NCBI GenBank assembly: GCA_964006375.1
Contig: OZ023263.1
Span: 135,889,563-135,953,562, forward strand
DNA: 64,000 nt
Reading direction: 5' to 3'
Origin: Tillus elongatus
Lineage: Eukaryota; Arthropoda; Insecta; Coleoptera; Cleridae
Shown here: positions 1 to 64,000 of the stretch, one piece after another
How the letters are laid out: each line of letters begins with the position of its first letter
Position numbering within the stretch: the stretch's first letter is position 1
The notes under the pieces: model-generated
What the model saw: the letters and a program-made list of their open reading frames with translations, nothing else
Told to the model about the DNA's origin: nothing
The model's database searches: none
Translations under genes and position numbers: made by a program

Positions 1-129
1 AAGAAAAATTATAAAATTTTCAATATATTTTTTCTGCTACTCCTTGACCTTTTTGCGTCAAGAAAACTTAACCGTTGTATGTAGTATTCAATTGGTTTTG
101 TTAATCATACAAAATATTTTGTTCTTGTG

Positions 130-570
<441 letters not shown>

Positions 571-704
571 TACGAAGAATTCGTTAATAAGGCACGAAAA
601 AAAATCATAGTAAAATCATTCGTTTCATGTTCAAAGTAGATAATGGAATAAATGGTCAAACAACAAAATAAAATTGAAGAAAATAAGCTACGAGTATGTC
701 ATAC

Positions 705-868
705 CTCCAGGGTAGCCCATAGAAGAGTGTAGGGAATCCACTGGTATTCCATGCAAACCCAATCCTGGAACAGGGTATGGCGCTGACTTTAAATACGCCA
801 TACTTGAAGAACTTCCACCGCATGTACTTCCAAATCCCGGGAATGAAAGTTCGCTCTCTGGATTGCAT
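705..868 (-). CDS. otd: Otx/orthodenticle homeobox gene, first coding exon (partial gene)
   Basis: The start codon is at 801 and the coding part is 801-705: 32 codons plus one base. The peptide begins MAYLKSAPYPVPGLGL and ends HSSMGYPG. Otx-class proteins begin with a similar M-x-YLK-x-xPY..G(L/M)..(D)LLH..GYP block, and vertebrate Otx genes also end their first coding exon after GYPG in phase 1. A good donor follows (GAG then GTATGA at 704-699), and a pyrimidine-rich acceptor ending in CAG precedes 868, giving a 164-nt exon with about 67 nt of 5' UTR. Otx proteins are head and brain patterning transcription factors. The homeodomain exon is not visible in 1-704, so it lies off the left edge, and an upstream non-coding exon must lie to the right. 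An overlapping 80-residue open frame on the same strand is a shadow. Confidence 0.8.
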
Positions 869-870
869 CT

Positions 871-1376
871 GAAATGGAACGGATGTATCATGTTTCATTC
901 TTACTTATAAAATCCCAATGTAAAAGACAATAAGTGAAGGCAAGTAGAAATTAACTTTGGTGTGCCAGTGATTTAACAACAATATTTCTACAGCTTTTTA
1001 TGAAAATGAAAGAGAAATAAAAAGCTGATTTGTCTAAATTTGCGTACTTTATTTATATAAAATAACAAAACTTGGGTACTTATTACAGATTACTTTTTGA
1101 TTATGTAGTTGATATTGCCAGTGTCTTGGTTTTAAGCGTTTTGATTTTAATATGCTGTAACTCGTACATATGCTTATTTAGAATTTACAGTTTTTTTGTG
1201 TCGTTTTTTTGTGGTAAGTATGTTGGCTTAATTTTTATATTATCTTTCAAACGTATCACATGTACTGTTTGTCAAACGTGGCAAACAAATGTATTCACTA
1301 AGTGAAGATTTGAACCTGTAATAGGCACTGATAAGCAAACTTGCAGTACTCAAACCACCACAACACATTAAAAAAA
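871..1376. other. Intronic or flanking sequence, no gene seen
   Basis: AT-rich non-coding sequence to the right of the Otx-like exon, so by gene orientation it is the 3' end of the intron upstream of that exon. A short open frame at 1072-1305 has no recognisable domain. Confidence 0.5.
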
Positions 1377-1377
1377 C

Positions 1378-1416
1378 TTGACGATCGTTTCACTAACCAA
1401 GTTAGCATCATCAGAA
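1378..1416 (-). ncRNA. Hammerhead-ribozyme-like motif, family A
   Basis: Read on the minus strand: CTGATGA, a helix II (GCTAAC / GTTAGT, one extra base at its base), GAAA, the palindrome CGATCG, and a GTC cleavage triplet, with a weak helix I (TT/AA). The tiny palindromic helix III suits hammerheads known to act as dimers in Penelope-like and other retroelements. The weak helix I and the bulge lower confidence in activity. Confidence 0.45.
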
Positions 1417-1439
1417 CATGAATAAATCTAAATATCCTA

Positions 1440-1800
<361 letters not shown>

Positions 1801-1849
1801 TAAGTAGGTATAGATGGGGGGTTCTGGTGCCGCCACCCACGACCGCCCC

Positions 1850-2205
1850 CGACCTAACCCGAGCACAGGGTGGCGGAGCCACTGACCGGACCAGACCTAA
1901 CCCGAGGAGCTCCGCCACCCGGCTCCGAACCTAACCCGAATATCTCCGCCACCTGACGTCGTATTTAACCCGAACAAGTAGCGAACTAACCTGAGATGAC
2001 GTAATCAAATTCAAAAGCCAGCTAACCTGTATTAGGCAAACGAGGAGCCACCATTTAAAATACCATGCGTAATAAGAATTTAATTATTAGTAATAAAATA
2101 TAAACCACTTAGCAAACCTATCTAACCTGAAAAGTATATGAAAATAAGTAATACGTAATAAATATAAACCACCTATCAAAGACACCTAACCTGAGGATTA
2201 CATCA
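1850..2205 (-). repeat. Subterminal GGTTAGG-like motif cluster, left arm
   Basis: On the plus strand the words CCTAACCCGA, CTAACCTGA and close variants recur roughly every 35-90 bp. Near the end they are interleaved with repeats of GGTGGCGGAG or its complement. The core TTAGG equals the common insect telomere unit, but copies are dispersed, not tandem. The mirrored cluster is at about 13210-13565. Confidence 0.6.
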
Positions 2206-2685
2206 AGATAATTAATATAAAGCACTAGGATGAAAAAAATTTACTCGATCGAATTAAATGAAAGCGAAATAAAACGTTATGATTTTATTTCAAATGCTTA
2301 AATATTACACCAGCTGATTAACCGTTATCACAAGTCTTTCCGGTTTAGTTGAGTGGCCAGCTAATAACAGTTTAAATCATCAGCTGGGTGCGGTCATGAC
2401 AATTATGTGTTTAATAATTTTTTGAATCTTACCTAATATGTCACAGGTGTGTTTTCGTTACAGGTGTATATGTGTATAGGTTTAGTGAAGCTAGAAGTTG
2501 TGTTTATTTGTAGATATTTCAGTATATAGAGCTATGGTATGTTGGTGACTTTGTAGCAATATGTGTCTAGTTATTTTTGTGAAAAATCAGAACTAAAACG
2601 TTTTACGAAAATAATCTATGTCTGAAGGCGATGATTATGTCTGGTGAGTTATTGTTTTACTAACAATTTTGTAGAAATAAGTTAC

Positions 2686-2876
2686 ACGCAGCAAGTGCGT
2701 TATGTTAGCGAATTTTTATATACTTTTAAATAGAAGGAAATACCTTTTTATACTTTATCCAATACTGACAGCTTTAATATTATTATTATGGGACGACTGT
2801 TTCACATTATTTTTTTTGATATATAAATGAGCTTAAAACCTGGGTACAGCAAGTGCGTTATGGTAGCGAATTTTCA
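2686..2876 (+). repeat. Two direct copies of an AGCAAGTGCGTTATG motif
   Basis: Copies at 2686-2717 and 2846-2876 share CAGCAAGTGCGTTATG, then TAGCGAATTTT. The same motif forms the terminal inverted repeats of a roughly 300-bp MITE at 13824, 31851 and 37168 and stands alone near 45743. Confidence 0.8.
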
Positions 2877-3049
2877 GATAAATCTTCTGACACTAAATAT
2901 TTGCAAACTTTTACATAAATAAGCTGATACAAAATATTTTAGCATAATTTGTTTTTGCTATATAGTTTTTATATCGTAAACCCGCCAAATTTGTTTCTTA
3001 GACAACGGTTTAAGGTTAGAAATAAAACATTCGATTGTAATACAATTAA

Positions 3050-3055
3050 TTTATT
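3050..3055 (-). terminator. Polyadenylation signal downstream of left MCP
   Basis: AATAAA on the minus strand, about 30 nt past the original MCP stop. The right arm has the same signal at 12056-12061. Confidence 0.55.
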
Positions 3056-3083
3056 AGGAGTAATAAGATTTACATACAAAATA

Positions 3084-4289
3084 TTACATAATGGCTCTTA
3101 CAATACCAGTTAGAGGTTTATATTCAAATACACAATCATGAATAATTAAACAGTAAGCTCTAGTTCTCGGAGCAAAATTGTCTTTACTCATAAACTCCAC
3201 TTTGATGTCGACTGTTGAAGACCTGATGGATTCATTCTAATGTTGACAATCGATTACAAATAGAGCTCGATCTTTAAACTCATCATAATTTAAAAGAGGC
3301 TCCGACATGTTTTTATAGTAAAAACTTTTTTGAAAATCTGTATACATCTGGTAGGCTTCAACATATTTTGATTTTTCGAAATCCATATTCATAGCTTCAT
3401 AAGGGTAGCATTCTGAATTTAGGAACACTCGTAGATCTGCCATACCGATGTTATCGAAGAAGTCGCCTTTTTTGCCTATGTTATCTTTCCGATCTGTTTG
3501 AAATGCTATAATCACATATCTAGGTCTTTCTAAGTTGGTTGCAGTTTTAACAGACCACACATCTTTATTAATATCTCTGAGAGCTGGCAGCTCATATATA
3601 TCCCATTTCCGATATGCGAGAAATATAGATGTGTCTTTTGCTATTTTATCCATCAGTTCCAACTTCATTTGATCGTTTGGAAATACATGTTTTGCTTTTA
3701 AAAACATGTTGGTTACAGTTATCTTAGATATTGCTGTACCAGTACTGTAGTAACTGTTGGCATCATTTCGAGCTCTCGTAAATCGGAAAGTATGTTTACC
3801 ACAGAGAACTCCTTTAAAGTGATGAAAGAAACTGAAGAGGAACCAAAGAGGTAGGAGCAAGTGAAACTTGTTATCGTTTAAGGTGATGTGATCTGATGAT
3901 ACATTCAACCCAGCATTGCTAAGATATTTCGCTTCATTCTTACTAAACGAAAGCAGAGTTTTGATGTTTGTTGTGGTGTATGGATCTCGTACTCGCTCCA
4001 CTTCCTTGTTATTTAATTCATAGATCATTGATTCAAACAGAGCTACTCCTCCGTTATTTGACATGTGGCAGACACCAGTAGCATTTTGTACTGCTAGAGG
4101 TTCCAGAGCACCTTCTATTTTTAGAGCTGACTCTGCTAGACATACGAATGCATCTTGCTGATTGATGTTTATTTCAACTTCATCGCTGTTACCAAACGAT
4201 TTAGTTGATGAATAGTAAGACCTAAGTTCTTCTCGATCAATGGAGTCGTCAAACTTGGGGTCTTTGAATATTTCTAGTTTTGATGACAT
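3084..4289 (-). pseudogene. Major capsid protein, left copy, C-terminally truncated
   Basis: This is the left-arm counterpart of the intact MCP at 10822-12027. The start is the ATG at 4289, mirroring the right copy. A CAG to TAG change creates a stop at 3237-3239 after 350 residues, removing the last 51. The sequence downstream to 3084 still resembles the original frame. A one-base deletion upstream (about 4325-4331) also puts the small overlapping ORF in frame with MCP, giving a longer open frame from 4418. Right and left proteins are otherwise nearly identical. See the right copy for the family assignment. Confidence 0.85.
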
Positions 4290-4409
4290 GATCACCAAGA
4301 CTTTTAAGGAATTCAATATTATCGGAAGAAGTGTATGCTTCAAAGGAGCTGGCTGTACTAAATTTGTTTTGGTATATTCGTCTGCTTTTATATCTTTGAA
4401 GACTAGCAT
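4249..4409 (-). pseudogene. Small overlapping ORF, left copy, frameshifted
   Basis: This matches the 53-codon ORF at 10701-10862. One base is missing at about 4325-4331 relative to the right arm, so the frame runs into the MCP frame instead of overlapping it. The first 27 codons are unchanged. Confidence 0.7.
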
Positions 4410-4410
4410 T

Positions 4411-5127
4411 CTAGGCAATCTTTTTAAGCTCTAAGCGAACAGACACCTCTTCACCTTGAAAGTTTACAGGAACTGAATCTTGATCCATGATGTCGATGCT
4501 TATATTTGAAATCTCTCGTTTGTTTACTGGTAAAGAAATTAGATTCTTAGGTTCTATATCGATTGCATAACCAGGATCGACCATCGGTGCAAACTCATAT
4601 AACGTATGTGAAGGTTTTCCATTATAGTAAGAACCAGACACAATATTAGTTTCTATACGAATCTGTTTAACATCCACTATTTCAACAGGTAAATCAGATT
4701 CATGGAAGACACCTGGTTGAAGAACTTGCTTTGAAAATCCCAGCATTCGTCCAATCGAATCATCAGATTCAAAACTGATACTTGTGAAACACTTTATTTC
4801 ACATCTAATGGTGTTCGGATTAGGTCTTAGAATCAAAGCTAGCTGCTTTTGTTCACGTGTTGCTGTAGCACCAACAAGCTCATTTTGCAGCAAGTTTTCC
4901 AAATGTGTTATTTCATATGCACCAATAGGTATCGTTATGGTTCTCCAAGCAGCTCCTTCTTTTACATAAAATTTATTTTTACCTTTATATATGTTAGGTA
5001 TGTTGTTGTATGTGTGAAAGCTTATCAAAGCAACTGCATAACTACCACCTGGATCTAATTCAATTGGAGGATCGTAGTCTGTCGACAGATGGCAACTGCG
5101 ATCTTTCAACGTGAAGGTTTGCGACAT
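4411..5127 (-). CDS. Penton-like (minor jelly-roll) capsid protein, intact copy
   Basis: A 238-residue protein beginning MSQTFTLKDRS. It lies between the protease and MCP, as penton genes do in Polinton/adintovirus modules. The mix of short beta-prone segments and a length near 240 residues fits a single jelly-roll vertex protein. No catalytic motif is visible. The gene starts 16 nt after the protease stop and ends one base before the small ORF start codon. The right-arm copy is frameshifted, so this is the only intact one. Assignment rests on position, length and the recurrence of its C-terminal DQ(D/N)SVPVNF motif in the divergent locus near 62850. Confidence 0.7.
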   Translation of the reverse strand: MSQTFTLKDRSCHLSTDYDPPIELDPGGSYAVALISFHTYNNIPNIYKGKNKFYVKEGAAWRTITIPIGAYEITHLENLLQNELVGATATREQKQLALILRPNPNTIRCEIKCFTSISFESDDSIGRMLGFSKQVLQPGVFHESDLPVEIVDVKQIRIETNIVSGSYYNGKPSHTLYEFAPMVDPGYAIDIEPKNLISLPVNKREISNISIDIMDQDSVPVNFQGEEVSVRLELKKIA

Positions 5128-5143
5128 TACTGAAACACAGATA

Positions 5144-5473
5144 CTACTGTTTAAGTCTTTTATTTAAAAATTTTAAACATAAGTGGCCACAATTATAAGT
5201 ATTATATTTCTGATACACATCATGATTGTATATTAGAGTAGAGTCTTTAAGGTAACGCTGCAACTCAACTGGCGGCTTCAAGTTTCCATATGAGTCAAAG
5301 TACACGGCTGTGTCACCACGTTTCTTAACTGCAACCCAATGACTGCCAGGTTCCTTGTTTGTTTGCAAATTCATGATACGTGATTCATTCTTGCGTGGCC
5401 CATTCGATGGCAAAGTATCTCGCATGTATACACCTCTAAAATATGGAATTTTCATTTTACCAGCAAATTTCAT
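5144..5473 (-). CDS. Adenain-like cysteine protease, left copy
   Basis: 109 residues from the first ATG (5473). The catalytic pattern of adenovirus-type C5 proteases is visible: His in GSHWVAV (about 45), Asp in YFDSYG (about 60), Cys in NCGHLCLKF (about 95). It would mature virion proteins. The ATG falls inside what looks like the first helix: the same frame is open upstream for 31 codons back to a stop, with a plausible N-terminal segment (PARPLTNEDL) and no ATG. This fits synthesis as a -1 frameshift extension of the PLA2 protein (see 5456-5524). It differs from the right copy by one residue. Confidence 0.85.
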   Translation of the reverse strand: MKFAGKMKIPYFRGVYMRDTLPSNGPRKNESRIMNLQTNKEPGSHWVAVKKRGDTAVYFDSYGNLKPPVELQRYLKDSTLIYNHDVYQKYNTYNCGHLCLKFLNKRLKQ

Positions 5474-5524
5474 AAGATCTTCATTTGTTAGAGGTCTTGC
5501 TGGTAAACATCTTATTCGTTTTTT
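5456..5524 (-). other. Candidate -1 programmed ribosomal frameshift signal, left copy
   Basis: Read on the minus strand: heptamer A_AAA_AAC at 5524-5518 in the PLA2 frame, two codons before its stop, then a 10-nt spacer and a perfect 11-bp stem (TTTACCAGCAA at 5507-5497 with TTGCTGGTAAA at 5466-5456) closing a 30-nt loop. A -1 slip enters exactly the protease frame. Confidence 0.6.
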
Positions 5525-6333
5525 GGTTTCTGCAAATACAATCCATAACCGCTACGCTGCTTCTTCAGATATAATCCTTTACCGAGTCTCTTATACTTTG
5601 GTTTTAATTTCAAACCATTACCTCTCTTACCCATAGCAATAGCCTCCATCATTTTGTTATGACGTTGTTCTTCTTCTAGTTTTTGTTTGGCTGATTTGGC
5701 ATCGTTAACTGCTTTAGCAATGCCTGCAGCACCGCCACCCAGAGCACGTAGCGCTGACAGGCCACCAAAAATTAAAGGTAGTAGTGGAAGGAAGCCTCCG
5801 CTTTTAGGTATTGGAATAACTCGCGGTTTCAGCACATTCTTACGCCCACCAATCTGTTTAACAATTGCGTGAGCGATATCAAACACAGCATTCTCTGATG
5901 GAATAAGATTTCTGTCTTTTAGAACTTCTACAATCAGACTAAGAATGTTTTTAAAGGGAACTTTTTTCCTCGGTTTTGAGTTGCTTACATCAAGACCCAT
6001 ACCGAGCTTTCTTTTAACTTTCATGGTGTTTGTAACACTCCAAGCGGCTAACTTTTCACCAAAACTTGCGTCCTTTGACTTGACTCTCTCCCAAGCTCGA
6101 TTCTCCAACACTTCGTCGGCTCGATGCCTATCACTTAACTCTTTTGATTGAGAGTAAGCGATGTCGTGGTCTCGACAAGCACGATCTAAAGGATTGATAC
6201 CTTGATCACCTCTAGCAAGACGTTCTTTAAGTTTAGTACCCGGGCCACAAAATTGATAACCAGGAACGTGCAGCTCAACAGGTAGCTTGTTAATAGCTGT
6301 GTTTACAAGACCTTCACCCTGTGACACCAACAT
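5512..6333 (-). CDS. Minor capsid protein with parvovirus-type phospholipase A2 domain, left copy
   Basis: 273 residues. Near the N-terminus (about 27-63) are a calcium-loop motif CGPGTKL and the catalytic stretch LDRACRDHDIAYSQ, with the HD dyad and downstream Tyr of secreted/parvoviral VP1 PLA2s. In parvoviruses this domain breaches endosomal membranes. The middle is a basic helical region, followed by a Gly/Ala-rich hydrophobic patch (LLPLIFGG..ALGGGAAGIA in the family pattern) and a Lys/Arg-rich C-terminus. A PLA2 domain in a minor virion protein is known in some adintoviruses. It overlaps the protease frame through the frameshift signal. It differs from the right copy at seven residues, with both motifs kept. 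Confidence 0.88.
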   Translation of the reverse strand: MLVSQGEGLVNTAINKLPVELHVPGYQFCGPGTKLKERLARGDQGINPLDRACRDHDIAYSQSKELSDRHRADEVLENRAWERVKSKDASFGEKLAAWSVTNTMKVKRKLGMGLDVSNSKPRKKVPFKNILSLIVEVLKDRNLIPSENAVFDIAHAIVKQIGGRKNVLKPRVIPIPKSGGFLPLLPLIFGGLSALRALGGGAAGIAKAVNDAKSAKQKLEEEQRHNKMMEAIAMGKRGNGLKLKPKYKRLGKGLYLKKQRSGYGLYLQKPKNE

Positions 6334-6410
6334 TGATACTAACTGTGTGATCCGCTTACATGTCTATATTTATATACATACTCGAAAAATATAGTTTAGT
6401 TCCAGTCAAG
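6334..6410. promoter_or_regulatory. Divergent promoter between PLA2 and ATPase, left copy
   Basis: Only 77 nt separate the PLA2 start (6333) from the likely ATPase start (6411). A central TATATTTATATA lies about 32 nt from one ATG and 35 nt from the other, so one TATA-like element could serve both strands. This makes the upstream in-frame ATG at 6360, which lies before the TATA, an unlikely ATPase start. Confidence 0.55.
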
Positions 6411-7193
6411 ATGCGCACCATCAAACACGCTTCTGTCTTACCTATTACAAATATAGACGATGTTGTTGATACAGCAGAACAACAACTAAGGCATGGTCCT
6501 CTCTTCCCAAACACAGTTAGATGTATCATATGTGGTCCTAGTGGGTGTGGTAAAACAAATGTTATGTTAAGTTTATTGTTTGAACCGAACGGCTTAAAGT
6601 TTGATAACGTGTATGTGTATTCAAAGTCTCTGTATCAACCTAAATATAAGATGTTACAAAAGGTACTGGATGCTACAAAAAGTGTTGGTTATTATCCATA
6701 TAGTGAAAACGATAAAATATTAGATCCAGCAGAAGCCCAGGACAACTCGGTGTTTATATTCGATGATGTGGCTTGTGACAAACAAGATAAAATGAGAGCA
6801 TACTTTAGTATGGGGAGACATAAGAATATTGATTCATTCTATCTCTGTCAAACATATACTCGAATACCCAAACATCTGATACGTGATAACGCTAGAGGCT
6901 GTTCTGGATGAAATTGAACAAAATCCAAAAATAAGTACTAGGGAAATGGCCAGTCATACGGGAGCATCCAATGCAATGAATGCAACGTTTTGATTCTCTT
7001 TAAACAAGATGAAACGAACTTAAAACACATCTATGACGATCATGTGACCACTGATATGGACTTTAAACAATTTAAAAATATATGTTGTCAATGCTGGAAT
7101 GGTAATAAGTATGGTGTGTTGGTGATTGTAAAAGAAAATGATGTAGACAAAGGTAGATATAGAAAAGGATTCGATAGCTATATAGTAATCTAA
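6411..7193 (+). pseudogene. A32/FtsK-like genome-packaging ATPase, left copy, interrupted
   Basis: Starting MRTIKHASVLP at 6411. It has a Walker A motif GPSGCGKTN (about residues 43-51), a Walker B VFIFDD (about 114-119), and a SMGRHKN..F.L.QTYTRIPKHLIRDNA block typical of poxvirus-A32/Polinton packaging ATPases. The frame is broken at 6910 by an in-frame TGA inside a 90-nt insertion (6895-6984) absent from the right copy. Coding resumes at about 6985 and runs to 7193, giving the full C-terminus that the right copy lost. It would pump DNA into capsids. Confidence 0.87.
6895..6984 (+). other. 90-nt insertion in left ATPase with helix-turn-helix-like coding sequence
   Basis: Absent from the right arm. 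In one plus-strand frame it reads AVLDEIEQNPKISTREMASH, like the N-terminal helix-turn-helix region of insect mariner/Tc-type transposase-derived proteins. Its length is a multiple of three, but in the ATPase frame it carries a TGA. No clear target duplication is seen, so filler capture during repair is possible. Confidence 0.65.
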
Positions 7194-7204
7194 TTGGCTA
7201 AAAC

Positions 7205-7440
7205 TGTCTAAAAGGTAGACAACTGTTAGACAGCTGTCTAACAGGACAGCTGTTATACAGGACAGCTGTTAGACAGGACAGCTGTTAGACAGGACAGCTG
7301 TTAGACAGGACAGCTGTTAGACAGGACAGCTGTTAGACAGGACAGCTGTCTAACAGGACAGCTGTAAGACAGCTGTTAGACAGCTGTCTAACAAGACAGC
7401 TGTAAGACAGCTGTCTAACAAGACAGCTGTCTACCAGTTG
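7205..7440. repeat. CAGCTG-rich tandem array, left
   Basis: A degenerate tandem array with a unit of about 16 bp (GGACAGCTGTTAGACA). I count 14 CAGCTG palindromes in roughly 235 bp, many extended to AGACAGCTGTCT. It starts just past the ATPase stop and ends next to the core. The unit's self-complementarity makes it a candidate protein-binding array or origin. Confidence 0.85.
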
Positions 7441-7535
7441 TCGTGATAGATACCTAACACTAGATAGGTAGACATGCATCCACTTCAAATCTAGTACACC
7501 TTAAACCACCAAACAGTTTGTATCTCTTAGCACGA

Positions 7536-7685
7536 TCAACTAACAAGTGGTTTATATAAACGCTGCAGGGCTTCATCATTCTCAGCTCTACCAAGCTTAA
7601 GCATTAAATGTTTTTTTCGAATGTTTTCAGCAAGTTGTAAAATCTTTTTCTTAATTTTTCTCTCTTGGTTACTCATCACCTCCAT
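7536..7685 (-). CDS. Core ORF, probably the 5' part of a gene cut off by the arm junction
   Basis: 49 codons from the ATG at 7685 (or 46 from 7676). The protein is very basic and helical: MSNQERKIKKKILQLAENIR, then RKKHLMLKLGRAENDEALQR. It is the only reading frame in the asymmetric core, and its last few codons run into the left arm before a TGA. Upstream the frame is open into the right arm until a TAG, without an ATG. I do not recognise the family with confidence. Position suggests the start of a further gene of the parental element, truncated when the palindrome formed. Confidence 0.45.
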   Translation of the reverse strand: MEVMSNQERKIKKKILQLAENIRKKHLMLKLGRAENDEALQRLYKPLVS

Positions 7686-7730
7686 CTGGCTAAAGTTATT
7701 TGTTTCAAACAACCTGTCGACCTGATGTAA
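7551..7730. other. Asymmetric core of the palindrome
   Basis: The only part of 1804-13608 without a mirror copy, about 180 bp. Both sides enter the arms at CCACTTGTTAGTTGATCGTGCT (or its complement). It is AT-rich and contains most of the short ORF at 7536-7685. Confidence 0.8.
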
Positions 7731-7847
7731 GCCACTTGTTAGTTGATCGTGCTACGAGATACAAACTGTTTGGTGGTTTAAGGTGTACTAGCTTTGAAGT
7801 GGATGCATGTCTACCTATCTAGTGTTAGGTATCTATCACGACAACTG

Positions 7848-8000
7848 GTAGACAACTGGTAGACAGCTGTCCTGTTAGACAGCTGTCTAACAGCTGTCTT
7901 ACAGCTGTCATGTTAGACAGCTGTCCTGTCTAACAGCTGTCCTGTCTAACAGCTGTCCTGTTAGACAGCTGTCTAACAGTTGTCTACCCTCTTAGACAGT
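7848..8000. repeat. CAGCTG-rich tandem array, right
   Basis: Mirror of the left array but shorter, with 8 CAGCTG palindromes. The size difference shows array contraction or expansion since the arms were copied. Confidence 0.85.
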
Positions 8001-8009
8001 TTTAGCCAA

Positions 8010-8700
8010 TTAGATTACTATATAGCTATCGAATCCTTTTCTATATCTACCTTTGTCTACATCATTTTCTTTTACAATCACCAACACACCATACTTATTA
8101 CCATTCCAGCATTGACAATATATATTTAAATTGTTTAAAGTCCATATCAGTGGTCACATGATCGTCATAGATGTGTTTTAAGTTCGTTTCATCTTGTTTA
8201 AAGAGAATCAAAACGTTAGCGTTATCACGTATCAGATGTTTGGGTATTCGAGTATATGTTTGACAGAGATAGAATGAATCAATATTCTTATATCTCCCCA
8301 TACTAAAGTATGCTCTCATTTTATCTTGTTTGTCACAAGCCACATCATCGAATATAAACACTGAGTTGTCCTGGGCTTCTGCTGGATCTAATATTTTATC
8401 GTTTTCACTATATGGATAATAACCAACACTTTTTGTAGCATCCAGCACCTTTTGTAACATCTTATATTTAGGTTGATACAGAGACTTTGAATACACATAC
8501 ACGTTATCAAACTTTAAGCCGTTCGGTTCAAACAATAAACTTAACATAACATTTGTTTTACCACACCCACTAGGACCACATATGATACATCTAACTGTGT
8601 TTGGGAAGAGAGGACCATGCCTTAGTTGTTGTTCTGCTGTATCAACAACATCGTCTATATTTGTAATAGGTAAGACAGAAGCGTGTTTGATGGTGCGCAT
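8010..8700 (-). pseudogene. A32/FtsK-like packaging ATPase, right copy, frameshifted near the end
   Basis: Starts MRTIKHASVLP at 8700, with Walker A and B as in the left copy and no 90-nt insertion. A small deletion near 8120-8128 (TTTAAATATATATTG where the left has two more bases) shifts the frame. The protein ends at 8098 with about 35 residues lost, while the original C-terminal frame survives to 8010. Neither arm therefore has a complete ATPase, and the two lesions differ. Confidence 0.85.
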
Positions 8701-8777
8701 CTTGACTGGAACTAAACTATATTTTTCGAGTATGTATATAAATATAGACATGTAAGCGGATCACACAGTTAGTATCA
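8701..8777. promoter_or_regulatory. Divergent promoter between ATPase and PLA2, right copy
   Basis: TATATAAATATA at 8735-8746 lies 32 nt before the PLA2 ATG (8778) and 35 nt before the ATPase ATG (8700). It is the same arrangement as in the left arm. Confidence 0.55.
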
Positions 8778-9599
8778 ATGTTGGTGTCACAGGGTGAAGG
8801 TCTTGTAAACACAGCTATTAACAAGCTACCTGTTGAGCTGCACGTTCCTGGTTATCAATTTTGTGGCCCGGGTACTAAACTTAAAGAACGTCTTGCTAGA
8901 GGTGATCAAGGTATCAATCCTTTAGATCGTGCTTGTCGAGACCACGACATCGCTTACTCTCAATCAAAAGAGTTAAGTGATAGGCATCGAGCCGACGAAG
9001 TGTTGGAGAATCGAGCTTGGGAGAGAGTCAAGTCAAAGGACGCAAGTTTTGGTGAAAAGTTAGCCGCTTGGAGTGTTACAAACACCATGAAAGTTAAAAG
9101 AAAGCTCGGTATGGGTCTTGATGTAATCAACTCAAAACCGAGGAAAAAAGTTCCCTTTAAAAACATTCTTAGTCTGATTGGAGAAGTTCTAAAAGACAGA
9201 AATCTTATTCCATCAGAGAATGCTGTGTTTGATATCGCTCACGCAAGTGTTAAACAGATTGGTGGGCGTAAGAATGTGCTGAAACCGCGAGTTATTCCAA
9301 TACCTAAAAGCGGAGGCTTCCTTCCACTACTACCTTTAATTTTTGGTGACCTGTCAGCGCTAGGTGCTCTGGGTGGCGGTGCTGCAGGCATTGCTAAAGC
9401 AGTTAACGATGCCAAATCAGCCAAACAAAAACTAGAAGAAGAAGAACGTCATAACAAAACGATGGAGGCTATTGCTATGGGTAAGAGAGGTAATGGTTTG
9501 AAATTAAAACCAAAGTATAAGAGACTCGGTAAAGGATTATATCTGAAGAAGCAGCGTAGCGGTTATGGATTGTATTTGCAGAAACCAAAAAACGAGTAA
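8778..9599 (+). CDS. Minor capsid protein with parvovirus-type phospholipase A2 domain, right copy
   Basis: 273 residues with the CGPGTKL calcium loop and RACRDHDIAY catalytic motif intact. It differs from the left protein at seven positions, in the middle and Gly/Ala-rich part and not in the PLA2 motifs. It is the first gene of the right outward unit and ends in A_AAA_AAC GAG TAA, the frameshift context leading into the protease. Confidence 0.88.
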   Translation: MLVSQGEGLVNTAINKLPVELHVPGYQFCGPGTKLKERLARGDQGINPLDRACRDHDIAYSQSKELSDRHRADEVLENRAWERVKSKDASFGEKLAAWSVTNTMKVKRKLGMGLDVINSKPRKKVPFKNILSLIGEVLKDRNLIPSENAVFDIAHASVKQIGGRKNVLKPRVIPIPKSGGFLPLLPLIFGDLSALGALGGGAAGIAKAVNDAKSAKQKLEEEERHNKTMEAIAMGKRGNGLKLKPKYKRLGKGLYLKKQRSGYGLYLQKPKNE

Positions 9600-9655
9600 G
9601 ATGTTTACCAGCAAGGCCTCTAACAAATGAAGATCTTATGAAATTTGCTGGTAAA
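9587..9655 (+). other. Candidate -1 programmed ribosomal frameshift signal, right copy
   Basis: A_AAA_AAC at 9587-9593 in the PLA2 frame. The spacer is 9594-9603. Stem strands 9604-9614 (TTTACCAGCAA) and 9645-9655 (TTGCTGGTAAA) pair perfectly over 11 bp around a 30-nt loop. The PLA2 stop is at 9597-9599. The -1 frame is the protease frame and stays open, with no ATG until 9638. Confidence 0.6.
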
Positions 9656-9967
9656 ATGAAAATTCCATATTTTAGAGGTGTATACATGCGAGATACTTTG
9701 CCATCGAATGGGCCACGTAAGAATGAATCACGTATCATGAATTTGCAAACAAACAAGGAACCTGGCAGTCATTGGGTTGCAGTTAAGAAACGTGGTGACA
9801 CAGCCGTGTACTTTGACTCATATGGAAACTTGAAGCCGCCAGTTGAGTTGCAGCGTTACCTTAAAGACTCTACTCTAATATACAATCATAATGTGTATCA
9901 GAAATATAATACCTATAATTGTGGCCACTTATGTTTAAAATTTTTAAATAAAAGACTTAAACAGTAG
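9638..9967 (+). CDS. Adenain-like cysteine protease, right copy
   Basis: 109 residues from the first ATG, one residue different from the left copy (HNVYQ for HDVYQ). The catalytic His, Asp and Cys motifs are intact. Its frame is open upstream to the frameshift heptamer at 9587, so the real N-terminus may come from the PLA2 frame. It ends 16 nt before the penton start. Confidence 0.85.
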   Translation: MKFAGKMKIPYFRGVYMRDTLPSNGPRKNESRIMNLQTNKEPGSHWVAVKKRGDTAVYFDSYGNLKPPVELQRYLKDSTLIYNHNVYQKYNTYNCGHLCLKFLNKRLKQ

Positions 9968-9983
9968 TATCTGTGTTTCAGTC

Positions 9984-10699
9984 ATGTCGCAAACCTTCAC
10001 GTTGAAAGATCGCAGTTGCCATCTGTCGCCAGACTACGATCCTCCAATTGAATTAGATCCAGGTGGTAGTTATGCAGTTGCTTTGATAGGCTTTCACACA
10101 TACAACAACATACCTAACATATATAAGGTAAAAATAAATTTTATGTAAAAGAAGGAGCTGCTTGGAGAACCATAACGATACCTACTGGTGCATATGAAAT
10201 AACACATTTGGAAAACTTGCTGCAAAATGAGCTTGTTGGTGCTACAGCAACACGTGAACAAAAGCAGCTAGCTTTGATTCTAAGACCTAATCCGAACACC
10301 ATTAGATGTGAAATAAAGTGTTTCACAAGTATCAGTTTTGAATCTGATGATTCGATTGGGCGAATGCTGGGATTTTCAAAGCAAGTTCTTCAACCAGGTG
10401 TCTTCCATGAATCTGATTTACCTGTTGAAATAGTGGATGTTAAACACTTTCGTATAGAAACTAATATTGTGTCTGGTTCTTACTATAATGGAAAACCTTC
10501 ACATACGTTATATGAGTTTGCACCGATGGTCGATCCTGGTTATGCAATCGATATAGAACCTAAGAATCTAATTTCTTTACCAGTAAACAAACGAGAGATT
10601 TCAAATATAAGCATCGACATCATGGATCAAGATTCAGTTCCTGTAAACTTTCAAGGTGAAGAGGTGTCTGTTCGCTTAGAGCTTAAAAAGATTGCCTAG
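9984..10699 (+). pseudogene. Penton-like capsid protein, right copy, frameshifted
   Basis: Starts MSQTFTLKDRS at 9984. One A is missing in the stretch at 10122-10130 relative to the left arm, which shifts the frame after about 47 codons. The remaining sequence continues open in the other frame to the stop at 10697-10699. The rest of the protein is nearly identical to the left copy. Confidence 0.85.
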
Positions 10700-10700
10700 A

Positions 10701-10862
10701 ATGCTAGTCTTTAAAGATATAAAAGCAGACGAATATACCAAAACAAATTTAGTACAGCCAGCTCCTTTGAAGCATACACTTCGTTCCGATAATATTGAAT
10801 TCCTTAAAAGTCTTGGTGATCATGTCATCAAAACTAGAAATATTCAAAGACCCCAAGTTTGA
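10701..10862 (+). CDS. Small ORF overlapping the MCP start (intact copy)
   Basis: 53 codons, starting MLVFKDIKADEYTKTNLV one base after the penton stop and overlapping the first 41 nt of MCP in another frame. A diverged locus at 62908 has an ORF in the same place and frame relation, also starting MLV and sharing the NI(E/Q)FLKSLG motif. Conservation across that distance supports real coding. No known domain is visible. A small conserved protein between penton and hexon is plausible for a capsid cement or assembly factor, but the function is unknown. Confidence 0.65.
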   Translation: MLVFKDIKADEYTKTNLVQPAPLKHTLRSDNIEFLKSLGDHVIKTRNIQRPQV

Positions 10863-12027
10863 CGACTCCATTGATCGAGAAGAACTTAGGTCTTACTATT
10901 CATCAACTAAATCGTTTGGTAACAGCGATGAAGTTGAAATAAACATCAATCAGCAAGATGCATTCGTATGTCTAGCAGAGTCAGCTCTAATAATAGAAGG
11001 TGCTCTGGAACCTCTAGCAGTACAAAATGCTACTGGTGTGTGCCACATGTCAAATAACGGAGGAGTAGCTCTGTTTGAATCAATGATCTATGAATTAAAT
11101 AACAAGGAAGTGGAGCGAGTACGAGATCCATACACCACAACAAACATCAAAACTCTGCTTTCGTTTAGTAAGAATGAAGCGAAATCTCTTAGCAATGCTG
11201 GGTTGAATGTATCATCAGATCACATCACCTTAAACGATAACAAGTTTCACTTGCTCCTACCTCTTTGGTTCCTCTTCAGTTTCTTTCATCACTTTAAAGG
11301 AGTTCTCTGTGGTAAACATACTTTCCGATTTACGAGAGCTCGAAAGGATGCCAACAGTTACTACAGTACTGGTACAGCAAGATCTAAGATAACTGTAACC
11401 AACATGTTTTTAAAAGCAAAACATGTATTTCCAAACGATCAAATGAAGTTGGAACTGATGGATAAAATAGCAAAAGACACATCTATATTTCTCGCATATC
11501 GGAAATGGGATATATATGAGCTGCCAGCTCTCAGAGATATTAATAAAGATGTGTGGTCTGTTAAAACTGCAACCAACTTAGAAAGACCTAGATATGTGAT
11601 TATAGCATTTCAAACAGATCGGAAAGATAACATAGGCAAAAAAGGCGACTTCTTCGATAACATCGGTATGGTAGATCTACGAGTGTTCCTAAATTCAGAA
11701 TGCTACCCTTATGAAGCTATGAATATGGATTTCGAAAAATCAAAATATGTTGAAGCCTACCAGATGTATACAGATTTTCAAAAAAGTTTTTACTATAAAA
11801 ACATGTCAGAGCCTCTTTTAAATTATGATGAGTTTAAAGATCGAGCTCTATTTGTAATCGATTGTCAACACCAGAATGAATCCATCAAGTCTTCAACAGT
11901 CGACATCAAAGTGGAGTTTATGAGTAAAGACAATTTTGCTCCGAGAACTAGAGCTTACTGTTTAATTATTCGTGATTGTGTATTTGAATATAAACCTCTA
12001 ACTGGTATTGTAAGAGCCATTATGTAA
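10822..12027 (+). CDS. Major capsid protein (double-jelly-roll type), intact copy
   Basis: 401 residues starting MSSKLEIFKDPKFDDSID. I chose 10822 over the upstream in-frame ATG at 10795 because the divergent homologue at 63026 starts at the same point. Length, position after penton and small ORF, and motifs such as GGVALFESMIYELNN, RFTRAR and the WDIYELPALRD..K.VWSV block match the capsid proteins of arthropod Polinton/adintovirus-like elements. The double jelly-roll fold is inferred from gene context, not seen directly. An AATAAA follows 29 nt after the stop. It is the last gene of the right outward unit and the only full-length MCP. Confidence 0.8.
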   Translation: MSSKLEIFKDPKFDDSIDREELRSYYSSTKSFGNSDEVEININQQDAFVCLAESALIIEGALEPLAVQNATGVCHMSNNGGVALFESMIYELNNKEVERVRDPYTTTNIKTLLSFSKNEAKSLSNAGLNVSSDHITLNDNKFHLLLPLWFLFSFFHHFKGVLCGKHTFRFTRARKDANSYYSTGTARSKITVTNMFLKAKHVFPNDQMKLELMDKIAKDTSIFLAYRKWDIYELPALRDINKDVWSVKTATNLERPRYVIIAFQTDRKDNIGKKGDFFDNIGMVDLRVFLNSECYPYEAMNMDFEKSKYVEAYQMYTDFQKSFYYKNMSEPLLNYDEFKDRALFVIDCQHQNESIKSSTVDIKVEFMSKDNFAPRTRAYCLIIRDCVFEYKPLTGIVRAIM

Positions 12028-12055
12028 TATTTTGTATGTAAATCTTATTACTCCT

Positions 12056-12061
12056 AATAAA
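12056..12061 (+). terminator. Polyadenylation signal downstream of right MCP
   Basis: AATAAA 29 nt after the MCP stop, mirrored in the left arm. Confidence 0.55.
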
Positions 12062-12550
12062 TTAATTGTATTACAATCGAATGTTTTATTTCTAACCTTA
12101 AACCGTTGTCTAAAAAAATTATGCTAAAATATTTTGTATCAGCTTATTTATGTAAAAGTTTGCAAATATTTGGTGTCAGAAGATTTTTCTGAAAATTCGC
12201 TACCATAACCCACTTGCTGTACCCAGGTTTTAAGCTCATTTATATATCAAAAAATAATGTGAAACAGTCGTCCCATAATAATAATATTAAAGCTGTCAGT
12301 ATTGGATAAAGTATAAAAAGGTATTTCCTTCTATTTAAAAGTATATAAAAATTCGCTAACATAACGCACTTGCTGCGTTTAGCTTATTTCTACAAAATTG
12401 TTAGTAAAACAATAACTCACCAGACATAATCATCGCCTTCAGACATAGATTATTTTCGTAAAACGTTTTAGTTCTGATTTTTCACAAAAATAACTAGACA
12501 CATATTGCTACAAAGTCACCAATATACCATAGCTCTATATACTGAAATAT

Positions 12551-12893
12551 ACTTTATACTTTATACTTTATTGGCCGAAATTACACAATACGTCTATACA
12601 GTAAGTCCATTTTGACTTGTGTTGTATATAGTGACATAATTTAAACAGTTTATTCTAAAAATACTTGATACTACATTATCCAAATATGACACTTCGAATT
12701 TTGACAACCCATTTTAAATAAAGTTTTTATACCATTTTTTATTCCATCTTACATTTCCAATCACTGCCTTCATTTACTACTACTCTTTACACATACATCA
12801 TTACTTTCCCATCATCATTCTTCATTTACTTTCCATGTTGATACCAAATTTATAAAATTTCAAACAAAACCAAACCGCTTCATTCTGACAAAA
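12551..12893 (-). mobile_element. Retroposon-like insertion in the right arm only
   Basis: Replaces about 7 nt of the left-arm sequence. On the minus strand it ends in AATAAAG followed by TATAAAG-type short repeats, like the 3' tail of a LINE or SINE. No coding frame is recognised. It entered after the arms were duplicated. Confidence 0.6.
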
Positions 12894-13611
12894 ATAATAA
12901 ACACAACTTCTAGCTTCACTAAACCTATACACATATACACCTGTAACGAAAACACACCTGTGACATATTAGGTAAGATTCAAAAAATTATTAAACACATA
13001 ATTGTCATGACCGCACCCAGCTGATGATTTAAACTGTTATTAGCTGGCCACTAAACTAAACCGGAAAGACTTATGATAACGGTTAATCAGCTGGTGTAAT
13101 ATTTAAGCATTTGAAATAAAATCATAACGTTTTATTTCGCTTTCATTTAATTCGATCGAGTAAATTTTTTTCATCCTAGTGCTTTATATTAATTATCTTG
13201 ATGTAATCCTCAGGTTAGGTGTCTTTGATAGGTGGTTTATATTTATTACGTATTACTTATTTTGATATACTTTTCAGGTTAGATAGGTTTGCTAAGTGGT
13301 TTATATTTTATTACTAATAATTAACTTCTTATTACACATGTTATTTTAACTGGTGGCTCCTCGTTTGCATAATACAGGTTAGTTGGATTTTCAATTTGAT
13401 TACGTCATCTCAGGTCAGTTCGCTAAATCTTCGGGTTAAATACGACGTAAGGTGGTGGAGATATTCGGGTTAGGTTCGGCGTCAGGTGGCGGAGCTCCTC
13501 GGGTTAGGTCGGGTCCGGTCAGTGGCTCCGCCACCCTGTGCTCGGGTTAGGTCGGGGGCGGTCGTGGGTGGTGGGTGGCGGCACCAGAACCCCCCATCTA
13601 TACCTACTCAC

Positions 13612-13812
<201 letters not shown>

Positions 13813-13823
13813 CTTTTGCAAGT

Positions 13824-14096
13824 GGCGCAGTAAGTGTGTTTTGGTCGCGAATTTTCATTAAATCCTTCAAAATTAAATAACTCAATTTGGTATTAACCTA
13901 AAGTTTGTTGGCAAGGAAACCAACATTTAAAGTTCAGTTTCGAAACATTTTCATACATTTTCAAACAATAAGTAATGTTGATAAAATATGGTACAATGTT
14001 TCTAAGGCTATACCGGTAATCAGATTGATGCCTGCTTGCATTTGCTATTAAAAACATTTTAATGAAAATTCACTTCCATAACGCACTTGCTGCGTC
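13824..14096. mobile_element. MITE with AGCAAGTGCGTTATG-type terminal inverted repeats
   Basis: Ends in inverted copies of G(A/G)CGCAGYAAGTG..TTTTG/ATGG..GAATTTTCATT. It is 273 bp and non-coding. It sits inside a CCTTTTGCAAGTGGC block of the microsatellite-bearing repeat. Relatives are at 31851-32154 and 37168-37471. Confidence 0.75.
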
Positions 14097-14099
14097 CAG

Positions 14100-15849
<1,750 letters not shown>

Positions 15850-15869
15850 GTGTGTGTGTGTGTGTGTGT

Positions 15870-16055
15870 GTCATTTTCGAACACATTAGCTGGTCCTGTC
15901 CCATAGAGTATGTTTTTCTTAGGTTGTACGATGTTCGTGCCAGTGTGGTCCGTATAGGGTGTATTTACATCCTTTTGTTGGCTTGTTGTGTGTAATCATT
16001 ATGAAAATATATGTACGTGTGGATATTTTTTCTGTTACCCCCCTTATAAACCATC
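15870..16055 (+). repeat. Dispersed repeat, copy 1 of 2
   Basis: CGAACACATTAGCTGGTCCTG through GGTCCGTATAGGGTGTATTTACAT to CCCTTATAAACCATCT also occurs at 20286-20498, where about 30 extra bases lie after the first block. Non-coding. Confidence 0.75.
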
Positions 16056-16455
16056 TCAACTTCCCCAATAACAAAATTGCAAAGGCTTTAGAGAAGGTCC
16101 CTTCTCAAGCTTTCAAAATTTTTTTATTCGGCGCTTTTAATCATTATCCAAAAATGTTTTAAAAAATCTTTGGCTATTTGCAAAATTTTAAATTTAAAGT
16201 TATATACTTATGCATATACTAATATACAATTGTGTATTTCCGCCACGGTTTATGTAGCGTTTCAGATAAAGAATAAAGTCAAAACGATACCAACAAAATA
16301 CCCTGTGGAATTACGTCTGGGATTAAGTTCTTCCCATTGAAACGTGATGTCATTCTGCTGTCGCTGAGTACTGCTCATGCTGCCATTTCCGCAGGATTTA
16401 TTTTGCTGATGCCATCTCTGCTGCACCCTTGTTCCTGATTGCTGTATTCCCAGTG

Positions 16456-16563
<108 letters not shown>

Positions 16564-16952
16564 CTTACCTTATAGTGATTATGGCCTTTTTACAGTGTTA
16601 GTGGTTTGCTTAAAATATTGTGTTCATAGTGAAATCACCCATGGCCTGTCTTAGTGTTGGCTTATGCCTTAGTGAACAGTGTTTCCTTCAACTATAAGAA
16701 AATTCACTAGAAAATGTCATATCAGTCTCAATAATGACCAACGTACTGATACTGTAAAGGTTGAGTCGTGACAAGCGTTGATGTTGATTGTATATAGAGA
16801 CATGTTGATCACTGTCAGTTACTATATAAATATTAACTGACCTGCCTGCATTAAAGAGCGATCCATGTACATCTGACTGATATGCAGTCATTACTTTGCA
16901 TGTTTGTATGACTTAATATTTAAGCTATATTTTTCCTTGTTATTTGAGCTTC

Positions 16953-17128
16953 GATAAGTACACTTGGAGAACCCAAATCACCACAACACATTTTAAAAGA
17001 CCTGACGATCGTTTCACTAACCAAGTTAGCGTCATCAGAGGATGACGCTAACTTGGTTAGTGAAACGATCGTCAGGTCTTTTAAAATGTGTTGTGGTGAT
17101 TTGGGTTCTCTAAATGTACTTATCAGTG
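16953..17128. repeat. Near-perfect palindrome containing hammerhead-like motifs
   Basis: Arms of about 80 bp meet at 17041. Each arm carries the family A hammerhead-like sequence also seen at 1378. The left-arm copy (minus strand) is complete, while the right-arm copy lacks the first core bases. Confidence 0.85.
17001..17041 (-). ncRNA. Hammerhead-ribozyme-like motif, family A
   Basis: Minus strand: helix I CCT/AGG, CTGATGA, helix II GCTAAC/GTTAGT with one unpaired C, GAAA, palindromic CGATCG as helix III, and cleavage triplet GTC. All invariant core bases are present. Confidence 0.55.
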
Positions 17129-20144
<3,016 letters not shown>

Positions 20145-20285
20145 ATTTTAAGTTTGCTCATCTTTCTAGCACCTCTCATTCACTGACTTATTTCGTTCAC
20201 TTTCTCTATAATTTTATCTATCGATTCATCATTCGCTCTGATTTTCTCTATTATTACTTACTTATTACATAATATATATGTAACT

Positions 20286-20497
20286 TTCGAACACATTAGC
20301 TGGTCCTGAGGTTTATTTATCTATTCCACTTGCGTTTTATATCCCATACAGTATGTTTTTCTTAGGCAATACGATGTTCGTGCCAGTGTGGTCCGTATAG
20401 GGTGTATTTACATGTTTTTGTTGGCTTGTTGTGTGTAATCATTATGTAAATGTATATATACCTGTAGATATTTTCTCTGTTACCCCCTTATAAACCA

Positions 20498-20498
<1 letters not shown>
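20286..20498 (+). repeat. Dispersed repeat, copy 2 of 2
   Basis: See 15870-16055. Followed directly by (AT)n at about 20500-20583, into which the errantivirus-like element inserted. Confidence 0.75.
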
Positions 20499-20583
<85 letters not shown>

Positions 20584-20584
<1 letters not shown>

Positions 20585-20846
20585 CTAATATTATTGATTA
20601 CTGATAATACCTTTTTTAAGCAGTCAATATTCAATAACAGAGAACTTTATTCTTTAAGATGTTTACAGTACAGATCCTAGATTCTAGCTAACTAAAACTT
20701 ACAGTAAATTATGTACATAGAAGGAGAATGTAATATAATATTTTATGCAAGATTACTATAACGTCTGCGACAATAACAACCATGCCGTGAGAACGCTGAT
20801 TCACACAGTTTTTATGTAACGGACTATTACAGTTGGTGATATAACT
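20584..20846 (-). repeat. 3' LTR of the errantivirus-like element
   Basis: 263 bp, from AGTTATATCACC to AATATTAGT on the minus strand. Confidence 0.93.
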
Positions 20847-20857
20847 CCCCCATCCTT
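20847..20857 (-). other. Polypurine tract
   Basis: AAGGATGGGGG directly upstream of the 3' LTR on the minus strand; primer for plus-strand DNA synthesis. Confidence 0.8.
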
Positions 20858-22580
20858 AAAACGAAGCTCCTCCTGGAAGCTGAGTTGTTGACCTGCCGGG
20901 TGCCGGTCGAATTTCTGGTTCATCATCTGACACCTGTTTATTTTTGTGAGCCTGAAACCACTTCACGAAAAAATAGATAATCAAAATTAAGAACACAATG
21001 TAAAGCACTATTGTCCATAAACTAGGGGTGTAATAATTTGGGTTCAACTCTCCTGAAATGGGTATGATGGGATGTGCTGAAATATTTTTCAGGTTGAGGG
21101 TCTTCAAGTCGATCTTGAGTGTGGATATATTCTCTTCTTTTAATTTTAGTGACAACTCGTTAAATAACAACGGTTTTCCAAATGTTTTCTCCAGGAACGC
21201 TAATTCTTGTTGTCTAAAGAATATCTTGCAACCCTTTTCCTTCAGCAAGTAGATTCCCTTAAGTTTTCTGGTGACTGTTTCTTTTTGGCAATTAATTTCT
21301 AGAGTTTCTTCTGTGGGAAATACTGCCAAATATTGGTTTATTTCAGGAATAATTTCGATGTTGTTGCTTTTTATGTCCAGTTTGATGAACTGGCATTGAG
21401 AAGAGTTTCCTGTGGTGAGCACTTGTTCTTCGCATAAGGCCCTATGGTTAGTTTGTATTTTATTCGAGCAGTGAAATATTTCGCCTTCGGTACATATGTC
21501 ACTGAGAGCCTTTACAATTTTATTATTGGGGTTTTTAATTGATTTCAATAAGTATTTGACATCAGGAATTATTGTTACGAATTCTGATTCGTATTTTGTT
21601 GGAATTGGGAGTAAATAGTGAAGTTCAAATATTTCCTCATAGTCAATAGGTACAGAAAGAAAATAGTGTATTATATCACCTTCTAATTTACAAGTAATTT
21701 TCATAATGGCTTCAAAATTTAATATGTTTTCGTATTTTAATTCATAAGGAAATTTTTCGTTATAAAATGAGGATATCTTTTGTAATTCTAAAAAAAAATC
21801 ATGAGGTTTCATTACGCTAGGATGAATAGTGTTGAGTTTACAAAAAGTGAGAGAATTTTCAATATCTTGTAGTAAATTAAATATAATGTTGTACATCATA
21901 ATCAATTGATTATACAAGTCTTTAGCAAAAAGAACATTTTGATGCGTAGCCACACCTTTAATTATTTCATTTAATTCGAGTATTCTTGATTTTAATAAAA
22001 TCTGATTATGCCTAATATCCCCAACTGTGGTGTTGAATTTTTGTATAATATTATGACTAACGCTATACTGCATCTTTAACTGTTCTTGTAATCGCAGCTG
22101 GTTTGTACGTAAATGTAACAAGATATCATCAATTCTTTTGCCGTCTGCTGCATCTAAATTACCGGTCACGTATTTAACTAATGTACCAAGTCCATTAACA
22201 AGACCTCTCTTATTTCTAATATTACTAGAATGAGTAAAAATATTTCTTATCTTATCGTTAATATTACTACGGCTATATTGAACTATTTTTTCATAGTTTT
22301 CTAATTCTAGATTATAAACGCTATTATTTACACTAATTCTAATATTACTATACTGGGTGTTTAAATTATTATACTCATCGTATAAAGGTTTTAAATCATA
22401 ATAATGTACGAACGTGTGTTCTGTCCATTGCAACTTTGCGGGGCCTAAATTGATTGGCAATAAGCCAAGGTTATATCTCTTATTTTTGCTCCTTGTCCGA
22501 TTGAGAGGGACCTGGAAGATTTTTAAACTTATAAGTTTGTTTTCTCGGCCTTCTGATATTTGATAAATGAATTTTTTCAT
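20856..22580 (-). CDS. env: Env, F-like fusion glycoprotein of an errantivirus
   Basis: A 574-codon open frame overlapping the end of integrase by 101 nt. At residues 122-125 is a furin-type RNKR site followed by a Gly-rich fusion-peptide-like start (GLVNGLGTLVKYV), as in insect errantivirus Env and baculovirus F proteins. A transmembrane segment (about LWTIVLYIVFLILIIYFFVKW) sits near the C-terminus with a short polar tail. No signal peptide is seen at the first ATG. Errantivirus env mRNAs are spliced, so the true N-terminus probably comes from a leader exon. The frame is open although pol is dead. Whether it is functional cannot be judged from sequence alone. Confidence 0.82.
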   Translation of the reverse strand: MKKFIYQISEGRENKLISLKIFQVPLNRTRSKNKRYNLGLLPINLGPAKLQWTEHTFVHYYDLKPLYDEYNNLNTQYSNIRISVNNSVYNLELENYEKIVQYSRSNINDKIRNIFTHSSNIRNKRGLVNGLGTLVKYVTGNLDAADGKRIDDILLHLRTNQLRLQEQLKMQYSVSHNIIQKFNTTVGDIRHNQILLKSRILELNEIIKGVATHQNVLFAKDLYNQLIMMYNIIFNLLQDIENSLTFCKLNTIHPSVMKPHDFFLELQKISSFYNEKFPYELKYENILNFEAIMKITCKLEGDIIHYFLSVPIDYEEIFELHYLLPIPTKYESEFVTIIPDVKYLLKSIKNPNNKIVKALSDICTEGEIFHCSNKIQTNHRALCEEQVLTTGNSSQCQFIKLDIKSNNIEIIPEINQYLAVFPTEETLEINCQKETVTRKLKGIYLLKEKGCKIFFRQQELAFLEKTFGKPLLFNELSLKLKEENISTLKIDLKTLNLKNISAHPIIPISGELNPNYYTPSLWTIVLYIVFLILIIYFFVKWFQAHKNKQVSDDEPEIRPAPGRSTTQLPGGASF

Positions 22581-23577
22581 GAGTATTGTGATGCTTAGGA
22601 TTAATTTTTGCGGTTTTTAAATCGGTATTTACTGTAGTTATTTTTTCCGGTTTAAATTTATTTTTGGTTTTCGATTGCTTTTGTTTATTTTTAACAAATA
22701 CTTGTTCCTGAATTTCGGGTAGTTCTTCCCTACTCATGTTACACTTTTCAATTACTGTTTGTTTTTTCTCAAGTATTTTCTTATTTAAATTCTCATAGAG
22801 AAGTTTAATCTTCTCTTTGTGGTTTTCTATATAGTTATTAACAATTTGTTTATCTATTTCTAAATTAAAAGGGGAATCTATTCCCAAATGACCAGTTATT
22901 ATTTCATAGGGTTTAAGATTTGTTACCGAGTGTATTGTATTATTGTAGGCTAAAAATGCGTAATTTACTTTTATTTCTATACTATCTTTTTTATATTCAT
23001 TTTGGTTATTAAAAAGCCGTATATGCTCAATTAGAGTAGAATGAAAGCGTTCAATCAGTCCATTTGATTCTGGATGCTGTGAACTAATAAAATGTAATTT
23101 TACTTTATGGAGCTCAAATAATTCTCTAAGTAAAGAGCTCTTAAATTCACCTGCATTATCCAGTATAATTTGTTCTGGTATACAGTTATGTGTAAAGTAC
23201 TTTATTAAATTATTTACTATTTCTATAGCTTGTGCAGAATTTAATTTGTAAGCTTGTGCATATTTTGAAAAAGAATCAATTATAGTTAAAAATTTTACAT
23301 TTTCGAGTGATATGCAATCAATATGTAATATTTGAAAAGGTCTGATTGCAGTGGGCGTGACATTAAATTTTAGATTTAATGGTCGTCGGTCATATTTTGT
23401 TATTTGACAAATTTCACATTCATTAATATAGGTTTGAATAGACTTCCTTTGATTAGGCCAATAGTATTTATTTTTAATTCGATTTTCAGTTTCATCAATC
23501 CCTCTGTGATTAGTCTTACTTTCATGATAATTTTGAATTGTATTTACAATTTCATCTTCGTTTACTATATCGATCAA
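22480..23577 (-). pseudogene. pol: Pol, integrase part
   Basis: Open for 365 codons. Shows the HHCC zinc-binding region (His..His in NYHESKTNHRG, Cys pair in CEICQ) and the DDE core: D in LHIDCI, D in ILDNAGEF, E in NGLIERFHS. It is in the same frame as the RT/RNase H part upstream, separated from it by a single in-frame TAA at 23581-23583. Integrase inserts the cDNA. Confidence 0.85.
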
Positions 23578-23580
23578 TTT

Positions 23581-25790
23581 TTATGTACACTTAATCATAT
23601 TAATTTCTGAGTTCTTAAAATACTTCTGAAGGACAGTACTAAATTTTTCATACAATGGATCTTCAAAATATAAGTAATATTTTACTTTTGGCACTATGTA
23701 ATCTTTTAAAAATTTAATAATTTCTTTCTCAGCATTATTCTTTGAAAACTGTACTAACATTCTTTGCTTATCTTTGAATAATTTTACAATTACCGGTATT
23801 GATGGTGAAAAGTTTACTTCTGAAATAATTATTTGATTTTTACCAAAATTAACTGGACACTCGACTACTGGTACTCCAATTACAGGATTTTCGTGATTTG
23901 AATGAATAGTTATGTCATCGTCGACATTATTATCTATATCTTCAACTTCTACAATTAAAGATTGCGTTTCTTGATTATCGGTATTCTTAGCTTGAATTTC
24001 CTTATTAAAATTTTCCATATATTTAAATATGCCACTTGAATCTTCTGCATTATTGTCACCTAAAATATTTAATTCTATACGGGATAAAGCGTCCGCATTT
24101 TTATTTAATGTTCCTTTTTTATAAGTGATTTCGTATTCATACTCTTCAAGCTTAAGGCGCCATCTAAGCAATTTAGAATTTGGCTCTTTTAACGAGAATA
24201 GCCATTGAAGTGGCTTATGGTCTGTTACTATTTGGAATTTTCTGCCATAAAGATAAGGACGAAAATATTTTACAGCCCACACAATTGCCAATAATTCTTT
24301 CTCAATCGTTGAGTAGTTTGTCTCGGAGGTATTTAAGGTTCTTGACGCGTAAGCGCAAGGTAAATCGACACCAATTTTTCCTTGAGACAATACAGCACCA
24401 ATAGCAAAATTGCTGGCGTCTGTAGTCAGTACAAAAGGCTTTGTGAAATCGGGGTATTGAAGAATCGGTTCGTTAATTAATAATTCTTTACACGTGTTGA
24501 AACAATTTAGATAATCGGGATCCTTTATATCTATAACCGCGTCTTTCTTTAAACATTTAGTAAGGGGTTTTGTAACCTTAGCAAAGTCTTTAATAAATCT
24601 TCTGTAATATCCCAGAAGTCCTAAGAAACCTTTTAATTGTTTCGCATTTTTTGGTATAGGGAAATTTTTAACAGCTTTAATTTTGTCTGGATTGGGCTTT
24701 ACGCCAGATGGCGTCACAATATGTCCGAGATATGCTACCTCCTTTTTTAGGAATTCGGACTTGTCTAATTGTATTTTAAAATTTGCTTTGCTTAACCTCT
24801 CGAACACGTCTCGTAACCGAGATATATATTCTTGTAAACTAGTGCTAAAAATTATAATGTCGTCCAGATAAACTAGACATTTTTCGTTGTGTATTCCACG
24901 TAAAATATTATCGATTACGCGCTGGAACGTGCTTGGACTACATTTCAAGCCCATCTTCTTAAAAATTCATAATGGCCATTCTGCACATTGAACGCGGTTT
25001 TTGGGATGTCATCTTCGAACATTTCGATCTGATGAAATCCGGATGCCAGATCCAATGTGGAAAAATATTGGCATCTACCCAATTTATCTAATAATTCATT
25101 AATATTCGGCAACGGATATTTGTCACCGATAGTTTTTTCGTTAAGCTTTCTATAGTCAATGACTATACGCCATTTACGCTCGCCTGAGGCATCTTGTTTT
25201 TTGGGAACAACCCAGATAGGAGAGGACCACGGAGAGAAAGATGGTCTTATTATTTTTGCTCTAACATTTTTTTTATTTGCTTTTGCACTTCTTTTGTATG
25301 CACTTCTGGATAACGATATGACTTTGTGTAAACGGGTATTTCATCTTTTGTTCGAATTCTATGTTTTATTTCATTAGTAAAAGTTAGGGGTTTATTTTCA
25401 TGATGAAAAATATGTTCGTATTCTTTTATTAACTTCAATATTTCCCGTTTTTCCTCAGAATTCATGTGATTAGTGCGAATTTTTGATAAATCGAACTTAA
25501 AATTGTCTGCATTATACGTGTTAAAATTAGAACTTTGTGTCTGCTCGTATTCATCGAACATTTCTACAGATATTGGTTCATTAAATTTTAAAGTCACCGC
25601 ATCTTCCGATGGGTTAAGAATAGTACAAATTGCCTTATAATTACGTACCGTAGTAACGCATTGTGGTATTTCCAAGTTTTTAATTTTTGTATATGGAATA
25701 ATCACTTCGCCTTCCCTAACATTTTTTACATCTATTTTTATTACCTGTTCGGATCTCGGTTGTACTACTATACAATTCGTACAACGAGCA
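23581..25790 (-). pseudogene. pol: Pol, reverse transcriptase and RNase H part, several frame breaks
   Basis: Ty3/Gypsy RT and RNase H. The RT motif with YLDDI (catalytic Asp pair) is present near 24870, and the RNase H region follows ([15 protein letters not shown], then DALSR). The frame is lost at about 25783 (between protease and RT), at about 25250 (near [11 protein letters not shown]), and at about 24955-24965, where several bases are missing inside a conserved RT motif. Each break is a small indel. The element therefore cannot make Pol. Confidence 0.88.
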
Positions 25791-26190
25791 TTGTTTCTCC
25801 TATTTTATGATAATAAATATTTACTTTTCCATTTGGGAATATAAGCTTGTTAGTTTTAAAACCTACCGAAGCGTTCAATAGTTTTAAATTATCTAAGCCT
25901 AGGAGGCAATCAAAATTGTTATGAAAATCAAATAAGTAGAATTTTAGTGACGTGCCTTTTTTGTGTGCAAACATTTTTGAGCAAGGCACTAATGTGCTAT
26001 ATTTTTCTACAGATGTTCCATGTACCGTGGACACCTGGAAAGGGTCATTTTTAATTGACCTGGAGTAAAATGCATTTGCGATTTCTGGTTTTATAAATGA
26101 CCTCGTGCTCCCTGAGTCAACGAGCACCCTTAAATTATTTTCCGGCCAGATGACGTAAGGTAGTTCGCTAGCGTTATCTGTTAAATTCAT
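25768..26190 (-). pseudogene. pol: Pol, aspartic protease part
   Basis: Carries the retropepsin active site as VDSGSTRSFI (DSG variant) and a downstream CLLGLDNL flap-side motif. The frame begins where gag ends (26190) and is lost at the indel near 25783. Confidence 0.8.
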
Positions 26191-27350
26191 TATTGAGAAG
26201 TTTGGTTTTCCGAGGCACTGTTTTCTAAAAAATAATTTTCTTCAGGAAACTCGATCGAAGGCCCCGCTGTGTCAGGTTCTTCAATATTATGTAGCTCTTG
26301 TATGTTTGCTCTTGGCTGATTTTGCCTATAATTGTGATTTTGGCAGGTATTTCTTGTCGAAATACTCATTGGTGTAGGTTTAAAATAATTCCTGTTTTCG
26401 TTACCTCTAAAAACATTTGAATTTTGATTTGGAAATTGGTTTCCTCTAGGGAAATTTGGTACATTGTTAAAATGTTGCCTTTGATTAAAATGAGCTTGTG
26501 AGTTATGGGGATAATTTGTTAATTGAGGTGGCGAATTTTGCACCCTTGGTTTGTAATTAGTATTTTGATTATTTTGATTATTTTGATATCTAAATTTTGG
26601 ACGTATATTTGGTTTTTCAGCCTTGTTAATTTCTAATTGGAAATCATTGGTTAACATATTTAAAGCCGTATTTAAATCTATAGGATTTTTAGTCCTCATA
26701 AGGGATCCAATCGGTTCTTTTAAACCACGTAATAATATGCGGAGTGCAAATTTACGGAAATAACCTACTAAGATATTTGTCTCGATTTCAGTACAATGTG
26801 TAGTTAAATATGCAGTTTGTAAATTAAGTAAATGCTGTAAACGGTTATAAAAATCAAACGGCGTTTCATTGTGCGCCTGTTTGCATTCAGTCATTTCAAT
26901 ATTTAAACTATAACAGTCTCTTTTACCTGCGTACGTGCATAACAGAGCACTTTTTAAATCTGCCCAATTTTCGACAGCACAGGAGGAGATATTTATAGCA
27001 GCTTCTCCCTTGATTTTTGACAAAATGCTAGACATCAAATATTCATTTTGAAAGTCCTCAACATTTTCTAAATTATAAAATTTATTAACTAATTTTTCTG
27101 CGATGTTTATAAATCGCGGTAATAATTCTGTTTCTCCGCTAAATTCAGGTAACATGTTAAGATACTCTGACCTTAGAGCAGGAGTTTCATTTTGATTTAC
27201 TGCCATTTTAATTATATTTAATTGATTGGGTATTTGTGATTTATTGGAATTTATAATTAATTTACTTTGATTTTTTCTTATATCTAATGAGCTAGAATCA
27301 GAATCCGAACTATCAGAGTTATAATGAGAATTAGGCTCCCTATAAGACAT
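26190..27350 (-). CDS. gag: Gag of the errantivirus-like element
   Basis: 386 codons. A Ser/Asp-rich start (SDSSDSDSSSLDIR) is followed by an alpha-helical capsid-like middle, then an Asn/Gln/Arg-rich tail (NQNNQNTNYKPR) in place of a CCHC zinc knuckle. Lack of the zinc knuckle and an Arg-rich C-terminus are usual in errantivirus Gag. The frame is open throughout. Confidence 0.8.
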   Translation of the reverse strand: MSYREPNSHYNSDSSDSDSSSLDIRKNQSKLIINSNKSQIPNQLNIIKMAVNQNETPALRSEYLNMLPEFSGETELLPRFINIAEKLVNKFYNLENVEDFQNEYLMSSILSKIKGEAAINISSCAVENWADLKSALLCTYAGKRDCYSLNIEMTECKQAHNETPFDFYNRLQHLLNLQTAYLTTHCTEIETNILVGYFRKFALRILLRGLKEPIGSLMRTKNPIDLNTALNMLTNDFQLEINKAEKPNIRPKFRYQNNQNNQNTNYKPRVQNSPPQLTNYPHNSQAHFNQRQHFNNVPNFPRGNQFPNQNSNVFRGNENRNYFKPTPMSISTRNTCQNHNYRQNQPRANIQELHNIEEPDTAGPSIEFPEENYFLENSASENQTSQ

Positions 27351-27580
27351 AAAGGTACTTACAGCAAAATAATCAATACTGCCATAGGTCCTGATATTCC
27401 TTCAGCACACACAGGAGTATCTTCTCAGAACTGGTTCGTGTTGCTCGATGCACTGGAACACTTGTTACTGAGTCTCTAACACTTCACTTAGCTACTCAAT
27501 CCACCAAGTGTGTTAGAAAGTTCGATAGCTAATTAATCGTAAAAACGAATCAAATATTATCAATATATTCGATTAGCTAT

Positions 27581-27595
27581 ACTACCGACTGCGCC

Positions 27596-27596
<1 letters not shown>
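27581..27596 (-). other. Primer-binding site
   Basis: TGGCGCAGTCGGTAG on the minus strand begins at the last base of the 5' LTR. It would pair with a tRNA 3' end of the kind used by the 17.6/297 group (tRNA-Ser), an assignment from general knowledge. The 230-nt leader to the gag ATG at 27350 follows. Confidence 0.75.
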
Positions 27597-27963
<367 letters not shown>

Positions 27964-28143
27964 TTGAAATTAGTTAATTAGGTATAAAAATAGTGTAAGA
28001 TAATAAAATTGGCTGGCGATGTAACTTGATGCAAATTTATTGTTTATAGATCTCATAAACACCACTAGACATAAATTTAAAAAAAGTCTGTGGCCAATGG
28101 ACCTAACGGTCCGAGGCCAAACCAAATTACAACAACAACAACA

Positions 28144-28440
28144 ACAACATATACTTTCAAAGGCGTTTAGCTGTCCCGGTTGTCTAACATTTTTTATTAA
28201 TGTCAGATTCTCCTAATTAACGTGGTGATTATTATCCCAAATATGTCGGGCAACGGAAGATCTATCTATAGTACCGTATCTTAATTGTGCTAAATGTTCT
28301 TTGAATCTAATTTGAATAGATCTTTTTGCTTGTCCTGCGTATTTAAGATCACAATCTTTACAACTTATTTAATAAATTCCCGACATTTTGGCCGTACTAT
28401 ACTTGTTGTTCTCCTCTAGGCAATCAGTGTATATTCGGTC
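28144..28440 (-). pseudogene. GIY-YIG endonuclease remnant of a Penelope-like element
   Basis: Minus-strand translation gives GIY, a stop, then ISCKDCDLKYAGQ, then RSIQIRFKEH and [14 protein letters not shown]. This is the C-terminal GIY-YIG endonuclease of Penelope-like elements, with YIG changed to YAG and stops present. An (AAC)n run follows at about 28127-28149. The same domain recurs at 32610 and 37925 on the plus strand. Confidence 0.75.
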
Positions 28441-28478
28441 ACGTAAGTAATGAGGCCTTTTCACTTGTTGGCATTTCT

Positions 28479-29030
28479 GTGGATCGAGATCTTAATTGGC
28501 ACCAACATATCACATCAATTGCAGAAGCGGCTGCTAAGAAATTAGGTTTCCTCTTCGGGCTCGCAAATACTTTTACTGCTCCCACGTCTGGGGTGCCGCT
28601 GCCACTTCTGCATTCGCTATCCTGGACTCCATTCGGAAGAGAGCTATATGTCTCATCGGTGACCCTACCCTCACCCAAAGGCTGCCATCCCTTGCCCACC
28701 GACGTGCCGTTGGTGACCTCTCTCTCTCTCTCTCTCTCTCTTATAGATATCTGCACGGGCACTGCTGCTCAGAGGAGCTTTCTTCCATAGTTCGTCCACC
28801 TCCTGCCCCCAACAGATCTACCAGGGGAACAGAGCGAATGCACCCTTTTACTGCCCAGGTCACCAGACATAGAACATCTTGTTATGCCCGTTCTTTTGTC
28901 ACGAGGACTTCCAAGTTGCGGAATTCCTTTCCGGCACATGTTTTTCCTTCTCCTTCGAACCTTCAAGTCTAGAATAACAAGTTGCCTCTTTCCTCCTTGT
29001 CGACACCCATGGTACGAAAGTATTTAGGCT
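28479..29030 (+). pseudogene. LINE reverse transcriptase C-terminal remnant
   Basis: Starts DRDLNWHQHITSIAEAAAKK, a signature of the region after the RT domain in jockey-type insect LINEs. It is broken by stops and a (CT)n run at 28711-28745. Further pieces resembling the same C-terminus continue to about 29030. Confidence 0.75.
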
Positions 29031-29229
29031 GTAAGCCCTCGTGGTGTGTTGTTGAAATATTTTTTAAAAAACGTTCTTAATATACTTTAATTCTTTAGGA
29101 TATTTATTTTTACTTGAAGGAAAATTAATTAACCGGTTTACTAAAAACTTCAGACTGGCCATTTTTTGTGCGTACGTATGATGTGAGTCATTCGCAATGT
29201 AACTTAGAGTGGTGGTTTCCTTTCTATGG

Positions 29230-30010
<781 letters not shown>

Positions 30011-30181
30011 TTATAATACATGAAGAAAAACTTTGTACCTGCCCCTTGGTAAGCCCATTGCACGCACAGAGCATTGTGAGATTTGGCACAGTTATACTTC
30101 ATATAAATCAGAGCAGAAAAATGAAATGTATGTGTAATATGTGTTACAAATAGATTAAACAATGCTTTGTTCTAATTAGAC

Positions 30182-30554
30182 TCAGATCTGGCGACAGTAA
30201 AAACTTAGATGAGTTTTTTGCCGCTATAACGAATTAAAAGACCTCCCGGATGTGCTGTTTACACACAATCCTCCCAACTGACCTTCCTGACCTGTCCTGG
30301 CATAAGTGTGCCTAATAAAAAGCTAAAAGAAGTAAAAAGGGGAAGGAAAAGTACATTATGCTCGCATGACCTTGATATATGATAGGGTTGATTTTCCTTC
30401 TCCTTTTAGCCTTTAATTAGGTAAACTGATGTTAGGGCAGGTCAGGAAGGTCAGTTGGTAGGATTTTGTGTAAACAGCACGTCAGGGAAGTCTTTTATTT
30501 CGTTAAAACTATAGAAAGCTTATCCAAGTTTTTACTGTCGCGAGACGCTCGTCC
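30182..30554. mobile_element. hAT-like MITE
   Basis: Long imperfect terminal inverted repeats (about 150 bp, sharing GCGACAGTAAAAACTT) and an exact 8-bp flanking duplication AATTAGAC (30174-30181 and 30555-30562). An 8-bp target duplication is typical of hAT elements. Non-coding. Duplicated at 35487-35859. Confidence 0.75.
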
Positions 30555-30779
30555 AATTAGACAGTAGGATTGATTCCCGGTGTCAGGTTTGAGCTGACGG
30601 TTAATATATTAATGTCAATGTAAAACACATATTACTCTATAGCCGAACAGATGTATACGGATGCGTTCATACGTTCATACTGAATATTAAGCTTCAGTTT
30701 TTTCAGTTCTTGAAAAAGTAACTACAAATTTAATTTCAGTAATCGAACGAATAAGATTTTAGTGAAATTTTACTAAACA

Positions 30780-30812
30780 TAACATAATATCTTTGTGATT
30801 TTTAGTAAATTT

Positions 30813-30903
<91 letters not shown>

Positions 30904-31600
30904 GTGTGTGTGTATTACACCGATAACTCAAAGAATAATGGGCCGATTTTGATCAAATTTGGTGAGTACCTTTCTTTTGCAAGTGGCTTGGACAAATTCG
31001 TTAGCCAGGTTTTCCCGGCAAATGTTGTGTTTTCTTTCGGAAAAAAATTATATCTCCGGCAATAACAAAGTAAGGGCAACCAAATTTGGTACGCGTGTTT
31101 GTATTATAAATAGTGACCCACGTACCAAAACTTAACTTAAAAGGCAAAAAGTTATAGGCATTTAAAGAAACAAAATTTGGTGTTTTCCTCAAAACGCCAA
31201 AGTCAAGATTTGAAACGTCAAAATTCGCAACATTGAGGCAAAGAACCTGAAACAAATACCGATTATGTAAAGAAAATATCGCAAGAAGAGTGTTCTGCAA
31301 AGCCTTAAGTTTCAGTTTCAACCGTAATTGTCCCTCATTGTACTAAATTGTTTACAGAAAATGCATTTCAAATAGACCCTTTCTCTGATGCTTTGGCTGT
31401 AGCTTTAGTTAAGTTGATGCTTTAGCTGTAGATTTAGTTAAGTTTATAGTTTAACGGTTTAAAATTTTTAGCTAATTTTCATACAAAAAATTCGTTAATG
31501 AAGAGGCCGCGACTTTTGAATTTTAAGAAGATTTCTTCAAATGAGCGCAAACTAGGTCCCCTAGAATCCATATGCGGGTTTACGTTCAGTTTTTATCTGT
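30780..31600 (+). repeat. Dispersed microsatellite-bearing repeat, copy D
   Basis: (AT)n at about 30817-30899, then TTACACCGATAACTCAAAGAATAATGGGCCGATTTTGAT and about 650 bp of family sequence to GCGGGTTTACGTTC near 31590. Confidence 0.75.
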
Positions 31601-31850
31601 TTACATATATACAGGGTGGCCCATTTCTACGGTAAAGTTCAATATAATTGTTAGTATGCAAGATACGACAAGAAATTTTATACGTTAATTATAGGAGTCT
31701 TAACCTGCATCTTATAAAGACAATTCGACAATCACAGGCTGATAAGTCATTGGTGATCGCTACAATTGTTTTTTTTCTCGAACACCCTTATATTATTGCA
31801 TTTTTGAATTTTGATCGAAATATGATGCGTAATTGTAAGAAAAGAATCGA

Positions 31851-32154
31851 GACGCAGTAAGTGCGTTTTGGTAGCGAATTTTCATTAAATTCTTCAAATT
31901 TCAATAACTCAATTTGCTATTAACCTAAGGTTTGTTGGCTAGAAAACCTGTTTTTTTTTTGGAAACATTTTAAGTTTATTTTCGGGGAATTTTTGTACAT
32001 TTTCAAACAATAAGAAATTTGGATAAAATGGTACATTGCTTCTACTATATAGGCTATACCGGTAACCAGATTGATGCCTGCTTGCATTAGAGAGACAGAT
32101 TTGCTATTAAAAATATTTTATGAAAATTCACTTCTATAACGCACTTGCTGCGTC
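31851..32154. mobile_element. MITE with AGCAAGTGCGTTATG-type terminal inverted repeats
   Basis: 304 bp from GACGCAGTAAGTGCGTTTTGG to CATAACGCACTTGCTGCGTC (approximate ends). It interrupts the 3' part of the Penelope RT remnant that follows. No target duplication is obvious. Confidence 0.8.
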
Positions 32155-32605
32155 CAAACTTATTTTGATAACGAGTACATCTAGAAATGGTAATTTATTG
32201 TTAATTCCTAATTCGCGGGTAAATTTTATAGAATCAAATTTATTGTTTAATTTGGCAATAAAATCTTTTACTCTGTAAATGTTTGTGTTAAACACTGCAA
32301 AAATATCATCCACGTAACGAAGCCACATTCTAGGAAAATACTCCCTTTCACTTTCAAGACCTGTTTTAAATCTACTCATGAAAATGTCTGCAATAAATGG
32401 CGATACGGGATTGCCCATTGCCGTGCCTTGTGTTTGTTAAACAACTCATTGTTGAATTGAAAAATATTTTGTTTAATAAAGAGGTTTGTTAAAGTAAATA
32501 TTCTTTGCAGACCTTTTCATTTGTGTTATTCATTTTTAACAACTCTTCTAAACACGTTAACGTTTGCATCGTGGAAACGTTGGGAAACAATGAGGTTACA
32601 TCAAG
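32155..32605 (-). pseudogene. Penelope-like reverse transcriptase remnant, copy 1
   Basis: Minus strand: [11 protein letters not shown], then (after frame breaks) GNPVSPFIADIFMSRF and the catalytic RYVDDIFAVF motif, and KLPFLDVLVIK. These are RT motifs of Penelope-like elements. It is cut by the MITE at its 3' side and by frameshifts near 32420-32520. Confidence 0.8.
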
Positions 32606-32609
32606 TGAA

Positions 32610-33180
<571 letters not shown>

Positions 33181-33231
33181 TGATTTGGGTTATCCAAGTG
33201 TGGTTATGAATAAATATATTATTATTATTAC

Positions 33232-33252
33232 TAAACACACACACACACACAC

Positions 33253-33341
<89 letters not shown>
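33232..33341. repeat. (CA)n/(CATA)n/(AT)n microsatellite
   Basis: Compound microsatellite. The matching tract in copy 2 is 38744-38835 and is shorter. Confidence 0.95.
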
Positions 33342-33345
<4 letters not shown>

Positions 33346-33819
33346 TTCCAAACTATTTTTAATAGTTCTAGTTTCTTTTTAAAAAGCTTTAAAAACTAAA
33401 TACAAAATCAATAAAGCATCTAGAAGTAGACCGATCTGGCTAGTTTTTAAACCACTGTATTTCACAGTTACAAGGACTGCACGTACCAAAGACGTTGTTA
33501 TTGCATTACGGTTTTTGGAAGTTACAATCTTTATTTAATCATTTTGTATACAAATATATTGGCCGCTATTTTGATATGCTTGAGTTTAGCGAAAAAATGA
33601 ATCGAGACTATAAGGTTGACATTATTCAATAAGTAGGTTTCGCAGGAATTCACACAAAAAAAGGTTACATTTAAGTTTTTGAAGCCTATGATAAAACGCA
33701 CCTGGCTGGTTTCTCTATAATAGTCACATCATTTCTCGCTTTCGAGGATCGCATATACCAAAAACGAAGTCGTAAGCTCGATGTCTTCGAATGTTATCGT
33801 GTTTGCAAATACGCGCTCA

Positions 33820-34075
<256 letters not shown>

Positions 34076-35430
34076 TCTCTGTTCGTGTGTGTGTAAATCA
34101 TATTATCCTGAGTGGGTCTACCATGGTTTGTTATATCACCATTTTACTCGACTTAACAATATGGAAAGGAGATTGTGTTTTTTAAACATTTTAGTCACAA
34201 TATCATCTGTGGCGTATCAAAGTTCCTCTAAGAGTGCTGGAAAGTAATGTAAGTTAGCGACGCAAGTATTAATCATATCCTACACATGTTTAACGGATAA
34301 TAAATACAAGGAATGAGTAGGTCTTGTAAGTACATTAGAATTATTTTCTTGTAGCGACTCCATATGTTTAAAAAAATTAACGACGAGCATTATCTTGCTG
34401 GAAAGTTGGTAGATTCAGATCCTCGAGTACCTACGTGGTAGTCTCCGATAGATCCGGGAACGTAACACGAATAGGTCCAAGAGACCTCCTGCTTGTCGTA
34501 AGAGGCGACTTCCAGTAAGTCCTGTTTGTCTAAACCATTTTTTTTCAACTAGTCTTGGAGTGTACTTATCTGTATTTTTAATCTTTCCTATAAGGTCAAT
34601 ATTTCTACACTTATATTATCCGAAAACTTGCTCGCTTTTCCATTTTTTAAACCCAAGCAAAGTGTAAAACAAAGTGGCAATGGCTATACAGTTTTAAGCG
34701 ATAACGAGTGTTTTCCTGGTGGCGAAAGCCACACCCCCTTTGATAGTGTCTCACTTGGATGTGCAGGGCTCTTTTCACGTAGACCCTCTTTTCTCCTTGC
34801 TGCTTGTGGGAAACGGATCTAGAACGGTCAGGAATACATAAAAGCCAAAAAGTTTGTAGTCCGGGATAAACAAAAGCCACAGGTCCCAAGAAGTTCAACC
34901 AAAGGTCTCAGGCGAAAAAAAAAAAAAAGAAAAACACAACAAGATAGTCGCACCGCCGAGTGTAAAACGCAAAGCGTATGGTGAAGAAGGCCGAAATATA
35001 AGGATTATCCTTTAAAGAGGCACTCACAGCATATAGGGTGGCTACCATTTAGAAAGGTGTCTCACTGGAGGGGTATAGGCTACCAGGGCTGTATACATGC
35101 ACCGTCTACGCTCCGGACGAAGACGGAGAAAGGCAGAATGCCAATAGAGTGCCGATCAGATTAAAGGCATACAAGAAGACATAATAAAGCCTCTTCCTTT
35201 AGAGATTTCCAACTTGTTAAAAATTCAATTACGAACCAAAAAACTTATAAAAATTCCATGTGACAATTTCATAAAATTAAATTATATTTTTTGTTTGCTT
35301 ACAAATAAGTAGGTACGTATATATTTGCATACCTTATGCAATAATGTTCCCGCAGGCTCAATAGTTATTGTTAGAACATACCTACATCGAGGTACACGAT
35401 GATCAAAAGTTCTCAGTACAGTTAGACATT
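34076..35430. other. No supportable gene; possible decayed LINE sequence
   Basis: Contains CCTGCTTGTCGTAAGAGGCGACT at about 34487-34510, a sequence I associate with insect LINE 5' regions, and later short broken frames (for example around VYAPDEDGER near 35110). Too degraded to annotate as a gene. Duplicated at 39570-40931. Confidence 0.35.
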
Positions 35431-35486
35431 ATGTATGTGTAATATGTGTTACAAATAGATTAAACAATGCTTTGTTCTAATTAGAC

Positions 35487-35859
35487 TCAGATCTGGCGAC
35501 AGTAAAAACTTAGATGAGTTTTTTGCCGCTATAACGAATTAAAAGACCTCCCGGATGTGCTGTTTACACACAATCCTCCCAACTGACCTTCCTGACCTGT
35601 CCTGGCATAAGTGTGCCTAATAAAAAGCTAAAAGAAGTAAAAAGGGGAAGGAAAAGTACATTATGCTCGCATGACCTTGATATATGATAGGGTTGATTTT
35701 CCTTCTCCTTTTAGCCTTTAATTAGGTAAACTGATGTTATGGCAGGTCAGGAAGGTCAGTTGGTAGGATTTTGTGTAAACAGCACGTCAGGGAAGTCTTT
35801 TATTTCGTAAAAACTATAGAAAGCTTATCCAAGTTTTTACTGTCGCGAGACCATCGTCC
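35487..35859. mobile_element. hAT-like MITE, duplicated copy
   Basis: Same element and same 8-bp AATTAGAC flanks (35479-35486, 35860-35867) as at 30182. It was copied by the segmental duplication, not by a new insertion. Confidence 0.75.
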
Positions 35860-36079
35860 AATTAGACAGTAGGATTGATTCCCGGTGTCAGGTTTGAGCT
35901 GACGGTTAATATATTAATGTCAATGTAAAACACATATTACTCTATGGCCGAACAGATGTATACGGATGCGTTCATACGTTCATACTGAATATTAAGCTTC
36001 AGTTTTTTCAGTTCTTGAAAAAGTAACTACAAATTTAATTTCAGTAATCGAACGAATAGGATTTTAGTGAAATTTTACT

Positions 36080-36915
<836 letters not shown>

Positions 36916-37167
36916 CTGTTTACATATATACAGGGTGGCCCATTTCTACGGTAAAGTTCAATATAATTGTTAGTATGCAAGATACGACAAGAAATTTTAT
37001 ACGTTAATTATAGGAGTCTTAACCTGCATCTTATAAAGACAATTCGACAATCACAGGCTGATAAGTCATTGGTGATCGCTACAATTGTTTTTTTTCTCGA
37101 ACACCCTTATATTATTGCATTTTTGAATTTTGATCGAAATATGATGCGTAATTGTGAAAAGAATCGA

Positions 37168-37471
37168 GACGCAGTAAGTGCGTTTTGGTAGCGAATTTTC
37201 ATTAAATTCTTCAAATTTCAATAACTCAATTTGCTATTAACCTAAGGTTTGTTGGCTAGAAAACCTGTTTTTTTTTTGGAAACATTTTAAGTTTATTTTC
37301 GGGGAATTTTTGTACATTTTCAAACAATAAGAAATTTGGATAAAATGGTACATTGCTTCTACTATATAGGCTATACCGGTAACCAGATTGATGCCTGCTT
37401 GCATTAGAGAGACAGATTTGCTATTAAAAATATTTTATGAAAATTCACTTCTATAACGCACTTGCTGCGTC
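37168..37471. mobile_element. MITE, duplicated copy
   Basis: 304 bp, the same as 31851-32154. Confidence 0.8.
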
Positions 37472-37920
37472 CAAACTTATTTTGATAACGAGTACATCTA
37501 GAAATGGTAATTTATTGTTAATTCCTAATTCGCGGGTAAATTTTATAGAAGCAAATTTATTGTTTAATTTGGCAATAAAATCTTTTACTCTGTAATTGTT
37601 TGTGTTAAACACTGCAAAAATATCATCCACGTAACGAAGCCACATTCTAGGAAAATACTCCCTTTCACTTTCAAGACCTGTTTTAAATCTACTCATGAAA
37701 ATGTCTGCAATAAATGGCGATACGGGATTGCCCATTGCCGTGCCTTGTGTTTGTTAAACAACTCATTGTTGAATTGAAAAATATTTTGTTTAATAAAGAG
37801 GTTTGTTAAAGTAAATATTCTTTGCAGACCTTTTCATTTGTGTTATTCATTTTTAACAACTCTTCTAAACACGTTAACGTTTGCATCGTGGAAACGTTGG
37901 GAAACAATGAGGTTACATCA
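37472..37920 (-). pseudogene. Penelope-like reverse transcriptase remnant, copy 2
   Basis: Same fragment as 32155-32605, with RYVDDIFAVF intact and a few residue changes (for example NNYRV for NIYRV). Confidence 0.8.
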
Positions 37921-37924
37921 AGTG

Positions 37925-38066
37925 AAATCAACAAAATCAACAATCAACTGTACTATATATGGATCTTCCGTTGCCCGACATATTTGGGATAATAATCACC
38001 ACGTTAATGAGGAGAATCTAAAATTAATAAAAAATGTTAGACAACCGGGACCGTTAAACGCCTTCG
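37925..38066 (+). pseudogene. Penelope-like GIY-YIG endonuclease remnant, copy 2
   Basis: Same as 32610-32755 until NAF, where copy 2 switches into an inverted copy of downstream sequence. Confidence 0.7.
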
Positions 38067-38480
<414 letters not shown>

Positions 38481-38743
38481 GATGGATGAGAAAATAATTA
38501 AGCTATTTTCGTCAGACGAAATATGTTAATTTTTGTGTCGTTGAACCTCCCTAAATCGTTGGTGACCGACTACCTGCAGACGAATATAAATGGAGTTGTG
38601 AATATAAGATATTGATAGTTATTCATCCTTTGATAACGCTAACGTGGGTAGGGAAACGATCGTCAGTTTTTTTATAATGTTTTGTGATGATTTGGGTTAT
38701 CCAAGTGTGGTTATGAATAAATATATTATTATTATTACTAAAC

Positions 38744-38757
38744 ACACACACACACAC

Positions 38758-38835
<78 letters not shown>
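38744..38835. repeat. (CA)n/(CATA)n/(AT)n microsatellite
   Basis: Shorter allele of 33232-33341. Confidence 0.95.
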
Positions 38836-38840
<5 letters not shown>

Positions 38841-39309
38841 TTCCAAACTATTTTTAATAGTTCTAGTTTCTTTTTAAAAAGCTTTAAAAACTAAATACAA
38901 AATCAATAAAGCATCTAGAAGTAGACCGATCTGGCTAGTTTTTAAACCACTGTATTTCACAGTTACAAGGACTGCACGTACCAAAGACGTTGTTATTGCA
39001 TTACGGTTTTTGGAAGTTACAATCTTTATTTAATCATTTTGTATACAAATATATTGGCCGCTATTTTGATATGCTTGAGTTTAGCGAAAAAATGAATCGA
39101 GACTATAAGGTTGACATTATTCAATAAGTAGGTTTCGCAGGAATTCACACAAAAAAAGGTTACATTTAAGTTTTTGAAGCCTATGATAAAACGCACCTGG
39201 CTGGTTTCTCTATAATAGTCACATCATTTCTCGCTTTCGAGGATCGCATATACCAAAAACGAAGTCGTAAGCTCGATGTCTTCGAATGTTATCATGTTTG
39301 CAAATACGC

Positions 39310-39457
39310 GCTCACGCACACACGCACACACACACACACACACAGAGTGACGGAGGGGGAGAGAGAGAGAGAGAGAGAGAGAGAAGAGTTTTTAATTTTG
39401 CGATTTTTAGTTCTGAATCGGATTTCTGTTACGACAACGTGAAAAAAATTGACCATT

Positions 39458-39555
<98 letters not shown>

Positions 39556-39570
39556 AATGGGCAATTTTTT
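39310..39570. repeat. (CA)n, (GA)n and hairpin-flanked (AT)n, copy 2
   Basis: As 33820-34075. Confidence 0.9.
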
Positions 39571-40931
39571 TCTCTGTTCGTGTGTGTGTAAATCATATTA
39601 TCCTGAGTGGGTCTACCATGGTTTGTTATATCACCATTTTACTCGACTTAACAATATGGAAAGGAGATTGTGTTTTTTAAACATTTTAGTCACAATATCA
39701 TCTGTGGCGTATCAAAGTTCCTCTAAGAGTGCTGGAAAGTAATGTAAGTTAGCGACGCAAGTATTAATCATATCCTAGACATGTTTAACGGATAATAAAT
39801 ACAAGGAATGAGTAGGTCTTGTAAGTACATTAGAATTATTTTCTTGTAGCGACTCCATATGATTAAAAAAATTAACGACGAGCATTATCTTGCTGGAAAG
39901 TTGGTAGATTCAGATCCTCGAGTACCTACGTGGTAGTCTCCGATAGATCCGGGAACGTAACACGAATAGGTCCAAGAGACCTCCTGCTTGTCGTAAGAGG
40001 CGACTTCCAGTAAGTCCTGTTTGTCTAAACCATTTTTTTTTTCAACTAGTCTTGGAGTGTACTTATCTGTATTTTTAATCTTTCCTATAAGGTCAATATT
40101 TCTACACTTATATTATCCGAAAACTTGCTCGCTTTTCCATTTTTTAAACCCAAGCAAAGTGTAAAACAAAGTGGCAATGGCTATACAGTTTTAAGCGATA
40201 ACGAGTGTTTTCCTGGTGGCGAAAGCCACACCCCCTTTGATAGTGTCTCACTTGGATGTGCAGGGCTCTTTTCACGTAGACCCTCTTTTCTCCTTGCTGC
40301 TTGTGGGAAACGGATCTAGAACGGTCAGGAATACATAAAAGCCAAAAAGTTTGTAGTCCGGGATAAACAAAAGCCACAGGTCCCAAGAAGTTCAACCAAA
40401 GGTCTCAGGCGAAAAAAAAAAAAAAAAGAAAAACACAACAAGATAGTCGCTCCGCCGAGTGTAAAACGCAAAGCGTATGGTGAAGAAGGCCGAAATATAA
40501 GGATTATCCTTTAAAGAGGCCCTCACAGCATATAGGGTGGCTACCATTTAGAAAGGTGTCTCACTGGAGGGGTATAGGCTACCAGGGCTCTATACATGCA
40601 CCGTCTACGCTCCGGACGAAGACGGAGAAAGGCAGAATGCCAATAGAGTGCCGATCAGATTAAAGGCATACAAGAAGACATAATAAAGCCTCTTCCTTTA
40701 GAGATTTCCAACCTGTTAAAAATTCAATTACGAACCAAAAAACTTATAAAAATTCCATGTGACAATTTCATAAAATTAAATTATATTTTTTGTTTGCTTA
40801 CAAATAAGTAGGTACGTATATATTTGCATACCTTATGCAATAATGTTCCCGCAGGCTCAATAGTTATTGTTAGAACATACCTACATCGAGGTACACGATG
40901 ATCAAAAGTTCTCAGTACAGTTAGACATTAT

Positions 40932-43900
40932 ATAGAATCCTCGCCAATATTTAGGAAAGTTTGGCATATTCCTTTAAGCAAAAATGAAGGCACCAATATT
41001 AAGAGTATAGTCTACATATTAGGTTGCTTTATTTTTTTGACACGCACAGTGTATTAATTATTACTATTAGAATATATTAATTTATATTAATTAAAATAAT
41101 ATAACATTGTGTTTTAGTTTAATTTTTAACTCATTTTAATAAACAAAAGGTGTGAGGAAATATTTGTGCATTAGGTGACAAAAAAGCAACACAATAATCC
41201 GCTCACTTGGGGTAACCATATTTATTTTAAGACCAGATTATAAAAGAAACGAATCCCATTTTTTATAACACCTTAAAATATAAAATAAAACAAGTACAAT
41301 TGAATCTACTTATGACTTAGGTGTCGTTGAGAATCTGAAAGTGTGTTTGATTATGCAGTTCTCCTAACAAACATCGACCCTTGCTTATATAAAGGTAGGT
41401 ATACCTCGACACTGGAGGCTTTTCTAAAACACACCTCTTCAACATATTAGTTGTTTGAAATGTATTATAATCTGTGTTAATCCGCTGATGGTATAACATT
41501 TCTTTTGTATAGGTACCTACGAGGATTATGTCGCCTCTGATGCTTCTACTTAGATATGAATTTCACAGAAATTTGATCCCTCCACCAAGGACAATAAGGA
41601 CGATCTTTCTTAGTAACAGGACACCAAAACGTACGATGACAGCTTTTTAAACACCAGTTCTGTTTTATCTATAGAAGACAGAAGACACAATCTGTCATTT
41701 TAAAAACATATAAAATGGTCTAGCAAGTAACGTAACTTGGGTGAGTATTATAGATTGCAATCTAAAAGAATTCTGGAGGTTCTAAACATTGCTATTTCAT
41801 TAATTTTTAACAATAAGCATAATACACTAGAGATGTGTATTTATTTCAATCACACAATTTTTACGATAAATAATGAAGAAAATAATAGTACGTGTTTCTA
41901 ATGACGGTCAAATGCATCTAGTTTTACAGAAATATCACAAATTATCTTTATCAAACGTAGTTATGGATATTAAACAAACTGAGCCAGTGTCATGCACTCA
42001 TGTCAACCAATTTTTTAATATCAAAGTTCGACAAGCAGTCTGGAAAAGTTTCTTTTTGTTGTAAACTCAAGCCGTTTTTGATTTATGGTTTTTAATCAGG
42101 AGCACACAATTTACATGTTTGAAACTTATTTTTAAAGTGGTGTGTAATTTAATGAAATTTGAAAATACAGTAAACGTTTCTGTTTGAAAACTTTTAAAAA
42201 AGTTTATAGATAAACTTTCACAAAATAATTTCAAAAGGAAGATCCCAAAAGCTAAAATAAACGTTTCCCCTTTATGGATACGTTTGGTCTTTACTACCCC
42301 CCTTATAATATTAGCTTTTTGTAAAGTGGGGAATGGTCTCGTTAGCATTAGCTTAACAAATATTTTTTAGCCTCAGTTGCAAACAATTAGTTTCTAGATT
42401 GACATTAACAGAATTTATATTTTCACCATAATTACCAGAGGTTTTTTAAACAAAGAATATTATGCACCCTCACATTATACATATCTCACAGAAAGCAAAG
42501 GATGCGGGAAAATTTCCCGGATGATGAGGTGAACTTCCTTCCGGGCGTCGGTGATTGGTCATAGTCATGGAAGTAGGCCTATGTTAAAGACACAAAATAC
42601 AATTGGAAAACTTTAAAATATCATATATTGGTGCGATTTTGAGTTTTGTAGGACTTTTCTTGGTATTGCGAATATTATATAGGAATGGATTAACAGTTAC
42701 GTCGTTATTAATGTCCTTAGCTGCTGTGACGTCTGTGGCTTACCCATGTAAACCAATGTCTTTATATAATATTAAAGGGAAGAATCTGGCCGGATCGCCA
42801 AAACCCGATATTGTTCTCGTTAGAAAAGTGTTACCTAAAAGGGTTTTTAATACTTATGAACTGTGGTCCCATCTTGTTGGAACCGCACGTTTCTCAGTCT
42901 CCATTTTTTACATTTTTACAATTATTCCGTTAAAAATGTGTATATTAAATACTCTAATTCATTTTATACCAAGAGGGTAAATTGGGAAACTTCTGAAAAA
43001 CCTAGCGCAGTCGATAAACTGCTGAAGCCACAATAAAATGTAAATAATGCTGCTGGAGACAGAGAGCCATGGGTGCGACGGCAAGGCGACATTGCCTTCG
43101 ATTGTGATGTTGGTCATGAATTCATTTTCATAACTCGATCTTTTTAAACATGTTAGGTTTTTATCCATGTACTGATATTGACAGATACGATAACAATATA
43201 GATACATATAAAATACAGTTTACATTGGAAGATGACTTCTCTTGTGCTGCAGTAGAAATAATTCAAAATTAAGACAAGTATATGAAAATATTGTTCACAA
43301 GTCATTTCTCAGCTGTAGCTGACAATATTTGTACTAAAGTAATTAATGGGTTACACATATTTTGTGTGTGTTGTGTTTACACACAGCTATTTGAAGCCAT
43401 TTCTTGTTGATACAAGCTCTCTGAACAATAGAACTTAATAAATTGTTAAAAATTATTAGCAGATATCAATAAACTGATTTATAAAAATATTATTGTTTCA
43501 CAATATATTTGTATTTGAACGGTGAGTTGAATGAATGATTTATGATGGCAAATCCTGCAGAGTGGCACTGTTTAGATCAACTGTAAGTTTGTTTCAAAAA
43601 TGTTTTGCAACTTAAATGAAAAAAAGCATATTTTTAAACCTTTTACTTATCTAATATGCCAACATTACCTTTTGTAATTTTAGAAGAATATGAAATTGTT
43701 TTGGCTAATATTTTGTGTGAGACAAATAAAAGTTATACTTATACTACCTATATTATTAGGAATTCCTGACAGTTGTCTATATGTTAGCTTTCTGATTAAC
43801 GGCGAAAAATTATTTAAGTCAATAAATAGTTATGTATAATTTTTCGAACACGTTCTCTTGCCCTAACCACATTTACACGGTGCCTACTTTTATTCATTAT

Positions 43901-44350
43901 ATATTGTATATTGCAAATGTTCTAGAGTATTTATTTAGTTTTTGACCGCAAACAAGCTTTTTTATTATTGTTTTTTTTTATTACAAAATCGTACAGACTA
44001 CTAAATATAAAGAGCTTTAAACTTCGTTCTTTCACGCCTTAAGTATCATTTTAAAATTAATAATGAAATAGGTTAATTGACCTTTAAAATTTTAGAACTC
44101 GTTTACTCAATATGTAATCTTGTTGTTCTCTTGATAAATATCTAACAATGTGCTACATTGTCTTAAACTATTTAATTCAACTTTTCGACTTTTTCAAACC
44201 CATCTTTCCATAAGTCACGCCAAATGTTAGCTTTAATAAATTATTAAGAGAATGAAAAAATATTCGTTGCGCCCCTCGAAGACGGTTCCAGCGGCATGAT
44301 GTAATTATTTATCCATAAAAAAAGATATTTTTCAAATATTTTTTCCAATT
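40932..44350. other. No gene seen
   Basis: Mostly unique AT-rich DNA. The longest frame (42603-42980, 125 codons, two hydrophobic stretches) has no recognised domain, no clear splice context and ordinary AT-rich composition, so I do not call it. No repeats of note. Confidence 0.4.

Positions 44351-44353
<3 letters not shown>

Positions 44354-44412
<59 letters not shown>
44354..44412. repeat. (AT)n microsatellite
   Basis: Short tract followed by GTATGTAACGTGTCCCTAAAAATTC. Confidence 0.9.
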
Positions 44413-44420
<8 letters not shown>

Positions 44421-44807
44421 ACGTGTCCCTAAAAATTCTACCCATATGGGTTATTTTTAGTCCTGGGCATTTCACATTTTTTTCACTGCAGAAATTTTCT
44501 GCATGCCATTAAAATAAAGTGAACGGTGTACAAGAAATATAAAACATTTAAAACCCCTCATCATTAAGTTACATTATTAATAAAAATAGATAAATGGTAC
44601 AGACTCATGCCTTTGATACTCATAGGTACTATCACCTTTGTCTGGACAACTGAAGACAATAGATGAAAATTGAAACTTGGCAATTTCTCATATAGCGTAG
44701 TTTTTGTAATACCAACAGAAAAGTAAGTATTACCTGCCAGATACGCCCTTTCCTCTCTTTCTGGAAATCAGTTTGTAAGGTTAGATGCATTCTCGCAACA
44801 ATTAGAA

Positions 44808-44848
44808 CCGTAGACCGGTTTCGCTCTCATTAGAGCTCTTCAGTACTG
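44808..44848 (-). ncRNA. Hammerhead ribozyme motif, family B
   Basis: Minus strand: CTGAAGA (fits CUGANGA), helix II GCTCT/AGAGC with loop AATG, GAAA, CCGG, GTC, and helix I of GTA/TAC plus one distal pair. All core bases are present. Confidence 0.55.
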
Positions 44849-44982
44849 CATACTAATTGTAGCAAAAATGCACCAAAAGTAATACGGCTATAGTATAGCC
44901 AGCCTTTCAACACTAAGTGAGTGGTGGACGTGCCGCCACCTAGTTGCGGAACTTTTGGTGCATTTTTGCTACAATTAGTATG

Positions 44983-45023
44983 CAGTACTGAAGAGCTCTA
45001 ATGAGAGCGAAACCGGTCTACGG
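44983..45023 (+). ncRNA. Hammerhead ribozyme motif, family B, inverse arm
   Basis: Identical motif on the plus strand in the other arm of the foldback. Confidence 0.55.
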
Positions 45024-45065
45024 TTTTAATTTTTGCGAGAATGCATCTAGCCTTACATACTTTGT

Positions 45066-45799
45066 CCCTATATTGGGGTAGAAATGGGTCAGGGCTGACA
45101 ATTTTCTAAATTGTTAGTTAATTGTATACAGTCTCTATTTTTTTAACACTTTGTGTTATTTGGAGTTGGCGTGACAACATACTACTTGGTTCCGCAACTA
45201 GGTGGCGGCACGTCCACCACTCATTTAGTGTGGAAATCAGTTTGTTAAGATGTTCTCCGAAAGTTCTGCTCGGCTGTGGCGTCTGCTTAGCTTCTGTGTT
45301 GTGTTCATCTTTTGCTTTTAGTTAATGAATTTTTAACTTTTTTAATGGTGTTTTAAACTTCTGACCGTTGTCGGCTCAGCTTGCATGTACTTCATAGTTT
45401 CAGTTGTAATGTTTGATAATAGCTTTTGTAGACCTTTGTACACTTTCTGTAGCTACAAGTTGCTTAGTTGACTTGTGTAATGTACATTCTAGACCCATCA
45501 GAAACATAGTTTCTGACACAACCACCTTTTTTACATTTTAAGTAGCAACCCCCTGAAGATGGTTTGTTAAGGACCGAAACACGTAGTGTACATAATAAAA
45601 GAACTGTCTGCAAGAAAAGCCTTTAATTTTTTAACCTTTAATCATGTCAAACCTAGACTTAGTGACGTTTAGAAATGAGTGTACAAAATACTTTTCTAAG
45701 AGAACATATGCAAAAGATGAGCTGCTGATGAGAAAAAGCCTGGACGCAGCAAGTGCGTTATGGTAGGGAATTTTCATAGAAATGAGCTGACATCGAATA
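45066..45799. other. No gene; repeat fragments
   Basis: Includes a tail-like CCCCTGAAGATGG..GGACCGAAACACGTAG segment at about 45549-45585 (reminiscent of Penelope-type ends) and a lone GACGCAGCAAGTGCGTTATGG motif at 45745-45780, the terminus of the MITE family. Confidence 0.5.
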
Positions 45800-46065
45800 T
45801 TTTTTATAACTTTTTTTCCTGTAACATAGAAATCTAAATTTTGGCATATAATCTCCTTTTAATGTCATAAACTTGTGTACCAAATTTGAGTACCATAACT
45901 TTTTTATTTTTGGTGATAATTTTTTTCCGAAAGAAAACCAGAAATTTTTCCGGAAAACTTGGTTTGATTTTCCTGGGTAACGAACTTATCCAAGCCACTA
46001 ACAAAAGGAAGCTACGTGTCAAATTTTATCAAAATCGGCCCATTATTTTTTGAGTTATCGGTATG

Positions 46066-46150
<85 letters not shown>

Positions 46151-46280
46151 TAAGCAGATCCCGGATATGGGTTCTAGGGGTCCTGGTTCGCGTGCATTTG
46201 AAAAAAATTCAAAATTCAAAAGTCGGGATTTCCCCATTAGTGAATTTTTTCTAAGAAAATTCACTAAAATGAGATACAAG
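45800..46280 (-). repeat. Dispersed microsatellite-bearing repeat, copy F
   Basis: Inverse orientation: CCGAAAGAAAACC, then ATCAAAATCGGCCCATTATTTTTTGAGTTATCGG, (AT)n at about 46070-46145, then a hairpin AGTGAATTTTTTCTAAGAAAATTCACT at 46241-46267. Confidence 0.75.
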
Positions 46281-46289
46281 TGATGAAAC

Positions 46290-47975
46290 AAAATGTGGAA
46301 AATGGGGCTTCACACGAGGCGATACGAGTCGAGATTTTGAAAAATATCGTCCCCGTCTTGGTCTCGTTGAAATGGTACATTTCGAGTGTTGTCTCTTTTT
46401 GGGTATTAGTGAATTGAATCATATCATATCCGGAGTCCGTTTCAATTTTTATTATTATATATGTCTCGTATCGTGTTCGTCTTGTCTTGTATAGTCTTGC
46501 CAAGTTTCGTTATTTTTCTTTCCTATTTTGTAAACTTAACTATCTACAAATAAATATGAAGAATATGATAGCAAAAAAGAAAACATTAGCCTATCTGTTG
46601 CTAATAAAAAATTTGGCCAAATAATATTTGTTCTAAATTTTAGAAGCAATAAAATTCGTAGAAGTAAGAATATAAAAAACTATTTATAATAGAGTTAAAG
46701 AATATTTACAAGACCAAAATACCCTAGGTGCCCAAAAATTATTGTGTTCCAAAACAACCAAAAAATTGTAACAATATTTCCTAGAACTACATAGATAAAA
46801 AAATATTGAGAGTATTCTCCGCTAGCGTTAGCTAACATTATGTTTATATATGGTTGTAATTTTAGCAATAAAACTTTCTTATTGTTTTTGCAAAAGTCAT
46901 TGAATATAATGTTGGTGATTTTAGTCCATTAAAAAATGTTAGGATTGAATAAGTTTTCTAGACTTTAACAATAAATGTCGAATATACGAAACACGATCGC
47001 GAAAACAATGATAAACGGTGTAGGAGAAAACAAATACACTATTAGTATAGAGAACAAGAAGTTTTTTGGCTAATAATAATGATTTTCCACTCTGTGTCCA
47101 CTGTATATGTCAGGTCAAATGAATCGTTATAAGTAAATAATAAATTTACACAATTTGATTGTATGATGATAACTGTATAGTAATTATTTGATATTTTATG
47201 GATAAGAAGTTAATTTTAATAGTTGGTATCGTCATCTGAAGTAGTAGAAGTTACAGTACCAGGAGACTGGGCGGGGTAGGTAGTGAAAAGGAAATTGAGC
47301 AGAAAATGCAAAGAAAATGGCTGGAAATCTGTTTTTTTCACATCCTGAAGCCATATCTCCCTAAACCTTGCCTACACCACATAGCACCCCTAATCGTCAC
47401 AGGTCCCGTCACTTCCTTAGGGGGTATGAACAAGAAACTTTTCTTGTGGTTTATGCAACGAGGGTGGTTGTACGCACACAAGAGGAAGAGGAGAATCCCT
47501 ACGTCGAAGCAAACAACCCCCCTCCCCTCCCCCTGGACAAAAGTGCAACGCCAGAGGAAGGAAAACACATATTACAATATATAAGAGACAAAGTATGTAC
47601 AGGGAAAGAAAACATCCCATAGCAAATACCGTGGAACGATCGAAATTTACAAAAAAGACAACAAATTTACAGAACATTTACCTTTTGCATCTCAAGCAAA
47701 TGATGTTGGTCCGGCCCTTGTGTAAACAACCTGTGACCTTGTAATTTAACAGCTTCCGACATGGCAATTTCCTCATCGCAAAAACAACATAGAAAACAAA
47801 TAACATGTCACCGACTAAGAAAAAGGCCACACATGCACCTTATAAGCCACTACCACAACATGGTCATCAACAGAATAAGGTAACGCACAATTTCAGAAAT
47901 AACGTTCGCAACACATATAAGAAACCGTCTAAACGCGTACCGGTACTAGCGCCGTACTGAAAAGTTATAATGGCG
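46290..47975. other. No gene seen
   Basis: AT-rich sequence with scattered short frames. The overlapping frames at 47306-47677 have no recognisable domain and run on both strands equally, as expected for a chance GC-richer patch. Confidence 0.4.
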
Positions 47976-47979
47976 ATGG

Positions 47980-49610
47980 CCCATGAGTCTAGAATATTCT
48001 AGGGATTCCCAAACTCAATGTGAACTTTATGTCAAATGTAATGTTTAGGAGGAAAAGGTATGTAACTGGACAAAGCCGCCGAAAAATATTTACTCCCAAA
48101 ATCTACTCTATTCAATTGAACGTTAAAGAAATAAAAAATAAAAACAAATATGGCGGTCAAACCATACTAAGTTCCGATGAAGAGGCATATCTAGCAGAAG
48201 GGATAATGACTGCCGCCAAGTGGAATTTCCCTTTAACAGTAAAAGATGTAAAGACACTTGTGGATCGTCTAGGAAGGACCATTAAAATTTTCCATAATAA
48301 TTTTCCAGGGAACGAATGGGCTAAAAATTTTCTTAAATGACATAGGGAATTTATCTGTGCGATTCTCGCAGAACATGAAAAGATCAAGAGCACAAGTCAA
48401 TTCGGAAGTTATGATGGCATACTTTACTGAACAACAAAAATCTATCGAAAATGTTCCTGTAGAAAATATCGTCAACTATGACGAAAGTAATTTTCCGACG
48501 ACCCCGGAAAACTTAAAGTACTGACCAAAAAGGGAGCAAAACACTGTGATCGTGTTATGGAAAGCTCAAAGACAAGCATTTCAGTTATGATTGCTGCAGC
48601 AGCTTCCGGTTTCGTTCTTTTGCCCTATGTAGTGTACAAGGCTCAACATATTTATCCGACATTGATAGGAAATGGTCCCCCCGGCACGGCTTATAACCGT
48701 AGTAAAAGCGGTTGGTTCGATCAGTTTTGCTTTGAGGACTGGTTCCATAAAATTGCTCCTTCATACATATCAAAGCTACCAGGTAAAACAGTTATCACAG
48801 GTGACAATCTGTCCAGTCACATTTCGATAACGGTTATCAAAAAATGTGTCGCACATGAGATCAGCCATATACTTTTACCCCCAAACTCCACCCACCTCTG
48901 CCAGTCACTTGACGTGGGTTATTTCAGACCAATGATGGAAGCGTGGCGATTCATTTTAAGAAAGTGGAAAATGAAAAATCGGGGGGTCTTTCAAAAGAGC
49001 GATTTTCCAAGCTTGCTGCCACAGACTGTTAAATAATTGACGTACGACCTGAAAATAATGTCCAATAAGGATTTGCAGCATGTGGTATAATTCCTTATGA
49101 TCCTCAGAGAGTGTTAAAAAACTATCGGATTATGAACATGTTGATTTAAATATTGAGAAACGTTGAACTGGCAGTTTTATTAGCTTTTTTAAGAGAACCT
49201 TGTCCTGTGACTAAAACCAGAAGCCCAAGAGGCAAGAAGATCGCCGTTCAACGAGGCCGAAGTGTGACAATTTGTGAAAACAATAGTGACGTAGATGAAA
49301 ATGATGATAGGTCAGAGCAATCTGAACTAGATACAAATTATGATCCAATAGAAAATGTATCAGAGGAAATTGATTATTGTGAGAATGAGCAAAATGCAAT
49401 GAACAATAAGACTAAACCTGTAGACTGTGGTAACACTCCAACCACTGATAAGATTGAATTCACTAGCATCAGAAAATTTGAAAAAAACGAATACATTCTG
49501 GTGAAGTTTGAATCAACTAAAAGAAATTTAAATTTTGTAGGTTACGTTGAACATGCCGATGAAAGTTTTTAACAATAAAATTCCTCACGAAAATGTGTTC
49601 GGATAAAATA
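47980..49610 (+). pseudogene. pogo/Tigger-type DDE transposase, decayed
   Basis: Three pieces in changing frames. 48020-48340 is a CENP-B-like DNA-binding part (KYGGQTILSSDEEAYLAEGI, NFPGNEWAKNFLK). 48440-49036 is the DDE_1 catalytic core (NYDESNF; ITGDNLSSHIS; LPPNSTHLCQSLDVGYFRPM), and 49153-49572 is an acidic C-terminal part ending near NEYILVKFESTKRNLNFVGY. It is related to tigger/jerky-like proteins of insects. Frameshifts near 48340-48430 and 48500 and a stop at 49036 make it inactive. Terminal inverted repeats were not found by eye. Confidence 0.85.
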
Positions 49611-49780
49611 GGGCATTTTTTCGTCTATCCAGACGTAGAAGATAAATCGATGGTGATAAAAGAAGATGTGATATTTTTTTTCGAAAGCCCGTAGACTTAA
49701 GACGAAACCGAATTCGGTTTGTTGATAAATTAGCCTATGACTCCATATGTTAGCAATTTTTGTATTATGATTATTAGCTT

Positions 49781-49985
49781 ATATATTTTTTGTTCCAGAA
49801 AATAGTTTACGTTGAAACTCTAAAGTGGTTTTAATGTAAGAAAAAAATGTTGATTTTTTATTGATGTTTTTATATTAGGTATTATTATCAGTATCTTATT
49901 ATCTGATATATTTTTTGTTTTAAAAAATGGTTTACGTTGTAACTCTGAAGTGATTTTAATTTAAGAAAAAACTGTTGATTTTTTA
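49781..49985. repeat. Imperfect direct repeat of about 80 bp
   Basis: 49781-49860 and 49906-49985 share TTTACGTTG(A/T)AACTCT(A/G)AAGTG(G/A)TTTTAAT. They lie in the 3' flank of the transposase remnant, possibly its old 3' region. Confidence 0.75.
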
Positions 49986-50302
49986 CTTTTAAACTTGTTT
50001 ATTAAACATATATACTTATATTTCTTGCTTACAAAACTTTGACATATGCCCAACTTCACCTCAGATTACGGTACCCAGTTAAGCTTTAATGCTGGCCCAG
50101 TATTGGCGTCGTAGCCGGTACCCGGTACTTGCATTGCTGGAGAGGTGCTTGAATACAATGCTAGGCACGGTAACTATAGGAAACTCGGGCATGCAGCCGG
50201 TCGATGGTCTGTTAGCCAGCACTTACATTACTGGTCAGACACTTTACCAGTGCTGCAGAGTTACTTAATTACAATATAAAATCTGCATTTCTAAAGCACT
50301 AA

Positions 50303-50935
50303 GTGCTCAACTTTAGGTGGTCCACTACTTCTACTATGAAGAACCAGCACTATTCTAAAAAACGCCAAAGAAAGATGAATACAATGCTTACGGACTTTCT
50401 TTTGTTGGATAAAATAGGAGAGAGGTCAGAGGACCTGAATCAATGTGATCTAGACCTTAAAAAATATATTATGAAACTCTTGATATTAATTTTAGTGAAA
50501 TGGACAAAAGTTTTTCACAAAATGATGCACTCCTCAATTTAGTTTCTAGTGCCGCAGAGGAGGATTTAGACACAGTGAAGTGTTTACAGACATTAAGTAT
50601 CAAACTTCCATCACCAGAGAAAATAACTGTAGTAAATACCTTTATCCAAAATCGCAAGAAAGAAAATTCAGAAAACTGCATTTTCGATGAAATTTTTAAG
50701 TACAGGCAAGTTTTTCAGATACGTATAATTTATTGGCGTCAGCTAGAACCCTTGGGTTGCAATACGACGACATGCGAATCCAATTTCTCTGTTTTAACGA
50801 GAATTAATCGTCCCCAGCGCTTGTCCATGTGCCACTAAAGAATGTCCAATTTGGTTCTGCTGGCATTCGAAAAAGACCGTTCCAAAGTACTAGATCTGAA
50901 TACTTTAAAAAAATTCAACGACTAAAAAAATAGAC
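50303..50935 (+). pseudogene. hAT transposase C-terminal remnant
   Basis: Broken frames ending in QLEPLGCNTTTCESNFSVLT, INRPQRLSMCH, then RMSNLVLLAFEKDR. This is like the C-terminal dimerisation region of hAT-family transposases (C/E..FS.L..I...R..M...R...L..LA). Upstream pieces (DKSFSQNDALLNLV, SIKLPSPEKITVVNTF) fit the same frame family. Stops separate the pieces. Confidence 0.6.
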
Positions 50936-50939
50936 TGCA

Positions 50940-51630
50940 AGTATCTTGAATTATTTCTTAATAAAAACTAACAAAAACTTTTTATCTTTAAAATAGGCCC
51001 TTTTTTATTTAATTAGTTCATGGTATGAAGTATAATGTTAAACAAAATACAAATTGTGTTAATAAAATAAATTATAGCAAGGTTTGGGACTGTACAAAAA
51101 TTAATTTTGCCTACCCTAAACATTCACTGTAGCTACGGACACAGACCTGAACACAGCGTCTTTTAAATGGGACATCTTAAGGACTTGTTCGTGAAGTCAA
51201 GTGTACATACTCGCAAATATTCACTCGTTTTTATTTTCATCAATTATTACATATAGATATTATACAGGTTGTGTTTCATCTCTTTAAGTTTGTTGATGCG
51301 AGTGCATATGTGCTGAGTACACAGGCATTTTCAGACCGGTATACTCAAATATCAATACTCAGTTACCTATATTGTTAATTAAATATATTCTCAGATTAGT
51401 GTTTTATTTGTGAGTTTGTTTATTAATAATTTATTTGACATTGTTAATTTTGACACATTTGTACTTTATTTGTTGTTAATTGCAAAACTGATTATTGTAT
51501 TTTTATGACATTAAATATTTTAATACATATACTTCGTTTTTATTTCATTTTTTCTGTCATATAATATATGAAAATCATGAAATGTTTAAATATTCTGGTT
51601 TATTTTATGTAATAATATAATCTCTTCAAG
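50940..51630. other. No gene seen
   Basis: Very AT-rich, with no recognisable feature. Confidence 0.4.
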
Positions 51631-51632
51631 AG

Positions 51633-51689
51633 ACTGATTATGAAATTGAATCATGTTGATCAGTATTGGACTATATAATTAATAAATAA

Positions 51690-51772
<83 letters not shown>

Positions 51773-51920
51773 TTAAATGTTGATCAACATGATTTAGGAA
51801 TGAGTATAATAAGGAACCTGTCAAATTGTTAAACAATAGTGTTCATTCATAAATATAATCCATCAATACAGACCATTATTTTCATCGACATTCAATTTCC
51901 TAATCAGTCTCTTGATTATC
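51633..51920. repeat. Small inverted-repeat element with internal (AT)n
   Basis: TCAAGAGACTGATTATGAAATTGAAT at about 51638-51663 is inverted at about 51889-51920, with an (AT)n at 51692-51769 and an inner ATGTTGATCA palindrome pair. About 290 bp, non-coding, MITE-like. Confidence 0.65.
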
Positions 51921-52079
51921 GACCATTTATGTAAATAGCATAGCAGTACAGGTAACATCATCTGTATTTGTCTAACATTGTAGATATTGCATTACAGAAT
52001 CTGGAGGGATGTCGAGGATTATTTTATTATTATTAATTTCGAATAACTTTATTTTCCTTTGATCAAAAGACTTGAAAAT

Positions 52080-52440
<361 letters not shown>

Positions 52441-52442
52441 AT

Positions 52443-52725
52443 TTTCCAGATAACTTAACCTTACCAAAGCCTTTCCTACTCAAAAATTCTTATTCGTCTC
52501 TCATTCTCAAAAGGGGTTGAAAATTGCAACCATTAATGAGTTTTGCATTGTACTTTTTTGTGGAATTTTTAAATGGCAATTTGAAAAATATCCTTTTATA
52601 GCCTGACTCATTCCGAACTATTTGAGTCTCTTGCATTTTTTTCGTGAAATGTACCGTTTTAGAGCAAAAAAATAAAATACGTGTTATGGAATGAACAAGG
52701 TAATAACAAATGTCAGGTCACTATT
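52443..52725 (+). repeat. Left arm of an inverted repeat surrounding the Gypsy element
   Basis: From TTTTCCAGATAA to about AACAAGGTAATAACAAAT. The inverse is at 59667-59945. Arms are about 280 bp and diverged, so this repeat predates the retroelement insertion. Confidence 0.85.
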
Positions 52726-52754
52726 TGTGTAGTTATATATTTTAAAGAAAATAC

Positions 52755-53554
52755 TGTTACAAAGCACTTGAATAGACGTAGGTGCGGTGTTGCCACATCT
52801 CCAGAACTTCCCCAACATCTGGAAATTCTTGCACAATCTGGCAACACCGCATCCCCACCCCCTGGGGGTGCCTGGGGTGACCCCCCTCAGGCGAAGTCTC
52901 AACCCTCTAGGACCAGAAATAACGAAGTTACCAACTTCTACCCCGTCGGAACGGGTAACTGAGGTCTGCACATTCCGAACACCCTGTATATACACCCTGT
53001 ATGCGCAGAGAACCCTTACACCCTGTATAAGCAGAGAGATTTTATATTACGAGAAACACCTCTTGTGTAACATAGGAGTGATGACCACATTTGGATCATC
53101 CTGTATATACATCCCCCTGTATACACACGGGACCGATCTGTATTCACAGAACCTTCTAGTAAAAGAAGGTCCTGGAACATTCTGGAATGGAACGCTCCAG
53201 AAACGTGGTCGAAGGTACGGCGAGTATATAAACGAGAAAGCAAGCCAGTCAGTTCAGTTCAGTAAGATAATGTTGAAGTGACTCGAAGAAACAGTAACTA
53301 GTGTGAAGTAGAGACCGTAGTTTCAGTAAAGTGACTTGTGTGCAGATGAGTAACCAGTGTAAAGCCAGATAAACTAAGTGTTTTGTGAGAGAGATATTCT
53401 AGACCTTTATTGTATCCATATTTAGACAGTAAATTAAGTGTTCTGTGAGAGAGACATTCTAGAACTTTTATTGTATCCATATTTAGATAGTAAATAAAGT
53501 TGTTTTGTTAAAATTTAAAGTCTCACTTATCCAGAACCCGGAGAAATAGCAACA
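52755..53554 (+). repeat. 5' LTR of the Gypsy element
   Basis: 800 bp. Contains a C-rich CACCCCCTGGGGGTGCC palindrome, three ACACCCTGTAT repeats, a TATATAAA box at about 53223 with TCAGTTCAGT (initiator-like) about 25 nt on, and AATAAAG near 53491. Confidence 0.92.
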
Positions 53555-53580
53555 ATTTGGTGTCAGAAGTGTGGGATAAG
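53555..53580 (+). other. Primer-binding site
   Basis: TGGTGTCAGAAGTGTGGGAT starts four bases after the LTR. This TGGTGTCAGAAGTG type is common in invertebrate Gypsy elements; I do not assign the tRNA. Confidence 0.7.
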
Positions 53581-53606
53581 TGAGTGAACAAGTAAGCTAG
53601 CTGTAA

Positions 53607-55099
53607 ATGGTAAACACCAGATCGACTGACTACGACGAGATGGCTGAAATCAAAGAGTTGATGGACTTACTGAAAAGACAACGCGAATAAGACGAGAGAA
53701 GACAAGAGGAAGATTAGAGGCGTCTTGAAGATAAAGAAGAACTCAAGAAGCAACGCGAAGAAGACGAAAAACGGCGACAAGAAGATGAAAGAAGACGGCG
53801 CGAAGAAGACGAGAGAAGACGACAAGAAGATAAAGAAGAACTCAAGAAGCAACGCGAAGAAGACGAACAACGACGACAAGAAGATAAAGAAGACTTCAAG
53901 AAGCAACGTGAAGAAGACGAACAACGACGACAAGATAAAGAAGACCTCCGAACTATGTTCCACAATATGAGAATCGATGTAAAAGAAGAAATTGAACAGA
54001 TCAACGAACAAATAGAAAATGTGGACAGGAAAGTAGAAAATGTGGACAAGAAAGTAGAAAACATGGACAATAAAATATAAGTGGTGGACAGGAAAGTAGA
54101 AAATGTAACAGAAGATTTGAACAAACGATGGGAAGAAGTTGAAGGGTTGAAAGAACAAATGAAGATAATCATGAAAAGCACAGAAATCACACGTAAAGAA
54201 ATGACAGAACAGGTGATGGGCCAGACTGATGAACTCAACCAAGAGGAGTTACTGGAATGTCCCCAGTTCAAAATCGCTCAGAAGAAGATATACCAGCCGT
54301 GCAGCAGCCTCATGGAACCTTAAAGCCACCGACTTTTGACGGAGAAACATCGTGGCCCATGTACAGGAGGCAGTTTGAGGCGACAGCTCTCAGTAATGGG
54401 TGGAGCGAACAACATGCAGCAACTGCTTTAATTCTCTCGCTTCGAGGGAAAGCCCTAGAGATCCTCCAGAACATCCCAGAGTCGAAACAGCAAAACTACT
54501 TAACAGTGATACAGGCCCTAGATTTGAGATATGGTAACAAGTACATGAGCTAGGTCTACCAGATACAACTAAAGACAAGGGTTCAGAAGCCAAATGAGAC
54601 TCTGCAAGAATTTAGTGCCGAAGTGGAGAAACTTGTGCGACTGGCATATCCCCAAGCCCCAGAAAAATTTGTCAACCAGATTACCGTCCAGACCTTCATC
54701 GATGGGGTACTTGACAATGAAATGCAACAAGCTTTAAGGCTCGGAAGGTTCAAAACACTTACAGACTGTGTAATTTATGGTTTGGAATTTGAAGCAGCGA
54801 AGAATGCATCTCAACCTTGCCGCAACAGGCTGCGCAAAGTGAAGGAGATAGAGGACTTTGCAGACACGACAGCGGAACTAAGGCAAGAAATGAAGTTGAT
54901 AAAAGAAGCCATAAGCAAGCTCACTGTACCGGTTGGGGCACGTAGGACGAAAGCAGATTGGTCAGACATAGAATGCTACAAGTGTGGTAGGAAAGGGCAC
55001 ATAAGTAGGCAGTGCTCACAAGCCCAACAGGTGGCTCGCAGAAGACAAGAATATACCAACAGTGAGCGCCGTCAGGGAAACGACCTGACGCCAGTGTAA
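53607..55099 (+). pseudogene. gag: Gag with long charged coiled coil and CCHC zinc knuckle
   Basis: Starts MVNTRSTDYDEMAEIKELMD. A very Glu/Arg/Lys-rich, repetitive coiled-coil stretch (about 53690-54240, unit like KKQREEDEQRRQ) is followed by a capsid-like helical region (PPTFDGETSWPMYRRQFEA) and the zinc knuckle CYKCGRKGHISRQC near 54970. In-frame stops at about 53688, 53715 and 54077, a frameshift near 54257 and a stop at 54551 break it. Minus-strand Phe/Ser-rich open frames over the coiled coil are shadows. Confidence 0.88.
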
Positions 55100-55149
55100 G
55101 GGGGCGGCAGCTGGCGTGCGAGTCCCAAGGCCCCAAAGTTAAGGTCTCC

Positions 55150-58100
55150 ACTATCCGACGCTACCACGAGAGTCTCGTTATACCTGGCAGCATAGACGGA
55201 AGACAATGCAGTTTCACCATCGATACTGGTGCCACTAGATCCGTTGTACGTCCAGACATGTTGCCAAACAGGTCGGCACTCACGACCAACAAACAGCCTG
55301 TGTTGGAGACGGCAAAAGAAGATAGGATACCTGTGCATGGAGAGGCCACTGTTTACATTAGGCTGGGCAGTACTGAGCTACAGGTAAGGGCTGTCGTCGC
55401 AGAAATCGTCGACGAATTTATTCTGGGCCTGGATTTAATGGAAGAGTTCGATGTCCTTTCAGTAGACTTCCAGAATAAGATCTTGAGAATCGGTAACGAA
55501 GAATTGTATTTATCTCCAACAGCAGGCGAAGCTAATCTCAGGGTGAGACTTATTGTCGACGAGGATACACGGATTCCTGGTAACAGTGAGAAGATTGTCA
55601 GAGCCAGACTAGAGAAGAAACTTGATGGTATGCCTGCTCTCATAGCGGAGCCCCTAAAAGATAGACATGATGGTGCCCTCGTCGCACGATGCTTAGTAGA
55701 CCCGAAGAGGACAATACCCATAAGAGTGGCTAACGTGCAAACTAACAGGGTCACATTGAAGAAAGGTGAGGTTATCGCCACTTGCGAGCCCATTGACCGA
55801 GTGACGTTGTCAAAAAACGTGACATCCACTGCATTAGAGAGAAGACTGCCAGTAGAAATAGTAGAGCGGTTCAAAAATTCATGGGGACAATTGACCAACA
55901 TGGAGGTGGAATGGCCCTGAAGTTCATATTGAAGGAGGCCGATATTTTCGCTCAAGATAAAATCACAGGTCGTACGAGCCTAGTGCAACACAGAATTAAT
56001 ACTGGCGACGCAAGACTAATTAGACAGCCGCCGAGAAGACTGCCTTTAGTCAAGCAATCAGAAATCAAGGCGATGGTTAACGAAATGCTGGAAGATGGTG
56101 TGATCGAGGAGTCTAATAGTCCTTGGTCGTCCCCAGTAGTTTTGGTCACCAAGAAAGATGGCACTATGAGGTTTTGCGTGGACTATACGAAGCTGAATGA
56201 TGTCACCAAGAAAGACAGTTATCCCCTGCCCCGGATCGACGACACTTTGAACACTTTGGCCGGATCAAAGTGGTTCTCTACATTAGACCTGAAAAGTGGC
56301 TACTGACAAGTAGAACTCCATAAAGACGATAAGGAGAAGACTGCTTTTTCAATCGGGAATGGGTTGTTCCAATTCAAGGTCATGCCATTCGGCTTGTGTA
56401 ATGCTCCTGCCACCTTCGAACGACTAATGGAGTTAGTGCTGAGAGGACTAACATGGGAAACATGCCTGGTGTATCTCAATGATGTCATGGTGATTGGAAG
56501 GACTTTCGATGAACACCTGTCGAATCTGAAGCAAGTTTCCTCCAGGCTGAGAGGTGCCAATCTGCAACTCAATCCCAAGAAATGCGTCCTCTTCCAGAAG
56601 AAAGTGAGTTTCCTCGTAGATGTCGTTTCTGAAAAAGGGATAGAAACCGATCCAGAGAAAATAAAGGCAGTAAGAGACTAGCCTGTGCCGAAGAACAAGC
56701 ATAAGGTCAGAAGTTTTCTGGGACTTTGCAGCTACTACCGACGCTTTGTGAAGTACTTCAGCAGCATTGCGAAACCTCTACATAGCCTAACTGAAAATAA
56801 GGTCGAGTTCATCTTGTCACCAGATTGCCAACAGTCTTTTAGAGAACTGAAACATCGTCTTCTCACTGCTCCTGTACTGGCTTATCCTCAGGACGAAGGA
56901 CTGTTTATACTGGACACCGATGCTTCTCAGTATGGCATTGGGGCGGTACTCTCACAGCTCCAAGCCGGAGAAGAAGTTGTGATAGGCTACTTCAGCAAAA
57001 TGTTCGGAAAAGCAGAAAGAAATTACTGTGTAACCCGGAAAGAACTGCTGGCAGTTGTAAGATCCATCGAACATTTCCACAGCTTCCTGTACGGAAGAAC
57101 ATTCCGCGTGAGGTCGGATCACTCTGCTCTGCAATGGCTTCTGAACTTTAGAAATCCCGAAGGACAGATAGCCCGATGGATAGAGAAACTGCAGAGCTAC
57201 GACTTCCGGATTGAACATCGAAGAGGAAGAAGTCACGCCAACGCAGACAGCCTGTCAAGAAGACCATGTTCAGTGCATGAATGTAAATTATTTCGAGCGA
57301 CAAGAGAACAAAGAAATCGACAAAGTAACTCATCAGATCAAACAACTGGTGGCAGGACAGGAGAATAACACCGATCTAGACGTAAATCTTGAATACATCA
57401 GAGACGCACAGAAGACAGATCCAGACTTGAAAAATATTAGAGAATGGCTACAAAAGGGAAAAGACCTGAGTGGCACGATGTGTCCCGGTTTTGGGCGAAG
57501 GTTAAAGGCTACTGGCTACAATGGGACTCCTTGTGTCTAAAGAATGACTTGATCACTCGAAAATGGGAAACGGCCGATGGTAGATACTGTATATACCAGA
57601 CCGTTGTGCCAAGTGAGTGCATAGACAGTGTTGTTCAGGAGTTACACAATAGTAGGAGTGGAGGCCACTTTGGGGTCAACAGGACTCTCGCCAGAGTCAG
57701 AGACCGCTTCTATTGGATAAACTGCCAAAGAAGCGTGTAAGAATGGTGCAAAAGGTGTGACCAATGTGCTTCAAAGAAAGGACCAAAGACCCGATCCAGC
57801 GGAAAAATGATGCAGTACATCTCAGGTACGCCATGGAAGAGATTTGCCGTAGACATCGCAGGACCTTTTCCAATCACCGAGTCTGGGAACAGATATATAA
57901 TGGTGGCGACGGACTACTTCTCGAAATGGCCTGAAGTTACGCCGATCCCCAACCAAGAGGCAACGACCGTAGCAGAAGCCCTGTTGGAAAATGTCATATC
58001 GCGGCATGGCGTACCCTTGGAGATTCACACCGACCAGGGCCGGAATTTCTAATCAGAAGTCTGGAAGAGCCTAATGGACTTGCTAGGCATAAAGAAAACA

Positions 58101-58723
58101 CGAACAACGCCACTCCACCCTCAATTAGACGGCATGGTAGAACGGCATAACAGGACCATCAACCAGTACCTTGCTATGTTTGTCGATGAGAATCAGAGAA
58201 ACTGGGACAAGCTGATACCCCTGTTCCTCCTAGCTTACAGCATGAATCTACCGGCTACACCCCATCCATGATGTTGACTGGCAGAGAGATGCGGTTACCA
58301 ATCGACATGACGAGACCACCACCGAACGATGACATAGCGGACCTAGCTACGTTACCTGAGTATGTCGCCGACCTAGAAGGAAAACTGCGTACTATACACA
58401 GATGTGTCAGAGATAGGCTCCTCTTAAGCAGTGACCGGATGAAGATGCGCTTGGATCACAGAGCCACACCCCATACATTCAAGGAAGGTGATGCAGTGTG
58501 GCTGTACCAACCAACAAGGAGAAAGGGCCTCAGTCCCAAACTTCAGAAGCCATGGGAAGGGCCATACTTGGTGACTAAGAAAATTAACGACCTAGTCTAC
58601 AGAATCCAGCTGTCTCCAAGAACTAAACCCAAAGTTGTTCACATAGAGAGGTTGAGTCCCTATCGGGGCAACGAACCCCCAAGTTGGCGGCCGGTAAATA
58701 CTGTTTGGGACGAACAGTCTTAA
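55150..58723 (+). pseudogene. pol: Pol: protease, reverse transcriptase, RNase H, integrase
   Basis: Protease with IDTGATRS near 55220. RT from about 56050 ([36 protein letters not shown]), where the catalytic box reads YLND at 56472-56483 instead of the usual YLDD. RNase H follows (LDTDASQYGIGAVLSQ near 56920). Integrase has a GHFGVNRT / CDQCASKK zinc region, DDE residues (VDIAGPF; TDQGRNF; DGMVERHNRT) and a GPY/F-type C-terminal module (KPWEGPYLVTKKI near 58555). Stops at about 55918, 56304, 56680, 57538, 57738, 58050 and 58270 and frameshifts inactivate it. Confidence 0.9.
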
Positions 58724-58735
58724 GGAGGGGGTCAG
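58722..58735 (+). other. Polypurine tract
   Basis: AAGGAGGGGGTCAG immediately before the 3' LTR. Confidence 0.8.
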
Positions 58736-59524
58736 TGTTACAAAGCACTTGAATAGACGTAGGTGCGGTGTTGCCACATATCCAGAACTTCCCCAACATC
58801 TGGGAATTCTTGCACAATCTGGCAACACCGCCTCCCCACCCCCTGGGGGTGCCTGGGGTGACCCCCCTTAAGCGAAGTCTCAACCCTCTAGGACCAGAAA
58901 TAACGAAGTTACCAACTTCTACCCCGTCGGAACGGGTAACTGAGGTCTGCACATTCCGAACACCCTGTATATACACCCTGTATGCGCAGAGAACCCTTAC
59001 ACCCTGTATAAGCAGAGAGATCTTATATTACGAGAAACACCTCTTGTGTAACATAGGAGTGATGACCACATTTGGATCATCCTGTATATACATCCACCTG
59101 TATACACACTGGACCGATATGTATTCACAAAACCTTCTAGTAAAAGAAGGTCCTGGAACATTCTGGAATGGAACGCTCCAGAAACGTGGTGGCGAGTATA
59201 TAAACGCGAAAGCAAGCCAGCCAGTTCAGTTCAGTAAGATAATGTTGAAGTGACTAGAAGAAACAGTAACTAGTGTGAAGTAGAGTCCGTAGTTTCAGTA
59301 AAGTGACTTGTGTGCAGATTAGTAACCAGTGTAAAGCCAGATAAACAGTGTTTTGTGAGAGAGATATTCTAGACCTTTATTGTATCCATATTTAGACAGT
59401 AAATTAAGTGTTCTGTGAGAGAGACATTCTAGAACTTTTATTGTATCCATATTTAGATAGTAAATAAAGTTGTTTTGTTAAAATTTAAAGTCTCACTTAT
59501 CCAGAACCCGGAGAAAACGCAACA
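58736..59524 (+). repeat. 3' LTR of the Gypsy element
   Basis: 789 bp. Differs from the 5' LTR by small indels (for example 11-12 nt missing before GGCGAGTATATAAACG) and scattered substitutions. Confidence 0.92.
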
Positions 59525-59666
59525 ATACATTGTACACGACAATACCCGTGACAATTGGCTTTACCGATACACCTGAATATGCATGCAAGGATTATCAGCT
59601 AAAATTCTTGATAAGGTATTATCTTTAAAAAAATGGTACAAGAAGACAGTGAAAACTAATTTGGCA

Positions 59667-59945
59667 CTAATATATTTGTTATTACTTTGTTCATTCCATG
59701 AAACGTATTATTTTTTTGCTCCAAAACGGTATTTTTCCCGAAAAAATGCAAGAGACTAAAATGGTGTGGACTGAGTCGGGCTTTAAAAAGGTATTTTTCA
59801 AATTGCCATTTTAAAACTCCACAAAAATGTACAATGAAAAACTCATTAAAGGTTGCAATTTTCAACCCCTTCTGAGAGTGCGAGACGAATAAGAATTTTG
59901 GAAAAGGAAAAGCTTTGATAAGGTTAAATTATCTGGAAAAGTTTA
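59667..59945 (-). repeat. Right arm of the inverted repeat surrounding the Gypsy element
   Basis: Inverse of 52443-52725. Without the Gypsy element the two arms would be separated by only about 170 bp. Confidence 0.85.
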
Positions 59946-61044
<1,099 letters not shown>

Positions 61045-61219
61045 TTTTACAAATATATTTGCATATCTGAATTATAGTTATAGAATGTGTGGTTTAATAG
61101 TTTATAATTTTTATCGAATTTTCGTAGAAAACATTCGATACAGAGAAGACAGAGACTTTTGTGAATAATTGTATTCCTTTTTGTGGGGATTTGACAATTA
61201 TTTGAAGGGAAATAGTTGT

Positions 61220-61444
61220 TCATCCCAGGATCCCAAAGGCAGGTGGGACTCTTTCCAAACTGACGGGGCCTGCACAAGAATGCGGCATTTCCCCACTTTT
61301 TAGAGATTTTTTTACAATGGGAACGATTGCAAAAATTATGGCTTTCTGTATAACACCATAAAGATGTTTAAGGCTCCGTCTATGAATGCCATCCAGAAGA
61401 TTCCTAGAAACATCACTAGTTGTCGATGTGACTATCGGAATCAC
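61220..61444 (-). pseudogene. Retroelement C-terminal remnant
   Basis: 74 codons: MIPIVTSTTSDVSRNLLDGI, then RSLKHLYGVIQKAIIFAIVP. This resembles the C-terminal tail after the RT domain of some insect non-LTR retrotransposons (IPIV.S.TG......L......L......QKA..L.T...V). Family not resolved. Confidence 0.5.
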
Positions 61445-61639
61445 TCGGACACTATTTCCTTCCGTGGTCTCTTCATTTGCATCTCGAGGTCTCTCTACTT
61501 GATTAGTTTGTTGTACTTTTCCTTAGTGTTCAGAATACCTACACCAATAAACGACGGTTGTTTATATAACTTATTCTCTATTACCATGTCTGGCCTGTTA
61601 TGGACAACTCATTTATTTCCAGTGACGGTCTAAACCAAA

Positions 61640-62050
61640 TACAATTTGTATCGAAGTTTACATATTTAGCAGTGTATTTATAGTAGAAAAGTCATGAAAA
61701 CGGTTATATTATAGGTCCGACCATACGTTTTGATGGAGATATGGAGCAGGCTGACCAAATTCATGAAAAAAGTGTATTATTCACTAACCTAAAATCAATT
61801 ATTATAAATATAAATTGCAAGTTCAAAACTTATCAGTAATCCGTCTCCTGTTACATAAATTCTAGGAGAAAATTTGGATTACCTAAGTCATTAGATTACA
61901 AAATTGCTTCAAAAATTTGAAAATTGTCAGTGTACATTCTTTGTAATTTATTTATATTACTAACTTAGAACCTTGTACTTTGTGTGTTATTTTCATCTTA
62001 CTGTCTTATGGTAAGTCATATTGTATGGCAGTATGTTCACAATAAATAAA
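61640..62050. other. No gene seen
   Basis: AT-rich, featureless. Confidence 0.4.
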
Positions 62051-62077
62051 TTTATGTAAGGCTTACCAGAATTAGAA

Positions 62078-62118
62078 CCGCAGATTGATTTTGCTCTAAT
62101 CAGAGCTCATCAGTACGG
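62078..62118 (-). ncRNA. Degenerate hammerhead motif, family B
   Basis: Same layout as 62386-62426 but GAAA has become AAAA and the cleavage triplet ATC, so it is probably inactive. Confidence 0.4.
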
Positions 62119-62385
62119 TATACTAATTACAGCGAGAACACACCTATAAAGTAATATGGCTATGGTAACTAGCCTCCTAGAACATTGTGAGATGTACAAC
62201 AGGGTCGGCATCACCGTGCGGAACCAGGTAGTATGTTGTCACGACAGCTCAAAATAATACAAAATGTTATACAATAGAGACTGTGTACAACCATAACAAT
62301 TTTGTAAATTGTCAGCCTTCGCCCATTTCTTCCCTAAAATAGGGACAATGTATGTAAGGCTAGATGTATTCTCACATAATTCGAA

Positions 62386-62426
62386 CCGCAGACCGGTTTC
62401 ACTCTAATTAGAGCTCATCAGTACGG
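62386..62426 (-). ncRNA. Hammerhead ribozyme motif, family B (best copy)
   Basis: 41 nt on the minus strand: helix I CCGTA/TGCGG (5 bp, one wobble), CTGATGA, helix II GCTCT/AGAGT (5 bp, one wobble) with loop AATT, GAAA, CCGG, and GTC cleavage triplet. Every conserved core base is present. Helix III is only the palindrome CCGG without a loop, so it could form only between two molecules, as described for minimal dimeric hammerheads in retroelements. Confidence 0.68.
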
Positions 62427-62499
62427 TATACTAATTACAGCGAGAACACACCTATAAAGTGATACGGCTATGGTAGCCAGTCTCCTAGAACAGACGTCC

Positions 62500-62779
62500 T
62501 GGAGAACTCCAAACGTGACATTACCTCGTCTACTTGAGGAAAGGTGGTCCACTCAGATGCCGAACGGCAGGTATTCATCCATTTGTTAAACAGCAAATCA
62601 ATTTGGAAACCATCGAGGCGTCTGATGAGACAAAATTTGAAGTCACACAATAAAATGGCCGCATGGAAACGTGCGCCATCGCCGGAATTCGAAAAGAGAG
62701 AGCCCTGAAAGTGATTTACAATGTGACTTCTGAAGCGGGTTTCAATTCGTTCATTTCTTACCTTAGTCGAGCACAATAG
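62500..62779. other. Unassigned, GC-richer stretch
   Basis: A 102-codon minus-strand frame (62776-62468) has no recognised domain. The sequence abuts the second viral locus and could be its decayed upstream part, but I see no match to the protease or PLA2 genes. Confidence 0.3.
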
Positions 62780-62913
62780 TGGATCACAGAAATACGGCTA
62801 CTAATGTCACGAAGACAATATGTTAACATGATTGATCAGAATTCAGTGCCTGTGAATTTTTAAGGTGAAGACATCATTGTGATATTGTAATTGAGCAAGA
62901 CTGCGGCATGTTA
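62780..62913 (+). pseudogene. Penton-like protein C-terminus, divergent second locus
   Basis: The frame reads MIDQNSVPVNF, stop, GEDIIVIL, stop, LSKTAA, aligning with the end of the penton at 4411-5127 (MDQDSVPVNF..). Two nonsense changes break it. The final stop overlaps the start of the small ORF at 62908. Confidence 0.75.
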
Positions 62914-63123
62914 GTTATAAATAACAGCAACGATCAAGCCCCAGCAGTTTCGGTATCTTCACTACCTGCATCGAAGACGGTTCTATCGTTGAAGAACATA
63001 CAGTTTCTAAAATCATTGGGTTACAATGTTAAGCAAACTACATATCTTCGCAAATCCCGTGCACGACGAGTCAATCAAGGGAGAAGAAGTACAAACTTAC
63101 GCTCCTCAAACCAGATCGTTTGA
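62908..63123 (+). CDS. Small overlapping ORF, divergent homologue
   Basis: 71 codons starting MLVINNSNDQ. It shares start, frame relation to MCP and the NIQFLKSLG motif with the 53-codon ORF at 10701. The part past about residue 50 runs over MCP and is unlike the other copy. Confidence 0.6.
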   Translation: MLVINNSNDQAPAVSVSSLPASKTVLSLKNIQFLKSLGYNVKQTTYLRKSRARRVNQGRRSTNLRSSNQIV

Positions 63124-64000
63124 TTACAACGATACATGTGAGTTTGCAATCAATCAGAAAGATGTTTTTTATGATTGGTCTTCAGCCGCTCTACTAATTA
63201 TTGGTACAACTGAGACGTCGGGTACCACAGGAAATGTTGCAGTAACATCTAATTCAGCTGCCCATTTGTTTTCCTCTGTTGCTGTTGAACTGCGTAATCA
63301 GATTATTGAACATGTTAGAAATCCAGGTATAGTTACAGCAGTTCGAGCATTTTTACAATCAAATAGTGATGAAGGACGAGCTCTGATTCCAGCCGGCTGG
63401 CATCGACGCGAAAGAAATACGATGGTGAAAAACAATCGATTTTGTTATTGCATATATCTTAGCTATATATGCAATATTTTCAAAGATTACAGAAGAAGGC
63501 TTTTCAGTCGAATGTTAATACGTGTAACTCGAGCTCAGAATGATAGAGACTGCTATATTATGAGCCACTCAGCAACTGCAGATAAAGCTATAAAGTTTAA
63601 CATTGAACACGTGGCATTACAAGTCAAACGCATCCACCCCAGCGATGTTATACAACAGCAGTTTTTAGAATCGATAGCCCAAAATATTCTTATACCATTT
63701 AGAACATGGGAAATGTATGAATTGTCGAATCTGAGTAATTCAACTAAGGACTTGTGGTCTGTTAAAACTTTCTCAAACACTGGACGACCTACATTGGTGA
63801 TTGTGATATTTCAAACGGATCGACGCCACAATTCTAGAAAAGATATCAACGAGTTTGGTCATGTGGATATTCCAGGTGTAAGTTTCACCTGAGTTCAAAA
63901 CAAATCCCCACCGAAGGTATTAATCTTAACTTTGGACCAGCAAATTAGCTCTAAGCATATAGAAAGGTGATTGCATTTCAACGATCGTATGTTGGTAGAG
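63026..64000 (+). pseudogene. Major capsid protein, divergent second viral lineage (runs off window)
   Basis: Open for 288 codons from MLSKLHIFANPVHDESIKGE, aligned throughout to the MCP at 10822: shared features include RVTRAQND (RFTRAR), R(T/K)W(E/D)MYEL, LWSVKTFSN and RPTLVIVIFQTDR. A frameshift near 63875-63885 ends the frame at 63890. Beyond it the homologous sequence continues in another frame to the window edge with at least two stops near 63945-63955. It is a distinct, older lineage, not a copy of the palindrome. Confidence 0.82.

Follow-up and report, generated by a model that had tools for sequence, protein, structure and literature searches.

A palindromic element with two mirrored capsid gene modules of Polinton type in the genome of the beetle Tillus elongatus

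Introduction

Polintons, also called Mavericks, are defined by terminal inverted repeats beginning with 5'-AG and by a 6-bp target site duplication. Palindromic forms of linear replicons are also on record: Vierula and Bertrand reportedly described hairpin deletion derivatives of the protein-primed kalilo plasmid in 1992, a hairpin plasmid derivative exists for yeast pGKL1, and the symmetric recombinant (SYREC) of adenovirus 12 has a palindromic genome with one viral end at both ends. SYREC has host DNA in its middle, and the recombinant was packaged in culture.

The penton and MCP genes of Polintons are described as neighbours (PMC4028283). For the Mavericks of Spodoptera, the published ORF table is arranged CAP(PLA2)-PRO-ORF6-ORF7, integrase and ORF2 appear to lie between ATPase and CAP, POLB is given as 1162 residues and INT as 310 residues, and a PY-type capsid protein is reported as absent (PMC5803895). 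This table appears to follow gene order, and ORF7 probably corresponds to MCP. Yeast cytoplasmic linear plasmids are presented as Polinton offshoots in which the morphogenesis module was lost and replication kept (PMC11071308). Here, we describe an element in a window of 64,000 nt from the beetle Tillus elongatus (contig OZ023263.1, positions 135,889,563 to 135,953,562) that carries Polinton-like capsid genes twice, head to head. A limited literature search, covering titles and abstract openings, found no report of a palindromic Polinton.

Results

Self-comparison of the window revealed two inverted arms, at positions 1803-7550 and 7732-13608, round a non-palindromic core. It returned five inverted pairs, 310 to 1926 nt in length, with 97-99% identity, and blastn aligned inverted pieces over 4382 columns (97.9% identity), 713 columns (96.1%), and 574 columns (83.1%). 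The two methods agree, and chance is not the source of the inverted arms. In the arm alignment, the left arm (plus strand) measured 5748 bp and the right arm (minus strand) 5877 bp, which replaces the figure of about 5.5 kb given in a first-pass annotation of this DNA. The giant palindrome proposed there is real as far as the mirrored arms are concerned; its start had to be moved from 1804 to 1803, and its core is 181 bp (7551..7731) instead of 180 bp. The core is asymmetric and separates the two arms, whose inner limits are flush and share the same inner base. Two independent insertions were ruled out, as both arms end at the same base. CAGCTG-rich tandem repeats lie at 7229..7430 on the left and at 7863..7973 on the right. 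The whole palindromic element spans 11.8 kb (1803..13608), and the flanks outside it are not inverted copies of each other. Scans of the whole window with Rfam (at gathering scores) and for tRNA genes gave no match.

The inverted repeat is bounded by Polinton-like termini (AGTAGG...CCTACT) at 1803 and 13608. By direct reading of the plus strand, the left terminus is AGTAGGTATAG (1803..1813), mirrored at the right end by CTATACCTACT (13598..13608), so that the terminal inverted repeats begin with 5'-AG at the element ends, as they do in Polintons. Read outward, the left flank is TG-rich and the right flank CA-rich, and the inverted repeat continues into neither. The candidate target site duplication, CACATA and CACACA, matches at five of six positions but is uninformative: in these CA-rich flanks, 161 of 441 six-base pairs match likewise.

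Both arms carry genes for MCP, penton, protease, a phospholipase A2-domain protein, and a packaging ATPase. The right MCP gene (10822..12027, plus strand) is open, encodes 401 aa, and matches PF21738 with E=2.1e-74. The left copy (3237..4289, minus strand; PF21738 E=3.1e-59) runs into a stop after 350 of the 401 residues, and its frame resumes in 3087-3236. Database and structure queries with the right-arm MCP used a start one codon after 10822. Its AlphaFold model (mean pLDDT 89.9) matched double-jelly-roll capsid proteins in Foldseek with a best E of 8.6e-15, among them the capsid proteins of iridovirus, chlorovirus, Sputnik, faustovirus, and mavirus, and the model thus supports an MCP of the double-jelly-roll type. 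The penton (minor capsid protein) gene is open in the left arm (4411..5127, minus strand, 238 aa, 99 homologues). Pfam gave no family above the cut-off for this protein; its model (pLDDT 91.6) found the mavirus penton 6g41 as the best PDB match (E 2.3e-10), followed by adenovirus penton base, which supports a predicted penton of the mavirus type. In the right arm, a 1-bp indel lies upstream of the part of the penton gene that is open (10208..10699, plus strand). The single-jelly-roll penton gene adjoins the MCP gene, as in Polintons.

The Ulp1/adenain-like protease gene is open in both arms (left, 5144..5473, minus strand, 109 aa; right, 9638..9967, plus strand). The left protein matched PF02902 with E=7.5e-5, its score of 23.1 bits lying just over the cut-off of 20.7. 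A separate small ORF had been listed in the first-pass annotation as a further gene, for which we found no basis; the 109-aa ORF is the protease. The phospholipase A2-domain protein is likewise open in both arms and comprises 273 aa in each (left, 5512..6333, minus strand, PF08398 E=6.3e-12; right, 8778..9599, plus strand), and the right copy resembles chains of parvovirus capsid VP1 weakly (best E 0.0015). The right ATPase gene is open (8098..8751, minus strand, 217 aa). Its product matched PF04665 (Pox_A32) above the cut-off, with E=2.5e-8, and PHROG 2666, terminase large subunit, with E=9e-4, the sole PHROGs match below 0.001. On the left, the open part of the ATPase gene (6360..6911, plus strand) lies ahead of a disrupting 90-bp insertion. 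An A32/FtsK-type packaging ATPase and an adenain-like protease, both characteristic of Polintons, are thus present. Each arm had been thought to hold a whole morphogenesis module. All five genes do occur in each, but genes are broken in both arms: the damage comprises the premature stop in MCP and the 90-bp insertion plus a 2-bp indel in the ATPase gene on the left, and the 1-bp indel in the penton gene on the right. For all five genes, at least one copy, left or right, is open.

We then assessed the kinship of the capsid genes. The MCP had 89 homologues, most of them from sequences without a named source. The named proteins were all from insects, the top two being those of the beetles Sitophilus oryzae and Molorchus minor (48% identity), and the best homologue overall was 51% identical. 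No relatives were found by tblastn in IMG/VR (searched with the ATPase and the MCP alignment) or in GTDB contigs (searched with the MCP alignment). MCP is the gene closest to the terminus in each arm, the order being PLA2-PRO-penton-MCP-terminus. This order resembles CAP-PRO-ORF6-ORF7 of the Spodoptera table, so each arm has the appearance of a Polinton capsid end from an insect. The resemblance is partial, since in Spodoptera integrase and ORF2 appear to separate ATPase from CAP and no PY-type capsid protein is reported. The element resembles the insect group of Polintons/Mavericks (Eupolintoviridae, adintoviruses) in its double-jelly-roll MCP, penton, Ulp1/adenain-like protease, PLA2 protein, and A32-like ATPase, and further in its paired termini and chromosomal insertion. 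It differs from them in that the capsid block is doubled head to head and that PolB and integrase were not found.

The element contains 10 ORFs of at least 100 aa, six of which were scanned for domains, the other four being mirror copies. The spacers and core hold 41 listed small ORFs, and 12 of these were scanned as well, namely the core ORF, one neighbour, and ten spacer ORFs. No domain of a protein-primed PolB or a retrovirus-type integrase was detected in these six main proteins and 12 small ORFs, in agreement with the first description of the element as one without polymerase or integrase. The longest small ORF listed in the element has 88 aa, and there is no long unexplained ORF. An rve match elsewhere in the window (22480-23577) belongs to a gypsy-type element.

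The divergence of the arms was estimated from a global alignment. Among 5535 aligned columns there were 79 differences (39 transitions and 40 transversions), a present-day difference of 1.4%, along with 11 indels. Given these differences, an artefact from fold-back of a single read is unlikely, and this reading was rejected. The largest indels are 340 bp confined to the right arm (12553..12892) and four stretches that the left arm alone has, of 90 bp, of 64 bp and 16 bp in the tandem repeats, and of 45 bp (2949..2993). The left-only 90-bp insertion in the ATPase gene (6894..6983, plus strand) contains an HTH-like reading frame (PF13412 E=0.0012, below the cut-off). Coding changes between the arms amounted to nine synonymous at 833 sites and 22 nonsynonymous at 2872 sites. 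The resulting pN/pS of 0.71 is near neutral, with no significant difference between the two classes (p-value = 0.39). Nonsynonymous divergence was lower than noncoding divergence (p-value = 0.013; synonymous versus noncoding, p-value = 0.26), and the outer 1.4 kb had diverged more than the inside (33/1351 versus 34/3907, p-value = 3e-5). Since plain decay fails to explain these two contrasts, gene conversion or weak constraint may be acting on the arms. If mutation proceeds at about 3e-9 per site per generation, as in insects, an arm divergence of 1-1.7% corresponds to roughly 2-3 million generations, provided that no conversion took place. This figure dates the insertion and not the origin of the palindrome, because replication would re-make identical arms.

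A candidate cut-off gene lies at the core. Its minus-strand ORF (7542..7685) begins in the core, crosses the left junction, and ends four codons into the left arm; the stretch given covers 48 residues from the start of the ORF, and one more codon and a stop come after it. For this ORF, no homologue was found in the length range searched, and Pfam gave no family above the cut-off. It may resemble a conserved Polinton protein. The ORF ends within four codons of the left junction, as expected if the core runs natively into the right arm and the strand turned around on the left, which is how we read the two junctions.

Discussion

We propose, with moderate confidence, that an adintovirus-like Polinton/Maverick of insects gave rise to this defective palindromic element through a folded-back, truncated protein-primed strand, and that the element was later inserted. 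In structure, it is an inverted dimer of a stretch with capsid genes and a Polinton-like terminus. Of the three readings offered at the outset, the best fit is that of one viral genome end dimerised head to head, given the terminus-proximal MCP, the shared inner base, the asymmetric core, and the Polinton-type ends. A new strand, protein-primed at the terminus on the capsid side, would have halted early, inside a gene beyond the ATPase. Its 3' end would then have folded back on a short inverted repeat round CCACTTGTTAG/CTAACAAGTGG, the growing strand pairing CCACTTGTTAG with CTAACAAGTGG, which lies upstream at a distance of about 181 nt. How long this repeat originally was cannot be read from the element, as everything beyond it is palindromic. 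Nor is the proposed site unique: the right arm is rich in inverted repeats, with 40 pairs of 11 nt where 20 shuffled sequences averaged 1.2. By priming itself, the folded strand would copy back to its own terminus and form a hairpin, which one further round of replication would turn into a linear palindrome with the terminus at both ends. The remaining part of the parental genome would have been lost. From general knowledge of protein-primed replication, the PolB and integrase of another (helper) Polinton could replicate and insert such a palindrome. Decay would have followed insertion, and the ratio of 22 nonsynonymous to nine synonymous changes fits this. Findings in yeast speak for the fold-back step, namely inverted dimers formed at interrupted short inverted repeats (PMC4689423) and strands folding back at microhomology (PMC11724301).

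A satellite in the strict sense would be a propagating, multi-copy palindrome holding virion genes only, replicated, packaged, and inserted by helper Polintons, with mirrored arms that repair each other. Polinton-like termini at both ends, the persistence of all five genes in open form in at least one arm, and the lower divergence of the inner arms agree with such mobility. The element is, however, known from one copy, its arm pN/pS is near neutral, and the changes are so few that complementary gene survival fits chance, so we regard mobility of this kind as unlikely. We think it similarly doubtful that an assembly or library chimera joined two real, inverted, non-identical Polinton copies. 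Amplification chimeras turn around at short inverted repeats, and the proposed turn-around here sits at one; but fold-back of a single molecule would yield identical arms, not arms that differ by 79 substitutions and 11 indels (those of 340 and 90 bp included), and in a junction of two independent copies both would need to stop flush at one and the same base.

The other two explanations are considerably less probable. A Polinton lineage with natural capsid-bearing terminal repeats of more than 5 kb that lost PolB and integrase from its middle would likewise leave two arms with a small unique core between them. IMG/VR and GTDB contigs yielded no such lineage, an absence that weighs little since these gave no relatives whatever, and the core holds only one ORF start, with no PolB or integrase match; we consider this origin very unlikely. 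At least as improbable is an inverted duplication of the chromosome after insertion, set off when an integrated Polinton broke. Chromosomes do undergo inversion by fold-back at short repeats: in the yeast experiments reported, short interrupted inverted repeats yield inverted dimers (PMC4689423), and breaks are described as folding back via microhomology, on a far smaller scale and with insertions mostly of 5-34 bp (PMC11724301). A chromosomal duplication would nonetheless be expected to take in flanking host DNA, whereas the inverted repeat halts at the two termini, and the palindrome was thus probably made on a free linear genome.

Origin from a folded-back strand would place the element beside the hairpin derivatives of kalilo and yeast pGKL1, in which one end of a linear protein-primed replicon reportedly also became a hairpin or inverted dimer and another part was lost. 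Those derivatives are free plasmids, whereas the Tillus element is integrated and has kept virion genes. The adenovirus 12 SYREC shares with it a palindromic genome in which one viral end occurs twice, and differs by the host DNA in its middle and its packaging in culture. The yeast cytoplasmic linear plasmids are reduced Polinton derivatives as well; the Tillus element is the reverse case, with the capsid kept.

Apart from a free linear genome, few templates could readily give a palindrome whose ends coincide with viral termini. The structure therefore indicates, indirectly, that extrachromosomal replication of this insect Polinton took place, and that insertion was still open to a molecule lacking PolB and integrase. 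Should more copies with the same junctions come to light, the element would count as a satellite with capsid genes only, dependent on an animal virus-like element, and, if so, the reverse of virus-derived plasmids, in which replication was kept and the capsid lost.

Sequences adjoining and interrupting the palindromic element

A self-inverted, MITE-like repeat of 153 bp (1648-1800) directly adjoins the left end of the palindromic Polinton-derived element and sits within a TA/TG microsatellite. Inside the element, the 90-bp insertion that breaks the packaging ATPase copy of the left arm (6894-6983) was read by its frame as an HTH-like piece, with a match to PF13412 that fell below the cut-off (E = 0.0012); the insertion is perhaps a scrap from a transposase gene.

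Other repeats and mobile elements in the window

A gypsy-type LTR element occupies 20856-27401, with RT/RNase H and integrase frames identified by Pfam. Its putative gag-like and protease-like frames were named by eye, as was a 586-aa frame with the look of an errantivirus env, for which the Pfam scan returned zero families above the cut-off. Another LTR-retrotransposon, at 54554-58723, contains frames for a zinc knuckle and for RNase H, and a DDE_1 transposase frame was detected at 48491-49036 (PF03184, E = 1.1e-15). Self-comparison of the window also revealed a tandem duplication at 30126-40934 with a unit of approximately 5.3-5.5 kb, the two copies (30126-35435 and 35431-40934) aligning as two separate segments of 97-98% identity.

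Besides the palindromic element, the window contains another, diverged Polinton relic (62822-63999), visible only in part as the window end cuts through it. The end of a penton (minor capsid protein) gene (28 residues, 54% identity) is followed by a major capsid protein gene (288 columns at 33% identity), the same order as in the palindromic element.
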